DNA of 64,000 nt from Pseudorhodoferax sp. Leaf274 (GTDB lineage: Bacteria > Pseudomonadota > Gammaproteobacteria > Burkholderiales > Burkholderiaceae_C). Below the pieces are notes generated by a model that saw nothing but the letters and a program-made list of their open reading frames with translations, had not been told where the DNA came from and searched no databases. Of the stretch, positions 1-64,000 are shown in pieces. The stretch is from positions 65,227 to 129,226 of the forward strand of contig NZ_LMNA01000004.1 of NCBI RefSeq assembly GCF_001422445.1, given 5' to 3'. The position numbers and the translations under genes are program-made. Numbering within the stretch: position 1 is the stretch's first letter; each line of letters opens with the position of its first letter.

Positions 1-777
1 CCACAGCGCCACCACCTGGAACGCGAAGATGAAGGGCGTGTGCGCCCAGTTGCTCCAGCGCGGCGACTGGGGCCAGAAGTACTGGTAGGCGAAGCCGTTG
101 TAGGCGGCGTTCATGAGAAAGAACGACAGCAGGTAGGCGCAGTACGCCAGGTAGTTGCGGTCGCGCGTGGACGTCCAGATGAAGGCGTTGTAGAGCACCA
201 TCACGGCCAGGATGCCGTAGAACATGCCGTAGTAGGCCGACCACAGCCGGTCGCTGTCGTGGAAGGCCTGGGGCTCCCAGAGCTCCATGGGCGCCATGAA
301 GGCCTGGGTGCTGGTGATGCGCAGGTAGTAGGTCTGCTGGCCCGGTGGGACCGGCAGGTCGACCAGGAACTGCGGCGTGGCGTATTCGCGCTCCTGGAAC
401 GGCAGCGTGTCGCCGAAGCGGCGGTGCACGACCTGCCCGTCTGCGCCGGGCACGTAGAGGTCCACCGTGTCCAGCCAGTTGGTGCGCAGCACCAGCAGCC
501 GCGGCAGCGTGGCGGTGCCGGGGTTGTCGAGCGTGAAGCGGAACCAGTAGCTTGATGCCGTGAAGCCGAAGCTGGACAGCCCGCCCGCAGGCGGCGCGAA
601 CCGCTGGCCGCGCACCGCGTCCAGCGTCAGCCGGCCCGTGGGGTCTTCGAGCACCGAGGCGGCATCGTGCAGCAACAGCTGGCCCTGTCCGGGCGTGACC
701 TGCAAGACCACGGCGGGCGCCGGGCCAGCCCAGAGCCACAGACAGACCAACCACAGCCACCCCAGAGACCTGCACAT
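1..777 (-). CDS. 7TMR-DISM membrane sensor, N-terminal part (cut by window edge)
   Basis: The 259 codons seen here start at the ATG ending at base 777 and run off the left edge, so the C-terminus is unknown. A Sec signal peptide (hydrophobic, rich in W and L, ending near residue 22 at APA) precedes a beta-rich domain with the 7TMR-DISMED2 hallmark SSYWFRFTLDN. After that comes the start of the 7TM block: DRLWSAYYGMFYGILAVMV, then further membrane segments with YLAYCAYLLSFF. In this family the extracellular domain is thought to bind a carbohydrate-like or other ligand, and the 7TM block usually feeds a cytoplasmic kinase or GGDEF output. The output module lies outside this window. It is the last gene of the leftward group and is separated by 121 nt from the crotonase gene. 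Confidence 0.8.
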   Translation of the reverse strand, partial: MCRSLGWLWLVCLWLWAGPAPAVVLQVTPGQGQLLLHDAASVLEDPTGRLTLDAVRGQRFAPPAGGLSSFGFTASSYWFRFTLDNPGTATLPRLLVLRTNWLDTVDLYVPGADGQVVHRRFGDTLPFQEREYATPQFLVDLPVPPGQQTYYLRITSTQAFMAPMELWEPQAFHDSDRLWSAYYGMFYGILAVMVLYNAFIWTSTRDRNYLAYCAYLLSFFLMNAAYNGFAYQYFWPQSPRWSNWAHTPFIFAFQVVALW

Positions 778-898
778 GGATCGGCACCCGGACGCCCGCA
801 TGACGACGGGCGCACCATGCGCACCGCCCCACGGCAAAGCGGCGCATTGTCGCCCCGCCGGCGCGGCACGCCCCATACGCCGAATGGCGGCGGGCGCG

Positions 899-1675
899 CT
901 ACGCGGGCCAGGAGAACCGGGGCGGGCGCTTGTGCAGGAAGTCCTGGATGGCCGTCTTGTGCTCGGGCGAGCCCATCGCCAGGGCCTGGGCATCGGCCTC
1001 CAGACTCAGCTGGCCGACCAGATCGCCGGTGGACGCGCAGGCGCGCTTGATCAGGCTCACGGCCATGGGCGAGGCGCCCTCGAAGCTCTTGGCCAGCGCC
1101 AAGGCGCGCGGCAGCAGCTGGTCGGCCTCGACCACCTCCATCGCCAGGCCCAGGCGCAAGGCCTCCTCGGCGCCGACCTCGCGCGCCGACAGCATGAGCT
1201 CGCGCGCACGCTGCGGACCGACGACGCGCGGCAGCGTGTAGAAGATGCCGCAGTCGGGCACCAGCCCGACCTTGAGGAAGGACACGCTCATGCGCGCGCG
1301 GGGCGTGGCGATCAGGAAGTCGCCCGCCAGCGCCAGGCCGAAGCCGGCGCCGTAGGCCGCGCCGTCGACGGCGCAGATGACGGGCTTGTCCAGGCTCAGC
1401 AGCTTGGCCAGCCAGCTGTGCAGCAGGTGCAGGCGGTCGCGCCAGCCGGCGTTGTCCAGGCCCGCGTTGGCGATGTTGCGCAGGTCGCCGCCCGAGCAGA
1501 AATGGCCATTGGCGCCAGCGATCACGAGGGCGCGGATGGCGGCGTCGGTGCGCACGCGCTCCACCACCTCTGCGACCTCCACGCGCATGGCGGGCGACAG
1601 CGCGTTGCGCACGGGTGCGTCGTCCAGCGTCAGGATGGCGGTGGCGCCCTGTTGTTCGAAGCGGATCTTGCTCAT
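899..1675 (-). CDS. Enoyl-CoA hydratase/isomerase family protein, PaaG-like
   Basis: Crotonase-fold protein of 258 aa. The start MSKIRF was chosen because upstream in-frame codons would overlap the preceding gene. The oxyanion-hole strand HFCSGGD is at residues 58-64 and the second hole is in AAYGAGFG. The two catalytic glutamates of classical enoyl-CoA hydratase (GGGxE and PE) are not present: the aligned positions read GAGFG and SFLKVG. Instead the sequence has KVGLVPD, as in PaaG and delta3-delta2 enoyl-CoA isomerases, where an aspartate serves as the acid/base. I therefore infer an isomerase that repositions double bonds during beta-oxidation, not a simple hydratase. It is the last gene of the acyl-CoA operon, 13 nt after the dienoyl-CoA-reductase-like SDR. 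Confidence 0.8.
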   Translation of the reverse strand: MSKIRFEQQGATAILTLDDAPVRNALSPAMRVEVAEVVERVRTDAAIRALVIAGANGHFCSGGDLRNIANAGLDNAGWRDRLHLLHSWLAKLLSLDKPVICAVDGAAYGAGFGLALAGDFLIATPRARMSVSFLKVGLVPDCGIFYTLPRVVGPQRARELMLSAREVGAEEALRLGLAMEVVEADQLLPRALALAKSFEGASPMAVSLIKRACASTGDLVGQLSLEADAQALAMGSPEHKTAIQDFLHKRPPRFSWPA

Positions 1676-1688
1676 CGATAGGTCCTTG

Positions 1689-2483
1689 TCATTGCGGCGT
1701 GGCGCCCAGGTCGCGGCCACCGGGCAGCGAGCTGCCGCCGTCCACATTGAGGATGGCGCCGGTCACGTAGCTGGCCAGCGGCGAGGCCAGCACCATGGCC
1801 ATGTTGGCGATCTCCTGCGTGCTGCCCATGCGGCCCAGCGGCACGGAGTCGGTCACGCGCTTCTCGGCCGCGGCATCGGGCGCCAGCCGGCGCATGCCCT
1901 CCGTGCCGGCGATCGGGCCGGGCACCAGCGAGTTGACACGGATGCCGTCGGCGCCCCACTCCATCGCCAGCACGCGCACCATCATGTCCAGCCCGGCCTT
2001 GGCCGCGCAGACGTGGGCCTGCAGCCTGGTGGGATTGGCGGCCTGCGGCGCCGAGATGTTGAGCACCGAGGCACCCGGCTTGCGCAGGTACGCATGCGCC
2101 GCGCGCACCACGTTGAAGCCGCCGATCAGGTCGATGTCGACCACGGTCTTGAAACCCTTGGACGACATGCCCAGCGCCGGCGCGACGAAGTTGCCGGCCG
2201 CGCCGGAGACCAGCACATCGATGGGGCCGAAGCGCTCATGTGCGGCGCGCAGCGCCGCCTCGATGGCTTCGGCATCGCGCACGTCGGCGCTGTAGCCCTC
2301 GGCCTCGCCACCGTGGGCGCGCAACTGCGCCACGGCACCCGCGATGCGCTCGGCCGAACGGCTGGCGATGGCCACCCTGGCGCCGGCCTGTGCGAAGGCG
2401 TCGGCAATCGCCAGGTTGATGCCGGAGGAGCCGCCAGCCACGAACACGTGGTGGCCCTTGAAGTTGAAAAATTCAGTGCTCAT
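1689..2483 (-). CDS. SDR, 2,4-dienoyl-CoA reductase-like
   Basis: Rossmann-fold short-chain dehydrogenase of 264 aa. The nucleotide loop is GGSSGIN near residues 17-23, followed by ASRSAER, which suggests NADPH. The usual YxxxK catalytic pair is replaced by HVCAAK: the lysine is kept and the tyrosine is histidine. The 2,4-dienoyl-CoA reductase branch of SDRs also lacks the standard tyrosine at this place (for example HAGAAK), and the C-terminal GAILNVDGG is typical. The likely role is NADPH-dependent reduction of 2,4-dienoyl-CoA, letting unsaturated acids pass through beta-oxidation. Its ATG overlaps the stop of the upstream Bug receptor (ATGA), so translation is probably coupled. Substrate specificity is inferred only. 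Confidence 0.8.
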   Translation of the reverse strand: MSTEFFNFKGHHVFVAGGSSGINLAIADAFAQAGARVAIASRSAERIAGAVAQLRAHGGEAEGYSADVRDAEAIEAALRAAHERFGPIDVLVSGAAGNFVAPALGMSSKGFKTVVDIDLIGGFNVVRAAHAYLRKPGASVLNISAPQAANPTRLQAHVCAAKAGLDMMVRVLAMEWGADGIRVNSLVPGPIAGTEGMRRLAPDAAAEKRVTDSVPLGRMGSTQEIANMAMVLASPLASYVTGAILNVDGGSSLPGGRDLGATPQ

Positions 2484-3463
2484 TGGTCGATCTTGATGTT
2501 GGCTTCGCGGATGACCTTGCCCCAGATGTCGAGGTCGCGGCGCATCTCCTTGGCGAACTCGGCCACCGGCTCGCCGCCCGGCAGCAGGCCCAGCTCCTCC
2601 AGGCGCTTGCGCACCTCGGGCTGGGCCAGGATGGCGATGAATTCGTCCGACAGCTTCCTGGTGATCGCCGGTGGCGTGCCCGCCTGCGTGAACAGCGCGA
2701 ACCAGCCGTAGGGCTCGAACGACTTGTAGCCCAGCTCGGTGAAGGTCGGCGCATTCGGGGCCAGCGGCGAGCGGCGCGCGCCCGTCACGCCCAGCACCTT
2801 CACGCGCCCGCCGTTCACCTGGGCCGCGGCCGTGGTGGAGTCCAGGAAGGCCGCCTTGATCTGGCCGCCCAGCAGGTCGGCCATCAGCGGGCCGGCGCCC
2901 TTGTAGTGGGCGATGGACAGGTCCAGCGCGGCCTGGCTGTTCAGCATGGCCGCGTGGATGTGGCCCGAGGTGCCGTTGCCGTACGAGCCCAGCGCGTAGG
3001 TGCGCGGATCGGCCTTGGCCAGCCTGACGAACTCCTCCACCGTGTTGGCCGGCACGTCGCGGTGCACCAGCAGCAGGTCGGCCGAGCGCGCGGCCACGGC
3101 CAGCGGGGCGAAGTCCTTGAGCAGGTCGTAGGGCAGCTTGGGCATCATGGCCGGGTGCTGCACCATGACCGTGATGGCCATGAGGATGGTGTAGCCGTCG
3201 GCCGGTGCCTTGGCCGCCATGTCGTTGCCGATCACCCCGCCCGCGCCGGGCTTGTTCTCCACCACCACGGTGGCCTTCCAGTTCTCGCCGAGCTTGGTCG
3301 CGAGCAGGCGGCCGATGGTGTCGGTGCCGCCGCCGGGCGCGTAGGGCACCACCATGCGCAGCGGCTTGTTCGGAAAGTCCTGCTGCGCCAGCGCCGGCAC
3401 CCCGGCAACGGCGAGCGCGGTGAAGGCCAGGGCCTGGCGGCGCGTGATCTCGGTCTCATGCAT
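2480..3463 (-). CDS. Bug/TctC-type periplasmic solute-binding receptor
   Basis: Protein of 327 aa. The start MHETEITRR was chosen because GGAGAC lies just upstream. The N-terminus carries TRRQALAF followed by a hydrophobic stretch and an AxA-like cleavage site (PALAQ), a possible Tat or Sec signal. The mature part begins FPNKPLRMVVPYAPGGGTD, the conserved Bug motif that contacts carboxylated ligands, and later has GAGG and DGYTILM. Bug proteins bind organic acids, amides or aromatic acids in the periplasm and sometimes work with TctA/TctB membrane proteins; none is encoded here. Its place inside an acyl-CoA operon suggests it senses or captures the acid that the CoA ligase activates. Confidence 0.9.
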   Translation of the reverse strand: MHETEITRRQALAFTALAVAGVPALAQQDFPNKPLRMVVPYAPGGGTDTIGRLLATKLGENWKATVVVENKPGAGGVIGNDMAAKAPADGYTILMAITVMVQHPAMMPKLPYDLLKDFAPLAVAARSADLLLVHRDVPANTVEEFVRLAKADPRTYALGSYGNGTSGHIHAAMLNSQAALDLSIAHYKGAGPLMADLLGGQIKAAFLDSTTAAAQVNGGRVKVLGVTGARRSPLAPNAPTFTELGYKSFEPYGWFALFTQAGTPPAITRKLSDEFIAILAQPEVRKRLEELGLLPGGEPVAEFAKEMRRDLDIWGKVIREANIKIDQ

Positions 3464-3491
3464 GTGTCTTGTCTCCTTGGTGTCGGTGTCG

Positions 3492-5147
3492 TCAGCCCCG
3501 GGCGAAGGCTTCCTGGATCTCGCGCCAGGCCACCTTGCCGGTGTTGGACTTGGGCAGGGCCGCGCGGAACTCCACCGCACGCGGGGCCTTGTACACCGCC
3601 ATGCGCTCGCGGCACCAGGCGATCAACCCTGCCTCGGTCAGCAGCTGGCCGGGCCGCAGCACCACCACGGCGCAGACCGCCTCGCCCTGCTTGGCGTCGG
3701 GCCGCGCGACGATGCAGGCCTCGTGGATGGCGGGATGCTCATAGAGCATGCTCTCCACCTCGGCCGGCCAGACCTTGTAGCCGCTGACGTTGATCATGCG
3801 TTTCAAGCGGTCGCGCATGAAGAAGTAGCCGTCGGCGTCCATCGAAGCCAGGTCGCCGGTGCGGAAGTAGCGCTCGCCGTCGATCTCCATGAACGCCGCG
3901 CGGTTGGCCGCGTCGTCGCGCCAGTAGCCCTGCATGACCTGCGCACCGCGGCTGACCAGCTCGCCCGTCTCGCCGGGGGGCAGCACGGCCAGCGTCTCGG
4001 GGTCGACGATGCGCGAATGCACGCCGAAGGTCGGGATGCCCAGGCATTGGCGCTTGCTGGCCTGCTGCGGGTTGCAGTGCAGGAACGAGGCCGTCTCGGT
4101 CAGGCCGTAGCCCTCGATGTAGGTGATGCCGAAGCGCTCCTTGAGCATGCTGGACACCGCCTCGGGCATGGCCGCGCCGCCGCCGTTGAGCATGGCCAGG
4201 CTCGACAGGTCCCTGCGGTGCGCCTCCGGATGCGCGAAGAAGTCGATCAGCATGGCCGGCGGCGAGGCCCAGACCGAGACGCGGTAGCGCTCGATCAGCG
4301 CGGCCGCGGCCGCGGCGTCCCAGCGCGCGAGCATGACCACGGTGGCGCCCTGCCAGACCGGCATCAGCATGGCGTTCTGCATGCCCAGCAGGTGGAACAT
4401 GGGCGCCACGCCCAGCACCACGGATTCGGCATGCAGCGAACGCCACAGGCAGGCACCGACGCTCGACGCGGTGAGGCTCGCGTGCGTGTGCATGCAGCCC
4501 TTGGGCCGGCCGGTGGTGCCCGAGGTGTAGGGCAGCGCCGCCAGGTCGTCGCAGCGGCTGTCCACGGGCGTGGCGGGTGAGCCGGCCAACGCGTCGGCCC
4601 AGGCCACGCAACCCGCCTGTGCCAGCGGCAGGCGCGGCGCGCGCACCACCTCGGGCACGTTCAGCGCGGTCGGCGCCGCCAGTGCATCGGCATAGCAGAT
4701 GACCACCACCTCGCGCAGCGCGCCGCGGGCCAGCGCGGGCTGCATGGCGGGCAGCAACTCCTGCGCCGCGATGGCGTGGCGCGCGCCGCTGTCCTCGAGG
4801 TAGTGGTCGACCTCGCCAGCCGTGCACATGGCGTTGACGGGCACCACCACCGCGCCGCAGCGCTGCACGGCGAAGAACCCGATGGCGAACTGCGGGCAGT
4901 TCTGGCTCATGAGCAGCACGCGGTCGCCCCGGGCCACGCCGGCGCGTTGCAGGTGGCCGGCCAGGGCGTCGGCCTGCCGCAGGTACTCGGCATAGGTCAG
5001 CACGCTGTCGTAGTAGACGATGGCGGGCCGCGCGGGGTAGCGCGCGGCGCTGGTCGCCAGGTTGTCCCACAGCGTGGTCTGTGGCACGGCCAGCGCGTGC
5101 GGGAAGCCGCGCGGCCAGTGCTTCAACCAGGGCTCGGTGTGCTGCAT
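3492..5147 (-). CDS. Acyl-CoA synthetase (AMP-forming, ANL family)
   Basis: Adenylate-forming enzyme of 551 aa. The AMP-binding P-loop reads YTSGTTGRPKG, the A5 motif is YGLTETASF, and the hinge region holds YFRTGDLASMD and DRLKRMINVSGYK. The C-terminal catalytic lysine is in SNTGKVAWRE. Together these show a complete two-step ligase that activates a carboxylic acid with ATP and CoA. The context (acyl-CoA dehydrogenase 4 nt upstream, Bug receptor downstream) makes it the entry enzyme of this degradative pathway. The length matches long- and medium-chain fatty acyl-CoA ligases, but chain or ring preference cannot be read from sequence. Confidence 0.92.
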   Translation of the reverse strand: MQHTEPWLKHWPRGFPHALAVPQTTLWDNLATSAARYPARPAIVYYDSVLTYAEYLRQADALAGHLQRAGVARGDRVLLMSQNCPQFAIGFFAVQRCGAVVVPVNAMCTAGEVDHYLEDSGARHAIAAQELLPAMQPALARGALREVVVICYADALAAPTALNVPEVVRAPRLPLAQAGCVAWADALAGSPATPVDSRCDDLAALPYTSGTTGRPKGCMHTHASLTASSVGACLWRSLHAESVVLGVAPMFHLLGMQNAMLMPVWQGATVVMLARWDAAAAAALIERYRVSVWASPPAMLIDFFAHPEAHRRDLSSLAMLNGGGAAMPEAVSSMLKERFGITYIEGYGLTETASFLHCNPQQASKRQCLGIPTFGVHSRIVDPETLAVLPPGETGELVSRGAQVMQGYWRDDAANRAAFMEIDGERYFRTGDLASMDADGYFFMRDRLKRMINVSGYKVWPAEVESMLYEHPAIHEACIVARPDAKQGEAVCAVVVLRPGQLLTEAGLIAWCRERMAVYKAPRAVEFRAALPKSNTGKVAWREIQEAFARG

Positions 5148-5151
5148 GGGC

Positions 5152-6315
5152 TCAGCCGTTTTCCATCGCGCGGGCGATGATCTCTTTCATCACCTCGTTG
5201 GCACCGCCGTAGATGCGGGCCACGCGCACGTCGGTGTACATGCGGGCGATCGGGAACTCCTGCATGTAGCCGTAGCCGCCGTGCAGCTGCAGGCACTCGT
5301 CCACCACCTCGCAGGTGGCCTGGCTGATCCACCACTTGGCCATGGCGGCGGTGGGCACGTCGAGCTCGTCGCGGGCCAGTCGGGCCACGCAGTCGTCGAC
5401 GAAGCTGCGCGCGAGCGACGCCTTGGTCTGGCACTCGGCCAGCTTGAAGCGCGTGTTCTGCAGGTGCAGCAGCGTGTCGCCGAAGATCTTGCGGTCGCGC
5501 GTGTAGGCCAGCGTGTCGTCCACGGCGCGCTGCATGATGGCGGCGTTGCCGATGGCCAGCAGCAGGCGCTCGCGCGGCAGCTGCATCATCAGGTGGGCAA
5601 AGCCCTTGCCCTCTTCGCCGCCGAGCAGGTTGGCCTGCGGCACGCGCATGTCGTCGAAGAACAGCTCGACCGTGTCCTGGCCCTGCTGGCCGATCTTCTC
5701 GAGCAGGCGACCACGGCGAAAGCCCTTCAGGTCCTGCGTCTCGATGACAACCAGCGAGACGCCCTTGGCGCGCGCCGTGGGGTCGGTCTTCACGGCCACG
5801 ACGATGATGTCGGCGAGCAGGCCATTCGTGATGAAGGTCTTGGCGCCGTTGATCACGTAGTCCTGGCCGTCCTTGACGGCGCTGGTCGTGATGCGCTGCA
5901 GGTCGGTGCCCGCGCCGGGCTCGGTCATGGCCACGGCCGCCACGGTCTCGCCGCGCGCGATGCCGGGGATCCAGCGCTTCTTCTGTGCCTCGGTGCCGTA
6001 GGCCAGCAGGTAGTGGGCCACGATGCCGCTGTGCACGTTGATCGAGAAGCTGTTGACCAGCGCACGCATCTGCTCCTCGCAGACCACGGCCTCGTGCAGG
6101 AAGCTGCCGCCGCCGCCGCCGTACTCTTCCGGCACGCCAGCGCACAGCAGGCCCAGCTCGCCGGCGCGGCGCCAGATGCTGCGGTCCACATGGCCTTGCT
6201 CCTGCCACTTCTTCTGGTTGGGCACGCACTCGGTCTCGAAGAAGCGGCGCGCGGTGTCGCGCACCATCTGCAGCTCGTCGGTCATCCAGGGGCGTGCAAC
6301 GGCGCCGAAGCTCAT
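5152..6315 (-). CDS. Acyl-CoA dehydrogenase
   Basis: FAD-dependent dehydrogenase of 387 aa. It has the family signature AVAMTEPGAGTDL in the middle domain and QLHGGYGYMQEFPIARMYTD in the C-terminal helical domain. Near the end it has YGGANEVMKEI where medium-chain enzymes have the catalytic YEG. This places it with the long- or branched-chain (LCAD/IVD-like) group, whose catalytic acid sits on an earlier helix; here the corresponding helix reads VDDTLAYTRDRKIFG. It catalyses alpha,beta-dehydrogenation of the acyl-CoA formed by the neighbouring ligase. The preceding SDR gene ends in a 4-nt overlap with its start. Confidence 0.92.
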   Translation of the reverse strand: MSFGAVARPWMTDELQMVRDTARRFFETECVPNQKKWQEQGHVDRSIWRRAGELGLLCAGVPEEYGGGGGSFLHEAVVCEEQMRALVNSFSINVHSGIVAHYLLAYGTEAQKKRWIPGIARGETVAAVAMTEPGAGTDLQRITTSAVKDGQDYVINGAKTFITNGLLADIIVVAVKTDPTARAKGVSLVVIETQDLKGFRRGRLLEKIGQQGQDTVELFFDDMRVPQANLLGGEEGKGFAHLMMQLPRERLLLAIGNAAIMQRAVDDTLAYTRDRKIFGDTLLHLQNTRFKLAECQTKASLARSFVDDCVARLARDELDVPTAAMAKWWISQATCEVVDECLQLHGGYGYMQEFPIARMYTDVRVARIYGGANEVMKEIIARAMENG

Positions 6316-7133
6316 GGCCGGCCTCCGCCGCAGACCAGCACCTGGCCGCTCACGTAGTTCGACTCGGGGATGCAGAACATGTACACGGCGCCGGCGGCCT
6401 CTTCGGGAGTGCCCCCACGGCCCAGCGGGATCGTGGCTTCAGCCGCCTTCAGGCGGTCCGGCTGCACGCCGACCGCGATGGTGCGGCCGCCGATGTCCAC
6501 GCTGGCCTCGCCGGCCGTGAGCGGCTGCGTCAGCCGCGTCTGGATCAGGCCGAAGGCCACGCTGTTGACGTTGACCTTGTAGCGGCCCCATTCCTTGGCC
6601 ATGGCCTTGGTCAGGCCGTTGATGCCGGCCTTGGCCGCGGCGTAGTTGGCCTGGCCCGCGTTGCCGTACACGCCCGAGGTGGACGAGATGTTGACGACCT
6701 TGCGGAACACCGGTGCGTCGGCCTCCTTCTTGGCGGCCTCGCGGATGAAGTCGGAGGCGGCGCGCAGGATGCGGAAGGGCGCGGTCAGGTGCACGGCCAG
6801 GATGTCTTCCCACTGCTGGTCGCTCATCTTCTGGATCACGTTGTCCCAGGTGTAGCCGGCGTTGTTGACGATGATGTCCACGCCGCCGAATTCCTTGAGC
6901 GCGGTGCCGACGAAGCGCGTGCCGAAGTCGGCATCGGTCACGCTGCCCACGCAGGCCACGGCCTGGCCGCCGGCCGCGCGGATGGCCGCCACGGTCTCGT
7001 GGGCCGGACCTTCGTCCAGGTCGTTGATGACCAGGCGCGCGCCTTCGGAGGCGAGCTTGAGCGCGATGGAGTTGCCGATGCCGCGGCCGGAGCCGGAGAC
7101 CAGGGCGACTTTGTCTTGGAGCTTGAGCGTCAT
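6312..7133 (-). CDS. Short-chain dehydrogenase, 3-hydroxyacyl-CoA dehydrogenase/FabG-like
   Basis: Classical SDR of 273 aa with a complete set of motifs: cofactor loop SGSGRGIG, NNAG, catalytic serine in NISSTSGVYG and the YAAAK tyrosine/lysine pair. An aspartate after beta-strand 2 (NDLDEG) suggests NAD(H). An insertion around residues 115-130 (REAAKKEADAPVFRK) resembles the longer FabG-like proteins of MaoC-containing operons. In this context it most likely oxidises the 3-hydroxyacyl-CoA produced by the MaoC hydratase pair encoded just upstream. It overlaps the acyl-CoA dehydrogenase by 4 nt. Confidence 0.88.
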   Translation of the reverse strand: MTLKLQDKVALVSGSGRGIGNSIALKLASEGARLVINDLDEGPAHETVAAIRAAGGQAVACVGSVTDADFGTRFVGTALKEFGGVDIIVNNAGYTWDNVIQKMSDQQWEDILAVHLTAPFRILRAASDFIREAAKKEADAPVFRKVVNISSTSGVYGNAGQANYAAAKAGINGLTKAMAKEWGRYKVNVNSVAFGLIQTRLTQPLTAGEASVDIGGRTIAVGVQPDRLKAAEATIPLGRGGTPEEAAGAVYMFCIPESNYVSGQVLVCGGGRP

Positions 7134-7156
7134 GTCTTGTTTCTTTCTGGAAGGGA

Positions 7157-7576
7157 TCAGGCGAGCGCGATCACGGCGTCGCCGGCCAGCTTGGCCTGGC
7201 CGTTCTGGTCGGTGGTGGACAGCTCCACGCGCACGCGGCGCTCGCCGTCCTGCTCGAACTTCTCGGTCACGCGGCCTTCGCAGCGCACCTTGGCGCCCAC
7301 CTGCGTGATGGCGACGAAGCGCACGCCGTACTCGCGCAGCGCGGTCTGCGGCACCCAGTGGGTCAGCAGGCGGCCCAGGTAGGCCATGGACAGCATGCCG
7401 TGCGCGAACACGTCGGCCTGGCCGGCGGCCTTGGCGAAGTCGGTGTCCACGTGGATGGGGTTGTGGTCGCCCGAGGCGCCGCAGTACAGCGCCAGCGTGA
7501 GGCGCGAGATCGGCTCGGTCTCGAAGGCGGGCAGTGCGTCGCCCACATCGATCTGGTCGTAGGTGATGGTGGTCAT
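7157..7576 (-). CDS. MaoC-family (R)-hydratase/dehydratase
   Basis: Single hotdog-domain protein of 139 aa. It carries the hydratase-2 motif GDHNPIHVDTDFAKAAG, which provides the catalytic Asp/His pair, and the downstream FAHGMLSMAYLGRLL. A strong ribosome site (AAGGAGA) precedes the ATG. It lies 13 nt downstream of a second MaoC-type gene with a FAS1-like N-terminal dehydratase fold. Such pairs often form heteromeric enoyl-CoA hydratases for bulky substrates (ChsH1/ChsH2-like in steroid degraders). The likely reaction is hydration of 2-enoyl-CoA to 3-hydroxyacyl-CoA. The heteromer is inferred from gene order only. Confidence 0.88.
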   Translation of the reverse strand: MTTITYDQIDVGDALPAFETEPISRLTLALYCGASGDHNPIHVDTDFAKAAGQADVFAHGMLSMAYLGRLLTHWVPQTALREYGVRFVAITQVGAKVRCEGRVTEKFEQDGERRVRVELSTTDQNGQAKLAGDAVIALA

Positions 7577-7589
7577 GTGCGTGTCTCCT

Positions 7590-8033
7590 TCAGCCGTTGC
7601 GCATCACGGTGACGCCCTTGAGGTCGGCGACGTGCTCGCCGCGCTGGTTGGTCACGCGCGTCACACGCACGACGAACTCCAGCGCCCCGCCTTTCTTGTC
7701 GTAGATGTCCTCGATGCGCTGCTCGAACGTGAGCTGGTCGCCCGCGTACACCATGCGGTGGTAGACGAAGCGCTGCTCGCCGTGCAGCAGCCGGCGGTAG
7801 TCCAGGCCCAGCAGGTTGCGCAGCGCAGCCGGGTCGGGCGACTCCATCTCCAGGCAGAACAGGAACGTGGGCGGCACGGGCAGCGTGGGGTGGCCGGCAT
7901 CGCGCGCGGCCGACTGGTCGCTGTAGACCGGGTCGAGTTGGCCCGTGGCCTTGGCGAAGAAGCGCAGGCGCGAGGCTTCCACCGCGACCGTGAAGGCCGG
8001 CTGGGTGTGGCCGATGTATTTCTTGTCGATCAT
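7590..8033 (-). CDS. FAS1-like/MaoC N-terminal-type dehydratase subunit
   Basis: Protein of 147 aa. The start MIDKKYIG was chosen because a longer reading would run into the thiolase gene, which ends 2 nt upstream. Hotdog-type features include the helix region RLRFFAKATGQLDPVYSD, the loop PTLPVPPTFLFCLEME and RRLLHGEQRFVYHRMVYAGD, all typical of the FAS1-type dehydratase N-terminal family. The usual MaoC catalytic Asp/His motif is replaced by TGQLDPVYSD, so this subunit is probably structural or substrate-binding. Catalysis would then come from the adjacent MaoC protein (7157-7576). Confidence 0.8.
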   Translation of the reverse strand: MIDKKYIGHTQPAFTVAVEASRLRFFAKATGQLDPVYSDQSAARDAGHPTLPVPPTFLFCLEMESPDPAALRNLLGLDYRRLLHGEQRFVYHRMVYAGDQLTFEQRIEDIYDKKGGALEFVVRVTRVTNQRGEHVADLKGVTVMRNG

Positions 8034-8035
8034 GG

Positions 8036-9220
8036 TCAGACGCGTTCGTACAGGGTCACGACGCAGGCGCCGCCCAGGCCCAGGTTGTGCTGCAGCGCGA
8101 GGCGCGCGCCTTCCACCTGGCGTTGGTCTGCCGTGCCGCGCAGCTGGTGCGTGAGCTCGTAGCACTGCGCCAGGCCCGTGGCGCCCAACGGGTGGCCCTT
8201 GGACAAGAGGCCGCCCGAGGGGTTGGTGACGACCTTGCCGCCGTAGGTGTTGTCGCCGTCCAGGATGAACTTCTCGGCCGTGCCCTCGGGCGTGAGGCCC
8301 AAGCCTTCGTAGGTGATGAGTTCGTTGGCGGTGAAGCAGTCGTGCAGCTCGACCACGTCCACGTCGTTAGGGCCCACGCCGGCGGCCTCGTAGACCTGCC
8401 TGGCGGCGGCGGCCGTCATGTCGTAGCCGATCACGCGGCGCATGTCGCCGCTGTCGAAGGTGCTGGGCGTGTCCGTCGTCATCGACTGCGCGGCGATGCG
8501 CACCTTGAGCGCGATGCCGTGCTTCTTGGCGAAGTCTTCCGAGCACACGATGGTGGCGGCGGCGCCGCAGGTGGGCGGGCAGCACTGCAGGCGCGTGAGC
8601 GGGTCGAACACGGCCGGCGAGGCCATGACCTCTTCCAGCGTCACGGTGTCGCGGAACACGGCGAGCGGGTTGCGCGCGGCGTGCTGGCGCGCCTTGACCG
8701 AGATGCGGCCGAAGGTGTCGGGGCGGATGCCGTACTGCTTGATGTAGTCGCGGCCCGCGCCGCCGAAGAACTGCGCCGCGCGCGGTGCGGTGGGCTCGAA
8801 GCCCTGCAGCTCGGTCATGGTCTCGGCGAAGCGCGCCATGGGCGAGGGACGGTCCTCGTAGGCGCCCTTGAGCGCGCCCGGCACCATCTGCTCGAAGCCC
8901 AGCGCGATCGCGCATTCGGCCACGCCGCTCTCGACGGCCTGGCGCGCCAGGAACAGCGCCGACGAACCGCTGGAGCAGTTGTTGTTGAGGTTGAACACCG
9001 GGATGCCTGTCAGGCCCACGCCGTAGATGGCAGCCTGGCCGGCGGTGGAGTCGCCGTAGACGTAGCTCACGTAGGCCTGCTGCACGGCGTCGTAGGGCAC
9101 GCCGGCGTCCTTGAGCGCGAGCTCGGCGGCGCGCGCGCCCATGACGGTGTAGGGCTCGCTCTTGCCGGGCTTGGTGAAGGGGATCATCCCGACGCCGGCG
9201 ACGTAGACATTGCGTTGCAT
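8036..9220 (-). CDS. SCP2-type thiolase / lipid-transfer-like acetyl-CoA acetyltransferase
   Basis: Thiolase-superfamily protein of 394 aa. The start MQRNVYVAGVGMIPF is preceded by AGGAG. The nucleophilic cysteine is in NNNCSSGSSAL, HDCF (ELHDCFTANE) is the SCP2-thiolase hallmark, and the C-terminal histidine is in SKGHPLGATGLAQ. All catalytic positions appear intact. It should cleave 3-ketoacyl-CoA with CoA, or act in a retro-aldol manner as Ltp-type members do; those usually need a DUF35 partner, which is not encoded nearby. It is the first structural gene of the operon, 175 nt downstream of the AraC-family regulator gene. Confidence 0.88.
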   Translation of the reverse strand: MQRNVYVAGVGMIPFTKPGKSEPYTVMGARAAELALKDAGVPYDAVQQAYVSYVYGDSTAGQAAIYGVGLTGIPVFNLNNNCSSGSSALFLARQAVESGVAECAIALGFEQMVPGALKGAYEDRPSPMARFAETMTELQGFEPTAPRAAQFFGGAGRDYIKQYGIRPDTFGRISVKARQHAARNPLAVFRDTVTLEEVMASPAVFDPLTRLQCCPPTCGAAATIVCSEDFAKKHGIALKVRIAAQSMTTDTPSTFDSGDMRRVIGYDMTAAAARQVYEAAGVGPNDVDVVELHDCFTANELITYEGLGLTPEGTAEKFILDGDNTYGGKVVTNPSGGLLSKGHPLGATGLAQCYELTHQLRGTADQRQVEGARLALQHNLGLGGACVVTLYERV

Positions 9221-9395
9221 GTGTGCTCCTGTGCTGGAAGGTGGTTCGCCCCGCACGCGCGGCCGTGGCATGGAGCCAGGCGAATCCATGCGCAGAAGTC
9301 TAGGCAGCCGCTGCGTCGCGGCCCATGGCTGAAGCGATGGAAGGCATTGGCCCGAACGCTCAAAAAACACAGCGTTGCGGGTTAACCCGCAGGGC

Positions 9396-10421
9396 TCAGG
9401 ACAGCCGCTCTTGGCGGTAGGCGCCGGGCGCCAGACCGGTCCAGCTCTTGAACGCGCGGTGGAAGGTGCTGGCCTCGGAGAAGCCCAGCTGCCCCGCGAT
9501 CTCGGGCAGCGTGAGGCCCGGGTGCGTGAGGTAGTCGATCGCGGCGTCGCGCAGCAGGTCGTCGCGGATCGCGCGGAAGCCCGCGCCCTCCTCGCGCAGG
9601 CGGCGGCGCAGGGTCTGCGGCGTCATCGCGAGCTGCGCACCCACGTCCTCGAGCGAGGGCATGGGGCCGCCCAGGTGGCGGCGCAGCAGGCGGCGGATGC
9701 GCTCGGCCAGGCTGCTGTCGTCGCGGTACTTGAGCAGCAGGCTGGCCGGTGCCTGGGCCAGGAAGCCGGCCAGGCTCTCGGGCGTCTGCACGATGGGCAG
9801 CAGCAGCCAGCGCGCCTCGAAGCGCCAGCCCGTGCGCAGCCCGTAGTGCAGCGGCGCCTGGAACAGCTGCGGCGCATCGCCCACGCGCTCGATCTCGCTG
9901 CGCGGCTGGTCCACCACGAGCAGCGGCAGCCGCCGCGCGACCAGCCAGCAGACCAGGCCATAGGCCAGGAACGCGAACGCCCGCATGGCGTAGCCGAGCG
10001 GAGGGTCGACCGGCACGCGTGGCGCGAGCGACATGTGGGCCACGCCGGCCTCGACCTGCAGACGCGGCGTGAAGTCGGACAGCAGCAGCCGGTAGTGGCG
10101 CAGCCCCGCGCGCAGCGCCTCTTCGAGCGTGCGGCAGCCCACGGCGAGCCGGCAGGCGGCCTCGAAGCTGCCCAGCGGCAGCGGCCGGCGGCACAGGCCC
10201 CAGAGTTCGTCGCGCAGGCTGTGGCGCAGTTCGAAGATGAGCGCGGCGTACTGCGCCTGGCTCACGCGCGCGAGCGGCGAGGCCAGCAGTTCGGGAGGGA
10301 TGCCGGCGCGCTGCAGCAGCGCATGGCAGTCGCGGCCGGCACGGCGCGCGCCCAGCACGATCTGCTGGACCTGGCCGATGGAGATGGTTTGCCGGGTGTT
10401 GCCGCTGGACGGAGGGGACAT
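9396..10421 (-). CDS. AraC-family transcriptional regulator (arabinose-binding-like N-terminal domain)
   Basis: Regulator of 341 aa. Residues about 15-200 form the effector domain found in OruR/ArgR-like AraC proteins (RAGIPPELLASPLARVSQAQY near the N-terminus). The last 100 residues hold the double helix-turn-helix: first helix pair MTPQTLRRRLREEG, second FSEASTFHRAFKSWTG. It reads in the same direction as the acyl-CoA operon that begins 175 nt downstream and is its probable activator. The reading from the ATG at 10421 leaves little room for a ribosome site, and a TACAAT hexamer sits at 10435-10440 on the minus strand. The transcript may therefore be nearly leaderless, which is an inference. 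Confidence 0.88.
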   Translation of the reverse strand: MSPPSSGNTRQTISIGQVQQIVLGARRAGRDCHALLQRAGIPPELLASPLARVSQAQYAALIFELRHSLRDELWGLCRRPLPLGSFEAACRLAVGCRTLEEALRAGLRHYRLLLSDFTPRLQVEAGVAHMSLAPRVPVDPPLGYAMRAFAFLAYGLVCWLVARRLPLLVVDQPRSEIERVGDAPQLFQAPLHYGLRTGWRFEARWLLLPIVQTPESLAGFLAQAPASLLLKYRDDSSLAERIRRLLRRHLGGPMPSLEDVGAQLAMTPQTLRRRLREEGAGFRAIRDDLLRDAAIDYLTHPGLTLPEIAGQLGFSEASTFHRAFKSWTGLAPGAYRQERLS

Positions 10422-10503
10422 GGGAGCGCGGCAAATTGTAGGAGCCGCGCCCTGCGCAGGCTGTCACTTGCGCAGCCGGACCGTGCCGGCTGCACGTGCG
10501 GCG

Positions 10504-12645
10504 TCAGGGCAGGAAGTTCAACGCGTCCAGCACCGCCGGATCGACACCGTTCTGGTAGTACGGCCCCGTGCCGTCCGCGTCGCTGAAGTCCGTGCCGCCG
10601 CTGGACAGGAAGGCACCGATCTGCCGTTGCGCCTGCAAGGCGTAGGGCAAGGCCGCCGGGTTCGTGATGTCCAGCATGTAGCCATGCGAATTGCGGGCCA
10701 CGGCGTTGTTGTTGTTGAACGCGAGGTCGTGCCGGAACCAGCTCACGCGGTCGCCCAGCGCACCACCGCGCACGACCATGCCCGAACTGGTGTTGGTCAT
10801 CACCGTGTCGCCCTTGGCCAGCTGGTAGACGATGGGCTTGGCCGCGTGGCCGGCCAGCGGCCGCAGGCGGATCAGCGGCGCATAGGCCGTGGCCTCGCCG
10901 GACTGCTGCGCCCATTCGCTCTGGTCGAACGACTTGGCGATGGCCTGCGCGCCTTCCACATGCTTGGTCAGCACGGGCTGGCCGCGGAACGGCAGGTTCT
11001 CGTCGAACTGCGCGGCGCCGGTCGCCGTGGGCGGCAGGTTGATCAGCGAGGGCGTGCGGCCTGCCAGCGAGGCCACGCGCAGCGAGCGCAGCCCGCCCAG
11101 GCGCGTGGCCTCGATCAGGCTGCCGCCGCCCACGTTGGGCACGCCAGCCACGAGGTCCTTGTCGACCGCCAGCAGCATGGTGCCGTAGACGCCGCCGAAG
11201 GACTGGCCGCTGTAGCTCACGCGGCTGCCGTCGAAGTCGGCCACGCCGTCGCCGTCGATGTCGACGCCGGCCTTGAAGCGGCGCGCCAGCTCCACGAGGT
11301 CGGTGACGGTCTGGCGCAGCGCGTCGCGCGAGCCCAGCACGCCGTAGGGCGCGGGTGCCGTGGCGCCTTCGAACGCGGTGATCGTGCCGTCGCCGTTCTG
11401 GTCGACGCCACGGCCGGCCACGGCCACGCTGGCCTGGCCGCCGCCGGCCAGCGCGAGCTCCAGCGTGCTCTGCGCGCCACCGCCATGGCCGACCACGTGG
11501 ATCGAGGCCGTCGCCAGGCCGTAGGAGGCCAGCACCGAGGCGATGGCCCAGGGCGAATCGTGCATGTTGTTGCCCAAGCCGTGGCCGAACAGCACGACCG
11601 GCCAGCCGCCTGCGGGCTTGGTGCCCGCAGGCACGAAGACCTGCACGGCCACCTGGGTCTCACCGAGCAGCTGCGGCATGGCGGCCGTGCCGTTGGGCGT
11701 GATGCGCACCTTGGCGTCCAGGTAGGTCGGCGAGGCGAAGCGGCCGAAACCGACCTGCGCCACGCTGCCCGGCACGGTCTGCAGCGCGGACAGGCGCAGC
11801 GCGCTGTCGGTGAACTGCGGCGCGGTGCCGGTCTGGCGGTGGTGCACGCCGGAGGCGATCTGGTCGATGCCGAACAGCGCGCGCGTGCCGGTGCCGCCCT
11901 GCGTGGCCACCATGAAGTCGATGCCCGTGCCGCTGCGCGCCTTGACGGCCCCTGCCATGGCAGCCAGCGTGGCGGTCGCGGTCTGCGTCGTGAACAGCGT
12001 GGCGGCCACAGGCTTGCCGGCGTTGGCCGGCGCCAGCGCCAGGGCCTGGCGCAGCGCCTCGCGGTAGGTTCCGCTTTCGCTGGCGCGGCCGATGGCCAGG
12101 CCGCTGCCGGCCTCGGTCCATTCACCGCCGCCCACGCGCTTGCCAGCCGTGTCGCGCACGCGGTCGGTCACGACCATGAGGTAGCGCTGGCCCTCCCGCA
12201 GCAGCTCGTCGCTCTTGAAGGACAGCAGCCGCGCGGGCGCATCCCAGGCCGCCTGGTTGATGGCGATCCTGCGGCCGCTGGACAGCTCGAGCAGGTAGAC
12301 GCTGTCGCTCGTGACGCTGGCCGGATCGATGTCGCCCGTGAAGGGCACCGTGAAGCGCGGGATGAGCGAGAAGCCGTCCAGCGTGTTGAGCTCGTCGACG
12401 TCGTAGCAGTCGTTCACGCGCACCGCGCAATCGGGCTTGGGCAGTGCGACGCGCAGGGCCGTCAGCTGGCGCGCGTCGGCCACGGTGTAGCGGTCGCTTG
12501 GGAACGGCGCGGCGTCGGGGTTGCTGGCCGAGAACGCCACGGCGACGTCGCCCACGTCGTCGCTGGAGCCGCCACAGGCGGTGCCCACGGCAGCAACCAG
12601 CGCCAGCGCCGACAGGCGCAGCAGCGGGGTGGATGGTTTCTTCAT
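10504..12645 (-). CDS. Secreted lipoprotein alpha/beta-hydrolase (VolA/Pla-1-like lipase) with EF-hand loop
   Basis: Exported protein of 713 aa. The start MKKPSTP has GGAGAC upstream. A signal peptide ends at AVGTAC, giving a probable lipid-modified Cys24. Residues about 35-190 resemble the N-terminal Ig-like module of large bacterial extracellular lipases. An alpha/beta-hydrolase core follows with VVLFGHGLGN and the nucleophile elbow GQSFG (Ser482). Just before the elbow is a perfect EF-hand loop, DQNGDGTITAFE, and a second Asp-rich loop, DIDGDGVADFDG, both likely to bind calcium. It probably hydrolyses a lipid ester or polymer at the outer membrane. It follows the second Bug receptor by 73 nt. 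Confidence 0.78.
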   Translation of the reverse strand: MKKPSTPLLRLSALALVAAVGTACGGSSDDVGDVAVAFSASNPDAAPFPSDRYTVADARQLTALRVALPKPDCAVRVNDCYDVDELNTLDGFSLIPRFTVPFTGDIDPASVTSDSVYLLELSSGRRIAINQAAWDAPARLLSFKSDELLREGQRYLMVVTDRVRDTAGKRVGGGEWTEAGSGLAIGRASESGTYREALRQALALAPANAGKPVAATLFTTQTATATLAAMAGAVKARSGTGIDFMVATQGGTGTRALFGIDQIASGVHHRQTGTAPQFTDSALRLSALQTVPGSVAQVGFGRFASPTYLDAKVRITPNGTAAMPQLLGETQVAVQVFVPAGTKPAGGWPVVLFGHGLGNNMHDSPWAIASVLASYGLATASIHVVGHGGGAQSTLELALAGGGQASVAVAGRGVDQNGDGTITAFEGATAPAPYGVLGSRDALRQTVTDLVELARRFKAGVDIDGDGVADFDGSRVSYSGQSFGGVYGTMLLAVDKDLVAGVPNVGGGSLIEATRLGGLRSLRVASLAGRTPSLINLPPTATGAAQFDENLPFRGQPVLTKHVEGAQAIAKSFDQSEWAQQSGEATAYAPLIRLRPLAGHAAKPIVYQLAKGDTVMTNTSSGMVVRGGALGDRVSWFRHDLAFNNNNAVARNSHGYMLDITNPAALPYALQAQRQIGAFLSSGGTDFSDADGTGPYYQNGVDPAVLDALNFLP

Positions 12646-12718
12646 GTCTTGTCTCCTCTTTCGTTGTGTACGGTTGCAGGATGCCGGGCGGCTGCCCCGG
12701 CGACCCCGGCTCCTCAGG

Positions 12719-13720
12719 TCACTCCGGCTTGAAGCCGATCTCGTCGAGCATCTGTTTCTCGCGGTCGTACTGGGCGACGGCGTACTTGCGGTATTCCTCG
12801 CCGCTGATGTTCCAGGGCGCCAGGTCGAAGTCGTCGACGATGCGGCGGTAGGCCGGGTCGTGGGCTGCCTTCTGGAAGGCTGCCTCCAGCCGCGCGCGCA
12901 CCGCCGGGTCCATGTTCCTGGGTGCGACCAGGCCGAACGGCGACTGCACCACGAGGTCGTGGCCCAGCTCGCGCAGCGTGGGCACGTTCGGCCACTGCGC
13001 CAGGCGCTGCTCGGTGAAGGTGGCCAGCACGCGCAGCTTGCCGCTGCGCGCCATGGTGCCGAAGCCCGGGTCGCCATACACGTCGAGATGGCGGCCGACG
13101 ACGGCCGTCAGTTGCTCGTTGCCGCCCTTGAACGGGATGAAGTTGAACTTCGTGCCCGTGGCGCGCGCCAGCCGTTCGCCGTAGATGCGGTTGGCGCTGA
13201 TCGCGCCAACGTTGCCCCAGCTCAGTTGGCCTGGCCTGGCCTTGGCGTCGGCGAGCAGATCGGCCAGCGTCTTCCAGGGCGCATCGGCCGCCACTGCGAT
13301 GCCGGTGGTCAGGTTGTTCAGGCCCATCAGGTAGGTGAAGTCGGTGCGCGGGTCCCAGTTGACCTTGTTCATGTGCGGCCAGCGGATCACCGAGTTGTGC
13401 ATCACGCCGATCAGGTAGCCGTCGGCATCGCCCATGCTGGTCAGGCTGGACACGCCCGTCACGCCGCCGGCGCCGGCGCGGTGCATGAGCACGATGGGCT
13501 GGCCCAGGTCCTTGGCGGCCGCCTCGGCCAGTGCGCGCAGCACGGTGTCGAACATGCCGCCGGCAGGGAACGGCAACTGCAGCTGGATCGGCCTGGTCGG
13601 GAAGGCCGTGCTGGCCAGGGCCGGCGCGCCCAGGGCACTGGCGGCCAGTGCGCCGATGCCGGCGCGCAGCACCGAGCGGCGTGCAATGGACGTGGCAGGG
13701 GATGGGAAGGCGATGGGCAT
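12719..13720 (-). CDS. Bug/TctC-type periplasmic receptor, twin-arginine signal
   Basis: Protein of 333 aa. The start MPIAFPSP is preceded by AAGGAGA. The signal peptide contains ARRSVLRAG plus a hydrophobic stretch ending ALAS, consistent with Tat export. The mature start FPTRPIQLQLPFPAGGMFD is a divergent version of the Bug ligand loop, which is usually APGGxxD. The conserved RAGAGG and GDADGYLIGV are present. Such receptors bind small carboxylates in the periplasm. No tctA or tctB is nearby. It lies between the CoA-ligase gene group and the lipoprotein hydrolase, 133 nt after the thioesterase gene, so it may belong to either transcript. Confidence 0.88.
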   Translation of the reverse strand: MPIAFPSPATSIARRSVLRAGIGALAASALGAPALASTAFPTRPIQLQLPFPAGGMFDTVLRALAEAAAKDLGQPIVLMHRAGAGGVTGVSSLTSMGDADGYLIGVMHNSVIRWPHMNKVNWDPRTDFTYLMGLNNLTTGIAVAADAPWKTLADLLADAKARPGQLSWGNVGAISANRIYGERLARATGTKFNFIPFKGGNEQLTAVVGRHLDVYGDPGFGTMARSGKLRVLATFTEQRLAQWPNVPTLRELGHDLVVQSPFGLVAPRNMDPAVRARLEAAFQKAAHDPAYRRIVDDFDLAPWNISGEEYRKYAVAQYDREKQMLDEIGFKPE

Positions 13721-13852
13721 GGCAGTCTCCTTGCGGCCTCGGACGGGCCTGCGTGAATGAAAAAACTCGCCGGCAAGACTAGGGGCGGGCGGCCTGCCGG
13801 GGTATGGCCGTATCAATGAAGGACGATGGCCGTATCGATCAACATCCAGCCG

Positions 13853-14266
13853 CTACACGCCCGGCAGCGGCAGGTAGCGGAACGAGCCCATGCTGCGGGC
13901 CACGCAGCGGCCTTCGTCGTCGCGCACCTCGGCTCGGCACTGCACGGTGTCGCCGTCGGCCCCGATGGCCAGCGCCTCGCCGTCGGCCGTGAGGCGGCCG
14001 CGGCCGGGCTGCAGGTAGCTGATGTTCATGTCCAGCGTGACGGCCGTGCGCGCGAAGCCGATCCTGGAGACGGCCGCGCTGGCCATGACCACGTCCAGCA
14101 GCGTGGCGACCACGCCGCCGTGCATGGCGCGGATCGGGTTCTCGAGTTCGCGCCGCGCATCGACCACCAGGCGCGCGCGCCCGCCCTCGGAGAACTCGCG
14201 CCGGATGCCCAGCAGGTGCATGAAGGGCACGGCGTTGTAACGCTGCATGCTTTCGGCGGCGTCCAT
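13853..14266 (-). CDS. PaaI-type hotdog acyl-CoA thioesterase
   Basis: Hotdog protein of 137 aa. The active-site segment reads NPIRAMHGGVVATLLDVVM, with the HGG turn and downstream Asp typical of PaaI/4HBT thioesterases. The second half has TLDMNISYLQPG and AEVRDDEGRCVARSMGSFRY, matching the family. It would hydrolyse an acyl- or aryl-CoA to free acid and CoA, relieving CoA trapping. The start ATG overlaps the stop of the CoA-ligase gene by one base (TGATG), so it is translationally coupled to that enzyme. Confidence 0.85.
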   Translation of the reverse strand: MDAAESMQRYNAVPFMHLLGIRREFSEGGRARLVVDARRELENPIRAMHGGVVATLLDVVMASAAVSRIGFARTAVTLDMNISYLQPGRGRLTADGEALAIGADGDTVQCRAEVRDDEGRCVARSMGSFRYLPLPGV

Positions 14267-15786
14267 CAGCGCGCCTTGGCGTGCTCTGCACGCAGCTGGG
14301 TCTTGAGCACCTTGCCGGCGGCCGACAGCGGCAGCGCCTGGGCGAAGGCCAGGCTGCGCGGGCACTTGTAGCCCGCCAGCCGCGTGCGGCACTGGGCCTG
14401 GATGGCACCGGCCAGTTCGGCGCTTTCGGCCACGCCCGGGCGCAGCACCACCACGGCGTGCACGGCCTCGCCCCAGCGCGCATCGGGCACGCCGATGACG
14501 GCGGCATCGACCACGTCGCCGTGGCTGCGCAGCGCGGCCTCGACCTCGCCGGAATAGACGTTCTCGCCGCCGCTGATGATCATGTCCTTCAGGCGGTCGG
14601 CGATGAAGATGAAGCCGTTCTCGTCCATGCGGCCGCCGTCGCCGGTGTGCAGCCAGCCGTCGCGCAGCGCCTGGGCCGAGACCTCGGGCAGCTTCCAGTA
14701 GCCGCTGGTGACCATGGGGCCGCGGATGACGATCTCGCCCACCTCGCCGCGCGGGCAGTCGCGCCCTTCGGGATCCAGGATGCGGATCTCCGCGCCCAGG
14801 CCGGCGCGGCCGACCGAGCGCAACCGCTCGGCAGGCGCGCCGGGCCGGTGGTTCGCCGGCAGGTTGATGCAGGCCGCACCCGAGGTCTCGGTCAGGCCGT
14901 AGGCCTGGAAGAACTCGGCGTTCGGCCAGGTGGCCAGCGCGCGGTCGAGCAGGTCGGGCGGCATGGGTGCGGCGCCGAAGGCGATGCGGTTCAAGCTCTG
15001 CACCCGGGCGGCGTCGAAGTTGGGCGCCTCCAGCAGCGCCTGCAGCATGGTGGGCACGACGATGGTGTCGGTGATGCCATGTTCGAAGATCGCATCGAGC
15101 ACGATCTCGGCGCGGAACTGCGGCATGGTGACCCAGCTGCCGCCCACGATGCTCTGGCCGATCAGCCGGCCCAGGCCCGCCACATGGAACAGCGGCGCGA
15201 CCAGCAGCGAGACGCTGTCGGGCGCGTTGTTGAGTTCGGCGCCGCGCGTCATCGAGGCCGACCAGAAGTTCAGGTGCGTGAGCATCACGCCCTTGGAGCG
15301 GCCCGTGGTACCGCCCGTGTACAGGATGGCGGCCAGGGCCTCGCCGCCCACGCGCGCGTCGTCCACGGGCGCCGTGGCGGCGGCCTGCGCGGCGAAGTCG
15401 GCCATGGGCAGCACCTGGGCCAGGTCGGCCAGCTCGGCGCAGGGCGCGGCGAAGCTCGCGTCGGCCAGCAACAGCGGCGCGCCGCAGTCGGCCAGGGCGT
15501 AGCGCAGTTCGGGCACGCTCCAGCGTGTGTTGAGCGGGCAGGCGACGGCGCCCAGCCACCAGCAGGCCAGGAGGCCCATGACCATGGCGTCGTCGTTGGG
15601 CGCGAGCAGCGCCACGCGCTCGCCGGGGGCGATGCCGCGTTGGCGCAGCACGGCCGCGCGCCGCGCGACCTGGTCGAGCAGCTGGGTGAAGGTGTGGCTG
15701 CGCTCGGCGCCCGGCGCGAGGTGGCGCAACGCGGTCTTCTCGGGGTGGCGTTGCAGCGAACGGTGCAGGCCTTGGGTGAGGTACAT
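14266..15786 (-). CDS. Class I acyl/aryl-CoA ligase (AMP-forming)
   Basis: ANL-family enzyme of 506 aa. The start MYLTQGLHRSL was chosen because the domain begins there. The P-loop is LYTGGTTGRSKG, motif A5 is QAYGLTETSG, the hinge motif is HTGDGGRMDENG with DRLKDMIISGGENVY, and the C-terminal lysine is in SAAGKVLKTQLR. All catalytic elements for adenylation and thioesterification are present. It belongs to a four-gene group with two hotdog proteins and an NMO-like flavoprotein, and is distinct from the ligase at 3492-5147. The substrate cannot be assigned from sequence. Confidence 0.9.
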   Translation of the reverse strand: MYLTQGLHRSLQRHPEKTALRHLAPGAERSHTFTQLLDQVARRAAVLRQRGIAPGERVALLAPNDDAMVMGLLACWWLGAVACPLNTRWSVPELRYALADCGAPLLLADASFAAPCAELADLAQVLPMADFAAQAAATAPVDDARVGGEALAAILYTGGTTGRSKGVMLTHLNFWSASMTRGAELNNAPDSVSLLVAPLFHVAGLGRLIGQSIVGGSWVTMPQFRAEIVLDAIFEHGITDTIVVPTMLQALLEAPNFDAARVQSLNRIAFGAAPMPPDLLDRALATWPNAEFFQAYGLTETSGAACINLPANHRPGAPAERLRSVGRAGLGAEIRILDPEGRDCPRGEVGEIVIRGPMVTSGYWKLPEVSAQALRDGWLHTGDGGRMDENGFIFIADRLKDMIISGGENVYSGEVEAALRSHGDVVDAAVIGVPDARWGEAVHAVVVLRPGVAESAELAGAIQAQCRTRLAGYKCPRSLAFAQALPLSAAGKVLKTQLRAEHAKAR

Positions 15787-15809
15787 GGTCGGGTCTCTGG
15801 TAAGCAGGT

Positions 15810-16175
15810 TCAGGCGGCGGCGCGGTAGCGCAAGGTGCCCATGGCGCGGGCCACCAGCTGGCCGGCGGCGTCGCGCAGCTCGGCCTCGCAGAAGCAGACC
15901 GAGCGGCCGCCGCCCGTGACCTCGCCCTGCGCGTGCAGGCCGGCGCCGCCAGGCTGCACGAAGCCCAGGTGCAGGTCGATCACGTCGACGGCCTGCGCGG
16001 CGGGGTTGCGGGCCAGCGCGGCCGCGACCAGTGCTGCGTCGAGCAGCGCGATGGCCTGGCTGCGGCTGGTGGCGGCCTGCGGTGCATCGCAGACAGCGGG
16101 AGCGAGAGCGTGCCTCCGTAGCCCTTCGGCTTCGCCTTCGGTGCGAGCGCCTTCGGGCGGCCGGACGGCACTCAC
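15810..16175 (-). CDS. Degenerate PaaI-like hotdog protein
   Basis: Protein of 121 aa. Its C-terminal two thirds match the hotdog thioesterase pattern (SQAIALLDAALVAAAL, then VIDLHLGFVQPGG, CEAELRDAAGQLVARAMGTLRY). The catalytic HGG turn expected just before ALLDAAL is absent; the sequence reads TSRSQ. The first 30 residues are low-complexity (EGARTEGEAEG) and are encoded by three CCTTCGG repeats at 16123-16156. The start overlaps the stop of the NMO-like gene by 4 nt. It may be a non-catalytic relative, or a gene whose 5' part was damaged by repeat expansion. Confidence 0.6.
   Translation of the reverse strand: MSAVRPPEGARTEGEAEGLRRHALAPAVCDAPQAATSRSQAIALLDAALVAAALARNPAAQAVDVIDLHLGFVQPGGAGLHAQGEVTGGGRSVCFCEAELRDAAGQLVARAMGTLRYRAAA
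16123..16156. repeat. Three short direct repeats CCTTCGG
   Basis: CCTTCGG occurs at 16123-16129, 16135-16141 and 16150-16156 at the 5' end of the hotdog gene, close to the stop of the NMO-like gene. The region encodes a low-complexity peptide and may be a REP-like or slipped-strand expansion. No dispersed copies were found by eye in this window. Confidence 0.4.
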
Positions 16176-17149
16176 GCTGCGACGGCTTCAGGCTGGCGCA
16201 GCGGCACGGCGATGCGCGCACGCGCGGCCGCGTACTCGCGCGCCATGCGGGCCACGACCTGTCCGGCCGGCTGCACGGCCGAGACCGCGCCGATGCCCTG
16301 GCCGCAGCCCCAGACGTCCTTCCAGGGCTTGACGCGGTTGCTGCCGAAGTTCATGGCCGAGGGGTCGCTGGTCTCAAGCCGGTCGGGGTCCAGGCCGGCG
16401 TTGCGGATGGAGGGCTTCAAGTAGTTGCCGTGCACGCCCGTGAACAGGTTGGAGTAGACGATGTCGTCGCTCGTGCTGTCCACGATCATCTGCTTGTAGG
16501 CCTCTGCCGCGCGGGCCTCCTCGGTCGCGATGAAGGCCGAGCCGATGTAGGCGAAGTCGGCGCCCAGGGCCTGCGCGGCCAGGATGGCGTCGCCACTCGC
16601 GATGGCGCCCGACAGCGCCAGCGGTCCCGTGAACCAGCGGCGGATCTCCTGGATCAGCGCGAACGGGCTGGTGGTGCCGGCATGGCCGCCGGCGCCGCTG
16701 GCCACGGCGATCAGGCCGTCGGCGCCCTTCTCCACGGCCTTGTGCGCGAAGCGGTCGTTGATCACGTCGTGCATGACGATGCCGCCCCAGGCGTGCACGG
16801 CGTCGTTGATCTCGGTGCGCGCGCCGAGCGAGGTGATGGTGAGCGGCACCTTGTACTTGGCGCAGACGGCCATGTCGTGGTCGAGCCGGTCGTTGCTCTT
16901 GTGCACGATCTGGTTGATGGCGAACGGCGCGGCCGGTGCCTCGGGGTGGGCGCGGTCGTGCGCGGCCAGCGTCTCGGTGATCTCGGCCAGCCAGTCGTCC
17001 AGCAGTTCGGCCGGGCGGGCGTTGAGGGCGGGCATGGAGCCGACGATGCCGGCCTTGCACTGCGCGATCACGAGCTGCGGCACGCTGATGATGAACAGCG
17101 GCGAGGCGATGACGGGCAGGCGCAGGTGTTGAAAGAGGGGATGGGGCAT
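16172..17149 (-). CDS. Nitronate monooxygenase / 2-nitropropane dioxygenase-like FMN flavoprotein
   Basis: TIM-barrel flavoprotein of 325 aa. The start MPHPLFQHLRLPVIASPL matches the family N-terminus. The FMN phosphate-binding and active-site region includes VASGAGGHAGTTSPF, GAIASGDAILAAQALGADFAYIG and MIVDSTSDDIVYS. Members oxidise nitronates, and some act as enoyl-reductase-like (FabK-type) flavoproteins. Genes of this family are common in acyl-CoA operons of Burkholderiales with unknown substrates. It is the first gene of a leftward group with a hotdog protein, a CoA ligase and a thioesterase. The 108 nt upstream separate it from slmA. Confidence 0.85.
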   Translation of the reverse strand: MPHPLFQHLRLPVIASPLFIISVPQLVIAQCKAGIVGSMPALNARPAELLDDWLAEITETLAAHDRAHPEAPAAPFAINQIVHKSNDRLDHDMAVCAKYKVPLTITSLGARTEINDAVHAWGGIVMHDVINDRFAHKAVEKGADGLIAVASGAGGHAGTTSPFALIQEIRRWFTGPLALSGAIASGDAILAAQALGADFAYIGSAFIATEEARAAEAYKQMIVDSTSDDIVYSNLFTGVHGNYLKPSIRNAGLDPDRLETSDPSAMNFGSNRVKPWKDVWGCGQGIGAVSAVQPAGQVVARMAREYAAARARIAVPLRQPEAVAA

Positions 17150-17257
17150 GGTGGGCGCAGTATCTGGAGCGCCCCGATGACCATCAATGGCGAAATGGCC
17201 GCGCCGATTGGCGCAAAGTGACAAAGCCGCGGAACATCGGGAAAACCCCGAGAGCCG

Positions 17258-17914
17258 TCACACCAGGCGCTGCAGGCTGGCTTCGAGTTGCTCGGTCGGC
17301 AGCCGGCGAAAGCCCGAGCGCGCGAAGCGCTGCAGACGACCGATGGCAAAGGCCGTGAGCACCGAGGCCTGCACGTTCGCGTCCACGGTGGGCGTGGCCG
17401 CGCCGCCTTCGGCCAACGCCGGCCGCAGGCACTGGCGCAGGCTGGACTCGATGTGGTCGAAGAACTGGTTCATGCGGTTCTGCAGCCGCTCGTGCTCCAG
17501 CACCAGCGCGTCGCCGACCATCACGCGCACCATGCCGGGGTTCTTCTCGCCGAACTGCAGCAGCACCGAGACGATGCTGCGCGCCTGCTGGGCACCGCCA
17601 GCGGCCTCATCGGCCGCGATGGCGCCGACGAGGTGGAACACACTCTGCTCGATGAATTCGATCAGGCCTTCGAACATCTGCGCCTTGCTGGCGAAATGGC
17701 GGTACAGCGCGGCCTCGCTGACCTGCAGCCGGCCGGCCAGCGCCGCGGTGGTCACGCGCTCGGCGCCGGGCTGCTCCAGCATGGCAGCCAGGGTCTGCAG
17801 GATCTGCAGCCGGCGTTCGCCCGGCTTGGGCCGCTTGCGCGGGGCGGCAGTGGCCGCGGCATCGTCGCCGCTGCCTTCGGACGTTGCGGTGGGCAGGGCG
17901 GCGTCTTCGGGCAT
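17258..17914 (-). CDS. slmA: Nucleoid occlusion factor SlmA-like TetR protein
   Basis: TetR-fold protein of 218 aa. A disordered 25-residue N-terminus precedes RRLQILQTLAAMLE. The HTH is VTTAALAGRLQVSEAALYRH, followed by FASKAQMFEGLIEFIEQSVF, which closely parallels E. coli SlmA (VSEAALYRHFPSK, LIEFIED). The core also matches FGEKNPGMVRVMVGDAL and RLQNRMNQFFDHIE. SlmA binds specific DNA sites over the nucleoid and blocks FtsZ ring assembly there. The gene follows argB by 17 nt, an arrangement I associate with beta-proteobacteria. The start was set at MPEDAALP because longer readings run into argB. Confidence 0.82.
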   Translation of the reverse strand: MPEDAALPTATSEGSGDDAAATAAPRKRPKPGERRLQILQTLAAMLEQPGAERVTTAALAGRLQVSEAALYRHFASKAQMFEGLIEFIEQSVFHLVGAIAADEAAGGAQQARSIVSVLLQFGEKNPGMVRVMVGDALVLEHERLQNRMNQFFDHIESSLRQCLRPALAEGGAATPTVDANVQASVLTAFAIGRLQRFARSGFRRLPTEQLEASLQRLV

Positions 17915-17931
17915 GCGGGCGTGGTGCGCGC

Positions 17932-18837
17932 TCAGCGCGCGCGGATCATGGTGCCGTAGGCCTGGTCGGTCAGGATCTCGAGCAGCATCGCATGCGGCAC
18001 GCGGCCGTCGACGATGTGCACGGCGTTCACGCCGCTCTTGGCCGCGTCGATCGCGCCGGCCAGCTTGGGCAGCATGCCGCCGGAGATGGTGCCATCGGCG
18101 ATGAGCTCGTCGATCTCGCGCGAAGTGAGTTCGGTCAGCAGCGCGCCGGCCTTGTTGAGCACGCCCGGGATGTTGGTCAGCATCATGAGCTTCTCGGCCT
18201 GCAGCACCGTGGCCAGCTTGCTGGCCACCACATCGGCATTGATGTTGTAGCTCTCGTTGTTCTCGCCGAAGCCGATGGGGCTGATGACGGGGATGAACTG
18301 GTCGTCCTGCAGCGCCTTGACCACGCTCGGGTCGATGCCCACGATGTCGCCGACCTGGCCGACATCGTGCAGCTTGGTCGGGTCGGCCTGGTCGGCCAGC
18401 TTGAGCTGCTGCGCGCGGATGAGCCCGCCGTCGCGCCCCGTCAGGCCCACGGCCTTGCCGCCGGCCTGGTTGATGAGGCCCACGATGTCCTGCTGCACCT
18501 CGCCGGCCAGCACCCATTCGACGACTTCCATCGTTTCGGCGTCGGTCACGCGCATGCCCTGGATGAAGTGGCCCTTCTTGCCCAGGCGGTTGAGCGCCGT
18601 CTCGATCTGCGGGCCGCCGCCGTGCACCACCACCGGGTTCATGCCCACCAGCTTGAGCAGCACCACGTCTTCGGCGAAGTCGGCCTGCAGGGCCGGATCG
18701 GTCATGGCGTTGCCGCCGTACTTGATGACGATGGTCTTGCCGTGGAACTTGCGGATGTACGGCAGGGCCTGGGCCAGGATCTCGGCCTTGTCGCGCGGCG
18801 CGATGGCGGACAGGTCGGGCTCGGTGGGGGTGGACAT
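17932..18837 (-). CDS. argB: Acetylglutamate kinase
   Basis: Amino-acid kinase of 301 aa, the second enzyme of arginine biosynthesis (ATP plus N-acetylglutamate to N-acetylglutamyl phosphate). The signatures are the nucleotide/substrate glycine loops IKYGGNAM and [17 protein letters not shown]. Further on are the acetylglutamate-binding [25 protein letters not shown] and [13 protein letters not shown]. The N-terminal helix ([16 protein letters not shown]) is of the type that mediates hexamer formation and arginine feedback in some ArgB proteins. A CGGAG ribosome site precedes the start. A TACAAT hexamer at 18874-18879 on the minus strand is a weak promoter candidate. Confidence 0.95.
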
Positions 18838-18893
18838 GGCGGGCACTCCGGAGGCTGCTGAAAACTGGCGCGGATTGTAGGGGCCGCTGTGTG

Positions 18894-19997
18894 TCACTTC
18901 CCCAGCCAGCGCGGCACCTTGAAGCGGATGATCATGAGGTAGGCGCCGACATAGCTCACCACGAACAGCGCGCAGAACGCGGCCAGCACGGGCGTGTTGT
19001 TCCAGAACATGACGGCGGGCACCACCGTCAGCAGCGAGAAGATCCACAGGTAGGGCGAGGTGCGGTTGTTGCGCGCCAGCAGGTCGCTCGCCTCGTCGTC
19101 CTCGAACACCACCCGCACGAGGCGCCGGAAGATCAGCTGGTGCAGGTGCAGCGCATCGGCCATGCTGGGCGACTGGCCGCGCGCCAGCTTGCGGTAGACC
19201 GAGAACAGCGTCTCGCTGACGGGGTAGATCAGCAGCAGCATCGGGAACCAGGGCGACACGGTCGGATGCCGTTGCACCAGCAGCACGCAGGCCACCGCGA
19301 TCACAAGCCCCCACACATAGGCCCCGCCATCGCCCGCGAAGATCTTGCCGTAGGGGTAGTTCCAGAGCAGGAAGCCGCCCGTGGCGCCGACGAGGCAGAC
19401 CAGCATGGCGGCGAGTTGCCGGTCGCCGACCTGCAGCGCCACATGGACCAGCGCCAGGCTGATCAGGATGGCGACCATGCCCGCCAGGCCGTTGTAGCCA
19501 TCGATGAGGTTGAAGGCGTGCGGCAGGCCGGCGATGGCGACCATGGCAAAGACGACGGCGACGAGAGGAACCGTCTGCAGCCAGTGGTCCAGCGGCGCGA
19601 AGCCGATGCGGCGCACGCTGAGGTTGAGCAGCCAGCACAGCAGGACGGCGGACAGCGCCGTCAGCCCCAGGCGCAGCCGGGCGCGCAGGCGCTGGGTCAT
19701 GTCTTCGGCGATGCCGGCGAAGACGGCAGGGGCCATGCACATGGCCATGAGCCAGAGGAAGGTGGAGTTGGCGCGCCAGTCGACGTTGAGGGAGGCGGCC
19801 TGGGGGGTGCCGGCGTAGGCCCAGGCGAGGACCAGGCCGAAGAAGATGCCCACGCCGCCGATACGGGGCACATGGCCGCGGTGAAAGCGCTGCGGCATGT
19901 CGTGGGCGTACCGGCGTGCGTGGCGGCGCGCGAGCCGGATGACGACGTAGGCCGCGATGGCGGAGATGAAAAAGCTGAAGACGACGAGAACGACCAT
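18894..19997 (-). CDS. WecA/MraY-type polyprenyl-phosphate sugar-1-phosphate transferase
   Basis: Polytopic membrane enzyme of 367 aa with about ten hydrophobic segments. Hallmarks are the cytoplasmic loop [29 protein letters not shown] (the Mg-binding DD region here reads ED), [14 protein letters not shown] with the NxxDxxNG-type motif, and [12 protein letters not shown]. It would transfer GlcNAc-1-P or a similar sugar phosphate to undecaprenyl phosphate, the initiating step for the O-antigen assembled by the genes to its right. I chose the ATG at 19997. A GTG at 20054 is in frame, but would overlap the divergent transferase start and has no ribosome site. Confidence 0.85.
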
Positions 19998-20011
19998 GGG
20001 GTGCGGGGAAC

Positions 20012-20017
20012 CTAGAA
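20012..20017 (+). promoter_or_regulatory. Candidate -10 element TAGAAT
   Basis: TAGAAT lies 22 nt before the ATG of the rightward glycosyltransferase, in the 41-nt space between divergent genes. No convincing -35 was found, and no ribosome site precedes that ATG. The same hexamer occurs at 58201-58206. Weak evidence. Confidence 0.3.
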
Positions 20018-20038
20018 TTCCCGACGCGAAATTAGACC

Positions 20039-20797
20039 ATGCCAGCTCCAACACATCGACCGATCACCGTATCCATCGTCAGCCATGGTCAGCAAGCTCT
20101 CGTTTTGCCTCTTCTGGCGCAGCTAGCCGAACATTGCGCCGCGTCGATTGAAAAGATCGTGCTCACCGTCAACGTAGCGGAGCCGGATCTGCTGACCCAC
20201 GCGAACTTCGCGATCCCGATAGAGCAGATCACCAATGACGCGCCACGGGGTTTCGGAGCCAACCACAACACCGCCTTCCAGCATTGCACCAGCGAGTGGT
20301 TTTTGGTCTTGAATCCAGACATTCGCCTGCATGCGGATGTGCTGGAGCCGTTGCGCCGGGCAGCCACGGACAACGATGGTGTGTTGACACCGCGGATTGT
20401 CGAGCCCGGCCAAGACCAGCCTGAGCCACACCGAAACATCCTGACGCTTGGCGAAATCCTGGCCCGTCGGCGAAAAAACTACCAAGCCCCGAAGCGACCT
20501 GCGTGGATTCCCGGCATGTTCATGCTCTTTCGCGCTAATGCCTATCGCCAGATTGGGGGGTTCGACCAACGCTATTTCATGTACGGGGAAGACTTCGATG
20601 TCTGCGCACGCCTGTGGCTGAAAGGCTGGCGCATCTGCGCCATCGACCATCTTCAGGTCCAGCACCAGGCCCAACGCGCCAGCCAGCGCGACTACAGACA
20701 TCTGTGGTGGCACATCACCAGCCTGATGAAGGTCTGGTCGTCGGCGGCGTTCTGGCGGTACAGGGCGGCTCGCGCGCGGGGCTCGTCGCGGGGCTAA
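20039..20797 (+). CDS. Family 2 glycosyltransferase (rhamnosyltransferase-like)
   Basis: GT2 protein of 252 aa with a GT-A fold. It begins ITVSIVSHGQQ, has APRGFGANHNTAF and the metal/nucleotide site LNPDIRLHADV, and ends the catalytic region with MYGEDFDVCARLWLKGWR, the acceptor-side ED motif of rhamnosyl- and GlcNAc-transferases. It is the only glycan gene here on the plus strand, opposite the WecA-like gene, and meets the next gene tail to tail with a 4-nt overlap. It most likely adds an early sugar, possibly rhamnose made by the rfb genes, to the lipid-linked primer. The donor is inferred. Confidence 0.85.
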   Translation: MPAPTHRPITVSIVSHGQQALVLPLLAQLAEHCAASIEKIVLTVNVAEPDLLTHANFAIPIEQITNDAPRGFGANHNTAFQHCTSEWFLVLNPDIRLHADVLEPLRRAATDNDGVLTPRIVEPGQDQPEPHRNILTLGEILARRRKNYQAPKRPAWIPGMFMLFRANAYRQIGGFDQRYFMYGEDFDVCARLWLKGWRICAIDHLQVQHQAQRASQRDYRHLWWHITSLMKVWSSAAFWRYRAARARGSSRG

Positions 20798-21792
20798 GAG
20801 CCTGGCGACGCGTCACGCGAAGAGCTGCGTCGCCCACACATTGGCAGCAGCCGTCGGTCAAGCTGGCGCCAGATCTCGGCCACCGTCACATGGCGATGGC
20901 GTTCGATGGACTGCCGCTTTGCCCACATGCGCGCAAGCCCCTTCAGCGCATCCCGCTTGGCACGCCAGGCAATGCCGCCCTGACCACGGGCGGCCAGCCA
21001 CAGAAAACTCGCGACGTTGAGGGCCACATGCAACGGCAGCAGGACCCAGAACAGCGCGCTGGGCATGTTCTTCACGAACACCCACACCAGGTTGCGGTGC
21101 CCGTGGTAAGTGGCGAAGTCCCCGTGCTGCCCTCCCGTCGTCGCCGACCCCACATGCCAGACCACGGCATCAGGCACGTACCACGCACGGTGGCCTTGCA
21201 GGCGCAAACGAAAACCCAGATCCACATCTTCGGCATAGCAGAAGAAGTCTTCGTCGAACCCGCCAATCGCGCGCAGCGCGTCCATGCGGTACATCGCGGC
21301 GGCGGCGCATGGGGAAAAGATCTCGCGCGGTCGCAGATCGTCCGCCGTGCACCGCACCTGGTAACCATCGCGGCGAATCTGCCCGCTGATGAAGTACCGG
21401 TCGCCCGTCCCGTCCAGTACCCCCTCGGAGCCAGCCTGCATCTGCCGTGAACCGAACGCAGCGGCATCGGGTCTGGCTTGTGCAGCGCCCAACAGGGCGG
21501 CAAGCCAACCCGGCTCCGGAAACGCATCCGGATTGAGCAGCACGACGAACTCAGCGTCACAGCGCTCGATCGCGCGGTTGTTGGCTGCGGCGAACCCGAT
21601 GTTGCGGTCCATCTGCAGCACCGTCACCCGCGGCAGTTCCCGCACCCCCGCCAGCGACCCGTCCTCGCTGGCGTTGTCGACGACCACGATCTCGTCCGGC
21701 AGCACCGTCTGACGAAGGCAATGCTGGATGCAACGCAGCAGGAAGGCGCCGCTGTTGTAGTTGACGACGATGACCGAGACCCTCGCCTTCAT
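20794..21792 (-). CDS. Family 2 glycosyltransferase
   Basis: GT2 protein of 332 aa: VSVIVVNYNSGAFL at the N-terminus, VVDNASEDGS, the GFAAANNRAIE segment, and the DxD-equivalent LLNPDAFPEPGW. The acceptor motif is FCYAEDVDLGFRLRLQGHR. A C-terminal amphipathic region with ALFWVLLPLHVALNVASFLW suggests membrane association. It resembles dTDP-rhamnosyltransferases of the WbbL group. It is the last gene of the leftward O-antigen operon and its ATG overlaps the stop of the GT4 gene upstream (21789-21792). A dTDP-L-rhamnose donor is plausible given rfbBDAC in the same operon. Confidence 0.88.
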   Translation of the reverse strand: MKARVSVIVVNYNSGAFLLRCIQHCLRQTVLPDEIVVVDNASEDGSLAGVRELPRVTVLQMDRNIGFAAANNRAIERCDAEFVVLLNPDAFPEPGWLAALLGAAQARPDAAAFGSRQMQAGSEGVLDGTGDRYFISGQIRRDGYQVRCTADDLRPREIFSPCAAAAMYRMDALRAIGGFDEDFFCYAEDVDLGFRLRLQGHRAWYVPDAVVWHVGSATTGGQHGDFATYHGHRNLVWVFVKNMPSALFWVLLPLHVALNVASFLWLAARGQGGIAWRAKRDALKGLARMWAKRQSIERHRHVTVAEIWRQLDRRLLPMCGRRSSSRDASPGS

Positions 21793-23138
21793 AGCGCAAC
21801 CCAGAAGCGCAAGAGGTCATCGACGTAGTCGGACGTCGAGCGCGGCGGTCGCACATTCGCAGCCAGGCGCGCCAACAACTCCCGGTCGGCTGCCAACCGG
21901 CGCAGCTGCTGCGCAAGTGCGGCGGAATCACCAGACGGGAAGAGCAACCCATCGACCTCGTGCCGCACCACGGCGGCGATGCCGGGATGGTCCGAAGCCA
22001 CGACGATCGTTCCTGCGGCCTGCGCGGAGTACACCACGAGTGGGGTGTTCTCATACCAGAGAGACGGCACGACCAAGACATCCAGGTCGGCCATGACGTC
22101 AAAGATGGCGTGGTTCGGGAACGTGCCGGCGAAGACGATGTCCTCCAGGCCGGCCGCCAGCGCGGAGAGTTCCTGCACATAGTCGGGAAAGTCCGCCGGG
22201 TTGCCATGGATGCGCAGCGAACAGGCACCCCGAGGCAGGAGCGCGAAGGCACTCAGCAGAACATGCGCCCCCTTGTGCGGCCCCAAGGTTCCGATGAAGC
22301 CGACGCGCAGCGGCCCGTCAGTGGGCCTCCGGCCTTCTCGGGTCGGCGCGATCGTCGGCAGATCGACACCGAAGGCGGATTCGACCACACGCTCAGGGCG
22401 CACGCCGTACTCCAGCAGCTTCGCACGCATGAATGCATTCGGCGCGAGGATGCACTGCAGCCGATTCAGCCGCGAGACCGTCTTGGGAAGACGTTCGCCC
22501 AAGGCACGCACCTCGGCGGCAAAGGGAAGGCGAGCCGCGGCTTGCGTGCGCGCGAGCGGCGCCAGAGCATCGGCCCACGCCGTGGGCAATGCCCGCGCGA
22601 CAAGGCGCACCCCAGCAGCACGAGCCGGGTTCTGCGCGAAGTGCTTGATGCAGTTCCCGGCGTGCAGGCTGGGACCATGGCAGAGCTGACCATCCGGCAG
22701 GCGCAGTTGCGCGGTGGTGCAGATGGTCCAGAAGTCCGTCGGCGTGAACGACTGGCGCACGCCCGCAGCCTCGGCCGCAAGAATCAACCCCGTGCCGAGA
22801 CGATTCAGGTGGAAGTAGTGCACCCGGTCCGGCCGGAACGCGGCCAGGATGCCAGCGAAGTGGTGCGCGGCGAGCACATTGTCGGAGCCGACTTCGATCA
22901 TCGACCGCTGCCCCCGCATAGGCACGTACGCATGGTGGAATCGGTCGACCTCGAAGCCGTCGAACTCGTCGCGGACCCAGCGTTCGGACTCCCTGAGCTC
23001 ATCCCGGCCAGGATGGCCGGTCACGATGCGGACGGTGTGGCCACGGCTGCGCAGTTCCCGCGCCACCCCCCATGTCAGCACTTCGGTTCCGGCCGTGAAG
23101 TGCGGAAAGAACTGGTGCACCACCAGCAACACTCTCAC
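21789..23138 (-). CDS. Family 4 glycosyltransferase
   Basis: GT-B transferase of 449 aa. The N-terminal Rossmann domain opens with LLVVHQFFPHFTAGTEV. The middle contains a cysteine-bearing insert (TTAQLRLPDGQLCHG) also seen in the GT4 at 36267-37610. The C-terminal donor domain has GFIGTLGPHKGAHVLL and LWYENTPLVVYSAQAAG, the retaining-GT4 nucleotide-sugar site. It probably adds a sugar in the O-antigen repeat. The close similarity in layout to the 36267-37610 protein suggests duplication within the locus. Confidence 0.88.
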   Translation of the reverse strand: MRVLLVVHQFFPHFTAGTEVLTWGVARELRSRGHTVRIVTGHPGRDELRESERWVRDEFDGFEVDRFHHAYVPMRGQRSMIEVGSDNVLAAHHFAGILAAFRPDRVHYFHLNRLGTGLILAAEAAGVRQSFTPTDFWTICTTAQLRLPDGQLCHGPSLHAGNCIKHFAQNPARAAGVRLVARALPTAWADALAPLARTQAAARLPFAAEVRALGERLPKTVSRLNRLQCILAPNAFMRAKLLEYGVRPERVVESAFGVDLPTIAPTREGRRPTDGPLRVGFIGTLGPHKGAHVLLSAFALLPRGACSLRIHGNPADFPDYVQELSALAAGLEDIVFAGTFPNHAIFDVMADLDVLVVPSLWYENTPLVVYSAQAAGTIVVASDHPGIAAVVRHEVDGLLFPSGDSAALAQQLRRLAADRELLARLAANVRPPRSTSDYVDDLLRFWVAL

Positions 23139-23151
23139 AGCGAAGTCGCGC

Positions 23152-24090
23152 TCACGTTGCCGTTGGAGACCGTGCGCGCATCCAATGGACCGTCCGCTCT
23201 AGCCCGGCACGCAGCGCGACACGCGGCTCCCACACCAATTCCCGGCATGCCAGCGCGTTCGAGAGCACGTTCAGCTTGACATCGAAGGGACGGCCAGGCT
23301 TGTAGTTGACGGCGATGCGCCGGCCCAGCACATCGCCCAGCATCACGACAATCTCGTTCAAGCTGACACCTATGCCGGAGCTGACGTTAAAGCAGGTGTC
23401 GGCACCCTCGTAATGCAGCGCCAGAGCGAACGCATCCGCGACATCCTGCACATGGATGTAGTCGCGCGTGACCGAACCATCGCCCCAGATTTCGATGGGC
23501 TCGCCCGCCAGGGCCCGGTGCACGAACACGCCGATCGCGCCCTGGGCCGTCTCGATGCGCTGCCTCTCGCCGTACGGATTGGCCACGCGCAGGATCACCG
23601 GCCGAATCCCATGCGAGTGCTGGTAGATCCGCAAGTACTTCTCGATCATCAGCTTGGTGATGCCGTAGGACACCAGGGGCTCGGTCGGATGCGCCTCGTC
23701 AATGGGCAGGTATGCGGGCGTGCCATAGACCGTTCCGCCCGACGAGATGAACACGATGCGCGACACTTTTGCGCGCACCATGGCCTCCAGCATCTGCAGG
23801 CTCGCCACGACATTGGACTGCACGTCATAGACCGGGTCTTCATTCGATCCCTTGGGCAGGGTGGTCGACACCAAGTGCATGACGGCATCGACACCCGCCA
23901 GGGCATCGCCGACATCGTGGGTGCTCGACAGGTCTCCGCCGATCCACTCCACGGATTCGCCAGGCTTGAAGCTGCGGTAGGGCGGCACGCGCGGCCGCTC
24001 GAAGATGCGCAAGGCATGGCCGTCTGCGAGCAGCCGGTCCGCAATGGTCGAGCCGATGAACCCACCGCCACCGAAAATCAGAATTTTCAT
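23152..24090 (-). CDS. NAD-dependent sugar-nucleotide epimerase/dehydratase
   Basis: Extended SDR of 312 aa starting at MKILIFGGGGFIGS (GxxGxxG cofactor loop). The start was chosen at this motif, not the in-frame ATG 21 nt upstream. The catalytic residues are in FISSGGTVYG and VSYGITKLM (YxxxK). This resembles UDP-glucose 4-epimerase-type enzymes, which convert UDP-Glc to UDP-Gal or act on UDP-GlcNAc and GlcA. It would supply an activated sugar for the neighbouring transferases. It ends 13 nt before the GT4 gene. Confidence 0.85.
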   Translation of the reverse strand: MKILIFGGGGFIGSTIADRLLADGHALRIFERPRVPPYRSFKPGESVEWIGGDLSSTHDVGDALAGVDAVMHLVSTTLPKGSNEDPVYDVQSNVVASLQMLEAMVRAKVSRIVFISSGGTVYGTPAYLPIDEAHPTEPLVSYGITKLMIEKYLRIYQHSHGIRPVILRVANPYGERQRIETAQGAIGVFVHRALAGEPIEIWGDGSVTRDYIHVQDVADAFALALHYEGADTCFNVSSGIGVSLNEIVVMLGDVLGRRIAVNYKPGRPFDVKLNVLSNALACRELVWEPRVALRAGLERTVHWMRARSPTAT

Positions 24091-24167
24091 CGTTGAATCA
24101 TCGCAAAACACGCCTACGCGGCGTCACGGCGGAACGATACCCCGGCCGCCATGCCGCCAAGCACCGC

Positions 24168-25922
24168 TCAAACACGGCAGAACACGACATAGTCATTGTC
24201 GGCATGAACCTGCCGGAAGCCCGGCAGAGGCGTCGTGGCCGCCACCGCAGGCCGCATGACCACGATATCAACGCCCAGGCCCAACACCGTCCGAAAGTCC
24301 GGCTCGAAGCCTGCGCCGGCTGCGGACACGAAATCCCTTGCCCTGCCGCGCTCCGCCTCGCCCAACGCCAGCCCCTCCTGCGGAGTGTTGCTGAAGTTGT
24401 GGCGCATATGGCGGGCGGCAACGCTTTGCAACGAGGGCGCCAGCATCTGGGCCGTCACCTCCCACGGCTCCGGCGCCAGCACGACGGACGGGGTCCGGAA
24501 GCGATCACAGCCTAGCACTGCCGCTGCGGCGGAGCGGTACTCGGCGTCCGACAATTTCGGCGCCAGCATGCCCTTGAGATGCCGCGGATAACCCCACTGC
24601 GTCTGCAGCGACAGCACGCTCCCGCCCGCAAGAATGCCTGCCGCGACCAACGTAGCTGGCACCATGGACCGCCTGACGTCAGACTGCCGCAAGGCCTCGA
24701 ACAGCCACACTCCGATGACCGCAGCGATCGTCGGATACTGGAAAAGGTAAAAGATGCGCCAGAAGCCATCCGAGGGAACGAAGCGCTGGAACACGGGCAG
24801 CAGGACCGGATTGAGCAGCACGCACGCCAGCACCATTTGGTACAGGGCGAACCTGCGCAGAGCATCCACGCGGAGCCACGGCGCACGCAGCCACAACAGC
24901 AATGCCACCAGCACCAGGTAGAGCACCAAGCTTCTGGCCGACAGCGTGAGCCTGGCGTATTCCAGGAATGGCATGTTCTGCCATGCCCGCCAGTAGCTGT
25001 CGTCCAGCAGCGGACCGAACTTTCCAACGAACACCAGGCCGACCAGTACCGGCAACCCCATCAGCGCCGCAGCCCAGAGATGCCCGCGTACCCAGCCACG
25101 GGTTGCGCCATCCACCACGATCAAAGCCGCCATGCCAATGGGAAGAATGAACAACGCAGAGCCCGTGAGCCCCATCAGAAACACCACGAGACATGCCAGA
25201 AAAAGCCAATCGGCGGGCCGGTCGTGCGAACGCGCGCGGTCAAATGCAGGAAACAGCGCAATCAGCGCGGCCGCCAGAAAGCACTTGCCCGTCCAGCCAC
25301 CGAGGAACAGCCAGGCCCCGATGCGGCGGTTCTGGTCCGCGTCGAAGAACAGGAACACCAGCACCGACAGCGTCGCCAAGATCTTGGTCGAGGCCACCGC
25401 GTGGGGCGCGAAATGCGTGATGGTGTAGTGGACGGCAAAGACATACAGCACGATGGAGATCACCGTGCCTCCGATCTGGTAGCCGATGACATCCGAGCCG
25501 GCGACATGCCCGACACGGACCAATGCATATTCCCAGGACGTGGTCAGATGCGCGGCACTGATGGGCGCAACGCGGTCGAAAGCGAGCCTGGTGTCGTAGC
25601 CGGGCTCGAACAGTTCGCCATGCAGGCCCAGATAGGCGATGCGGTGAAAAAATGTGCTGTCGTCGGGATTGAAGGCATAGAGCAGGGCTGTGCCCGCCGC
25701 GACCGACAGTGACAGCCCCAGCAAGACGCAAAACTCACGACGTTCCGCCCAGATCGACGGCGCGCCCTGGCGTCCGCAAGTCCAACCCAGCGCCATCGCC
25801 ATTCCAAGCGTCAGAACCTGCCCTATCGTCTGAGGTAGATGCAACAGCACACAGACCCAGTACGCCAGAGTCATACCGGCAAACGCGCCAACCATGCGTT
25901 CAAAGAATGCGATCACGGCCAT
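24168..25922 (-). CDS. Polytopic membrane protein, GT-C-like, unknown donor
   Basis: Integral membrane protein of 584 aa with roughly twelve hydrophobic segments. A first large loop contains NPDDSTFFHRIAYLGLHGE and WEYALVRVGH; later loops carry DADQNRRIGAWLFLGGWTG. A soluble C-terminal tail of about 130 residues ends in a CRV tripeptide. The layout (acidic residues in the first periplasmic loop, many membrane spans, extracellular tail) fits GT-C polyprenyl-sugar transferases or O-antigen-modifying proteins. No family motif is decisive. It sits between an epimerase gene and a dolichyl-phosphate-mannose-synthase-like GT2, consistent with periplasmic decoration of the glycan. Confidence 0.6.
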   Translation of the reverse strand: MAVIAFFERMVGAFAGMTLAYWVCVLLHLPQTIGQVLTLGMAMALGWTCGRQGAPSIWAERREFCVLLGLSLSVAAGTALLYAFNPDDSTFFHRIAYLGLHGELFEPGYDTRLAFDRVAPISAAHLTTSWEYALVRVGHVAGSDVIGYQIGGTVISIVLYVFAVHYTITHFAPHAVASTKILATLSVLVFLFFDADQNRRIGAWLFLGGWTGKCFLAAALIALFPAFDRARSHDRPADWLFLACLVVFLMGLTGSALFILPIGMAALIVVDGATRGWVRGHLWAAALMGLPVLVGLVFVGKFGPLLDDSYWRAWQNMPFLEYARLTLSARSLVLYLVLVALLLWLRAPWLRVDALRRFALYQMVLACVLLNPVLLPVFQRFVPSDGFWRIFYLFQYPTIAAVIGVWLFEALRQSDVRRSMVPATLVAAGILAGGSVLSLQTQWGYPRHLKGMLAPKLSDAEYRSAAAAVLGCDRFRTPSVVLAPEPWEVTAQMLAPSLQSVAARHMRHNFSNTPQEGLALGEAERGRARDFVSAAGAGFEPDFRTVLGLGVDIVVMRPAVAATTPLPGFRQVHADNDYVVFCRV

Positions 25923-26024
25923 ATTCGCTCTTTGGCACAGCGAGTTGTTCGCAGGAGGTCAATCAAAAGTACTGCCCCGCTATGGCTCGCCTATGCACGA
26001 CGTCCAAACCTCGGGACCGCTTCA

Positions 26025-26840
26025 TCACCTTGCACTGGGGTTGTAAGCCCCACGACAAGCGCGAAGCAAAATTTTCAGCACCGACAGATTGCCTTTGAAC
26101 GCACTGATCTTCGTTGGAACCTCGCCCTTCGGATACCGCCGGACAGTTGGCAATTCCACGCATCGATACCCAAGACGCGGAACGCGCGCTGACAAATACG
26201 CCAGCAGTTCGTACGTCTGAAACACGTCGCGAAAAGGTGCGACGCGCGGGTCCAGCAGCATGCGCTGGCTGTACGCGCGAAAGCCCTGCGTCGTGTCGGT
26301 CCATTGAAATCCCGAGGCTAGACTGAGCAGAGGTGCATGCAGCAATCGGATGGCCAGATCGCGCGACAGCGGCGTGTTCTCGGCAACACCACCCGCAACG
26401 AAGCGGGACGCCTGCACGAAATCAGCGCCGCTTTGCAGGGCGTCGATGAAGGCAGGAATCGCTGCGGGATCATCCTTGTCATTGCCATCGATCGTGACAA
26501 TGCCCTCGTAGCCTTGGTCCAGCGCAAATGCGTAAGCGCAGCGCAATTGCGCACTGAGTTTGCCCGGCCCCGTCTTGACGATTAGTCCGCGAACATGGAA
26601 TTCCAGCAGCATGCTCCGCTCCAACGACCCATCCTTGCTGCCGCCATCGACGATCAGGATGTCGGCAACGCCGGCAATGCGGAGTTCCGCCATCCTTGAC
26701 AACAAGCTCCGGATACGCGGCCCTTCGTTGATCACCGGAATGACGACGCACCAACGGTGCTGTCGTCCCTGCCACAGCACCACCTCCATCGAAGGCACCT
26801 GCCAGGTGCTCCGGTCGGCCTGGACTATCTGATCCTGCAT
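26025..26840 (-). CDS. GT2, polyprenyl-phosphate-sugar synthase-like
   Basis: GT2 protein of 271 aa: CVVIPVINEGPRIRSLL, LIVDGGSKDGSL, the DxD-type TIDGNDKDDP, and TQGFRAYSQRM. It resembles dolichyl/undecaprenyl-phosphate mannose or glucose synthases, but lacks the two C-terminal membrane helices of GtrB. The second of two close ATGs (26840 rather than 26846) is preferred because GAGGG then lies at ribosome-site distance. The product would be a polyprenyl-phosphate-linked sugar used by a GT-C transferase such as the neighbouring polytopic proteins. The preceding gene is a small SMR-like transporter that could flip such a lipid. Confidence 0.82.
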   Translation of the reverse strand: MQDQIVQADRSTWQVPSMEVVLWQGRQHRWCVVIPVINEGPRIRSLLSRMAELRIAGVADILIVDGGSKDGSLERSMLLEFHVRGLIVKTGPGKLSAQLRCAYAFALDQGYEGIVTIDGNDKDDPAAIPAFIDALQSGADFVQASRFVAGGVAENTPLSRDLAIRLLHAPLLSLASGFQWTDTTQGFRAYSQRMLLDPRVAPFRDVFQTYELLAYLSARVPRLGYRCVELPTVRRYPKGEVPTKISAFKGNLSVLKILLRACRGAYNPSAR

Positions 26841-26849
26841 CTCCATCCC

Positions 26850-27206
26850 TCAAGCGACACGCGCCGTCAGCAACACCACGCCGGCCACGACGAGAGCGAT
26901 CCCTGCCCCGGTCGTCCAATGGAACGGCTCTCGAAAAAACACGAACGAAAAAAGAGCCACCATCGCGACCGCGCCGGATGTCAGGATCGGATGGGCCACG
27001 TTCAAGGGCAGGCGGGCCAATGCCGCTGCGTACAGCAAGAACGCTGCGCCATACAGCCCCAGCCCCAACCAGAACGGCCAGTTCGCCAAGGCGGCCATCG
27101 GCTCCGACAAGGAGGGAAACCGGCGAGGCGGCGACATGGCCACCTTGATCAGCACGCTGGCCGACGCATTGGCCAGAATGCCGAGCACCAGAATCAACCA
27201 CTTCAT
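26850..27206 (-). CDS. SMR/EamA-like four-helix membrane protein, possible lipid-sugar flippase subunit
   Basis: Very hydrophobic protein of 118 aa with four predicted membrane helices. It opens with MKWLILVLGILANASASV and has a conserved-looking PLNVAHPILTSGAVAMVAL loop, as in ArnE-type and EmrE-like proteins. In glycan loci such small proteins can flip undecaprenyl-phosphate sugars (compare ArnE/ArnF, GtrA). Its start overlaps the TIM-barrel gene by 4 nt and it precedes the polyprenyl-sugar synthase-like GT2 by 9 nt, supporting that role. A drug-efflux role is the alternative. Confidence 0.75.
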   Translation of the reverse strand: MKWLILVLGILANASASVLIKVAMSPPRRFPSLSEPMAALANWPFWLGLGLYGAAFLLYAAALARLPLNVAHPILTSGAVAMVALFSFVFFREPFHWTTGAGIALVVAGVVLLTARVA

Positions 27207-28036
27207 CCGTGCGCCCCCGCGACGGGCCGGTACACGGCAACGGCGCGCGCAACCGCCCGTTCGACAGAGACCAGATGCGGCTCGCCCGTGGTCGCCAGCA
27301 TCTCGATGCACACCACGTGGTCCGGCAGATGGCGCACCAGCGCCGCATGCACGGCGTCGTGCGGCGCCGTGCCATCGCCAAGTGGAAGAAGGTCCGGCTC
27401 GCTCGCATGGACGTGTCCCACCAAGTGCGCGAACGCCGCCACCGTGCTCGCCGCATCCTCGCCATTGATCGCCATGGCGCCGGTGTCCAACTGCATGCGG
27501 ATGGCTGGATGCGCAACGGCCTGCACCACAGCCGCTGTCTCTGCACTGGTGGTCATGAAGTTGGCGCCGTAGCGTGGCGGGTTGGGCTCCAGGCACACCT
27601 GCACACCATGCCGCGCCGCCTCGTCGCCCAGCCGGCGGAAAAAGGCCACCGCCACCTGCAGCGCCTGGCCATCGTCCAGGCCCGTCCTGTCGCGGTTCTT
27701 CGGCGAACCGAACACGAGGTGCCCGGCGCCCAGTCCCGCACCGATGCGGCAGACCGCCGAGAGCCGGCGCAACATGGCCTCCTGCACAGGCGGCGGACCA
27801 AACACATTCAGTCCGGTCGACCCGAACAGCAAGGCCTGCATGCCCACGACAGCGACGCCGCGCGACTGCCAAGCCTGCCGCACGGCGTCGATGTCCTGCG
27901 CGGTCGCCGACTCGGGATCCGGGAAGTACTTGCCGGGAGCGACATCGATAGCGTCCACGCCGTGCGCCGACAGCACGCGCGCGACGGCAGCGTCCTCCGC
28001 GGCATCCCAGGCAATGTTGGAAATGGAGATTCTCAT
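27203..28036 (-). CDS. TIM-barrel sugar isomerase/epimerase (AP endonuclease 2 superfamily)
   Basis: Protein of 277 aa. The start MRISISNIAWD has GGGGAG upstream. The metal-binding positions of the xylose-isomerase-like superfamily are visible: Glu in CLEPNPPRYG, Asp in QLDTGAMAING, His in GHVHASEPD and Glu in CIEMLATTG. It should be a divalent-metal isomerase or epimerase acting on a free sugar, sugar phosphate or related polyol. Such enzymes are uncommon in O-antigen loci. Both its start and its stop overlap neighbours by 4 nt, so it is tightly coupled with the NAD-binding protein and the SMR-like protein. Confidence 0.78.
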   Translation of the reverse strand: MRISISNIAWDAAEDAAVARVLSAHGVDAIDVAPGKYFPDPESATAQDIDAVRQAWQSRGVAVVGMQALLFGSTGLNVFGPPPVQEAMLRRLSAVCRIGAGLGAGHLVFGSPKNRDRTGLDDGQALQVAVAFFRRLGDEAARHGVQVCLEPNPPRYGANFMTTSAETAAVVQAVAHPAIRMQLDTGAMAINGEDAASTVAAFAHLVGHVHASEPDLLPLGDGTAPHDAVHAALVRHLPDHVVCIEMLATTGEPHLVSVERAVARAVAVYRPVAGAHG

Positions 28037-28833
28037 GCACCGCTCCCCGACGCCATCGATGCCCGAGGTTCGGACTGCGCGTAGGCACGGACCGCCTGGA
28101 CCGTCTCGCGGGCCGAATACTGATGGCGCCCTCGCCCGCCGAACAGCTCCGCATGGCGGGTCTGCATGTCGTAGCGCGCCGGCGTGCCTGCAAGCTGCTG
28201 CGCGAATGACTTCCCGAAACCCTGCTGGGCGACATCGGCGACGCTGACCGGTTCCGCCGTCAGGTGCACCAGCTGCAAGCCGGCCTGGCGCGCACGCTCG
28301 ATGTCCCACCAGAGGTTGACCATGGGGTAGAACTGGAACACGCCTCGGCTTTCAATCGCCCCGAGGTTGTTGTCGTTGTGGAAGTCGTAGATGACGTTCT
28401 TCCTGAGGCCGGGGCCAACGAGGCCCGGCAGGCGCACAACGAGGTGCCGATCAAAGTGCGAAGTAACGAACTTTTCGAGCAGCCGCCGATGCAGACCATA
28501 GGCGTGCAAGCCCTCCTCGTCGACCACACTATCCTCATCCACACCCAAAGGATTCTTGAAGACATCAACGGTGCTGATGAGTATGAACTCTTTCGCTTTG
28601 GTGGCCTTCAAACACTCGATCAGCCCATTGATCTTTCGGAGATCATCCGCCGGATCTCGATTGGCCAGCCATTTTTGAGCGGGCGCTCCAGCACAAACGA
28701 CCAGATCGAAGTCGCGCTCTCGAATATCTTCAATATTTGTAGAGCGGTATCGATGGCCGAAGATTTTTTGCCTCAATAACGTCCCCCCAACGAATCCCGT
28801 ATACCCAATCAGTGCACTTTTATCTTGATTCAT
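28033..28833 (-). CDS. RmlD-like NAD(P)-binding protein with altered catalytic pair
   Basis: Protein of 266 aa. The start MNQDKSALIG was chosen for its GGAAGAG ribosome site. It has an SDR cofactor loop IGYTGFVGG and an RmlD-like strand ILISTVDVFKNP. The YxxxK position reads YGLHRR, with arginine in place of lysine, so normal dehydrogenase chemistry may be altered. The C-terminal half contains HLTAEPVSVADVAQ, the UxS-type substrate region. It probably acts on a nucleotide sugar or a related intermediate. It is coupled by 4-nt overlaps to the membrane protein upstream and the TIM-barrel isomerase downstream. Confidence 0.7.
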   Translation of the reverse strand: MNQDKSALIGYTGFVGGTLLRQKIFGHRYRSTNIEDIRERDFDLVVCAGAPAQKWLANRDPADDLRKINGLIECLKATKAKEFILISTVDVFKNPLGVDEDSVVDEEGLHAYGLHRRLLEKFVTSHFDRHLVVRLPGLVGPGLRKNVIYDFHNDNNLGAIESRGVFQFYPMVNLWWDIERARQAGLQLVHLTAEPVSVADVAQQGFGKSFAQQLAGTPARYDMQTRHAELFGGRGRHQYSARETVQAVRAYAQSEPRASMASGSGA

Positions 28834-30392
28834 ATCTCTTCCATCCTGTGTTTTCGCATCCAAACACCCAACCCGAGCAGTGTAAGTTTGAATCCATTAA
28901 ATGAAACGTGCAGCAGCGCAGCAACAAAGCCAAAGTACCAAAGCACAAAATTGAGCTGCGTATGAATGAATGAATGTCCTTTGGCAAGCACAAACCACGA
29001 AAGTGGAACGATCAAGAACACAAAGAAGAGCGCCGTATCCGCCCGCCATTGAATATTCCGACCGATCCACCTGTAGACCAGGACTGCAGTAGCCCACAGA
29101 AGCATAAAAGGAAACCAACCTCCTGGAATTGTCTTCACCAAATTCGTCGTCCAACTATTGACATACACCATCAAAACACCGACCGGCGACGATGTCAATG
29201 ACGCGGCAGTCAATGGATCAAAACGCGACGGGTCTCCGTATGTGCGGCGCTTCACATCCACTTCGTAAATCGACTGCAGCCCCTGCCACACGGTGTCTCC
29301 ACGTACAGTCGCATGGATGAGTAGTGCCACGATGAAAGCAACCACTCCTATCGAAAAAATCACTCCAACCCTCTTCAAATTCAGAACACGCGCTTCGCGC
29401 TGAGCCGCCACCACAGCCAAATACACGAAAGGAGCAGCAGCAAAAAGAATGACGCTCGTCAAATACTCATAACCTGCCAAAAACCTGAACACGAAAGCGC
29501 AAAACAAGAAAATACAAACCAAGATCTCCTGGCGAGGCGTTCGGGAGAAAAAGAGCGAGATAGCCAAAGCTGCCGGCAAGAACCACGCAAAAGGAATCCA
29601 GTATAAATTCCGACCAAAAGCCACTAGCCAAGGAGAGAACGCGACACTTAGCAGGAAGAAAACTGCGAACTGCAACGAGATGACCTTGGAATACAGAAAA
29701 ACCAGGGCAACAACAACGACTGCAAATGCAAAAGAATTCAGAAAATTTAGCGCCACCAAGCTCTGGGAAAGAACTTTGTACATGCCAGAAAACAGTGCGC
29801 CTTGAACGCCATATTGCTGAGGATATGCAACAAACTTCATTGTTGAAGGGTCGACGGGATCCCCTGATATCTTGACAGTCACGCCGCTCCCGACAGTTCT
29901 ATCGACACGCAGAAGGTCGCCGGTCAGGTCCAAGTTGGCATACTGATAGTTATATTTGACGGCCTTGATCGTCCGAACATCCCCTTGAACGTCGACTTTT
30001 CGGCCAACATAGCGGTCGAGTCCGGAGCCCAGCACGACGATGCGCGCACTGTGCCTGGAGACCCCTTCAGTCCAATTGTCGTCATTCAATGGCGCGGGCC
30101 TCAGAGTCAATGGCTCAAGAGTTTTCCTGCCAATCAATTGGTATGACTGAAGTATGTACTCTGGAATATAGATGAAATCAGAAATCCCAACAAAGCCTAT
30201 TCCCGCCCCTAAAGGGAGAGCTTTGTTATTCTCATCTGCAATGATGCGACCCAGAACCAGAGTTTCCGAGTCATGCTGAAAGGCGGAGAAACTCTCCGCC
30301 GGCACCACTGAAAAAATATTTTTGTGGAACGAAAGCGTCAACAGCACAATGAGCAGCAAGGCTGTCAGTGCCGCACTAAACTTCGATTTCAC
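28830..30392 (-). CDS. Polytopic membrane protein of unknown function in a low-G+C segment
   Basis: Protein of 520 aa. A GTG start is proposed at 30392: AAGGA lies 6 nt upstream, and the frame begins just inside the end of the FAD oxidoreductase gene (17-nt overlap). One N-terminal membrane anchor is followed by a periplasmic domain of about 200 residues. Then come about nine membrane helices and a short basic tail (WMRKHRM). I recognise no family. The base composition is clearly different from the rest of the window: 22 of 60 bases are G or C at 29461-29520. It could be a GT-C-type transferase or a polymer-modifying enzyme. The coding evidence is the long open frame and its overlaps with both neighbours. 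Confidence 0.65.
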   Translation of the reverse strand: MKSKFSAALTALLLIVLLTLSFHKNIFSVVPAESFSAFQHDSETLVLGRIIADENNKALPLGAGIGFVGISDFIYIPEYILQSYQLIGRKTLEPLTLRPAPLNDDNWTEGVSRHSARIVVLGSGLDRYVGRKVDVQGDVRTIKAVKYNYQYANLDLTGDLLRVDRTVGSGVTVKISGDPVDPSTMKFVAYPQQYGVQGALFSGMYKVLSQSLVALNFLNSFAFAVVVVALVFLYSKVISLQFAVFFLLSVAFSPWLVAFGRNLYWIPFAWFLPAALAISLFFSRTPRQEILVCIFLFCAFVFRFLAGYEYLTSVILFAAAPFVYLAVVAAQREARVLNLKRVGVIFSIGVVAFIVALLIHATVRGDTVWQGLQSIYEVDVKRRTYGDPSRFDPLTAASLTSSPVGVLMVYVNSWTTNLVKTIPGGWFPFMLLWATAVLVYRWIGRNIQWRADTALFFVFLIVPLSWFVLAKGHSFIHTQLNFVLWYFGFVAALLHVSFNGFKLTLLGLGVWMRKHRMEEI

Positions 30393-31503
30393 CGCTAATC
30401 CTTTCCAGGACATCGTAGATATTGTCAATTTTCCCCCCCAGAATAGAATAGCACCCAGGGAGATCACGGTGTTTCTCGAACAATATTGGCCGTCCGTCAT
30501 CACCCTCGCTTTTGACCAAGACAGTCTTGACTTCGAAAAGCGAATCGACACGGCGCGCTTCCATGATGGAAGGCAAGTAGCGCCCGACGCTGCGCATCAT
30601 CCAATCCACACGCGTGTCCTTTCGATAATCTGCCAAGACGCTGTAAGGATTCCGCCCAGCTTCGTCCCGCCAATGGAAGTGTGGGGTATAGCGAACATGG
30701 GACAAGGTATGCAAGTTTCGCGCGGGGAAGGGCATCACTGAAAAGAAGGCGCCGTCCATCACCGTGATACCGACGTCCTTCAACACCGGAGGAACATCCA
30801 TGAGCGCCATTTCCGTCACCTCGTGCTTCAGCCCCGCGCCGACGCCAGCGAAGTCCCCGCCGAACTGGTTCAGCCCGCTGTAGGTGCAGTTGAAGACATA
30901 GCGACACCGGATGCAACTGGCCTCACCGCGCCGGTCGACCCCGACGACATCCAGGCCACCGTCCGACGCACGCGTGATCTCCGTCGCCCGTGTTTCCAAA
31001 CGAACGTCCACGCGGCTGGCGGTGAGTTCCCGGCGGGCCCAATCGGCCAGCCGGGTCGAGTCGAACGCATATTCCTCGACCAGGAACACGTCTTCGATCA
31101 AGCGCGCATTGAAAAGCGCGCGCAGGCCCGGCGACGCCGGGCCGATGCGGGCGCCGATCTCATGGCAGAAGCGTTTGAACTGCCGCGCCGTGACATGCGA
31201 GTTCTGGCCTGCGATGGCGTAGAGCTTGGTGAAGTCCGTCTTCACCACCTGCGGCCAGTCCCGTACAAAGCGCGGCAGGTTCACGCGGCTGCGGAAGGCG
31301 GTGGTGAAGCTGCGCGGGTAGTGGTAGCCGTTGTGCACCCGTGCCTGGTTGTTGTAGGAGGCGCGCGTCAGCAGAGCGGCTTCCTGCTCCAGCAGCACGA
31401 CCTTGGCAAACCCGGCCTTCTGCGCCAGGAAGATGGCGATGGCCGCACCGTAGAAGCCACCGCCGACCACCACGGCGTCCGCACTGTCGCAGGCATGGCT
31501 CAT
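30376..31503 (-). CDS. FAD-dependent oxidoreductase (DAO family)
   Basis: Protein of 375 aa. The FAD-binding GxGxxG is in VVVGGGFYGAAIAIFLAQ, followed by LLEQEAALLTRASYNNQA and the flavin-contact VHNGYHYPRS. A C-terminal CYSILGGKIDNIYDV closes the FAD site, as in glycine-oxidase/glycerol-3-phosphate-dehydrogenase-like enzymes. It would oxidise an amine or hydroxyl group of a small or lipid-linked substrate. FAD enzymes of this type occur in some O-antigen and capsule clusters with unknown roles. Its start overlaps the GtrB-like GT2 by 4 nt, and its 3' end overlaps the membrane protein start. Confidence 0.8.
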   Translation of the reverse strand: MSHACDSADAVVVGGGFYGAAIAIFLAQKAGFAKVVLLEQEAALLTRASYNNQARVHNGYHYPRSFTTAFRSRVNLPRFVRDWPQVVKTDFTKLYAIAGQNSHVTARQFKRFCHEIGARIGPASPGLRALFNARLIEDVFLVEEYAFDSTRLADWARRELTASRVDVRLETRATEITRASDGGLDVVGVDRRGEASCIRCRYVFNCTYSGLNQFGGDFAGVGAGLKHEVTEMALMDVPPVLKDVGITVMDGAFFSVMPFPARNLHTLSHVRYTPHFHWRDEAGRNPYSVLADYRKDTRVDWMMRSVGRYLPSIMEARRVDSLFEVKTVLVKSEGDDGRPILFEKHRDLPGCYSILGGKIDNIYDVLERISGEIEV

Positions 31504-32522
31504 GGTGTGGCGTGCACCGCAGCGCCATCGCTGGCCGCAGCCGGCACCACTTCCTCGATGTTCAGCTTCTCGCGCCGCGTCATGCGCGCACTCGTCATTT
31601 CCTGCGCCACGTGGTAGGGAGGCCCTTCGTTGGACAGGCTGCTCATGTGGAGGATGTACTCGCCCAGGATCAGCAAGACCAACGAGATCAGGAAGAACAT
31701 GCCCGATTGCTGTAGCGACATGCTGACCCAGCCCGGCGCGACATCGGCCTTGAATAGCCCGACCGCCACCACATAGGTCGAATACGCCAGATTGGCGACC
31801 GCGCCAAAGAGCGACAGCGACGTCACGATGCGCATGGGGGCCCGCGTGGTCGACACCAGCAGACGCATGCCTCTGTCGATGCTGTCACCGAGGTTCTTGG
31901 TGCGGTGTGCGGCGGGCTCCGACATGTAGGCCAGGTTGACGCGCGAAAACCCACCGGTGGCGGGCAGGTGCCGGTAGGTGATGGCGGGCCGCGGATGCTG
32001 AAGGATGAAGTTCACGACCTTCTTGCTCATCAACCGGTACTGTGGAGCGTCCTTTTCGAGGTGGACGTTGTTGAAGAGCTTGTACAAACCGTTGAAAGCG
32101 CGGTAGGCGGCACGGTAGAGGATGGTCTGCCGCGGCTTTCTGCCGTTGCTGCCGAACACGACATCGACGCCGCCCACAGCCTTGTCGAGCATTTGCGGCA
32201 GGAAGCCGATGTCGTCCAGGAACGGGTCGATCACGGCCACGAAATCGCCCAAAGCGTTCTCCACGCCGACGCACGACGCGGTGTCGCCATCGACATCCTT
32301 GGTCAAGGCATAGACCTGCAGATTGGGCAAGCCCGAGGGGCCGGTCAGCTCCTTGAGAACCGCGATGCTGTCGTCGCGCGAAGCGTTGTCCACCACGATG
32401 AGTTCGTAGTCGCTGACCAGCGGTGCGAGCTTCGCCGTCGCACGTTCCAGGATCGTGGCGAGTTCTGCGGCCTGGTCGCGGACAACGTAGACGACGGAAA
32501 GAAAAATGGGAAAGGGTGCCAT
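31500..32522 (-). CDS. GtrB/ArnC-type GT2 with C-terminal membrane helices
   Basis: GT2 protein of 340 aa. The catalytic part is FLSVVYVVRDQ, IVVDNASRDDS and AVIDPFLDDIGFLPQM. Two membrane helices near residues 235-300 (SLSLFGAVANLAYSTYVV and GMFFLISLVLLILGEYIL) follow. This is the layout of undecaprenyl-phosphate glucosyl- or aminoarabinosyl-transferases. It would charge undecaprenyl phosphate with a sugar for transfer by a GT-C enzyme, such as the product of the gene 36 nt upstream. Its stop overlaps the FAD oxidoreductase start. Confidence 0.87.
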   Translation of the reverse strand: MAPFPIFLSVVYVVRDQAAELATILERATAKLAPLVSDYELIVVDNASRDDSIAVLKELTGPSGLPNLQVYALTKDVDGDTASCVGVENALGDFVAVIDPFLDDIGFLPQMLDKAVGGVDVVFGSNGRKPRQTILYRAAYRAFNGLYKLFNNVHLEKDAPQYRLMSKKVVNFILQHPRPAITYRHLPATGGFSRVNLAYMSEPAAHRTKNLGDSIDRGMRLLVSTTRAPMRIVTSLSLFGAVANLAYSTYVVAVGLFKADVAPGWVSMSLQQSGMFFLISLVLLILGEYILHMSSLSNEGPPYHVAQEMTSARMTRREKLNIEEVVPAAASDGAAVHATP

Positions 32523-32558
32523 GGTTTGTGGAAGCGGCGCTTGCGAATGGAGCGAACG

Positions 32559-34553
32559 TCAGCGCCGGCCGGCGCTGGGCAAGGGGCGCCATTGTGGCAA
32601 CGCGGAAACCGCCACTGCGACCATGAACACAAACACCGGGATCATCGGAGCCATGTAGCGCGCCTGCACGCCGTTCCAGGAACTGGCGTCGAGGATGCCG
32701 AACAGGACAGCACGGGAGACCACCATCGTGCCGGCGATGCCGCAGACAGCCAAGACCGGCACGGGCACGAAGCGTCGGACGCCCCAAGCGACCACGGCCA
32801 CCAGCAACACGGCCAGCAGCGCGATGTTGATTCCCTGGTAGAGCTGGCCCAGTCGGGCGAGCCAGTCCCAGGTCACAGGCACACCGCGCAGCTGCGACAG
32901 CCAGCGTTCGATCCGGTCGCCGCGGCGCCCGGCAACGAGTTCATCCACCCCGAGGGTGACCGCAACGGCACCCTGGGTGGTCGCCATCGCCCCAGCGCGC
33001 ATCTGACTGAATGGCAGCCGCCCCAAGGAACCGTCGGCAGTGCGCACCACCAGCGCATCGTCGCCGCCCGCACCCGGCGCGGCCAGACTAAACGCCAATG
33101 CACCAGGAACGTCGGGGCGACGGCCAAGGTCGGACAACATCGTCCAGCCTACGGGCTCTGCGCCGCCCTGAGACAGGCCCACCGAGGCGCCCGGAGGCAA
33201 CATGATCCAGCCCCGCACGCGGGTCGAGGGCACTGGGTTGCGCCGCCCGACGATCTCGATGAACGACGCCATCTGCTGCGGTGTCGCGTTTTCTGCCGGC
33301 AGTCGAACGGACGCAGGGCTACCGTCCACCACGAGGCGCAAGGCACCCCAGCTCGATCCCGGCACACGGCCGATCCATTTGCCCAGGTCAGGGTCGAGGA
33401 ACGAAGGTGTCCAGGCAGGATAGGCCGGCAAGCGGCCTGCATCGAACGCAGCCTCCAATTCATTGGCGATGGCGTGGTACTTCGTTTCGGCAGCCCGTGC
33501 GCTGCTGTGCCAGCCCACCATGGCCCCGGCATCGCGCACGGCCCAGTAGAACCAGCCGTTGCCGATCTCGCCTTCGTGGCCAGTGAACTGCGCCGTGTGC
33601 ACTGCCAGCACGCGGCCTGGCTCGCCTTCGAAGAATCCCTGCAGCTCCCGGAAGGTCGGACTGTGCTCATACGCGAGCTGCCGGGCCTTGCGCGTCACCG
33701 TCACATGCAGCAGGCCGGGACCTGCGTCGATGCGGTTGAGTGCCGCGATGGCACGCTCGTAGCCTGGGGCGGCCAGCTCGTACCGGACAGCGACGCCCCA
33801 ACGCAGATAGTTCATTCCGGCGAGTCCGGCGCCGAGCACCAGGGTCGCCAGCAGCGGCAAGCCGACAAACCGCATGCCCAGCGTACCGGTCCGCAGCGAC
33901 GGCCACCACTGTGCACGGTGCAGCAGCGAGCACGCCCCGAGCAGGACCAGGGGCACGAAGAACAGCACACCTTCCTTGCGGACATGGAATGCCAGCGCAA
34001 ACGACAGGGCGAGCACACAGGTCGCCACCGGCGCGCGGCGCCCTCCCTGCATCGCGCGCGTGTTCCACACCTCCAGTGCGGCGCCGAGAAGCCAGGGCAT
34101 CAGCACCACCAGCAGGGTCTCCGACAATGCGCGGTCGAACATGGCAATGAACAGGGGGTGGAAGGCGCACAGCAGCCAGAACGCCGCGCCGATCCACCGA
34201 CGCCCGGAAAACCGCACCAGCGCATAAGCGGCGTATGCGACGCCGGACAGCCACGCCAGGTCGATTCCCAGACGCGCCGGCAGGCCCAGAGCGTTCTGCA
34301 GCGCCAGCCAGATGGAATAGACCGGCAGGTTCGCAAATGCCATCTGGTTGTAGTTGCCTCCCCAAACCAGGCGTGCGGCGCTGTGAACGAACCAATACTC
34401 GTCGTAAGGCGAGTTCAGCGCCAGGATGTCGCGGTCGGATGACAGGAAGAGCCGGGCGAGCAATGCCAGGACGCCAGCCCCCCCCCATAGCACCATCCAA
34501 CGCCATCGGCGTCCATGCCGTTCTCCGGGTTCGATCACGTAAGCCTCTTGCAT
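32559..34553 (-). CDS. GT-C (GT39/GT83-like) membrane glycosyltransferase
   Basis: Integral membrane protein of 664 aa. The first periplasmic loop has LNSPYDEYWFVHSA, where the Asp-Glu pair is typical of GT-C catalytic sites. About ten membrane helices follow, including FSGRRWIGAAFWLLCAFHPL. A large periplasmic domain (about residues 250-540) precedes the last helices. GT-C enzymes transfer sugars from polyprenyl-phosphate donors to a polymer or lipid in the periplasm. With the GtrB-like synthase encoded next to it, the pair fits Gtr-type side-branch addition to the O-antigen. Confidence 0.75.
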   Translation of the reverse strand: MQEAYVIEPGERHGRRWRWMVLWGGAGVLALLARLFLSSDRDILALNSPYDEYWFVHSAARLVWGGNYNQMAFANLPVYSIWLALQNALGLPARLGIDLAWLSGVAYAAYALVRFSGRRWIGAAFWLLCAFHPLFIAMFDRALSETLLVVLMPWLLGAALEVWNTRAMQGGRRAPVATCVLALSFALAFHVRKEGVLFFVPLVLLGACSLLHRAQWWPSLRTGTLGMRFVGLPLLATLVLGAGLAGMNYLRWGVAVRYELAAPGYERAIAALNRIDAGPGLLHVTVTRKARQLAYEHSPTFRELQGFFEGEPGRVLAVHTAQFTGHEGEIGNGWFYWAVRDAGAMVGWHSSARAAETKYHAIANELEAAFDAGRLPAYPAWTPSFLDPDLGKWIGRVPGSSWGALRLVVDGSPASVRLPAENATPQQMASFIEIVGRRNPVPSTRVRGWIMLPPGASVGLSQGGAEPVGWTMLSDLGRRPDVPGALAFSLAAPGAGGDDALVVRTADGSLGRLPFSQMRAGAMATTQGAVAVTLGVDELVAGRRGDRIERWLSQLRGVPVTWDWLARLGQLYQGINIALLAVLLVAVVAWGVRRFVPVPVLAVCGIAGTMVVSRAVLFGILDASSWNGVQARYMAPMIPVFVFMVAVAVSALPQWRPLPSAGRR

Positions 34554-34598
34554 CTCATTTGTCCAAGGTTCCGATGTTCCGCATGGCCATCTCGCCGC

Positions 34599-36200
34599 TC
34601 ACCGCAACGGCACCAGCAGACGCTGGCCGTTCCAGTCGGTCCTGACCGGCGCCGTCGCCGAGGTGTTGCTCAGCCCACGGTGGTCGTACACCGCGATGCC
34701 TAGCATCTCGATCGCCCGCAGATCGACGCCCTCCCGCGATGCGAAATTGCTCCATTGCTGCCCGACCGGGGCATGGCGATAGCCAGTGTCCATGACGAAG
34801 TCCAACTGCCCCAGCATGTTGCCGCTGCCGTCGAGCAGATGCACGCCGACCCGCTTCGCCAATGCGGTGCTCTTCGCCGCAGTCCATGAAAACCGCAAGG
34901 TCCCCCCTTGCACCTCGATCGCATCCAGGCGGTAGGCCTCGTCGAAGACGACTGGATGTGCCAGCTTGTTGCGGTCCGGTGCGGCCGGCTCCATGGAGAA
35001 CCATCGCGCCGTGGGCTGCGCCACGACCAGCACGAGAACCACGGCACAGAAGGCCGACATCAGCCGCCACCGGGAGATGCCGCCACGGGCCTCGTCCCGC
35101 CAGCCTCGAATCAGGCGTTGTGCAGGAACCTCCACGCAGAGATGCAGCAGCGCCGCACCAGCCAACCCGCAGATCCAGTACCACGCATAGATCGCGTCTG
35201 CGGGCAGGCCCATAAAGATGCCAGGAGCCTGCTGGAGATACAGCAGGAACAGGGTGTGCACCAGGTAGAGGGCAAAACTGATTTCGCCGAGGAAGACCAA
35301 TGGTTTGGTCCCCAGAATGCGCGACAGACGTCCCGTCTGAAGGGCAAACACAAAAATGGCGACCGCATAGATCAAGGTGCCGAAGCCGCTGGCCTCCAAC
35401 ACCAGCGACCCCGTCCGGCCCACCAGGTCCAGCACCGCAGGATGGTGCGCAAGCAGCCGCGATGCCCACAGACCGAAGACGATCAGGACAACAGTGCCGA
35501 GTTCGAGCACAGTCCCCATGCGCCCGATGGCCGCACGGACACGCGCGCCATGGTCTCGGTAGGCATGGCAGACCGCGATGCCGAGCGCAAACTCGAGAAT
35601 GCGCGCCAGCGGGCTGATGTAGGCGAACCCGCCCCGCATGAACTCTGCTTGCGGCCCTACCGCGAAGCGGCTGCTCAACCACCACATGACCATCGTCACG
35701 GCGGCAAGTCCAGCCATCTTGATCTTCCACGTAGTCTGCCAGTTGGAGATCAGGAGCGGGAAGGCTAGGTAGAAGAAGAATTCGGTCGAGATGCTCCACG
35801 AGACCGCGTTGTAAGCCGAGTAGTACGACCCCAGGGGCAGCCACGCATGCGTCAGTGTCACGTACGCCGCCGTGATGGCGGCACGGCTGCCCTGCGGCAG
35901 GGTGTGGGACGAGATGTTCCCGATGAAGACGATGAACAGCACGGTCGCAGCGATGTGCGCAGGCCAGATCCGCGCGACCCGTGCCAGCAGGAAGCGGCCG
36001 ATGTCCTTGGCCCCGTGCAGAACCGGGTAGTTGTAGGCCAGGACGAACCCGGACAGGACGAAGAAGAAGCTCACGCCCTGCCCCAGCGCGAAATGGGACG
36101 CCCATTGCGGTCCCAGCCCGCGCTCGATCGCATGGTGCACAACGATCATCGCGGCCGCAAAGAAGCGCAATGACGTCAGGGAATCAAGTTTCTGGGTCAC
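34599..36200 (-). CDS. Acyltransferase family 3 (OafA/YrhL-like) with extra C-terminal domain
   Basis: Protein of 533 aa beginning with a GTG. The catalytic membrane domain (about residues 1-370) carries SLRFFAAAMIVVHHAIE, with the conserved His, and FFFVLSGFVLAYNYP, the family hallmark. Residues about 400-533 form a beta-rich soluble domain (TLRFSWTAAKSTALAKRVG onward) which has no SGNH esterase motif that I can see. The likely role is O-acetylation, or another acyl modification, of an O-antigen sugar. It lies between two glycosyltransferase genes with short gaps (45 and 66 nt). Confidence 0.85.
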   Translation of the reverse strand: MTQKLDSLTSLRFFAAAMIVVHHAIERGLGPQWASHFALGQGVSFFFVLSGFVLAYNYPVLHGAKDIGRFLLARVARIWPAHIAATVLFIVFIGNISSHTLPQGSRAAITAAYVTLTHAWLPLGSYYSAYNAVSWSISTEFFFYLAFPLLISNWQTTWKIKMAGLAAVTMVMWWLSSRFAVGPQAEFMRGGFAYISPLARILEFALGIAVCHAYRDHGARVRAAIGRMGTVLELGTVVLIVFGLWASRLLAHHPAVLDLVGRTGSLVLEASGFGTLIYAVAIFVFALQTGRLSRILGTKPLVFLGEISFALYLVHTLFLLYLQQAPGIFMGLPADAIYAWYWICGLAGAALLHLCVEVPAQRLIRGWRDEARGGISRWRLMSAFCAVVLVLVVAQPTARWFSMEPAAPDRNKLAHPVVFDEAYRLDAIEVQGGTLRFSWTAAKSTALAKRVGVHLLDGSGNMLGQLDFVMDTGYRHAPVGQQWSNFASREGVDLRAIEMLGIAVYDHRGLSNTSATAPVRTDWNGQRLLVPLR

Positions 36201-36266
36201 GGCAGCACAAGCTTGGGAAGGAGCCGCAAACGCGCGGGTGCGGCAGTCGGATGCAAGACACCAAGT

Positions 36267-37610
36267 TCATGCCTGGATCTCGGCATAGACGTCGAGCGTG
36301 TCCTTCGCCATGTCTGCGATGGTTCTCTCGTAGCCGGTGGTCTCGGCAAGGGCGTAGAGCCCCTCCGGCGCTGCGAGCAAGTCCCTCAAGCGGACAAACA
36401 ACGCATCGGCGCTGCCTCTGTCGAATGCATATCCGTTGCGGCCCGGCTCCAGAAACTCTGTCATTCCTGCCACGTCGGAGACCAGGACCGGCGTATGGGT
36501 CGCCAAGGCGTTCAGAAGAACCAACGGACTGTTCTCGTACCAGCGAGAGGGGATCACCAGCACATCCATCTCCGCCAGCTTCGACGCCATCTGCGCCGAT
36601 GGAAATGTGCCGAGGAACGACACCTTGTGTCCCTCGGCAAGAGACCGCAAGCTTGCCATGTAGGTGGGGTCCTGGTCGGCCGGCCCGTGGATCCGCAGTT
36701 CCGCAGCGTCCTTCGGAAGACGGCGAAAGGCTTCGATGAGCAGGTCTGTCCCCTTGTGCGGCGCGATCTGGCCGATGAAGCCGATCACCGGCCGGTGGCC
36801 GGGCGCGCGGCGGGGCTTGGAACTGCGGTCGATGTCCACGCCGAACCAGATGTCACGCATCGGGGTCGCGATGCCATTGGCCTCATAGGCTTTCTTCAGA
36901 AAACGCGTCGGCGCCACGGCGCCCTTGTACCCACCGTTGTACAAGCCCAGCAGTGTGTCGGGGCGGCGCGCAATGTCCTCCAGCAGGCCATCGACGGGCC
37001 CGTTGCGCAGACCCGGCAAGCGTCTACCAAAGTTGGCCGCGCTCGCGATCCACTGCGCCGAGCGCGGCGTGGTGGCTCGACGGACCCACCGGTCTGCATA
37101 GGGGCTGCGTGCCGCATCCTTGAGGTAGCAGGCCATGCAGTTCGTGCGCGAGGGGGAAGGTCCTGCGCACAGGTCGCCGTTGGCCGCCTCCAGCTTGTTG
37201 TTAAGGCAGAACCCAAAAAAATCAGTGAACGTGGCGTAAGTGGCAATGCCAAGCTGCTGCGTCACTTCGAGCAGCGCCGCCGTGTGGTTGATCAGATGCG
37301 TGACATGCACAACGTCTGGCTTGAGCTCGCGCAACACGCCTTCCAGCACAGGACGCATGTCGGGCTGGTAGTAGGTTTCCTTGACGCGCGTGTGCGGCAC
37401 GCTGTTCTTGTCGATGCAGACAACTGGAATGCCCTGGTGCTCATAGCGGCTCACGAGTCCATCGCGTGCAGGCTCACCTTGGAACACTGCCGACACGACA
37501 ACGACATCGTGGCCAGCCGCACGGTAGTACTTGGCCAGGTCCAGCGTGTACGTCTCTGTGCCGTAGAAATGCTCAGGAAAAAAGCAGTGGACGAAGAATG
37601 CAACTTTCAC
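36267..37610 (-). CDS. Family 4 glycosyltransferase
   Basis: GT-B protein of 447 aa. It starts KVAFFVHCFFPEHFYGTET, has a cysteine-containing middle insert (LCAGPSPSRTNCMACYLKD), and a donor domain with GFIGQIAPHKGTDLLIEAF and RWYENSPLVLLNAL. The E-containing WYENSPLV segment is the retaining-GT4 site. It shares its layout and several motifs with the GT4 at 21789-23138, so the two are probably paralogues. Its start overlaps the stop of the large fusion gene (37607-37610), so it is probably made with the polymerising machinery. The donor sugar is unknown. Confidence 0.88.
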   Translation of the reverse strand: MKVAFFVHCFFPEHFYGTETYTLDLAKYYRAAGHDVVVVSAVFQGEPARDGLVSRYEHQGIPVVCIDKNSVPHTRVKETYYQPDMRPVLEGVLRELKPDVVHVTHLINHTAALLEVTQQLGIATYATFTDFFGFCLNNKLEAANGDLCAGPSPSRTNCMACYLKDAARSPYADRWVRRATTPRSAQWIASAANFGRRLPGLRNGPVDGLLEDIARRPDTLLGLYNGGYKGAVAPTRFLKKAYEANGIATPMRDIWFGVDIDRSSKPRRAPGHRPVIGFIGQIAPHKGTDLLIEAFRRLPKDAAELRIHGPADQDPTYMASLRSLAEGHKVSFLGTFPSAQMASKLAEMDVLVIPSRWYENSPLVLLNALATHTPVLVSDVAGMTEFLEPGRNGYAFDRGSADALFVRLRDLLAAPEGLYALAETTGYERTIADMAKDTLDVYAEIQA

Positions 37611-40600
37611 GCGGGATCCTTGCGCGGCTGTTCGCTGACCTCAGCGTAGATGCGCGCGTAACTGGCAATCATGGCCTGTATCGAGAAATTTTCCTGGGCA
37701 CGCCGCTGCTGTGCATCGCCCAGCCGATGGATGCTCTCAGGCGCATCGAGCAGCCCGACAGCGATGCCGGCCAGTCGCTCAGCGTCGGCGGGCGGCGCCA
37801 GTAGCGCGCGGTCGCCAACGATCTCACCGATGGCACCGATGTCGTAGCCGATCACAGGCACCTTCATGCTCATCGCAAACGGGCTGACCTGGCCGAAGCT
37901 CTCTTTCCACACCGGCGCGACGAACAAGCTCATGCGTCGGTACAGCGCCGGCAGTTGGTCGTAGCTGACATAACCCGTGAACTCGAAGTTGTCTGCGACC
38001 CCCGCGGCCTGCACTGCATCCCGGTACGGCTCGTACAGACTGCCGCCGCCAACGATCAGGATGCGCGTCTGTGGTCGCAACTGCGCGATGCGGATGAAAG
38101 GCAGGATGGCGTCTTCATTGAGCTTGTCGCGCTCGAGGCGGTAGACCATGCCCACGCAATCAGCCGGTGCGTGTTCGGCAGGGCCGCGCGTGAAGAGATC
38201 GAAATCCGAACCCGGATAGACGGTCACGTGCTCCGCATCGGGTGAGCCAAAGACGTTGCGCACGTAGTCACTCACGTAGACGTAGCGGGCGACAGCCTCA
38301 GATCGGTGTGGCGCGATTGGCGTGTTGACGTTTTCGATCACCGGCAAGCCGAGGTGTTTCGCCGCCTCGATGACCGTGGCATACCAAGGCTCGTCGCAGT
38401 CGCCCCAGTAATGCACGTGCACCATGTCCGGCCGCGTGCGCTGGAAGTACGCGACGAGCGGTCCGATGTCCTGAGGAAAACGGCACTCTTCGATATCCAC
38501 TCCCACGTAGGCAGGCGGGTCCGGATTAAAGCTCGTCAGCACGGTCTGCCGGTACTGGCTTCCCAAATACTCGACCAGGTCGATCACCAGGCGCGACGAG
38601 CCCCCCGTCATGAAGTTGGCGATCGCATGGACGATCTTGGGCGCATCAGCGGGGGCGGCTGGTGGCACCTTCACCTGGTAAGCGCTCGAATCGCTGTTGT
38701 TGGTAGCGGGCACTACGGGGGTGAGGCCGAACAGGCGCTGCAGTCGCGGCACGAGGCTGGAACGCCAACGGCGCGGCAGCAGCCCGCCGCCGACGGTGGC
38801 GACAAGCAACAACAGCTTGCGGAAACCAAAAGGATGGGTAAGCAGAATGTCGCGCAACCGGAACCAGCGCGTCAGCTTCAGGGCCTGCAGCGCTGCGGCA
38901 GTGGTTTGCTGTTCTGCCTTCACTTCGTTGTAGCGTGCTTGGCCGTCGGCCAGCAATTTGTCGCGCTTGGCTACCTCGGCATAGAAGTAGTGGCGCTCCT
39001 CGTCAGTGCGCTGAGCCTGCGCCGCGATCTCCTGTTCAAGCGCATGGATCCGCACAGGCAGCGCGGCCAGGCTTTCACGCAATGTCTCGGATTCCCGCAA
39101 GGCGTTCCGATGGACCATGTCCAGCTGCAGAACATGTTCGGCCTGCATGCTGTTCAACTCCAGGCCCAGTGCGTGGAGCCGTTCTTGCTTCTCGTGCACA
39201 GCAGCCTCGAGTCGTGCAATCTCCGAGGCTTGGCGGGCAAGATCCTCTTCCTTACGCGATAGCACCTCATGGGCACCCTCCAATTGCTGGCCGATCTCCT
39301 GCAACCGCTGGTCCTTCGCCTCCACCGTGGTTCCCATCAACACGTGCAGGCCGTTCAATTCCGTCCCGAGCGCTTGAAGGCGTTCGTGCTTGTCACGGAT
39401 CTCGGCTTCCAGGCGCGCGACCTCATGCCCGACCTCGGAAAGTCGCAGATCCTTCGCTGCAATCACCGCAGTCAGATCGGCGACCTCAGGCGATCGGGCA
39501 TCCTTAACTTGGTGGAGCGCCTGCAACTCTAGGCCAACATCTTTGAGCCGCTCATCCTTCAACAACACAACAGCCTCAAGCCGGTGAATCTCCTCACCGA
39601 GTCGCGCCAGATCTCCATCCTTGCGGGCCACTTCCGCTTCCAGGCGATAGAGGTTTTCCGGGTTCCAGCTGGCGACCCGCACGTTCAAACGCCACTGGGC
39701 GACAAGCTCGACCGTCAGCGCGGCGGCCGGCCGCATGCCGACCCGGCCTTGGATGGAATTTTCCTGGGCCACGTAGACCGCCAGGTCGTCCTCGGACACC
39801 GGAACGCCGATACCGCTCGCCAAACCGAGCAGGATGTCCTGCAAAGCAACACTGCATTCCGGCGCAGCCTGAGCCACCGATGTCACACCGAAGAAGCTCA
39901 AACCCAGACTGCGGAAGACGAGGAAGCCAAGCGAGCATGGCTCGCTCAAATGCCATTCCTGATCGAAAAACACAGCATCGTCGGGCGAGCGCACGATCAA
40001 GTTGCGCGGCACGGCATCGAAGTGGTTGCCGTCGATGGGCGTGTTCTTGTCCAGTGCGGCATCTGCAGCCAGATCCGCATGCCGGACGAATGCCCTGAAC
40101 CATGTCGCGGCCCAAGGCAGCAGCTGTTCCATGGACCAGCCCGGACGATTCAGGATGCGCACCAGCTCCTTCTGCCAGTGCTGGCCAGAAACGAATTCGA
40201 CCTCCTCGAATTCGACAGCCAAGCCGTCCGCCGTCTGTTCCCAGAACCCTTCAGGTCCGACCAGTGGGCGGTGCTGGACCAGGATGTTGTCCGCCGCGTC
40301 TTGCGTAAAGGCAACCTCTTTCGCGAAAGACTGGCGACGCGCACTGGCGTAGTGAAAGGCAAGTGCCTGCGGCTCTGGGAGTGGTCGATCGGAGGCCACG
40401 ACCGCAAATGAATTCGCCAACGCGCCAGCCAAGCGATTGCGGAACACGGGCGCCCATGCGCTTTCGAGCGAGAAACTGGTGGCACCGCGCTGGGGATCGG
40501 CAAGCACCGAGTTCTGCAACAGCGGCGCCAGATCGACCGAGGCATGCACGCCGGACTCAGACAGGATGCTGATCGGAAACTTGTAGTCGGGAAACGGATA

Positions 40601-41341
40601 CCACCAGCGCTGGTGGTCCCAGCCCGCAGCACCAAGAAGGCTACGCAGTTCATGCTCACCGAACGTTACGGCGTCGGAGTTGCCATAGAGGTCCTCGATG
40701 CCGTACATGGGCACACCGTTGTGGTCTTCCGGTCGGCCTGCGAAGTACTTGAGACCGAGCTGGTTCTCGATTGCCAGCAGCAAGACTCCGCCCGGCTTCA
40801 ACATGGTGCGAGCGCGGGCCAGGGTCGCCGCGATGGGATCCCGTCCTGGCTCCGCTGCGAAATACTTGCGCGCGTACTCGAGCACACCGATCAACGTGAC
40901 GACATCGAAGCGTTCTGCAGGCTCGAAGCTGTCGAAGCTGTCGCAGACGACCGAGACGTTGCCAAGTCCGCGGCAACGTGCGGCGGCAATCTCCGCGCGG
41001 ACGATGCTGCCCTCGAGTGCCACCACATCTGCACCAAACTCACCCAATGCCCGCGTGATGGCGCCACAGCCGCAGCCGATCTCAAGCACGGAACCTGCCA
41101 GCAGGCTACGGAACGGCCGCAGCAGGTTGATGCGACCGCGCCCGAGGTGGTAATGACTCGGCCAGTCATTGATCGCCTCTGCAAGCTCTTCAGAAAATAT
41201 GCTTGGGTCTGCGCACCCACGCACGATGCCCAGAATCCGCTGCTCCACAGCATCGCCGTCGCTGTAGGCGAACGCGTGGAGTTCCGGGCGGCGCCAAACG
41301 CCAGTCCGGGCATCGAACGAATAGTCTTCAGGCAGCCGCAT
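37607..41341 (-). CDS. Four-part fusion: SAM methyltransferase, kinase-like domain, coiled coil and GT4; WbdD-like O-antigen capping/length candidate
   Basis: Protein of 1244 aa starting at MRLPEDYSFD, with AAGGGGGG upstream. Residues about 60-250 are a class I methyltransferase (VLEIGCGCGAITRALG at about 85-100). Residues about 330-500 carry the kinase motif HxDxxPxN as HFDAVPRN (H440, D442, N447) and FFDQEW with D460 in the DFG-like place. Residues about 560-820 form a long coiled coil with repeated LEAEVARKD/RLEAEIRDKHERLQAL-type heptads. Residues about 890-1244 are a GT4 domain (IANFMTGGSSRLVIDL, SFGQVSPFAMSMKVPVIGYD). E. coli WbdD has methyltransferase, kinase and coiled coil in the same order and ends O9a chains; here a glycosyltransferase is fused behind it. 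The gene follows wzt with a 14-nt overlap. Confidence 0.85.
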   Translation of the reverse strand: MRLPEDYSFDARTGVWRRPELHAFAYSDGDAVEQRILGIVRGCADPSIFSEELAEAINDWPSHYHLGRGRINLLRPFRSLLAGSVLEIGCGCGAITRALGEFGADVVALEGSIVRAEIAAARCRGLGNVSVVCDSFDSFEPAERFDVVTLIGVLEYARKYFAAEPGRDPIAATLARARTMLKPGGVLLLAIENQLGLKYFAGRPEDHNGVPMYGIEDLYGNSDAVTFGEHELRSLLGAAGWDHQRWWYPFPDYKFPISILSESGVHASVDLAPLLQNSVLADPQRGATSFSLESAWAPVFRNRLAGALANSFAVVASDRPLPEPQALAFHYASARRQSFAKEVAFTQDAADNILVQHRPLVGPEGFWEQTADGLAVEFEEVEFVSGQHWQKELVRILNRPGWSMEQLLPWAATWFRAFVRHADLAADAALDKNTPIDGNHFDAVPRNLIVRSPDDAVFFDQEWHLSEPCSLGFLVFRSLGLSFFGVTSVAQAAPECSVALQDILLGLASGIGVPVSEDDLAVYVAQENSIQGRVGMRPAAALTVELVAQWRLNVRVASWNPENLYRLEAEVARKDGDLARLGEEIHRLEAVVLLKDERLKDVGLELQALHQVKDARSPEVADLTAVIAAKDLRLSEVGHEVARLEAEIRDKHERLQALGTELNGLHVLMGTTVEAKDQRLQEIGQQLEGAHEVLSRKEEDLARQASEIARLEAAVHEKQERLHALGLELNSMQAEHVLQLDMVHRNALRESETLRESLAALPVRIHALEQEIAAQAQRTDEERHYFYAEVAKRDKLLADGQARYNEVKAEQQTTAAALQALKLTRWFRLRDILLTHPFGFRKLLLLVATVGGGLLPRRWRSSLVPRLQRLFGLTPVVPATNNSDSSAYQVKVPPAAPADAPKIVHAIANFMTGGSSRLVIDLVEYLGSQYRQTVLTSFNPDPPAYVGVDIEECRFPQDIGPLVAYFQRTRPDMVHVHYWGDCDEPWYATVIEAAKHLGLPVIENVNTPIAPHRSEAVARYVYVSDYVRNVFGSPDAEHVTVYPGSDFDLFTRGPAEHAPADCVGMVYRLERDKLNEDAILPFIRIAQLRPQTRILIVGGGSLYEPYRDAVQAAGVADNFEFTGYVSYDQLPALYRRMSLFVAPVWKESFGQVSPFAMSMKVPVIGYDIGAIGEIVGDRALLAPPADAERLAGIAVGLLDAPESIHRLGDAQQRRAQENFSIQAMIASYARIYAEVSEQPRKDPA

Positions 41342-42719
41342 CGGCGCCCCCCTTGGCAACCACACCGCCCGCTGCAGCGCCATGGAACTCCGACTGCATC
41401 TGCGCGCCGACATCGAAAATGCCGCTGAAAGCCTGGTGCTCTGCCGCGAGCACGGTGAGCAGGATGGAGTCATAGCGGCGGTCGTGCGGCACCACATCGC
41501 CATTGGGCTGGCGAGATGCCACGCCTATCGAGATGAAATAGTCGCCCGGCGCGAAAGATGCCAAGAAGGAGATCGCGACCCCTAGAGCATGGCCCGCGTC
41601 GCCGGAACCGCCGATACTGCCGCAACGCTGCAGCTCCGAATTGGTGTTGTACAGGGTCACGCCCTCTTTCGTCTTGATGGTGAACCCCACGATGGGCCGC
41701 ACGATGTGCGAGATAAACCGGATGGACAGCCTCAGTTGGACCCCGGCCCCGGAATGCACGGCGCCGACATCGGCTCGTCCACCCTCTTGCATGCAATGGT
41801 CCAACAGCAAGGCGCCACCATCGCCCCACCTGTATTCATGGGCGTTGTACGTAGGATGCAGATGGAAGCGGTCGTCGGTGACCGACAGCCCATAGCTCTG
41901 TTCAGCAACGTCCTCAGTTGGCAGGGCGGCGGCCTCGACGTCCCCCACTCGCTCCACACCGAACATGTCGTCCAGATACAGGTTGATGACGTCACGCGGC
42001 TTGCCAATGGCCACCACGTCACCTGATTTCAGGAACACGGCCCTGTCGCAATGGGTGGCGATCTGCTCGGTCGAATGCGATACGAGCAGGATGGACGTAC
42101 CTTGCGCCTTGAGCTTCTTGAGGTGGGCAAAGCACTTGGCCTGGAACTTGGCATCACCGACGGCAAGTGCCTCGTCCACGATCAGGATGTCAGGGTTGGA
42201 CTGCGCCTGCACTGCAAAGGCCAGACGGACAACCATGCCGCTCGAATAGTTCTTGACGGGCTGAGAGATGAACTCACCAATGTCGGCAAATGCCACGATG
42301 TCGTCGAAACGGGCATCGATCTCGTCCTTGCGAAGACCAAGCACGGCGCCGTTGAGGTAGACGTTCTCTCGGCCAGTGAACTCTGGATTGAAACCCGACC
42401 CCAACTCCAGCAGCGCCGCGATACGACCAGATGTGCGCACTGACCCGCGCGACGGCGTCAGAGTGCCGCAGATCATCTGGAGCAAGGTTGACTTGCCCGA
42501 TCCGTTGCGCCCGATGATGCCGACCGTTTCACCCTTTTGGACAGCAAACGAAGCGTTCTTCAATGCCCAGAACTCACGGTAGTAAGGCGATGCGGATGGG
42601 CGACCCAACATGCGTCGCAGCCGCGGCACGATGAACTGCTTCAGGCGATCACGCGGAAGTTCGTAGACCTGATAACACTTCCCAAGCCCGTCGACTTGGA
42701 CCGAAAACTCAGAGGACAT
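41328..42719 (-). CDS. wzt: O-antigen ABC exporter ATPase with extended C-terminal domain (Wzt)
   Basis: Protein of 463 aa. The nucleotide-binding domain has Walker A GRNGSGKST, signature NYSSGMVVRLAFA and Walker B ILIVDEALAVGD. Residues about 290-463 form a beta-rich extra domain (RFISHIVRPIVGFTIKTKEG, APGDYFISIGVASR) like the carbohydrate-binding domain of Wzt in E. coli O9a and O8. In those systems this domain recognises the modified non-reducing end of finished chains and licenses export. Here it would be expected to read the cap made by the adjacent fusion protein. The start MSSEFSVQ was chosen so that it overlaps wzm by only 11 nt. Confidence 0.92.
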   Translation of the reverse strand: MSSEFSVQVDGLGKCYQVYELPRDRLKQFIVPRLRRMLGRPSASPYYREFWALKNASFAVQKGETVGIIGRNGSGKSTLLQMICGTLTPSRGSVRTSGRIAALLELGSGFNPEFTGRENVYLNGAVLGLRKDEIDARFDDIVAFADIGEFISQPVKNYSSGMVVRLAFAVQAQSNPDILIVDEALAVGDAKFQAKCFAHLKKLKAQGTSILLVSHSTEQIATHCDRAVFLKSGDVVAIGKPRDVINLYLDDMFGVERVGDVEAAALPTEDVAEQSYGLSVTDDRFHLHPTYNAHEYRWGDGGALLLDHCMQEGGRADVGAVHSGAGVQLRLSIRFISHIVRPIVGFTIKTKEGVTLYNTNSELQRCGSIGGSGDAGHALGVAISFLASFAPGDYFISIGVASRQPNGDVVPHDRRYDSILLTVLAAEHQAFSGIFDVGAQMQSEFHGAAAGGVVAKGGADAAA

Positions 42720-43560
42720 CCGCGAAACCTTTGCGCGTCTTCTGGAACCAGGCATATCCAGCCCAGGCCACGAAGACAGCGACAAGCATGTAAACACCAA
42801 GCCCCAGCCAATCTGGCGCCTTGCCCCAGATCAGGACGCTGCGCGCCTGCTCGATGATGAAAGTCAGTGGATTGAGAAAGAGCCACGCCTGCATGCTTTG
42901 CGGCAGTGCGGTCACCGGATAGAACACCGGCGCCAGAAACATCATGGCCGACGTGATGATGCCCACGGTCTGGCTGACGTCTCGTAGATAGACGCCCAGC
43001 GAGGCCAGGATCCAAGCCAACCCCGTCGTCAACACCAGCAGCGGCAGGAACACCAGGGGGGCCAGGATCGCTGACCAGTGCAGGTATCCGGTGAAGAACA
43101 GAATCGCCACCAGCAGGACTCCCAGGCTCACCATGCAATGAAACAGCGCCGCAAGCACGCTGACAAGCGGCAGGATCTCCAAAGGAAAAACCACCTTCTT
43201 GACCAGATTGGCATTGGCGAGCACAAGGGCCGGCGCCCGATTGAGCACTTCAGACAGCAATCCATGCACCATCAGGCCCACGAACAGCACGATCGCGAAC
43301 TGAGCCTTGCCTTCCTCGGCGCCCACGCTCCAGCGCGCCTTGAACGCCACGGAGAAGACGAAGGTGTAGACCGCCAACATCAGCACAGGATTGAAGAAGG
43401 ACCAGGCCATGCCAAGGAACGAGCCTTTGTAGCGCCCCACGACCTCGCGCTTGGCCAACTGGAACACAAGATGGCGATGCCTGCGGACTCCGCGTACCAG
43501 TGCCAAAAGAGAGGTGGGAGGCGCCGCGTGGGGATCCGCCACGACGGACGAAGTCGTCAT
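42709..43560 (-). CDS. wzm: O-antigen ABC exporter permease (Wzm)
   Basis: Integral membrane protein of 283 aa of the ABC-2 polysaccharide export family. An amphipathic N-terminal stretch and VGRYKGSFLGMAWSFFNPVLML (family signature near residue 45) are followed by six hydrophobic segments. These include the pore region LAWILASLGVYLRDVSQ and the C-terminal LNPLTFIIEQARSVLIWG. With Wzt it would move undecaprenyl-linked glycan across the inner membrane. The start overlaps rfbC by 4 nt. Confidence 0.93.
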   Translation of the reverse strand: MTTSSVVADPHAAPPTSLLALVRGVRRHRHLVFQLAKREVVGRYKGSFLGMAWSFFNPVLMLAVYTFVFSVAFKARWSVGAEEGKAQFAIVLFVGLMVHGLLSEVLNRAPALVLANANLVKKVVFPLEILPLVSVLAALFHCMVSLGVLLVAILFFTGYLHWSAILAPLVFLPLLVLTTGLAWILASLGVYLRDVSQTVGIITSAMMFLAPVFYPVTALPQSMQAWLFLNPLTFIIEQARSVLIWGKAPDWLGLGVYMLVAVFVAWAGYAWFQKTRKGFADVL

Positions 43561-44102
43561 GGGAACTGGTCCGCGTCCGCGAGGGGAAGGCCCTGCTGAT
43601 CCTTGGCCGACAAGTTGGGTAGACCTTCAAGCGGCCAATCGATCCCGATGGCTGGATCGTTCCATGCAATACAGCGCTCGTATTCCGGCGCGTAGTACTC
43701 AGAGGTCTTGTACAGGAAGTCGGCTGTGTCGCTCAGGACCAGGAATCCGTGGGCGAAACCTTCTGGAATCCATAGCTGGCGCTGGTTGCCTTCGGTGAGC
43801 TCCACGCCCACCCAACGCCCGAAGGTCGGAGACGACCTCCGCAAATCGACGGCGACGTCGAACACGGCGCCGCGAACGACGCGCACCAGCTTGCCCTGCG
43901 GGCGATGGATCTGATAGTGCAGGCCGCGCAGCACGCCTTTTGCAGACCGGGAATGGTTGTCCTGCACGAAGTCGACACGCCGCCCAACGGCAGCCGCGAA
44001 TTGAGCGCTATTGAAGCTTTCAAAGAAGAACCCCCGCGCATCGCCGAACACCTTGGGTTCGATGACGACCACATCGGGAATTTCTGTTGGCACGATCTTC
44101 AT
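43557..44102 (-). CDS. rfbC: dTDP-4-dehydrorhamnose 3,5-epimerase
   Basis: Cupin-fold enzyme of 181 aa, the third step of dTDP-L-rhamnose synthesis. The catalytic His/Asp region is visible: [19 protein letters not shown] with the essential histidine, then [13 protein letters not shown], and [15 protein letters not shown]. The C-terminal [20 protein letters not shown] is family-typical. The length matches RmlC. It overlaps rfbA by 4 nt (44099-44102) and wzm by 4 nt. Confidence 0.95.
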
Positions 44103-44989
44103 CGAGCGCGTCCTTCCTTGACCAATCGCAGCAGGTACTGACCGTAGCCATTCTTGCGCACGGTGTCGGCAAGTCGAGAGATCTGAACATCGTCGATCCA
44201 CCCAGCCCGCCATGCAATCTCTTCGGGGCAAGCAATCTTCAGCCCCTGTCGATTTTCCAGCGTTGCGATGAACTGCCCCGCTTCCAGCAGGCTTTCGTGC
44301 GTGCCCGTGTCCAACCAAGCGTAGCCACGCTGCATCACCTGCACGTTGAGTTGGCCTCGTTCCAGGTAAATCTGGTTCACCGCAGTGATCTCAAGTTCGC
44401 CGCGTGCGCTGGGTTTCACGGCCTTGGCAATTTCCACGACCTGTTCGTCATAGAAATACAGGCCTGTCACGGCATAGCTGCTCTTGGGCTGCGCCGGCTT
44501 TTCCTCGATGCTGCTGGCCCGGCCTGCCTTGTCAAAGGCCACCACTCCATAGCGCTCCGGATCGTTGACGTGGTACGCGAACACCGTAGAGCCATGCTTC
44601 TCCGCACTGGCCGCGGCAAGCAGGTGGGCCAAGTCGTGACCATAGAAAATGTTGTCACCCAGGACCAAGGCACTGGCTGCGCCTGCAAGAAACGCCTCTC
44701 CGATCAAGAAAGCCTGCGCCAACCCATCCGGACTCGGCTGCACCGCATACTGCAGGTTCAACCCCCACTGGCTTCCATCCCCCAGCAACTGCTGGAACCG
44801 CGGCGTGTCCTGCGGCGTGCTGATCACCAGGATGTCGCGGATACCTGCCAGCATCAGAGTGCTCAGCGGGTAATAGATCATCGGCTTGTCATACACCGGC
44901 AGCAGCTGCTTGCTGATCGCCAACGTGGCCGGATGCAGTCGGGTGCCGGAGCCGCCTGCGAGGATGATGCCCTTGCGTTGTGTCGTCAT
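44099..44989 (-). CDS. rfbA: Glucose-1-phosphate thymidylyltransferase
   Basis: Nucleotidyltransferase of 296 aa, the first step of the dTDP-L-rhamnose pathway (Glc-1-P plus dTTP). The signature is [19 protein letters not shown], followed by [18 protein letters not shown]. Further motifs are [33 protein letters not shown] and [17 protein letters not shown]. The length and motifs fit RmlA long forms. It overlaps rfbD upstream (44986-44989) and rfbC downstream by 4 nt each, showing tight coupling. dTDP-rhamnose commonly inhibits this enzyme in the family. Confidence 0.96.
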
Positions 44990-45894
44990 GCGGAGCGCTC
45001 CATGGTTTCGGTGAGCATGCGGGCCACGCCCGTTTGCCAATGCGGCAGTACGAGGCCGAAGGTCTCGCGGAGCTTGCGCGTGTCCAGGCGACTGTTGCCG
45101 GGTCGTGGGGCTGCCACCTTGAAGGCGCTGGAGGCAACGGCCTGCACGGCCTCGCCGGTGGCCTTCAGTGCCAGCCCACGTTGCTGAGCGAAGTCGATCA
45201 CAAAGCGCGCGTAGCCATGCCAGGAGGTTTCGCCTGCGGCCGCAAGGTGGTACAGGCCAGCCAGCGCGTCGCCACTCTCCGCTTGCGCACGGCGCAGCAC
45301 CAGGGCCGTCACATCGGCCAGCAACTCCGCGCCGGTCGGCGCACCGAACTGGTCGTCCACCACCGTCAGGCGTTCGCGCTCTGCCGCCAACCGCAACATG
45401 GTCTTGGCAAAGTTCTGTCCGCGCGCGGCATAAACCCAGCTCGTGCGAAAGATCAGGTGGCGGGCGCAATGCTGCTGCAACAGTTGCTCGCCTTCGAGCT
45501 TGGTGCGGCCATAGACGGACAGCGGGCCAGTCGGGCTGCTCTCGGTCCAAGGCACGCTGCCGCTGCCGTCGAACACGTAGTCGGTGGAGTAATGGACCAT
45601 CCATGCGCCCAACGCCTGCGCCTCACGCGCCAGCGTGCCCACGCCCAGCGCGTTCAACGCGCGCGCGAACTCGGGTTCGCTCTCCGCCTTGTCCACCGCC
45701 GTGTGGGCGGCGGCATTCACGATGACGTTGGGCGCCACGCTGCGCACGGTCGCGGCCAGTTCCTCGGGGCGGCTCAAATCACCACACAGGTCAGTGCTGT
45801 CGAAGTCCAGCGCCACCAACTCGCCCAGCGGCGCAAGGCTGCGCTGCAGTTCCCAGCCGACCTGCCCGCCCTTGCCCAACACCAGGATCTTCAT
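44986..45894 (-). CDS. rfbD: dTDP-4-dehydrorhamnose reductase
   Basis: Extended SDR of 302 aa, the last step of dTDP-L-rhamnose synthesis. The cofactor loop is [12 protein letters not shown], the catalytic region is [13 protein letters not shown] and [11 protein letters not shown] (YxxxK), and the substrate region is [13 protein letters not shown]. The start [10 protein letters not shown] was chosen; longer readings would run into rfbB. The order rfbB-rfbD-rfbA-rfbC is the common one for beta- and gamma-proteobacterial rhamnose operons. Confidence 0.95.
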
Positions 45895-46961
45895 GCCGTC
45901 ACGCGCTCGCCGTAGTTGGTCGACACCCACTCGCGGTAGGCGCCGCTCTGCACGCGCGCGACCCAGTCGGCGTGCTCCAGATACCAATCCACGGTCTTGC
46001 GGATGCCCGTGTCGAAGGTCTCGGCCGGCTTCCAACCGAGTTCTCGCTCGAGCTTGCGGGCGTCGATGGCATAGCGGCGGTCGTGCCCAGGGCGATCGGT
46101 CACGTAAGCGATCTGCTCCGCGTAGGACGTGCCATCGGCGCGCGGCCGCTTCTCGTCCAGCAGCGCGCAGACCGTGTGCACGATCTCCAGGTTGGGCTTC
46201 TCATTCCAGCCGCCCACGTTGTAGGTCTCGCCAAGCTGGCCGGCTTCCAGCACGCGGCGGATGGCGCTGCAGTGGTCGCCGACATAGAGCCAGTCGCGGA
46301 TCTGCTGGCCGTCGCCATACACCGGCAGCGGCTTGCCGGCCAGGGCGTTGACGATCATCAGCGGGATCAGCTTCTCGGGAAAGTGAAACGGGCCGTAATT
46401 ATTGCTGCAATTGGTTGTAACAGCAGGCAAGCCGTAGGTGTGGTGGTAAGCGCGTACCAAGTGGTCGCTGGCCGCCTTGCTGGCCGAATAAGGGCTGTTG
46501 GGCTCGTAACGGTGCTGCTCGGTGAACGCGGGCGCCTGCGCCTCGAGAGAGCCATAGACCTCGTCGGTGGACACATGCAGGAAGCGGAAGGCCGCCTTGC
46601 GGTCGGTCGGCAGCGCACCCCAATAGGCCCGCACAGCCTCCAGCAGGCCGAAGGTACCGACCACGTTGGTCTCGATGAAAGCGGCCGGCCCATGGATGGA
46701 GCGGTCGACATGCGATTCCGCCGCGAAGTTGACGACAGCGCGCACCTGGTGCTCGGCCAACAGCCGGCCGACCAGCGCCGAGTCGCCGATGTCGCCCTGC
46801 ACGAACTGGTGCCGCGCATCGCCGGCCAGGCTGGAGAGGTTGTCGAGGTTGCCGGCGTAGGTGAGCTTGTCCAGGTTGATGACTGGTTCGCCCGCCGTGG
46901 CAATCCAGTCCAGGACGAAGTTGGTGCCGATGAAGCCGGCGCCGCCGGTGACAAGGATCAT
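45891..46961 (-). CDS. rfbB: dTDP-glucose 4,6-dehydratase
   Basis: Extended SDR of 356 aa, the second step of the pathway. It has [13 protein letters not shown] at the N-terminus, [25 protein letters not shown] (T/D/E catalytic triad), [12 protein letters not shown] (YxxxK) and the dTDP-site [15 protein letters not shown]. It is the first gene of the leftward O-antigen operon. No strong ribosome site is seen before the ATG. The 100-nt gap to the divergent phasin gene should hold the promoter; a GATAAT hexamer occurs there on the minus strand without a clear -35. Confidence 0.96.
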
Positions 46962-47061
46962 GGGGAGGTATCCGCAAAACGAGCCGGCGATTATCGCAGG
47001 CAGGATTCGGGCCAGTCGGCGCTTACAGTTGGCTGCATCCATCCATTCGAGGATTCCCGCC
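46962..47061. promoter_or_regulatory. Divergent intergenic region rfbB / phasin gene
   Basis: A 100-nt spacer that must carry the promoter of the O-antigen operon (leftward) and of the phasin gene (rightward). GATAAT at 46990-46995 on the minus strand is a possible -10 for rfbB. A GAGGA ribosome site sits at 47049-47053 before the phasin ATG. No further motif is clear. Confidence 0.4.
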
Positions 47062-47586
47062 ATGGCCAAGAAACCGAATCCCTTCAATCCCTTCGGCGAC
47101 GATGCGTCGGCCGCGCAGTTCGCCGAGTCGGTCCGCGCCTCAGCCCAGCAGATCTGGCTGGCAGGGCTCGGGGCCTTCGCCAAGGCGCAGGCCGAGGGCA
47201 GCAAGGTGTTCGAAGGCCTCGTCAAGGAAGGCGCGGGCATGCAGCGCAAGACCCAGGACGCCGCACAGCAGGGGCTGCACGAAACCGGCGCCCGCATGGG
47301 CAGCATGGCCAGCGAATTCGGTGCGCGCGCCGCCGGCCAGTGGGACAAGCTGGAAGGCATCTTCGAGGAACGCGTGGCCAAGGCGCTGCGCAAACTGGGC
47401 GTGCCGCGCCTGGAGGAACTGGAGCAGCTCGCCGCGCGTGTGGAAGCCTTGGAACAGGCGGCCAAACGCCCACCGGCCACGCGCAAGACCGCCGCGCAGC
47501 CACGACACGCGGCGGCCGCGGCGGCACCCCAGTCCGCACCGGCAAAGCGGGCTGCGCGCAAGCGCGCCTCGCCGCGTGGCGACTGA
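47062..47586 (+). CDS. Phasin / polyhydroxyalkanoate granule-associated protein
   Basis: Protein of 174 aa. An N-terminal helical segment ([33 protein letters not shown]) matches PhaI/PhaF-type granule-associated proteins. A helical middle with [19 protein letters not shown] follows. The Ala/Lys/Arg-rich tail ([14 protein letters not shown] ... [13 protein letters not shown]) resembles the DNA-binding histone-like tail of PhaF. It likely coats PHA granules and may tether them to the nucleoid. GAGGA precedes the ATG. A small CxxC protein and a TetR regulator follow. Confidence 0.85.
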
Positions 47587-47596
47587 GCAAGGCGCC

Positions 47597-48013
47597 ATGG
47601 CCCAAGACACCATCTGGACAGCATCGGCGCTGCGCGATCTCGCAGGGCAGGCCAATGCCCGGCCCTGCGACTCCTGCGCCACGCTGCCATCCACCGGTTG
47701 GGAAACCGTCCCCGTCTCACTGGACCGCCAGCGCCTGCAGGTGCTGGGCATGCTGTACGACCCGCTGGCCGGCAACCCGCTGGAATCCACGCTGGAGGAG
47801 TACCACCCGCAGCGCACGCGCTACTGGTCGGCAGACGCGCCCATCGCGCCGGGCTGGTTTCCCTACAACCGCTGCGGCGTCTGGCAGTGCCGGGCCTGCG
47901 CCACCGTGTTCCTGCGCTACGCAGAGCATGGCGGCTACTTCGAGGAAGAGCGCATCCGCCGCGTCGTGCCGGCGCTGGTCGACAGCGCGGCACCGCCACC
48001 GGGAAACACCTAG
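47597..48013 (+). CDS. Small protein with two CxxC motifs, unknown function
   Basis: Protein of 138 aa starting 10 nt after the phasin stop. It carries CDSC near residue 24 and CRAC near residue 97, which could form a zinc-ribbon-like site. The middle is [16 protein letters not shown]. No signal peptide is present. I do not recognise the family. Position and spacing suggest co-transcription with the phasin gene. The frame differs from the phasin frame and the ATG is the first usable start after it. Confidence 0.6.
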
Positions 48014-48060
48014 CGTCCGGCGGCATCGGGCTGCGGCATGCTGCGCCGCAGGGAGGAACG

Positions 48061-48738
48061 ATGCCGAAGAAAGCCCCACGCAGGACGGCCGAACGCATTC
48101 TGGAAGTGACGCTGGCGCTGTTCAACCGCTTCGGCGCGCCCAACGTCTCCACCACGCTGATCGCCGCGGAGCTGGGCATCAGCCCCGGCAACCTCTACTA
48201 CCACTACCCGGCCAAGGACGAACTGCTGGGCGCGCTGTTCGACCGCTATGCCCAGCACATGCACGAGCTGCTGGACGCCGGCGCCGAGGTGCGCGATGTG
48301 GAAGACGCCTGGTTCTTCCTGCACAGCCTGTTCGAGCGCATCTGGGAATACCGCTTCCTCTACCGCGACCTGAACGACCTGCTCAGCAACCACCGCCGGC
48401 TCGAGCAGCAGGTGCAGCAGGTGCTGCAGGGCAAGACCCGCGCGGTGCGCGACATGCTGGCCGGCTTGGCGGCCAACGGCGCGCTGCAGATCGACCCGCG
48501 CACGGCCGAGCCTACGGCCACCAGCATGGTGGTGGTGCTGAGCTGGTGGCTCAGCTACGAGTACGCACGTGCGCCGCGCGACGCCCTGGAGCCGGCCGCG
48601 GCGCAGGCCGCACTGCTGCGCGGCGCCCACCACGTGCTGATGCTGCTGGCACCCTACCTCGTACCCGCACAGCGCGAACACCTGCTCGCCCTGGTCGCGG
48701 CCTATGCGAAGGAAGCGCCTGTCACGCAAACCACCTAG
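48061..48738 (+). CDS. TetR/AcrR-family transcriptional regulator
   Basis: Protein of 225 aa. The N-terminal TetR domain is [20 protein letters not shown], and the HTH is [20 protein letters not shown]. The C-terminal ligand domain (about 150 residues) is helical, with [20 protein letters not shown] and [12 protein letters not shown]. The start follows a GGAGG-like sequence (gcagggaggaacg). It stands 47 nt behind the CxxC protein in the phasin group and may control polymer-storage or lipid genes; the ligand is unknown. Confidence 0.85.
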
Positions 48739-48778
48739 ACTTGGCCCCGACACCCGCCACAAAAAAGAGGAGACCACG

Positions 48779-49552
48779 ATGGGCGACTGGAGCGCATTCC
48801 CGCATGCGGGCGCATTCCATCTCGATGCAGCCGGCGTGCTCCAGCGCTGGGCCAGGCTGCACGCCGGCGACGGCGAGCCGCCTCCAACCGATCCGGCCGT
48901 GCTGCACGCCTGGGTGCTGTTCCACAACGGCGACTTCGCGCAGGCCTGCGCGGCGGGCCTGGCGGCGGGCGGCACCGGCCTGACCGTGGCCAACAAGGCC
49001 ACCGCCATCTACGCCAACTACCTGGAGCCGAGCGAGAGGGAGCGGCTGGACCTGTTCCGCATGGTCGCCACGCGCGCCGAGCAGCAGGCCCAGGCCACGC
49101 CGGACGATCCGAACGCCTGGTACTGGCACGCCTACGCGCTGGGGCGCTACAGCCAGGGCATCAGCATCGCCAAGGCGCTGGCCCAGGGCCTGGGCAACAA
49201 GGTCAAGGAATCGCTGGAGAAGGTCATCGCGCTGGCGCCGCGCCATGCCGATGCCCACATCGCGCTGGGCACCTTCCATGCCGAAGTCATCGACAAGGTG
49301 GGCGCACTGATCGGCTCCATGACCTACGGTGCCAAGAAGGAGGTCGGGCTGCGCATGTTCCGCCAGGGCCTGGAACTGCATCCGGCCTCGGTCATCGGGA
49401 TGGTGGAGTACGCGCATGCCCTGCTGATGCTCGAGGGCGACGGCCAGATGGACGAGGCCAACCGTCTCTACGAACGCGCGGCGACGGCCGAGCCGGCGGA
49501 CGCCACGGAACGGCTGGACGTGGACCTCGCCCAGGCCGCACTGGCCGACTGA
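48779..49552 (+). CDS. TPR-like helical repeat protein
   Basis: Protein of 257 aa without a signal peptide. Pairs of helices typical of TPR folds are visible: DPNAWYWHAYALGRYSQGIS, KESLEKVIALAPRHADAHIA and GLRMFRQGLELHPASVIGMVE. TPR proteins act as scaffolds. A strong ribosome site (AGAGGAGA) lies just before the ATG, 40 nt after the TetR stop. No enzymatic motif is seen. Confidence 0.7.
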   Translation: MGDWSAFPHAGAFHLDAAGVLQRWARLHAGDGEPPPTDPAVLHAWVLFHNGDFAQACAAGLAAGGTGLTVANKATAIYANYLEPSERERLDLFRMVATRAEQQAQATPDDPNAWYWHAYALGRYSQGISIAKALAQGLGNKVKESLEKVIALAPRHADAHIALGTFHAEVIDKVGALIGSMTYGAKKEVGLRMFRQGLELHPASVIGMVEYAHALLMLEGDGQMDEANRLYERAATAEPADATERLDVDLAQAALAD

Positions 49553-49656
49553 GCCGCGAACGCGCGCCAGTCCTACAGCGCGAGCCGGCGGGCGTCGGTG
49601 GCGCGCCCGGCGCGTCTTGCCGAGCATGCAGGGGCACCCAACCGGAGGTCCCGCCC

Positions 49657-50103
49657 ATGATGAACATCTTCGAAGCCCTGCGCATCAGCCACACGCTGCA
49701 ACGTGCATTGGCCGACCAACTGGTCGCCACCAGCGGCGACAGCAGCGAGCGCCAGCGGCTGTTCCTTGATCTGCGCCGCGAGCTGGCCGCGCACGAGACC
49801 GCGGAGGAACGCTGCTTCTACGTCCCGCTGATGGAACACGATGCCGCCGTCGACACCTCGCGCCATGGCATCGCCGAGCACCACGAGATGGACGAGATGG
49901 TCGAGGAACTCATGGACATGGACATGTCCTCGCCCGCCTGGCTGACCAAGGCGCGCGCGCTGCACCACAAGCTGCACCACCACCTGGACGAGGAAGAACA
50001 GAAGTTCTTCCAGCTGGCCGGCAAGGTGCTCAGCGCAGCACAAAAGACCGCGCTCGCCAAGGAGTACGAGGCAGAATTCACCACCCAGCGCATACAGGCC
50101 TGA
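49657..50103 (+). CDS. Hemerythrin-domain protein
   Basis: All-helical protein of 148 aa with the His/Glu ligands of a di-iron hemerythrin: DLRRELAAHETAEERCFY (HxxxE), HGIAEHHEMDEMVEEL, and LHHKLHHHLDEEEQKFF (HxxxHxxxxE). It probably binds oxygen or NO, or senses redox or iron. A GGAGG ribosome site lies 7-8 nt before the ATG; a second ATG follows immediately. The motif GTCCTACAG at 49570-49578 upstream is also found before the cfa gene. Confidence 0.88.
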   Translation: MMNIFEALRISHTLQRALADQLVATSGDSSERQRLFLDLRRELAAHETAEERCFYVPLMEHDAAVDTSRHGIAEHHEMDEMVEELMDMDMSSPAWLTKARALHHKLHHHLDEEEQKFFQLAGKVLSAAQKTALAKEYEAEFTTQRIQA

Positions 50104-50159
50104 GCCCTCGCGGGCCGCAACGCCGTGTGCACGCCGCAGCCCCCCCAGAGGAGATCGCC

Positions 50160-50417
50160 ATGTCCGAACTGCAGACCGCCTTCCAGGCTGCCGTCGTTGC
50201 ATCCCAGCAGCGCAGCCAGCGCCCCGACAACTCCACACTGCTGCGCCTGTACGGCCTCTACAAGCAGGCCAGCACCGGCGACAACAAGGTCCCGAAGCCC
50301 GGCTTCTCCGACATGGTCGGCCGCGCCAAGTGGGACGCCTGGAACAAGCTGCAGGGCATGCCGGCCGAAGACGCCATGCAGCAGTACATCGACGCCATCG
50401 CGGCGCTCGACGACTGA
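50160..50417 (+). CDS. Acyl-CoA-binding protein
   Basis: ACBP-fold protein of 85 aa, the typical length of eukaryotic and bacterial ACBPs. The ligand-binding motifs are LLRLYGLYKQASTGDNK and RAKWDAWNKLQGM (the YKQAT and KWDAW signatures). It binds long-chain acyl-CoA in the cytoplasm and may serve the two acyl-CoA pathways of the window. The start ATG at 50160 was chosen for its GAGGAG ribosome site; an in-frame GTG 33 nt upstream lacks one. Confidence 0.92.
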   Translation: MSELQTAFQAAVVASQQRSQRPDNSTLLRLYGLYKQASTGDNKVPKPGFSDMVGRAKWDAWNKLQGMPAEDAMQQYIDAIAALDD

Positions 50418-50421
50418 GGGC

Positions 50422-51495
50422 TCAGCGCACCGGCGCCAGCCGGGCCAGCGCGGCGTCGCGCGCAGCCTTGGGCTGCGCGGCCAAGGCGGCCACGGCCGCA
50501 TGGAAGCGCGCCCAGTCGCGGCCTTCACGCTCGAACAAAGCCTCGAACGCCGGAACCTGTCCGTCGTAGGCTGCCTGCACGCCGAACACCGCGTTGTTGG
50601 CACGGGCGATGTAGGCGTCGTAGCCCGCAAAGCCCTGCCAGTGGTCGCGCTTGAGCCTTGCATAGGCCTCGTGGAAGTCCGCCATGGCGCGGGCCTTGCG
50701 TTGCTCCACCGGCTCGGGGTTGTCCGCATCGGCGTACACCGCGGCCAGGGCCTGGCGCGTCTGCAGCATCAGCGCCCGCAGTTCGCGGCGGCGGCCGTCG
50801 AAACGCAGGTAGGCCTCGCGTGCCGCATCGCTGGCCTGGCTGGCCAGCCATTCGGCGCCGCCAAGACGTTCGACAGCCGTGGCATAGGACTCGTTGAACG
50901 TCGTGTCGTCCTTCACGTAGACCACCTGGTGGGCCAGTTCGTGGAACAGCAGGCGGGCCAGTTCGCCTTCGGTGGAGCGGATGAAGGTGTTGAGCAGCGG
51001 GTCGCCGCCCAGCCAGTTCATCCAGCCCAAGGTGGAGTAGGCCGGCACGCCGTAGACATTGCTTTCCAGGCCCTCGGCCCGCAACTGCTCGGCCAGCGCG
51101 CGTGCCTGCGCCTCGTCGAAGTAGCCGCGGTAGCCGATGCAGCCCGTGAACGGGAAGCACCAGGTCTTGAGGGTCAGCGAGTACGGCGGCGCCGCCACGG
51201 CATTCCAGACGGCCGCGGGCCGCTGCAGGTCGGCGTAACGGTGGTAGCTCGCGTTGTCGGGAAGATGCAGACGCTCCACCGCAAACCGGCGCATGCGCTG
51301 CGCCAACTCCAGCTGCTGGCGCACGTCCGCCGGTGTGGCGGGGTCGTCCAGCCAGCCCTGGATCGGCCGGGCCGCCTGCATCAGCGCCAGGTGTCCGCGG
51401 GCCGACTGCAGGTAGTAGGACGTATCGGCGCACCCCGCGAGGGCCGCCAGGGCCAGGGCGGCGCCGAGGCGCTTGAGCAATGCACGATTCAACAC
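50422..51495 (-). CDS. Putative aminopeptidase lipoprotein (HExxH metalloprotease)
   Basis: Protein of 357 aa. A GTG start is proposed at 51495, giving a short lipoprotein signal (LALAALAGC, lipobox LAGC, Cys22). The zinc motif HELAHQ is at residues 185-190 and ESYATAVERLG supplies a downstream glutamate. A cysteine pair is in TWCFPFTGCIGYRG. The family is the putative aminopeptidase group (PF10023), located in the cell envelope. It is convergent with the ACBP gene, the stops being only 4 nt apart. Other start codons are possible because no ribosome site is clear. Confidence 0.78.
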   Translation of the reverse strand: MLNRALLKRLGAALALAALAGCADTSYYLQSARGHLALMQAARPIQGWLDDPATPADVRQQLELAQRMRRFAVERLHLPDNASYHRYADLQRPAAVWNAVAAPPYSLTLKTWCFPFTGCIGYRGYFDEAQARALAEQLRAEGLESNVYGVPAYSTLGWMNWLGGDPLLNTFIRSTEGELARLLFHELAHQVVYVKDDTTFNESYATAVERLGGAEWLASQASDAAREAYLRFDGRRRELRALMLQTRQALAAVYADADNPEPVEQRKARAMADFHEAYARLKRDHWQGFAGYDAYIARANNAVFGVQAAYDGQVPAFEALFEREGRDWARFHAAVAALAAQPKAARDAALARLAPVR

Positions 51496-51619
51496 ATCGG
51501 GCAGTTTACGGGCAGGCCATCCGCACGCTGGCACGCAGGTTGCTCGCGGCTCGGCACGCCCTCCGTGTTCCGTGCAACGGCCGTGAACCAAGACGCCCCG
51601 CCAGCGTCGAACAGCTGAC

Positions 51620-53158
51620 ATGCCACAGCCCCCTCGCCCCAAGAGCCAATACGGCCGCCTCACCGCGCTGGCCAGCGGCCACCACCTCGCCACCCTGACC
51701 GCCCAACGTGTCGTCGAGCAGGGCGGCTCGCTGGTGGACGCCATGGTGGCGGCGTCGGCGATGTTGACAGTGACCCTGCCGCACGCCGGATCGTTGGGCG
51801 GCTGCGGCGTGCTGCTGGTCTACGACGCGGCTTCGCACCAGGTGCAGGTGCTCAACGGCACCGGCCGCGCGCCGGCCGCCACGCCGGTCGACGAGATCGC
51901 CGCCAGCGGCGTGCCGCGGCGCGGTGTGCGCGCCGCCGTCACGCCCACGCTGGTGCGCCTGTGGGCGCGGGCCCACGAACGCTTCGGCCGGCTGCCGTGG
52001 GCGCAGCTGCTGGCGCCCGGCATCGCTGCGGCCTCCGCCGGCATCGGCACATCCGAAGAGCTGGCGCGCAACCTCGCGCAGGCCGATCCGGCCGTCGCCG
52101 TGCAACCGGGCTTCACCGACGCCTTCCACCGCAACGGCCAGCCGCTCGCGGCCGGCCAGCCCATGCGCCAGCCGCAGTTGGCCGAGGTGCTGCAGGCCAT
52201 CGCGCGCCAGGGCGAGGCAGGCTTCTACAGCGGCTGGGCGGCACGCAGCCTGGCCGCCTTCTGCGCCGAACACGGGGGCTGGATGGGCCAGGACGACCTG
52301 GCCCAGGCGCAGGCCGACTGGTGGGAGAGCTGGAGCACGCACTACGCGGGCCGCCAGGTGCACGTGGCACCGCCCAACTCGGCCGGTGTGCTGATGCTGC
52401 GCCAGCTGAACCTGCGCGCCGCCGCCGGGCCGTCCCAGAACGATCCGGCGCACGATGTGCTGCGTGCCGTGGCGGTGCTGCAGCGCTACCGCGCCCGCCT
52501 GGGCGACCCGGCGCGCCGCCGCCTGATGCCGGCCGACTTCGAGCTGGGCGAGCGCCACATCGGCAGCGGCCCCATCGATGCGGCAGCGACGCGGCTGACG
52601 CCTGCCGATGCCACCGGCTTCGTGGCCATGGACGTGGCCGGCAACGCCGTGGCCTTGCTGCAAAGCGTGTTCCAGCCGCTGGGCAGCGGCGCGGTGGACC
52701 CCGGCACGGGCGTGCTGCTGAACAACCGCATGGCCGAGTTCCGCGCCGAACCGGGCCTGCCCAACAGCGTGCAGCCGCGCGCACGCCCTGCGCACACGCT
52801 GTCGCCCTGGATCGTGGTGCACGGCAACCGGGCCGAGCTGGCCGCCATCTCGCCCGGCGGCATCGGCCAGACCACCGGCGGCCTGCAGTTGGCCAGCGGC
52901 GCCCTGGAGACCGAGGCCACGCTGGGCGAACTGGCGGGACGGCCGCGCTGGAGCCTGGACGACGCGGGCGAGGTGCTGCTGGAGGCGGGCATGGACCAGG
53001 CCGTGGCGCCCGCACTGCGCGCGCACGGGCTCACGGTGCAGGAAGGCGCCGGCCAGCAGCTGCACTTCGGCTCGGTCAAGGCCGTGCGCGCCCATGCGCA
53101 TGGCGGCCTGGAGGCCGTGGCCGACCTGCGCCGGCAGGCGCATGCGGTGGCCTGGTAG
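51620..53158 (+). CDS. Gamma-glutamyltransferase family protein with altered nucleophile site
   Basis: Ntn-hydrolase-like protein of 512 aa without a signal peptide. Large-subunit features: VDAMVAASAMLTVTLPHAGS and GGCGVLLVYD. Small-subunit features: SGAVDPGTGVLLNNRMAEF, HTLSPWIVV and SPGGIGQTTGG. At the autoprocessing site the usual TTH reads ATG (A331, T332, G333); the conserved first threonine, the nucleophile in E. coli GGT, is alanine. The canonical PGGSRI loop is also changed. It may use T332, be non-cleaving, or act on another amide. It is divergent from the aminopeptidase gene with a 124-nt gap. Confidence 0.8.
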   Translation: MPQPPRPKSQYGRLTALASGHHLATLTAQRVVEQGGSLVDAMVAASAMLTVTLPHAGSLGGCGVLLVYDAASHQVQVLNGTGRAPAATPVDEIAASGVPRRGVRAAVTPTLVRLWARAHERFGRLPWAQLLAPGIAAASAGIGTSEELARNLAQADPAVAVQPGFTDAFHRNGQPLAAGQPMRQPQLAEVLQAIARQGEAGFYSGWAARSLAAFCAEHGGWMGQDDLAQAQADWWESWSTHYAGRQVHVAPPNSAGVLMLRQLNLRAAAGPSQNDPAHDVLRAVAVLQRYRARLGDPARRRLMPADFELGERHIGSGPIDAAATRLTPADATGFVAMDVAGNAVALLQSVFQPLGSGAVDPGTGVLLNNRMAEFRAEPGLPNSVQPRARPAHTLSPWIVVHGNRAELAAISPGGIGQTTGGLQLASGALETEATLGELAGRPRWSLDDAGEVLLEAGMDQAVAPALRAHGLTVQEGAGQQLHFGSVKAVRAHAHGGLEAVADLRRQAHAVAW

Positions 53159-53234
53159 AGGCCGGGGCGCAAGCGGCACCGTCCTACAGACCACGCCTTG
53201 ACTGGGGCTTTCCCGTTTGGGAAGAATTTGTTGC

Positions 53235-54503
53235 ATGCGCAACCCCCTCATCCCCAAGATCGAGGCCCAGCTGCAGGGACTGCCGGTTCCCGTCGCGCTG
53301 CAGCTGCCGGCCGGTGAACGCGTGGGCGCCAACGGCGCCAAGGTCACGCTGTCGTTCCAGGACTGGTCCAGCCTTGCCACCATGGCCGCTGGCCAGATCG
53401 GCCGGCTGGCCGAGGACTTCGTCGAGAGCCGCGTGCAGCTGCAGGGCCGCATGCGCGACTTGATGGAGGTGGCGGCGCGGCTGCTGCCGGGCCATCCGGG
53501 CGAGCAGGCGTCTTCGGGCTGGTGGGCCGGCGTGCTGCGGCGGGCCAAGTCGCTGGCCGCCCACTCGCCGGCCAGGGACGCAGAGCAGATCCAGTTCCAC
53601 TACGACGTGTCGGACGACTTCTACGCGCTGTGGCTGGACGACAAGCGCGTCTATTCCTGCGCCTACTTCCGCGACGCCGGCATGGGCCTGTCCCAGGCGC
53701 AGGAGGCCAAGCTCGACCACATCTGCAAAAAGCTCATGCTGCACGGCGGCGAGCGCTTCCTGGACATCGGCGCGGGCTGGGGCGGCCTGCTGCTGTGGGC
53801 CGCCGAAAACTACGGCGTGGACGCCACCGGCATCACGCTGTCGCGCAACCAGCATGCGCACGTGAACCGCGAGATCGAGCGGCGCGGCCTGTCGGGCCGC
53901 GTGCGCATGCTGCTGTGCGACTACCGCGACCTGCAGGCCGAACCCTTCGACAAGATCGCCTCGGTCGGCATGTTCGAGCACGTGGGCCGGGCCAACATGC
54001 CGACCTACTTCCGGCGCATCCACGAACTGCTGCGGCCCGGCGGCCTCGTGCTCAACCACGGCATCACGGGCTCCTCGGTCCACCACGACCAGCTGGGTGC
54101 CGGCATGGGCGACTTCATCGAGAAGTACATCTTCCCGGGCGGCGAGCTGCTGCATGTCTCGCATGTGCTGCGCGAGCTGGCCGGCGCCGGCCTGGAGATG
54201 GTGGACACCGAGAACCTGCGCCCGCACTACGCGCGCACGCTGTGGGCCTGGTCCGATGCGCTGGAGGCGCGGCTGGACGAAGCCCGGCAGGTGCTCGCGT
54301 CCACGGCCAGGGATGCCGGCACGGCCGAGCGCGTGCTGCGCGCCTACCGGCTGTACCTGGCCGGCAGCGCGATGAGCTTCGAGCACGACTGGATCTCGCT
54401 GCACCAGATGCTGGCCAGCCGGCCCAGCGGCAGCACCAAGACGGGCCCGATGACGGGCGCACAATCGGCCTACCCGTTCAACCGCGGCTACATGTACCGC
54501 TGA
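53235..54503 (+). CDS. cfa: Cyclopropane-fatty-acyl-phospholipid synthase
   Basis: SAM-dependent enzyme of 422 aa. N-terminal lipid-binding region about 1-120, then QFHYDVSDDFYALWLDD and the active-site VYSCAYFRDA. The SAM site is FLDIGAGWGGLLLWAAENYG with ITLSRNQ; further motifs are FEHVGRANMPTYF and FIEKYIFPGGEL. It adds a methylene group to unsaturated membrane phospholipids, often in stationary phase or under acid stress. The ATG at 53235 was preferred over an in-frame TTG 18 nt upstream. GTCCTACAG lies at 53181-53189. Confidence 0.93.
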   Translation: MRNPLIPKIEAQLQGLPVPVALQLPAGERVGANGAKVTLSFQDWSSLATMAAGQIGRLAEDFVESRVQLQGRMRDLMEVAARLLPGHPGEQASSGWWAGVLRRAKSLAAHSPARDAEQIQFHYDVSDDFYALWLDDKRVYSCAYFRDAGMGLSQAQEAKLDHICKKLMLHGGERFLDIGAGWGGLLLWAAENYGVDATGITLSRNQHAHVNREIERRGLSGRVRMLLCDYRDLQAEPFDKIASVGMFEHVGRANMPTYFRRIHELLRPGGLVLNHGITGSSVHHDQLGAGMGDFIEKYIFPGGELLHVSHVLRELAGAGLEMVDTENLRPHYARTLWAWSDALEARLDEARQVLASTARDAGTAERVLRAYRLYLAGSAMSFEHDWISLHQMLASRPSGSTKTGPMTGAQSAYPFNRGYMYR

Positions 54504-54509
54504 CCCCGC

Positions 54510-54836
54510 ATGCTCTTCAAGTTCAAATCCAAGGCCACCGGCGACCTCATCATGCTGGAGCCCAACGGGCGCCGCGTGTTGCAGCTGATCGGCAAGGAGC
54601 CGGGGCCCAGCGGCATCATCCTGCCCGAGCAGATGACGGCCGCCGTTGCCGCGCTCGAGAAGGCGATCGCCGAAGAAGACGCGGCGCAGAAGGCGGCCGA
54701 GGACGAGGCCCACGCCAAGGGCGAGCAGCCCAAGCTCAGGCCCGAGGCCGTCTCGCTGCGCCAGCGCGCGGTGCCCTTCATCGAGATGCTGCGGCGTGCC
54801 CAGGCTGCGGGCAAGGAAGTGGTCTGGGGCGTCTGA
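54510..54836 (+). CDS. DUF1840 family protein
   Basis: Small cytoplasmic protein of 108 aa, beginning MLFKFKSKATGDLIML and including GIILPEQMTAAVAALEKAI, both typical of DUF1840. A central Glu/Ala-rich helix (EEDAAQKAAEDEAHAKGEQ) follows, then PFIEMLRRAQAAGKEVVWG. The function is unknown. It begins 6 nt after the cfa stop, so the two are probably one transcript. Confidence 0.85.
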   Translation: MLFKFKSKATGDLIMLEPNGRRVLQLIGKEPGPSGIILPEQMTAAVAALEKAIAEEDAAQKAAEDEAHAKGEQPKLRPEAVSLRQRAVPFIEMLRRAQAAGKEVVWGV

Positions 54837-54854
54837 CGCCCCCGCCCCTCCTCT

Positions 54855-55865
54855 TCAATCCACCTTCGCGCCCGAGGCCTTGACCACGGGCTGCCACTTC
54901 TTCAATTCCGCATCGATCAGCGCGGCGAACTGCTGCGGCGTGTTGCCGCTCGGGATCGCGCCCTGGGCCAGCAGCCGCTCGTTGACCTCCTGGGTCTTGA
55001 TGGCCTTGGCCACGTCCTGCTGGATGCGGTTGACGATCTCCGGCGGCGTGCCCGCTGGCGCCAGCAGGCCGAACCAGGAGCTGGCCTCGAAGCCCTTGAG
55101 CGCCGGGCCGCCGGCCTGCTCCACCGTGGGCACGTCGGGCAGCGCGGCCGAGCGCTGCGCGCTGGTCACGGCCAGCGCGGTCAGCTTGCCGGCCTTGATC
55201 TGCTGCATGGCCGAGGGCAGGTTGTCGAACATCACGTCCATGTTGCCGCCCACCATGTCCATGAGCGCCGGGCCCGAGCCCCGGTACGGGAAGTGCACCA
55301 TGTAGGCGCCCGTCATGGTCTTGAACAGTTCGCCCGCCATGTGGATCGAGGTGCCGTTGCCGCTGGAGGCCATGTTGAGCTTGCCCGGGTTGGCCTTGGC
55401 GTAGGCGATGAAGTCGCGCACGTTGTGGATCTTCAGCGCACGCGCCTTCTCGGCATTGACGACCATCACGTTGGGCACGCCGGCCACCAGGCTGATGGGC
55501 GAGAAGTCCTTCACCGGGTCGTAGGGCATCTTGTCGTAGAGCCACTTGTTGATGGCGTGCGTGCCCACCGTGCCCATCAGGATGGTGTAGCCGTCCGGCG
55601 CTGCCTTGGCCACGATGTCGGCGCCGATGTTGCCGCCGGCGCCGGCCTTGTTGTCCACCACCACGGGCTGGCCCAGCGACTTGGTCAGCTCGACCGCGAC
55701 CGCGCGGGCCAGGATGTCGGTGGTGCCGCCGGGCGCGAACGGCACCACCATGCGGATGGGCTTGTTCGGCCAGCCCGGCTGGGCCAGCACCGGCAGCGCC
55801 GTCGCGCAGGCGGCCAGGGCGGCGGCACCCAGCAGCAGGCGGCGCATCGACAGGAAGGATGTCAT
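54855..55865 (-). CDS. Bug/TctC-type periplasmic receptor
   Basis: Protein of 336 aa with a Sec signal ([20 protein letters not shown]). The mature part begins [20 protein letters not shown], followed by [13 protein letters not shown] and [13 protein letters not shown]. It is the most canonical of the three Bug proteins in the window and, like the others, has no TctA/TctB partner nearby. GAGGA lies upstream of the ATG. It is divergent from the PQQ dehydrogenase gene, so the two may share regulation; its ligand could be the acid product of that dehydrogenase, which is an inference. Confidence 0.92.
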
Positions 55866-56075
55866 CACGGAGTCCTCGGTTCGGCAGTTGCCGCGCACGC
55901 GCGGCGGTGTGTGGGATGTGGCTGCGCCTGCGCGCGTGGCAGCGATGCTAGGCGAGCGCCATGCTGCACTGCGCCAGTGGTAACCCGGGCGACAGCGGCT
56001 AGGGAAAGTACGGAGCACTCGTCTGAAAAGCGCGCAGATGCTTGACGCCACCAAGACAAATAAGGAGACACCGCG
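55866..56075. promoter_or_regulatory. Divergent intergenic region Bug receptor / PQQ dehydrogenase
   Basis: The longest gene-free stretch of the window (210 nt). It must hold promoters for both divergent genes. A strong ribosome site (AATAAGGAGA) ends it on the right. I see no convincing -35/-10 pair or long inverted repeat. Confidence 0.4.
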
Positions 56076-58166
56076 ATGGCCGTTCGTTCCCTTGCCGCGC
56101 TGGCCCTGGCCGCGCTGGCGCTCTCGGTCGCGGCGCAGACGCCGGCCGAGCGCGCCGCCACTGCCGTGAAGAAAGTCGACGGCACCTTCATCCAGGCCAA
56201 CGTGGCCAAGACGCCCGACTGGCCCAGCTACGGGCTGGACTACGCCGAGACCCGCCACAGCAAGCTCGACCAGATCAACGCCGGCAACGTCAAGCAGCTC
56301 GGCCTGGTCTGGTCCTACGACCTGGAGAGCACGCGCGGCGTGGAGGCCACGCCGCTGGTGGTCGATGGCGTGATGTACGTGACGGCCTCGTGGAGCGTGG
56401 TGCACGCCATCGACGCGCGCACCGGCCAGCGCATCTGGAGCTACGACCCGCAGGTCGACAAGTCCAAGGGCTTTCGCGGGTGCTGCGACGTGGTCAACCG
56501 CGGCGTGGCGCTGTGGCAGGGCAAGGTCTACGTGGGCGCCTACGACGGCCGGTTGATCGCGCTGGACGCCGCCAGTGGCCGCGTGCTGTGGCACAAGGAC
56601 ACGCTGATCGACCATGCGCGCAGCTACACGATCACCGGCGCGCCGCGCGTGTTCAAGGGCAAGGTCATCATCGGCAACGGCGGCGCCGAGTACGGCGTGC
56701 GCGGCTACGTCACGGCCTACGACGCCGAGACCGGCGAGCAGAAGTGGCGCTGGTTCACCGTGCCGGGCGACCCGTCCAAGCCCTTCGAGGACGCGGCGAT
56801 GGAACGCGCCGCCAAGACCTGGGACCCCGCCGGCAAGTACTGGGAGGCCGGCGGCGGCGGCACGGTGTGGGACACCATGGCCTTCGACCCCGCGCTCAAC
56901 CTGATGTACATCGGCACCGGCAACGGCTCGCCCTGGGCGCACAGCAAGCGCAGCCCCAAGGGCGGCGACAACCTGTACCTCTCGTCCATCGTCGCGCTCG
57001 ACCCCGACACCGGCGCCTACAAGTGGCACTACCAGGAGACCCCTGGCGACAACTGGGACTACACCGCCACGCAGCCGATGATCCTGGCCGACCTCACGGT
57101 GGACGGCAAGCCGCGCAAGGTGATCCTGCATGCGCCCAAGAACGGCTTCTTCTTCGTCATCGACCGCAGCAACGGCCAGTTCATCTCGGCCAGGAACTTC
57201 GTCGACGTGAACTGGGCCACGGGCTACGACGCCAAGGGCCGGCCGATCGAGATCGCCGCCGCGCGCCAGAACGACAAGCCCGGCGACAGCATCCCCGGCC
57301 CCTACGGCGCGCACAACTGGCACCCGATGTCGTTCAACCCGGCCACCGGCCTGGTCTACCTGCCGGCCCAGCACGTGCCGGTGAACCTCATGGACGACAA
57401 GGACTGGCAGTTCAACAAGGACGTGCCGCTGCGCCCGCACTCCAACCAGGGCTGGAACACCGCCAAGTTCCTCAACGCCGCGCCGCCCACCAGCAAGCCC
57501 ATGGGCCGGCTGGTGGCCTGGGACCCGGTGGCGCAGAAGGAAGCCTGGGGCGTGGAGCATGCCTCGCCCTGGAACGGCGGCACGCTGACCACCGCCGGCA
57601 ACCTGGTGTTCCAGGGCACGGCCGACGGCCGCATGGTGGCCTACGACGCCAAGACCGGTGCCAAGCTGTGGGAGACGCCGACCGGCACTGGCGTGGTGGC
57701 CGCGCCGGCCACCTACCTCGTGGACGGCAAGCAGTACGTGTCGATCGCGGTCGGCTGGGGTGGCGTGTACGGCCAGGCCACGCGCGCCACCGAGCGCCAG
57801 GGCCCGGGCACGGTCTACACCTTCGCGGTCGGCGGCACGGCCAGGATGCCGGCCTTCGTCGAGTACCGCGCCGGCAAGCTGCTGCAGGGCGTGAAGTACG
57901 ACACGTCCAAGGTCGAGGCCGGCACCGGCCTGTACGTCAGCAACTGCGTGCTGTGCCACGGCGTGCCGGGCGTGGACCGCGGCGGCAACATCCCCAACCT
58001 GGGCTACATGGACGCGGCCTACATCGAGAACCTGGACAAGTTCCTGTTCAAGGGCCCGGCCATGGCGCGCGGCATGCCGGACTTCACGGGCAAGCTGTCG
58101 ATGGCCGACGTGGAGGCGATCAAGGCCTTCATCCAGGGCACGGTGGACGCGGTGCGGCCCAAGTAG
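56076..58166 (+). CDS. PQQ- and haem c-dependent alcohol dehydrogenase (type II quinohaemoprotein)
   Basis: Periplasmic protein of 696 aa with signal peptide (ALALSVAAQ). The eight-bladed PQQ propeller covers about residues 30-590. It shows the vicinal disulfide C136-C137 (GCCDVV), [11 protein letters not shown] (Ca site glutamate) and GDNWDYTAT with catalytic Asp328. Residue 330, two after that Asp, is Thr; lanthanide-dependent XoxF/PedH enzymes have Asp there, so a calcium form is more likely. The C-terminal cytochrome c domain has CVLCH (624-628) and a distal Met in ARGMPDFTG. It oxidises primary alcohols or aldehydes and passes electrons to cytochrome c. No pqq genes are nearby. Confidence 0.93.
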
Positions 58167-58181
58167 CCACGCCTCCATGAA

Positions 58182-58201
58182 ACTGAGATTGCATTCTCAG
58201 T
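58182..58201. promoter_or_regulatory. Fur-box-like palindrome
   Basis: ACTGAGATTGCATTCTCAGT: two perfect 7-nt arms around a 6-nt core, 18 of 20 bases symmetric. It contains GAGA-N5-TTCTC, like beta-proteobacterial Fur sites, and is followed directly by a TAGAAT -10-like hexamer (58201-58206). It lies upstream of the siderophore-receptor gene group. No T-run follows, so a terminator is less likely. Confidence 0.5.
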
Positions 58202-58237
58202 AGAATCGCGGGTCGCATCTTCTGCGGCCCGTTTTAC

Positions 58238-58576
58238 TTGCGCCTACCGATCCGCCTCCTGCTGCTGCGCCTGCTGCTGGTGGCCGTGTTCTTCAACACG
58301 GCCATCGGCGTGCCGGCGCACGCCATCGAGCACCTGCGCGAGGCCCAGGCCAACGCGCTCGGTGCAGACGGGCCGGCCGACGAGCGCGCCGAGGCGCACG
58401 CCGCCTGCGCCTGGTGCAGCAGCCACGCGCAGCTGGAGCATGCGCTGGAGGCAGGGCCGCCGCTGATCCGACTTCCGGCCAGGGCGGCGGGCCAGGCCAT
58501 CGTCTGGCGCGGCGTTGACGCGCCCGCCAGCGCGGAGCGCTGGCCGTTCCGCTCGCGCGACCCACCGCAAGCCTGA
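58238..58576 (+). CDS. Small secreted protein with CxxC motif, possibly DUF2946-like
   Basis: Protein of 112 aa with a probable TTG start; no ATG or GTG is available upstream in frame and no ribosome site is seen. The signal peptide is very hydrophobic (LLLLRLLLVAVFF) and ends near VPAHA. The mature part holds CAWCSSHAQLEHALEAG, a Cys/His cluster like small periplasmic metal-associated proteins. It lies 104 nt upstream of a TonB-dependent receptor gene and downstream of a Fur-box-like palindrome, so a role in metal uptake is plausible but unproven. Confidence 0.55.
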   Translation: MRLPIRLLLLRLLLVAVFFNTAIGVPAHAIEHLREAQANALGADGPADERAEAHAACAWCSSHAQLEHALEAGPPLIRLPARAAGQAIVWRGVDAPASAERWPFRSRDPPQA

Positions 58577-58680
58577 GACCCCGCCGCCACCGCGGCGCCA
58601 CCGACCCATCGGCCCCCCGATGGGCCTTCGTCTCAGCCTGCCCGGCATGCGGCCGGGCGGCGTCTTGCTGCCCTTCATCC

Positions 58681-60813
58681 ATGACCCCTGCTTCTTTCAC
58701 GCGGCGGCCGCTGCCGTTCGCCCTGTCCAGCGCCGCCCTGCTTGTGGCGATGCCCGCCCTCGCCCAGGACACCCAGCTCTCCACCGTCGAGGTGGTCGGC
58801 CGCACCGCCTCGGGCGCCTACCACGCCGAAGAAGCGGCAGGCGCCAAGACCGAGCTGCCGCTGCGCGAGCTGCCGCAGTCCGTGCGCGTCGTCACGCGCC
58901 AGGCCATCGACGACCTGGGCGCCACCAGGCTGGACGACGTGCTCGACTACGTGGGCGGCGTCTCGCGCCAGAACAACTTCGGCGGGCTGTGGGACAACAT
59001 CGCCATCCGCGGCATGCCGGGCGACCAGAACGTGGGCATGGCCACGCTGTTCAACGGCTTCTCGTCGGGCCGCGGCTTCAACGCGCCGCGCGACCTGGCC
59101 GGCGTGGAGCGCATCGAGTTCTTGAAGGGCCCGGCCGCCGCGCTATACGGCAGCAGCGAGCCGGGCGGCACGCTGAACGTGGTGTCCAAGCGGCCGCTGT
59201 GGAAGCCTGCGCATGCGGTCGAGGCCTATGGCGGCAGCCATGGCCTGAAGCGTGGCGCGCTCGACAGCACCGGCCCCCTCGGCGAGAACTTCGCCTACCG
59301 GCTCAACGTGGCCGTGGAAGACCGCGACGGCTGGCGCGACCATGTGGGCTCACAGCGCCAGGTGCTGGCGCCGGCCTTCACCTGGAAGCTCACGCGGGAC
59401 ACGGTGCTCGACTACACGGGCGAGATCCTGCGCCACGAGACGCCGCTGGACCGCGGCGTGGTGGCCCTTGCGAACGGCCGGCTCGGCGCCATCCCGCGCA
59501 CGCGCTTCCTGGGCGAGCCGGCCGACGGCGACGTGCGCGTGGACAACCGCACGCACCAGCTGATCCTCTCGCACATCTGGGCCAGCGGCTGGACCGGCCG
59601 TCTCGGCCTGTCGCAGCGCACCACGGGCATCCACGGCTACTCCACCGAGGCCACGAACCTGCAGGCCGACGGCCTGCTCACGCGCCAGCGCCGCCTGCGC
59701 GACTACGACTCCGACGACCTTGCGCTGCAGGCCGAACTGCAGGGCAAGGTGGACACCGGCGGCATCCAGCACGAACTGCTGTTCGGCGTGGAGCGCTTCC
59801 GCTTCGAGATGGACACGCGGATGCTGCGCGCAAGCCCCACCACCAGCCAGCCCTACGCCATCGACATCTACGACCCCGTCTATGGCCAGGCCCAGCCGAC
59901 GCCCGTGGCGAACACCGACACCTTCGAGCGCCAGCGCAACACCGCCTTCTACATGCAGGACGCGATCACGCTCGCGCCCGCGTGGCGCCTGCTGGCCGGC
60001 GTGCGCGTGGACAACTACGACCAGTCGCTGCTGAACCGCCGCACCGGCGTCACGACACCGCAGGAGCCTTCATCGACCTCGCCGCGCCTGGGCCTGAGCT
60101 GGCTGCCCACGTCGCAGTGGACGGTCTACGCCAGCGCCGGTCGCTCGTTCCGCCCCAACACCGGCAGCAGCGCAGCCGGCAACGCCTTCTCGCCCGAGAC
60201 CGGCCGCGCGCTGGAGCTCGGCACCAAGTGGGAGAGCGCAGACCAGCGCATCGGCGCCACAGCAGCGCTGTTCGAGATCCGCAAGCGCAATGTGCTGACC
60301 TCCGACCCGGCCAACGCGGGCTACTCCATTGCCGCCGGCGAGGTCCGCTCGCGCGGCCTGGAGCTGGACCTGGCCGGCCAGCTCAGCACGCACTGGCGCG
60401 TCAACGCCAGCCTGGTGTTCAACGACGTGGAGATCACGCGCGACAACAACCTCCAAGTGGGTGGCCGCCTGCTCAACGTGCCGCGCGTGAACGGCAGCCT
60501 GCTGGCCGTCTACGAGGACGCGCTGGCCAACGGCCAGCGCTACGGCATCGGCGGCGGCGTCACGCACATGGGCCAGCGCCTGGGCCAGGCCCGCACGCAG
60601 GCCGAGGCCAACGCCGGCACGGCCGCCTTCGACCTGCCGAGCTACACCACGGCCAAGCTGGTCGCCTACTGGCGCGTGACGCCCACGCTGCGCCTCACGC
60701 TGGACGTGGACAACCTGTTCGACGCCACCTACTACACGAGTTCGTTCAGCCGCCTGTGGGTCGCGCCCGGCATGGAGCGCGCCATCACGGTCGGCCTGCA
60801 GGCGAAGTTCTGA
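58681..60813 (+). CDS. TonB-dependent siderophore receptor
   Basis: Outer-membrane protein of 710 aa with a signal peptide (ALLVAMPALAQ). The plug domain (about residues 45-175) has LSTVEVVG, ELPQSVRVVTRQAIDDLGA, NIAIRGMPGDQN and VERIEFLKGPAAALYGSSEP. The 22-strand barrel follows and ends in the typical terminal aromatic residue (LQAKF). It should import ferric siderophores using TonB-ExbBD energy. The stop overlaps the start of the ABC ATPase gene by one base (TGATG). Confidence 0.93.
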   Translation: MTPASFTRRPLPFALSSAALLVAMPALAQDTQLSTVEVVGRTASGAYHAEEAAGAKTELPLRELPQSVRVVTRQAIDDLGATRLDDVLDYVGGVSRQNNFGGLWDNIAIRGMPGDQNVGMATLFNGFSSGRGFNAPRDLAGVERIEFLKGPAAALYGSSEPGGTLNVVSKRPLWKPAHAVEAYGGSHGLKRGALDSTGPLGENFAYRLNVAVEDRDGWRDHVGSQRQVLAPAFTWKLTRDTVLDYTGEILRHETPLDRGVVALANGRLGAIPRTRFLGEPADGDVRVDNRTHQLILSHIWASGWTGRLGLSQRTTGIHGYSTEATNLQADGLLTRQRRLRDYDSDDLALQAELQGKVDTGGIQHELLFGVERFRFEMDTRMLRASPTTSQPYAIDIYDPVYGQAQPTPVANTDTFERQRNTAFYMQDAITLAPAWRLLAGVRVDNYDQSLLNRRTGVTTPQEPSSTSPRLGLSWLPTSQWTVYASAGRSFRPNTGSSAAGNAFSPETGRALELGTKWESADQRIGATAALFEIRKRNVLTSDPANAGYSIAAGEVRSRGLELDLAGQLSTHWRVNASLVFNDVEITRDNNLQVGGRLLNVPRVNGSLLAVYEDALANGQRYGIGGGVTHMGQRLGQARTQAEANAGTAAFDLPSYTTAKLVAYWRVTPTLRLTLDVDNLFDATYYTSSFSRLWVAPGMERAITVGLQAKF

Positions 60814-61538
60814 TGGCCCAACCCGCATTGCACGCCCAGGCCGTCGAAGCCGGCTACGCCGGCCGCAGCATCCTGCGCGGCCTGGACCTCGCCGTCGCCC
60901 CCGGCGAGACCTACGCCCTGCTCGGCGCCAACGGCGCCGGCAAGACCACCACGCTGAGCCTGTTCCTGGGCTTCGTGCAACCCACGCGCGGCCAGGTGCG
61001 CGTGCTGGGCGCCGACCCCGTGGTCGACGCCGCCGCGGCACGGCGCCAGCTGGCCTACATCCCCGAGAACGTGGCCCTGTACGAGCACCTGAGCGCCCGC
61101 GAGAACCTGGCCTACCTGCTGGATCTCGCGGGCCAGGGCCTGGGCCGGGACGCCATCGACGCCGCGCTGGCGCGTGCCGGGCTGGACGCCGCCGCGCATG
61201 GCCGGCGCGTGGCCGGCTTCTCCAAGGGCATGCGGCAGAAGGTCGCCATCGGCCTGGCGCTCGCGCGCCGCGTGCCCGTGCTGCTGCTGGACGAGCCGAC
61301 CTCGGGCCTGGATCCGCAGGCCACGGCCGAGTTCAGCCGCCTGCTGGGCTGGCTGCGCGGCGAAGGCGTGGCCATCCTCATGGTCACGCACGACCTGCTG
61401 GGCGCGGCCGACGTGGCCGACCGCATCGGCTTCCTCGACCAGGGCCGGCTGCGCGAAGAGGTGGCGGCCAGCGGCGCCGAGCGCTTCGACGTGCGCGCGC
61501 TGCACCGGCGCTATGCCACCGCAGGAGAGTCGGCATGA
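60813..61538 (+). CDS. ABC-2 type transporter ATP-binding protein
   Basis: ATPase of 241 aa: Walker A GANGAGKTT, Q-loop YIPENVALY, signature FSKGMRQK, Walker B VLLLDEPTSGLDP and H-loop MVTHDL. The sequence fits the ABCA/ABC-2 exporter class and not importers of siderophores (FecE type). It sits directly behind the receptor gene with a one-base overlap and is followed by two large permease genes. It could export a siderophore or a related product, or modify the envelope; direction and substrate are inferred. Confidence 0.92.
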   Translation: MAQPALHAQAVEAGYAGRSILRGLDLAVAPGETYALLGANGAGKTTTLSLFLGFVQPTRGQVRVLGADPVVDAAAARRQLAYIPENVALYEHLSARENLAYLLDLAGQGLGRDAIDAALARAGLDAAAHGRRVAGFSKGMRQKVAIGLALARRVPVLLLDEPTSGLDPQATAEFSRLLGWLRGEGVAILMVTHDLLGAADVADRIGFLDQGRLREEVAASGAERFDVRALHRRYATAGESA

Positions 61539-63022
61539 GCCTCGCCCAGCCCTCCGGACAGGCCCGCCCCGCAGGCGAAGCCCTGGGCCCGCCGGCCCAC
61601 CCCGTGCTGCGCATCGCACGCGAGGAATGGCGCTGGCTGCGGCGCGACCGCGTGGCCGTGCTGGGCCTGGTGCTGTTGCTGCTGCTGGCGGCCGTGGCCA
61701 TCGTGCACGCCGCCGCGCAGCGCGACGCGCTGGCCGCCGAGCGCGCACGCCGCCAGGGCCAGGTGGACCAGGCCTTCGAAGCCTCGCCCGACCGCCACCC
61801 GCACCGCATGGTGCACTACGGCCACTTCGTGTTCCGGCCGCTGAACCCGCTGGCCGCGTTCGACCCCGGTGTCGATGCACAGACCGGCCACACGCTGTTC
61901 CTCGAAGGCCACCGGCAGAACAGCGCCAATTTCAGCGAGGTGCGCCAGTCCTCCTTGCTGTTGCGCTTCGGCCAGCTCACGCCGGCCTTCGTGCTGCAGG
62001 TGCTGGCGCCGCTGCTGCTGGTATTCGCGGGGCACGCCACGCTCGCGCGCGAGCGCGAGGCCGGCACCTTGCGCGTGCTGCTGGCCCAGGGCGTGCGGCC
62101 ACGGCAGATCGTGGCCGGCAAGCTGCTCGCACTGGCCGGCCTGGCCGCCGTGGTGCTGCTGCCGGCGCTGCTGGCCCTGGCCTGGATCGCGGGCACGACG
62201 CCGGCCCCGGCCGCACTGGCCGCCACGCTGGCCGGCGGCTACGCACTGTGGCTGGCCCTGTGGGTGCTGGGCACCGTCTGCGTCTCCGCCTGGCTGAAGC
62301 AGGCGCGCAGCGCGCTCGTGGTGCTGCTGGCCGCGTGGGCCGTCGGCGTGGTGCTGCTGCCGCGCCTGGCCGCCGAGCTGGCCAGCGCCGCGCTGCCCTT
62401 GCCCACGCGCGTGGAGACCGACATCGCGATCGCGCGCGAACTCGCGGCGCTGGGCGACAGCCACAACCCGGACGATCCGCACTTTGCCGCCTTCCGCGCC
62501 CGGCTGCTGGCGCAGCACGGCGTGGCGCGCGTGCAGGACCTGCCGCTGAACTACAAGGGCCTGGTGGCGATGGAGGGCGAACGGTTGACCTCCGGGCTGT
62601 TCGTGCGCCATGCCGATGCCGGCTTCGCACGGCAGCAGGCCCAGCTGGACTGGGTCGACCGCGCGGCGCTGCTGAGCCCGCTGCTCGCGCTGCGCCGGCT
62701 CTCGATGGCCACCGCCGGCACCGACCTCGCGGCCTACCGCAGCTTCCTGGAACAAGGCGAGCGCCACCGCTACGCGCTGGTGCAATCGCTCAACCGCCTG
62801 CAGGCCGAGAAGCTCACGCTGGCGGGCGACCGCTCCAGCCGCGACGACCGCATCGGCGCCGCGCATTGGCACGACCTGGCGGTGTTCCGCTTCGAGGCCA
62901 CGCCGCCCGCGCAGGCGCTGCGCACGGCGGCACCGGCCGCAGCGGTGCTGCTGCTGTGGCTGGCAGGCCTGGGCAGCGCGCTGGCGCTGGCCACGCGCCG
63001 CATCGGCAAGGTGATGCCATGA
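61535..63022 (+). CDS. ABC-2 permease with large periplasmic loop (DUF3526-like)
   Basis: Permease of 495 aa. The first helix is VLGLVLLLLLAAVAIVHAA. A long periplasmic domain (about residues 60-150) contains MVHYGHFVFRPLNPLAAFDP. A central helix bundle follows (FVLQVLAPLLLVFAGHATLA, REREAGTLRVLLAQG). After a second extracellular loop, a last helix closes the protein (VLLLWLAGLGSALALA). It overlaps the ATPase by 4 nt and the next permease by 4 nt. The pattern resembles DUF3526-containing ABC-2 permeases found beside TonB receptors; no exact family is certain. Confidence 0.8.
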   Translation: MSLAQPSGQARPAGEALGPPAHPVLRIAREEWRWLRRDRVAVLGLVLLLLLAAVAIVHAAAQRDALAAERARRQGQVDQAFEASPDRHPHRMVHYGHFVFRPLNPLAAFDPGVDAQTGHTLFLEGHRQNSANFSEVRQSSLLLRFGQLTPAFVLQVLAPLLLVFAGHATLAREREAGTLRVLLAQGVRPRQIVAGKLLALAGLAAVVLLPALLALAWIAGTTPAPAALAATLAGGYALWLALWVLGTVCVSAWLKQARSALVVLLAAWAVGVVLLPRLAAELASAALPLPTRVETDIAIARELAALGDSHNPDDPHFAAFRARLLAQHGVARVQDLPLNYKGLVAMEGERLTSGLFVRHADAGFARQQAQLDWVDRAALLSPLLALRRLSMATAGTDLAAYRSFLEQGERHRYALVQSLNRLQAEKLTLAGDRSSRDDRIGAAHWHDLAVFRFEATPPAQALRTAAPAAAVLLLWLAGLGSALALATRRIGKVMP

Positions 63023-64000
63023 GGGCCTGGACGCACGAATGGCGATTGCTGGCGCGCACGCCCTTCGCCCTGGCGGCGCTCGCGTTGCTGTTGCTGCTGT
63101 CCAGCCTGGCCGTGCTGTCCGGCGCGCGCGAGACCGCGCGCCAGCAGCACACGCTGCAACGCCTGGCCCCGCTGCAGCAGCAGGACCTGGCCGCGCAGAC
63201 CCGCAAGCCACTGGCGCGCGGCGACGCCGGTTCGGCCGCCTACTACGGCCAGCACGCCGCCTGGAGCCCGCCCTCGCCCACGGCCTTCCTGGCGCTGGGC
63301 CTGCGCGACGCCACGCCGCTGGTGTTGCGCGTGCGTGCGCTCGCACTGCAGTCGCAGCTGCACGAGGGCGAGCACTTCAACCCCGAACTGGCCTTGGCGG
63401 GGCGCTTCGACCACGCCTTCGTGCTGGTCTACCTGGCACCGTTGTTCCTCGTCGCACTGCTGTACGACCTGGTCAGCGGCGAGCGCCGCGCCGGCCGCCT
63501 GGCCACGCTGCTCGCACTGCCGTGTGCGGGGCCGCGGCTGTGGCTGCGGCGGGCCGCGCTGCGCGCCGCGCTGGTGGCGCTGTGCTTGCTGCTGCCCGTG
63601 CTGGCCGCGGCCCTGTGGTTGCGCGTGCCGCCGTCCATGCTGGTCGCACCGGTGCTGGCCACACTCGCCTACGTGGCGTTCTGGAGCGGCCTGTCCCTGG
63701 CCATCGGCGCCCGGGGCCGCAGCCCGGCCGCGCATGCCATGGCGCTCATGGGCTGCTGGGTGCTGCTCACGCTGGTGCTGCCCACGCTGGCGCACACCGC
63801 GATGGCCCGCGCACTGCCCGCCCACCAGGGGGTGGAGGCGGCGCTGGCGCAGCGCGAACGCGTGCACGGCGCCTGGGATCTACCGCGCGAGGAAACCATG
63901 GCGCGCTTCTTCCAGGGCCACCCCGCATGGCAGGGCACGGCCCCGCTGCCCTCGGGCTTCCACTGGAAGTGGTACTTCGCCTTCCAGCAGCTGGGCGACG
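63019..64000 (+). CDS. Second ABC-2 permease, C-terminus beyond the window
   Basis: The first 327 codons of a second permease. The first helix is FALAALALLLLLSSLAVLS, and the periplasmic domain contains AYYGQHAAWSPPSPTAFLAL. Then come FVLVYLAPLFLVALLYDLVSGERRAGRLATLL (residues about 137-168) and two further helices. Its overall layout repeats that of the first permease (they share EAGTL/RRAGRL-type loops), so they probably form a heterodimer with the ATPase. The gene runs off the right edge in frame. Confidence 0.82.
   Translation, partial: MRAWTHEWRLLARTPFALAALALLLLLSSLAVLSGARETARQQHTLQRLAPLQQQDLAAQTRKPLARGDAGSAAYYGQHAAWSPPSPTAFLALGLRDATPLVLRVRALALQSQLHEGEHFNPELALAGRFDHAFVLVYLAPLFLVALLYDLVSGERRAGRLATLLALPCAGPRLWLRRAALRAALVALCLLLPVLAAALWLRVPPSMLVAPVLATLAYVAFWSGLSLAIGARGRSPAAHAMALMGCWVLLTLVLPTLAHTAMARALPAHQGVEAALAQRERVHGAWDLPREETMARFFQGHPAWQGTAPLPSGFHWKWYFAFQQLGD

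What the first reader, a model, noticed from the sequence alone, without database searches (positions are those of the whole stretch)
37607..42719. WbdD-like methyltransferase/kinase/coiled-coil protein fused to a GT4, next to a Wzt with a chain-end-binding-type domain
In E. coli O9a, WbdD caps the glycan with methyl and phosphate groups, and its coiled coil acts as a ruler for chain length. Here one 1244-aa protein has a methyltransferase (GCGCG loop), a kinase catalytic loop HFDAVPRN with a DFG-like FDQEW, and about 260 residues of coiled coil. Unlike WbdD it also carries a whole GT4 domain at its C-terminus. The adjacent Wzt has an extra beta-rich domain as in O9a. Polymerase, ruler and terminator may thus be combined in one protein, a different solution from the separate WbdA/WbdD pair.
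Basis: partly seen in the sequence, partly recalled or inferred. Interest (0 to 1): 0.85.

Follow-up and report, generated by a model that had tools for sequence, protein, structure and literature searches.

The report
O-antigen capping enzyme fused to glycosyltransferase
One bacterial protein appears to carry a methylating and a phosphorylating enzyme that cap surface sugar chains, a long rod that may set chain length, and a sugar-adding enzyme; this layout is already known from Klebsiella, but here the kinase seems to have moved a key residue to a new place.

Summary
Observation confirmed: window 37607-41341 (-) encodes 1244 aa (methyltransferase, kinase-like domain, about 264-residue coiled coil, linker, GT4), overlapping wzt, whose product has a Wzt_C domain, in an rmlBDAC-wzm-wzt operon. 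"WbdD-like, a new combination" is only partly right. The capping module matches the Klebsiella O7 ORF6 / Legionella Lcin_0519 type: six SAM-pocket residues at O7 spacing, D442 for O7's D441, an APH/choline-kinase-like D-x-x-P-x-N...D-x-E-W site, and no WbdD hit from the kinase profiles. O7 ORF6 already joins methyltransferase, kinase, coiled coil and glycosyltransferases in one protein, with biochemical proof (JBC 2024). So it is a new variant of a known kind: GT4 tail, E-x7-F instead of E-x7-E. Worth testing: (1) among 37 relatives a lysine lies in the canonical strand (16) or, as here, in the preceding strand (20), never both, one neither: probably one WNK-like relocation; (2) in two close pairs the only internal indel of 3 aa or more lies in the coiled coil, 21 and 49 aa, whole heptads, though a third close pair breaks this. 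I found neither in print in the searches made. Catalysis, cap identity and ruler action of this protein are inferred, not shown.

The parts
37607..41341 (-). fused protein P0001, 1244 aa: methyltransferase - kinase-like - coiled coil - linker - GT4
40622..41164 (-). SAM methyltransferase domain (residues about 60-240)
   Evidence: Pfam; Y26, Y64, G89, G91, E110, Y156 at O7 ORF6 spacing (O7 residues from PMC11231755)
39707..40444 (-). kinase-like domain (residues about 300-545)
   Evidence: alignment of relatives; weak APH/choline-kinase resemblance at the catalytic loop
39953..40021 (-). catalytic loop and metal motif HFDAVPRN...FFDQEW (D442, N447, D460, E462)
40319..40321 (-). codon of K341, lysine in the strand before the usual one (proposed relocated ATP lysine); the usual position, residue 357, is His
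38870..39661 (-). coiled coil, residues about 561-824, putative molecular ruler
39424..39425 (-). site (after residue 639) where the Leaf265 relative has 21 extra residues (3 heptads)
38642..38866 (-). hydrophobic/basic linker, residues 826-900, possible membrane contact
   Evidence: sequence; no TM span by hydropathy; membrane role inferred
37610..38641 (-). GT4 domain, residues about 901-1244, E-x7-E altered to E-x7-F
   Evidence: dN/dS 0.07
41328..42719 (-). wzt: ABC ATPase with C-terminal Wzt_C domain (41409-41837)
42709..43560 (-). wzm: ABC-2 permease
36267..37610 (-). stand-alone GT4, overlaps the fused gene by 4 bases
43557..46961 (-). rmlC, rmlA, rmlD, rmlB (dTDP-rhamnose supply); gene limits approximate
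34599..36200 (-). membrane acyltransferase (PF01757)

Best explanation
A chain-terminating protein of ABC-transporter-dependent O-polysaccharide assembly, of the K. pneumoniae O7 ORF6 / Lcin_0519 type. Proposed action: the C-terminal GT4, held near the membrane, adds a sugar to the growing lipid-linked, probably rhamnose-containing chain (perhaps with the separate GT4 at 36267-37610). The coiled coil holds the capping module away from the membrane, so that only chains long enough reach it. The kinase-like domain phosphorylates the non-reducing end and the methyltransferase methylates that phosphate. The Wzt_C domain recognises the capped end and the chain is exported. Shown here: domain content, conserved catalytic residues, purifying selection on each domain, gene order. 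Inferred: every enzymatic step, the cap being methyl-phosphate, and ruler action. In this clade the ATP-contacting lysine has probably moved to the preceding strand, as in WNK kinases.
For: Six SAM-pocket residues at exactly O7 spacing and D442 beside O7's D441 (O7 values, where D441A abolished kinase activity). D-5-N-13-D as in PKA D166/N171/D184 (PKA numbers). Best PDB match of the kinase profile is choline kinase 4r77, aligned on exactly these residues, though not significant. hhalign against 12 APH proteins gives P 0.0035 on the same columns; four other families give 0.37-0.70. A wzt-type gene in 13 of 27 first-round loci, 12 of them with Wzt_C, in 7 of 10 later loci, and an annotated ABC permease and ATPase just upstream in 2 of 2 plasmid loci. 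dN/dS against Leaf265: methyltransferase 0.06, kinase-like 0.11, coil 0.18, GT4 0.07. After the predicted start codons, the only indel of 3 aa or more between window and Leaf265 is 21 aa in the coil; between L040 and L041 it is 49 aa in the coil plus a 6-aa difference at the C-terminal end.
Against: No usable fold of the kinase (mean pLDDT 48.3) or the GT4. The choline-kinase hit has E 0.14 and a septin, surely irrelevant, follows at 0.32; the hhalign probability is only 9% over 23 columns. O7 ORF6 itself was in no collection I could search, so kinship rests on residue positions printed in a paper. E-x7-F leaves GT4 activity open. 14 of 27 first-round loci show no wzt in the stretch fetched (some only 4 kb), so not every relative need work with Wzm/Wzt. 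Heptad steps are not general: L063/L064 (85% identical) differ by 20, 6 and 54 aa, L084/L087 by 3 and 4 aa in the coil zone. The polysaccharide of this organism is unknown.
Confidence: 0.8

Rival explanations
1. The kinase-like domain is a pseudokinase in this clade: the canonical lysine is lost and K341 is incidental. The protein only methylates the chain end, like the methyl-only cap of serotype O5.
For: The canonical lysine position is His here and Tyr, Cys, Thr, Ser, Arg or His elsewhere in its clade; one relative (L130) lacks lysine at both places, and L094 has Glu where the metal Asp is expected (print).
Against: D442, N447 and E462 stay conserved; 20 of the 21 proteins lacking the canonical lysine keep K341; dN/dS of the kinase region is 0.11.
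Confidence: 0.15
2. The GT4 tail is not part of the repeat-unit polymerase. It adds a single adaptor or side residue, or is a scaffold, and polymerisation lies in other GTs such as the neighbouring GT4.
For: E-x7-E is E-x7-F here; 14 of 16 GT4 rows compared keep both Glu, the other exception being the neighbour P0003 with E-x7-N. A separate GT4 is encoded just downstream.
Against: GT4 dN/dS 0.07, like the methyltransferase. In O7 the GTs at this position are polymerase modules.
Confidence: 0.4
3. It is a true WbdD orthologue that acquired a GT4.
For: Same domain order methyltransferase-kinase-coil and wzm-wzt neighbours.
Against: No WbdD hit from the kinase profiles at E<=10 or from the whole protein at E<=1; D-x-E-W instead of the DFG named in the WbdD paper; the positional match is to O7 ORF6. 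WbdD's methyltransferase may hide among the 131 of 191 hits not shown.
Confidence: 0.05

Closest known systems
Klebsiella pneumoniae O7 ORF6 (PMC11231755, JBC 2024)
   Same: Methyltransferase - kinase - coiled coil - glycosyltransferases in one protein of an O-antigen ABC-transporter system; SAM residues Y28/Y66/G91/G93/E112/Y158 and D441 correspond to Y26/Y64/G89/G91/E110/Y156 and D442 here
   Different: O7 has an immunoglobulin-like CBM after the kinase and two GT2 modules; here no Pfam hit lies between kinase and coil and the tail is a GT4 with E-x7-F. The main text never mentions 'lysine', so O7's lysine type is unknown to me
Lcin_0519 kinase-methyltransferase family (PMC9758233, Sci Rep 2022)
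   Same: Methyltransferase plus kinase without identifiable ion-pair Glu, often a coiled coil, Wzm/Wzt/GT neighbours; reported from Burkholderiales, Klebsiella and others
   Different: The section and passages read mention no fused GT and no lysine relocation; its Fig. 1 and supplement were not seen
WbdD of E. coli O9a (PMC3482155)
   Same: Works alike: methyltransferase, kinase, coiled coil; phosphate then methyl cap
   Different: Eukaryotic-type kinase with DFG; no fused GT; no sequence similarity found in the kinase
WbbB of K. pneumoniae O12 (as described in PMC11231755)
   Same: Polymerase, coiled-coil ruler and terminator in one protein
   Different: Terminator is a beta-Kdo transferase, not a methyltransferase-kinase
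WNK kinases (passages of PMC1989141)
   Same: ATP lysine comes from beta-strand 2 instead of beta-strand 3
   Different: Eukaryotic protein kinases; analogy of one feature, no membership claimed

Membership tests
O7 ORF6 / Lcin_0519-type methyltransferase-kinase terminators | N-terminal SAM methyltransferase with Y, Y, G, G, E, Y at fixed spacing | tested here: met
   38-25-2-19-46, identical to O7 (O7 numbers)
O7 ORF6 / Lcin_0519-type methyltransferase-kinase terminators | kinase Asp at about 441 with Asn and Asp metal ligands | tested here: met
   D442, N447, D460
O7 ORF6 / Lcin_0519-type methyltransferase-kinase terminators | coiled coil after the kinase, wzm-wzt next to it | tested here: met
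O7 ORF6 / Lcin_0519-type methyltransferase-kinase terminators | direct sequence alignment to O7 ORF6 or Lcin_0519 | not testable with these tools
   neither sequence was at hand
O7 ORF6 / Lcin_0519-type methyltransferase-kinase terminators | phosphorylates, then methylates, the chain end | not testable with these tools
   needs an enzyme assay
WbdD | sequence-detectable WbdD kinase domain | tested here: not met
   kinase profiles against PDB sequences at E<=10 gave no WbdD; that WbdD chains are in that file is assumed
WbdD | DFG motif | tested here: not met
   D-Q-E-W here; DFG stated for WbdD
WbdD | separate polymerase recruited by the C terminus | tested here: inconclusive
   a GT4 is fused, and another GT4 is encoded next door
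GT4 | GT-B group 1 profile | tested here: met
   PF13692 9.7e-21
GT4 | E-x7-E motif | tested here: not met
   E-x7-F
Wzt with chain-end-binding domain | Wzt_C domain after the ATPase | tested here: met
   PF14524 1.2e-24, 2r5o 8.1e-21

The most novel reading that the evidence does not exclude
Within a bacterial family of O-antigen capping kinases the ATP-contacting lysine moved once from beta-strand 3 to beta-strand 2, an independent parallel to WNK kinases, and the window protein is an active member that joins capping kinase, ruler and glycosyltransferase. In its genus the coil is lengthened and shortened in whole heptads, so sister species form a natural ruler series for O-antigen length.
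Probability: 0.4. Interest if true: 0.62.

Novelty: new variant of a known kind. Interest (0 to 1): 0.5.

Why it matters
It extends the O7-type terminators to a GT4 fusion, gives a testable case of a relocated catalytic lysine outside eukaryotic protein kinases, and offers species pairs that differ mainly in coiled-coil length: a test of the ruler hypothesis made by nature.

Tried and rejected
WbdD orthology of the kinase was rejected. Two AF2 jobs, with only window, L038 and L039 rows (job 1) and window and L038 rows (job 2), gave weak models: mean pLDDT 48.3, with residues 81-190 (methyltransferase) at block means 61-87 and the kinase unusable, mean pLDDT 47.5, helices of the coil but no GT-B fold. 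No relatives in viral contigs. No match in the E. coli genomes for the DNA of two relatives. My first hhalign run and first GT4 alignment used wrong-strand rows for several loci and were redone. The first lysine table was one column off and was redone. The Fisher value is not used, because the tree needs only one change. No repeated 14-base word was found in the L038 coil DNA, so how the 21-aa indel arose is open. The coil repeats were not tested against chance. WsaE (methyltransferase plus rhamnosyltransferases, from recall) was a lead; only a search listing was seen. Print searches: family and ruler; lysine relocation; one paper, on kinases in general; the O7 main text has no 'lysine'. Supplements, including the O7 paper's orthologue alignment, were not available.

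Full report
What is there. The gene at 37607-41341 (-) encodes 1244 aa and overlaps wzt (41328-42719) by 14 bases; wzt overlaps wzm by 11 bases, and the next GT4 gene overlaps the fused gene by 4. rmlC, rmlA, rmlD and rmlB lie upstream. In 2-kb blocks G+C is 0.53-0.66 between 20 and 46 kb and 0.68-0.75 outside. The genus is probably Pseudorhodoferax: the nearest named relative is Pseudorhodoferax sp. Leaf265 (L038), whose contig has the same length as that of the same-genus genome G002.

Domains. Pfam finds the methyltransferase and the GT4 but nothing between residues 330 and 560. Residues 560-815 carry a 3.5-residue periodicity reached by 1 of 1000 shuffles; three other stretches tested do not. 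AF2 shows helices over about 561-824.

Relatives. Searches with the profile A1 (6 rows, end of methyltransferase plus kinase zone) at E<=1e-10 matched 13 of 369 genomes of the class, 4 of 398 of the phylum, 11 of 399 of the family, 13 of 330 of the order and 2 of 318 of another class; the sets overlap and the first four count the window's own genome. Two of 72,556 plasmid records match the N-terminal 590 residues. I worked with 27 first-round proteins from 27 loci, 2 plasmid proteins and 9 later ones. Dropped from lysine and tree counts: L069 (methyltransferase without kinase) and L133 (interrupted gene). Not fetched: G499, the second G291 match, and a short match in G1289. That leaves 37 kinase-bearing proteins.

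Known precedent. K. pneumoniae O7 ORF6 is one protein with methyltransferase, kinase (D441), CBM, coiled coil and two rhamnosyltransferase modules. It phosphorylates and partly methylates a repeat-unit mimic, D441A is inactive, and orthologues with and without C-terminal GT modules were already noted there (PMC11231755: outline, section 11, part 1 of section 13 and passages seen). The Lcin_0519 family was described in 2022 with Wzm/Wzt/GT neighbours (PMC9758233: section 9 and passages). The window protein has the O7 methyltransferase spacing exactly and D442 for D441. Of the WbdD paper (PMC3482155) I saw the outline and section 7; of PMC1989141 passages only.

Kinase. D442, N447, D460 and E462 are present in all 26 first-round kinase-bearing rows and all 9 later rows; the W of D-x-E-W is Leu in L085. 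In the plasmid protein L094 the metal Asp reads Glu (F-E-R-E-W, print). D to N is 5 residues in all 26 first-round rows; N to D varies from 11 to 15. Profile comparisons point weakly to the APH/choline-kinase type at these residues: 4r77 at E 0.14, followed by a septin at 0.32, and hhalign P 0.0035, probability 9%, against 0.37-0.70 for four control families.

The lysine. Lysine stands either in column 341 (the preceding strand) or in column 357 (the usual strand, V-x-K): 15 and 11 of 26 first-round rows; 17 and 11 of 28 with the plasmid rows; and, as an out-of-sample check, 3 and 5 of 9 later rows, one row having neither (L130). Total: 20 in 341, 16 in 357, 0 both, 1 neither, of 37. L094 has K at 356 and R at 357; with a one-residue shift it could count as both. 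On a tree built without the two columns one change suffices; support for that branch is 97/98 in the first tree but only 83/84 (82% of bootstrap trees) in the larger. In the K341 clade the old position holds H, Y, C, T, S or R. This is the WNK pattern, here from sequence only. One change on a tree is a single observation: it makes relocation likely, not proved.

The ruler. After the predicted start codons, window against Leaf265 (87% identity) shows one indel of 3 aa or more, 21 aa in the coil; L040 against L041 (79%) shows 49 aa in the coil and a 6-aa difference at the C-terminal end (shorter indels were not listed). 21 and 49 are multiples of 7. Six other pairs were compared. L063/L064 (85% identity) differ by 20, 6 and 54 aa towards the C terminus and L084/L087 (58%) by 3 and 4 aa in the coil zone and 21 aa outside it; the rest are more varied. 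So heptad steps hold for the two fused Pseudorhodoferax-genus pairs, not generally.

GT tails. 14 of 37 proteins have a GT domain in the same ORF: GT4 (window, L038; an unrelated GT4 in L126), GT2+GT4 (L040, L041), WbsX (L084, L087), RgpF+GT2 (L091), one GT2 (L092, L130), two GT2 (L068, L070, L093), and GT41/TPR ahead of the module (L129) (relatives scanned at E<=1e-5). L038 and L040 were judged by their scanned sisters; L094, L124, L127 and L132 were not scanned. The window GT4, and that of L038, has E-x7-F. In the 16 rows, 14 have E-x7-E, the window F and the neighbour P0003 N; those 14 are 9 of the 25 GT4 loci and 5 of the 15 plasmid rows printed.

Verdict. A real and well-described finding; the architecture is known, the family is another than the one named, and the lysine and the coil indels are worth testing.

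Noticed in passing
L094 (Citrobacter braakii plasmid pF217-3, record 86452-99005): A relative of this capping module sits with rml genes, an ABC transporter pair and GT genes on a plasmid typed as conjugative: an O-polysaccharide-type cluster that may move between strains.
   Followed up: partly
L129 9947-17488 (-): A 2513-aa ORF with TPR and GT41-type matches first and the methyltransferase-kinase module at its very end, the reverse order.
   Followed up: partly
L069 7413-8648 (-) and L070 4014-8207 (-), one genome (G404), two contigs: The module seems split: one protein has only the methyltransferase, next to wzm-wzt; another has a degenerate methyltransferase, the kinase and two GT2 domains.
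   Followed up: partly
window 26850-34553 (-): A GT2 with weak similarity to ArnC (31500-32522), two polytopic membrane proteins without Pfam hits (28830-30551, 32559-34553) and a weakly EamA-like protein (26850-28235): possibly a periplasmic side-sugar system.
   Followed up: no
L130 5237-9691 (-): Relative with neither lysine but the other kinase residues, placed beside lysine-relocated proteins: candidate pseudokinase.
   Followed up: no
L133 7458-9304 (+): A relative interrupted into two ORFs (methyltransferase part and kinase part) behind wzm-wzt.
   Followed up: no
L039 9992-12331 (+), Velocimicrobium porci: The module occurs with a TPR tail instead of a coiled coil and with no wzm/wzt hit in the 21.5 kb fetched.
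   Followed up: no
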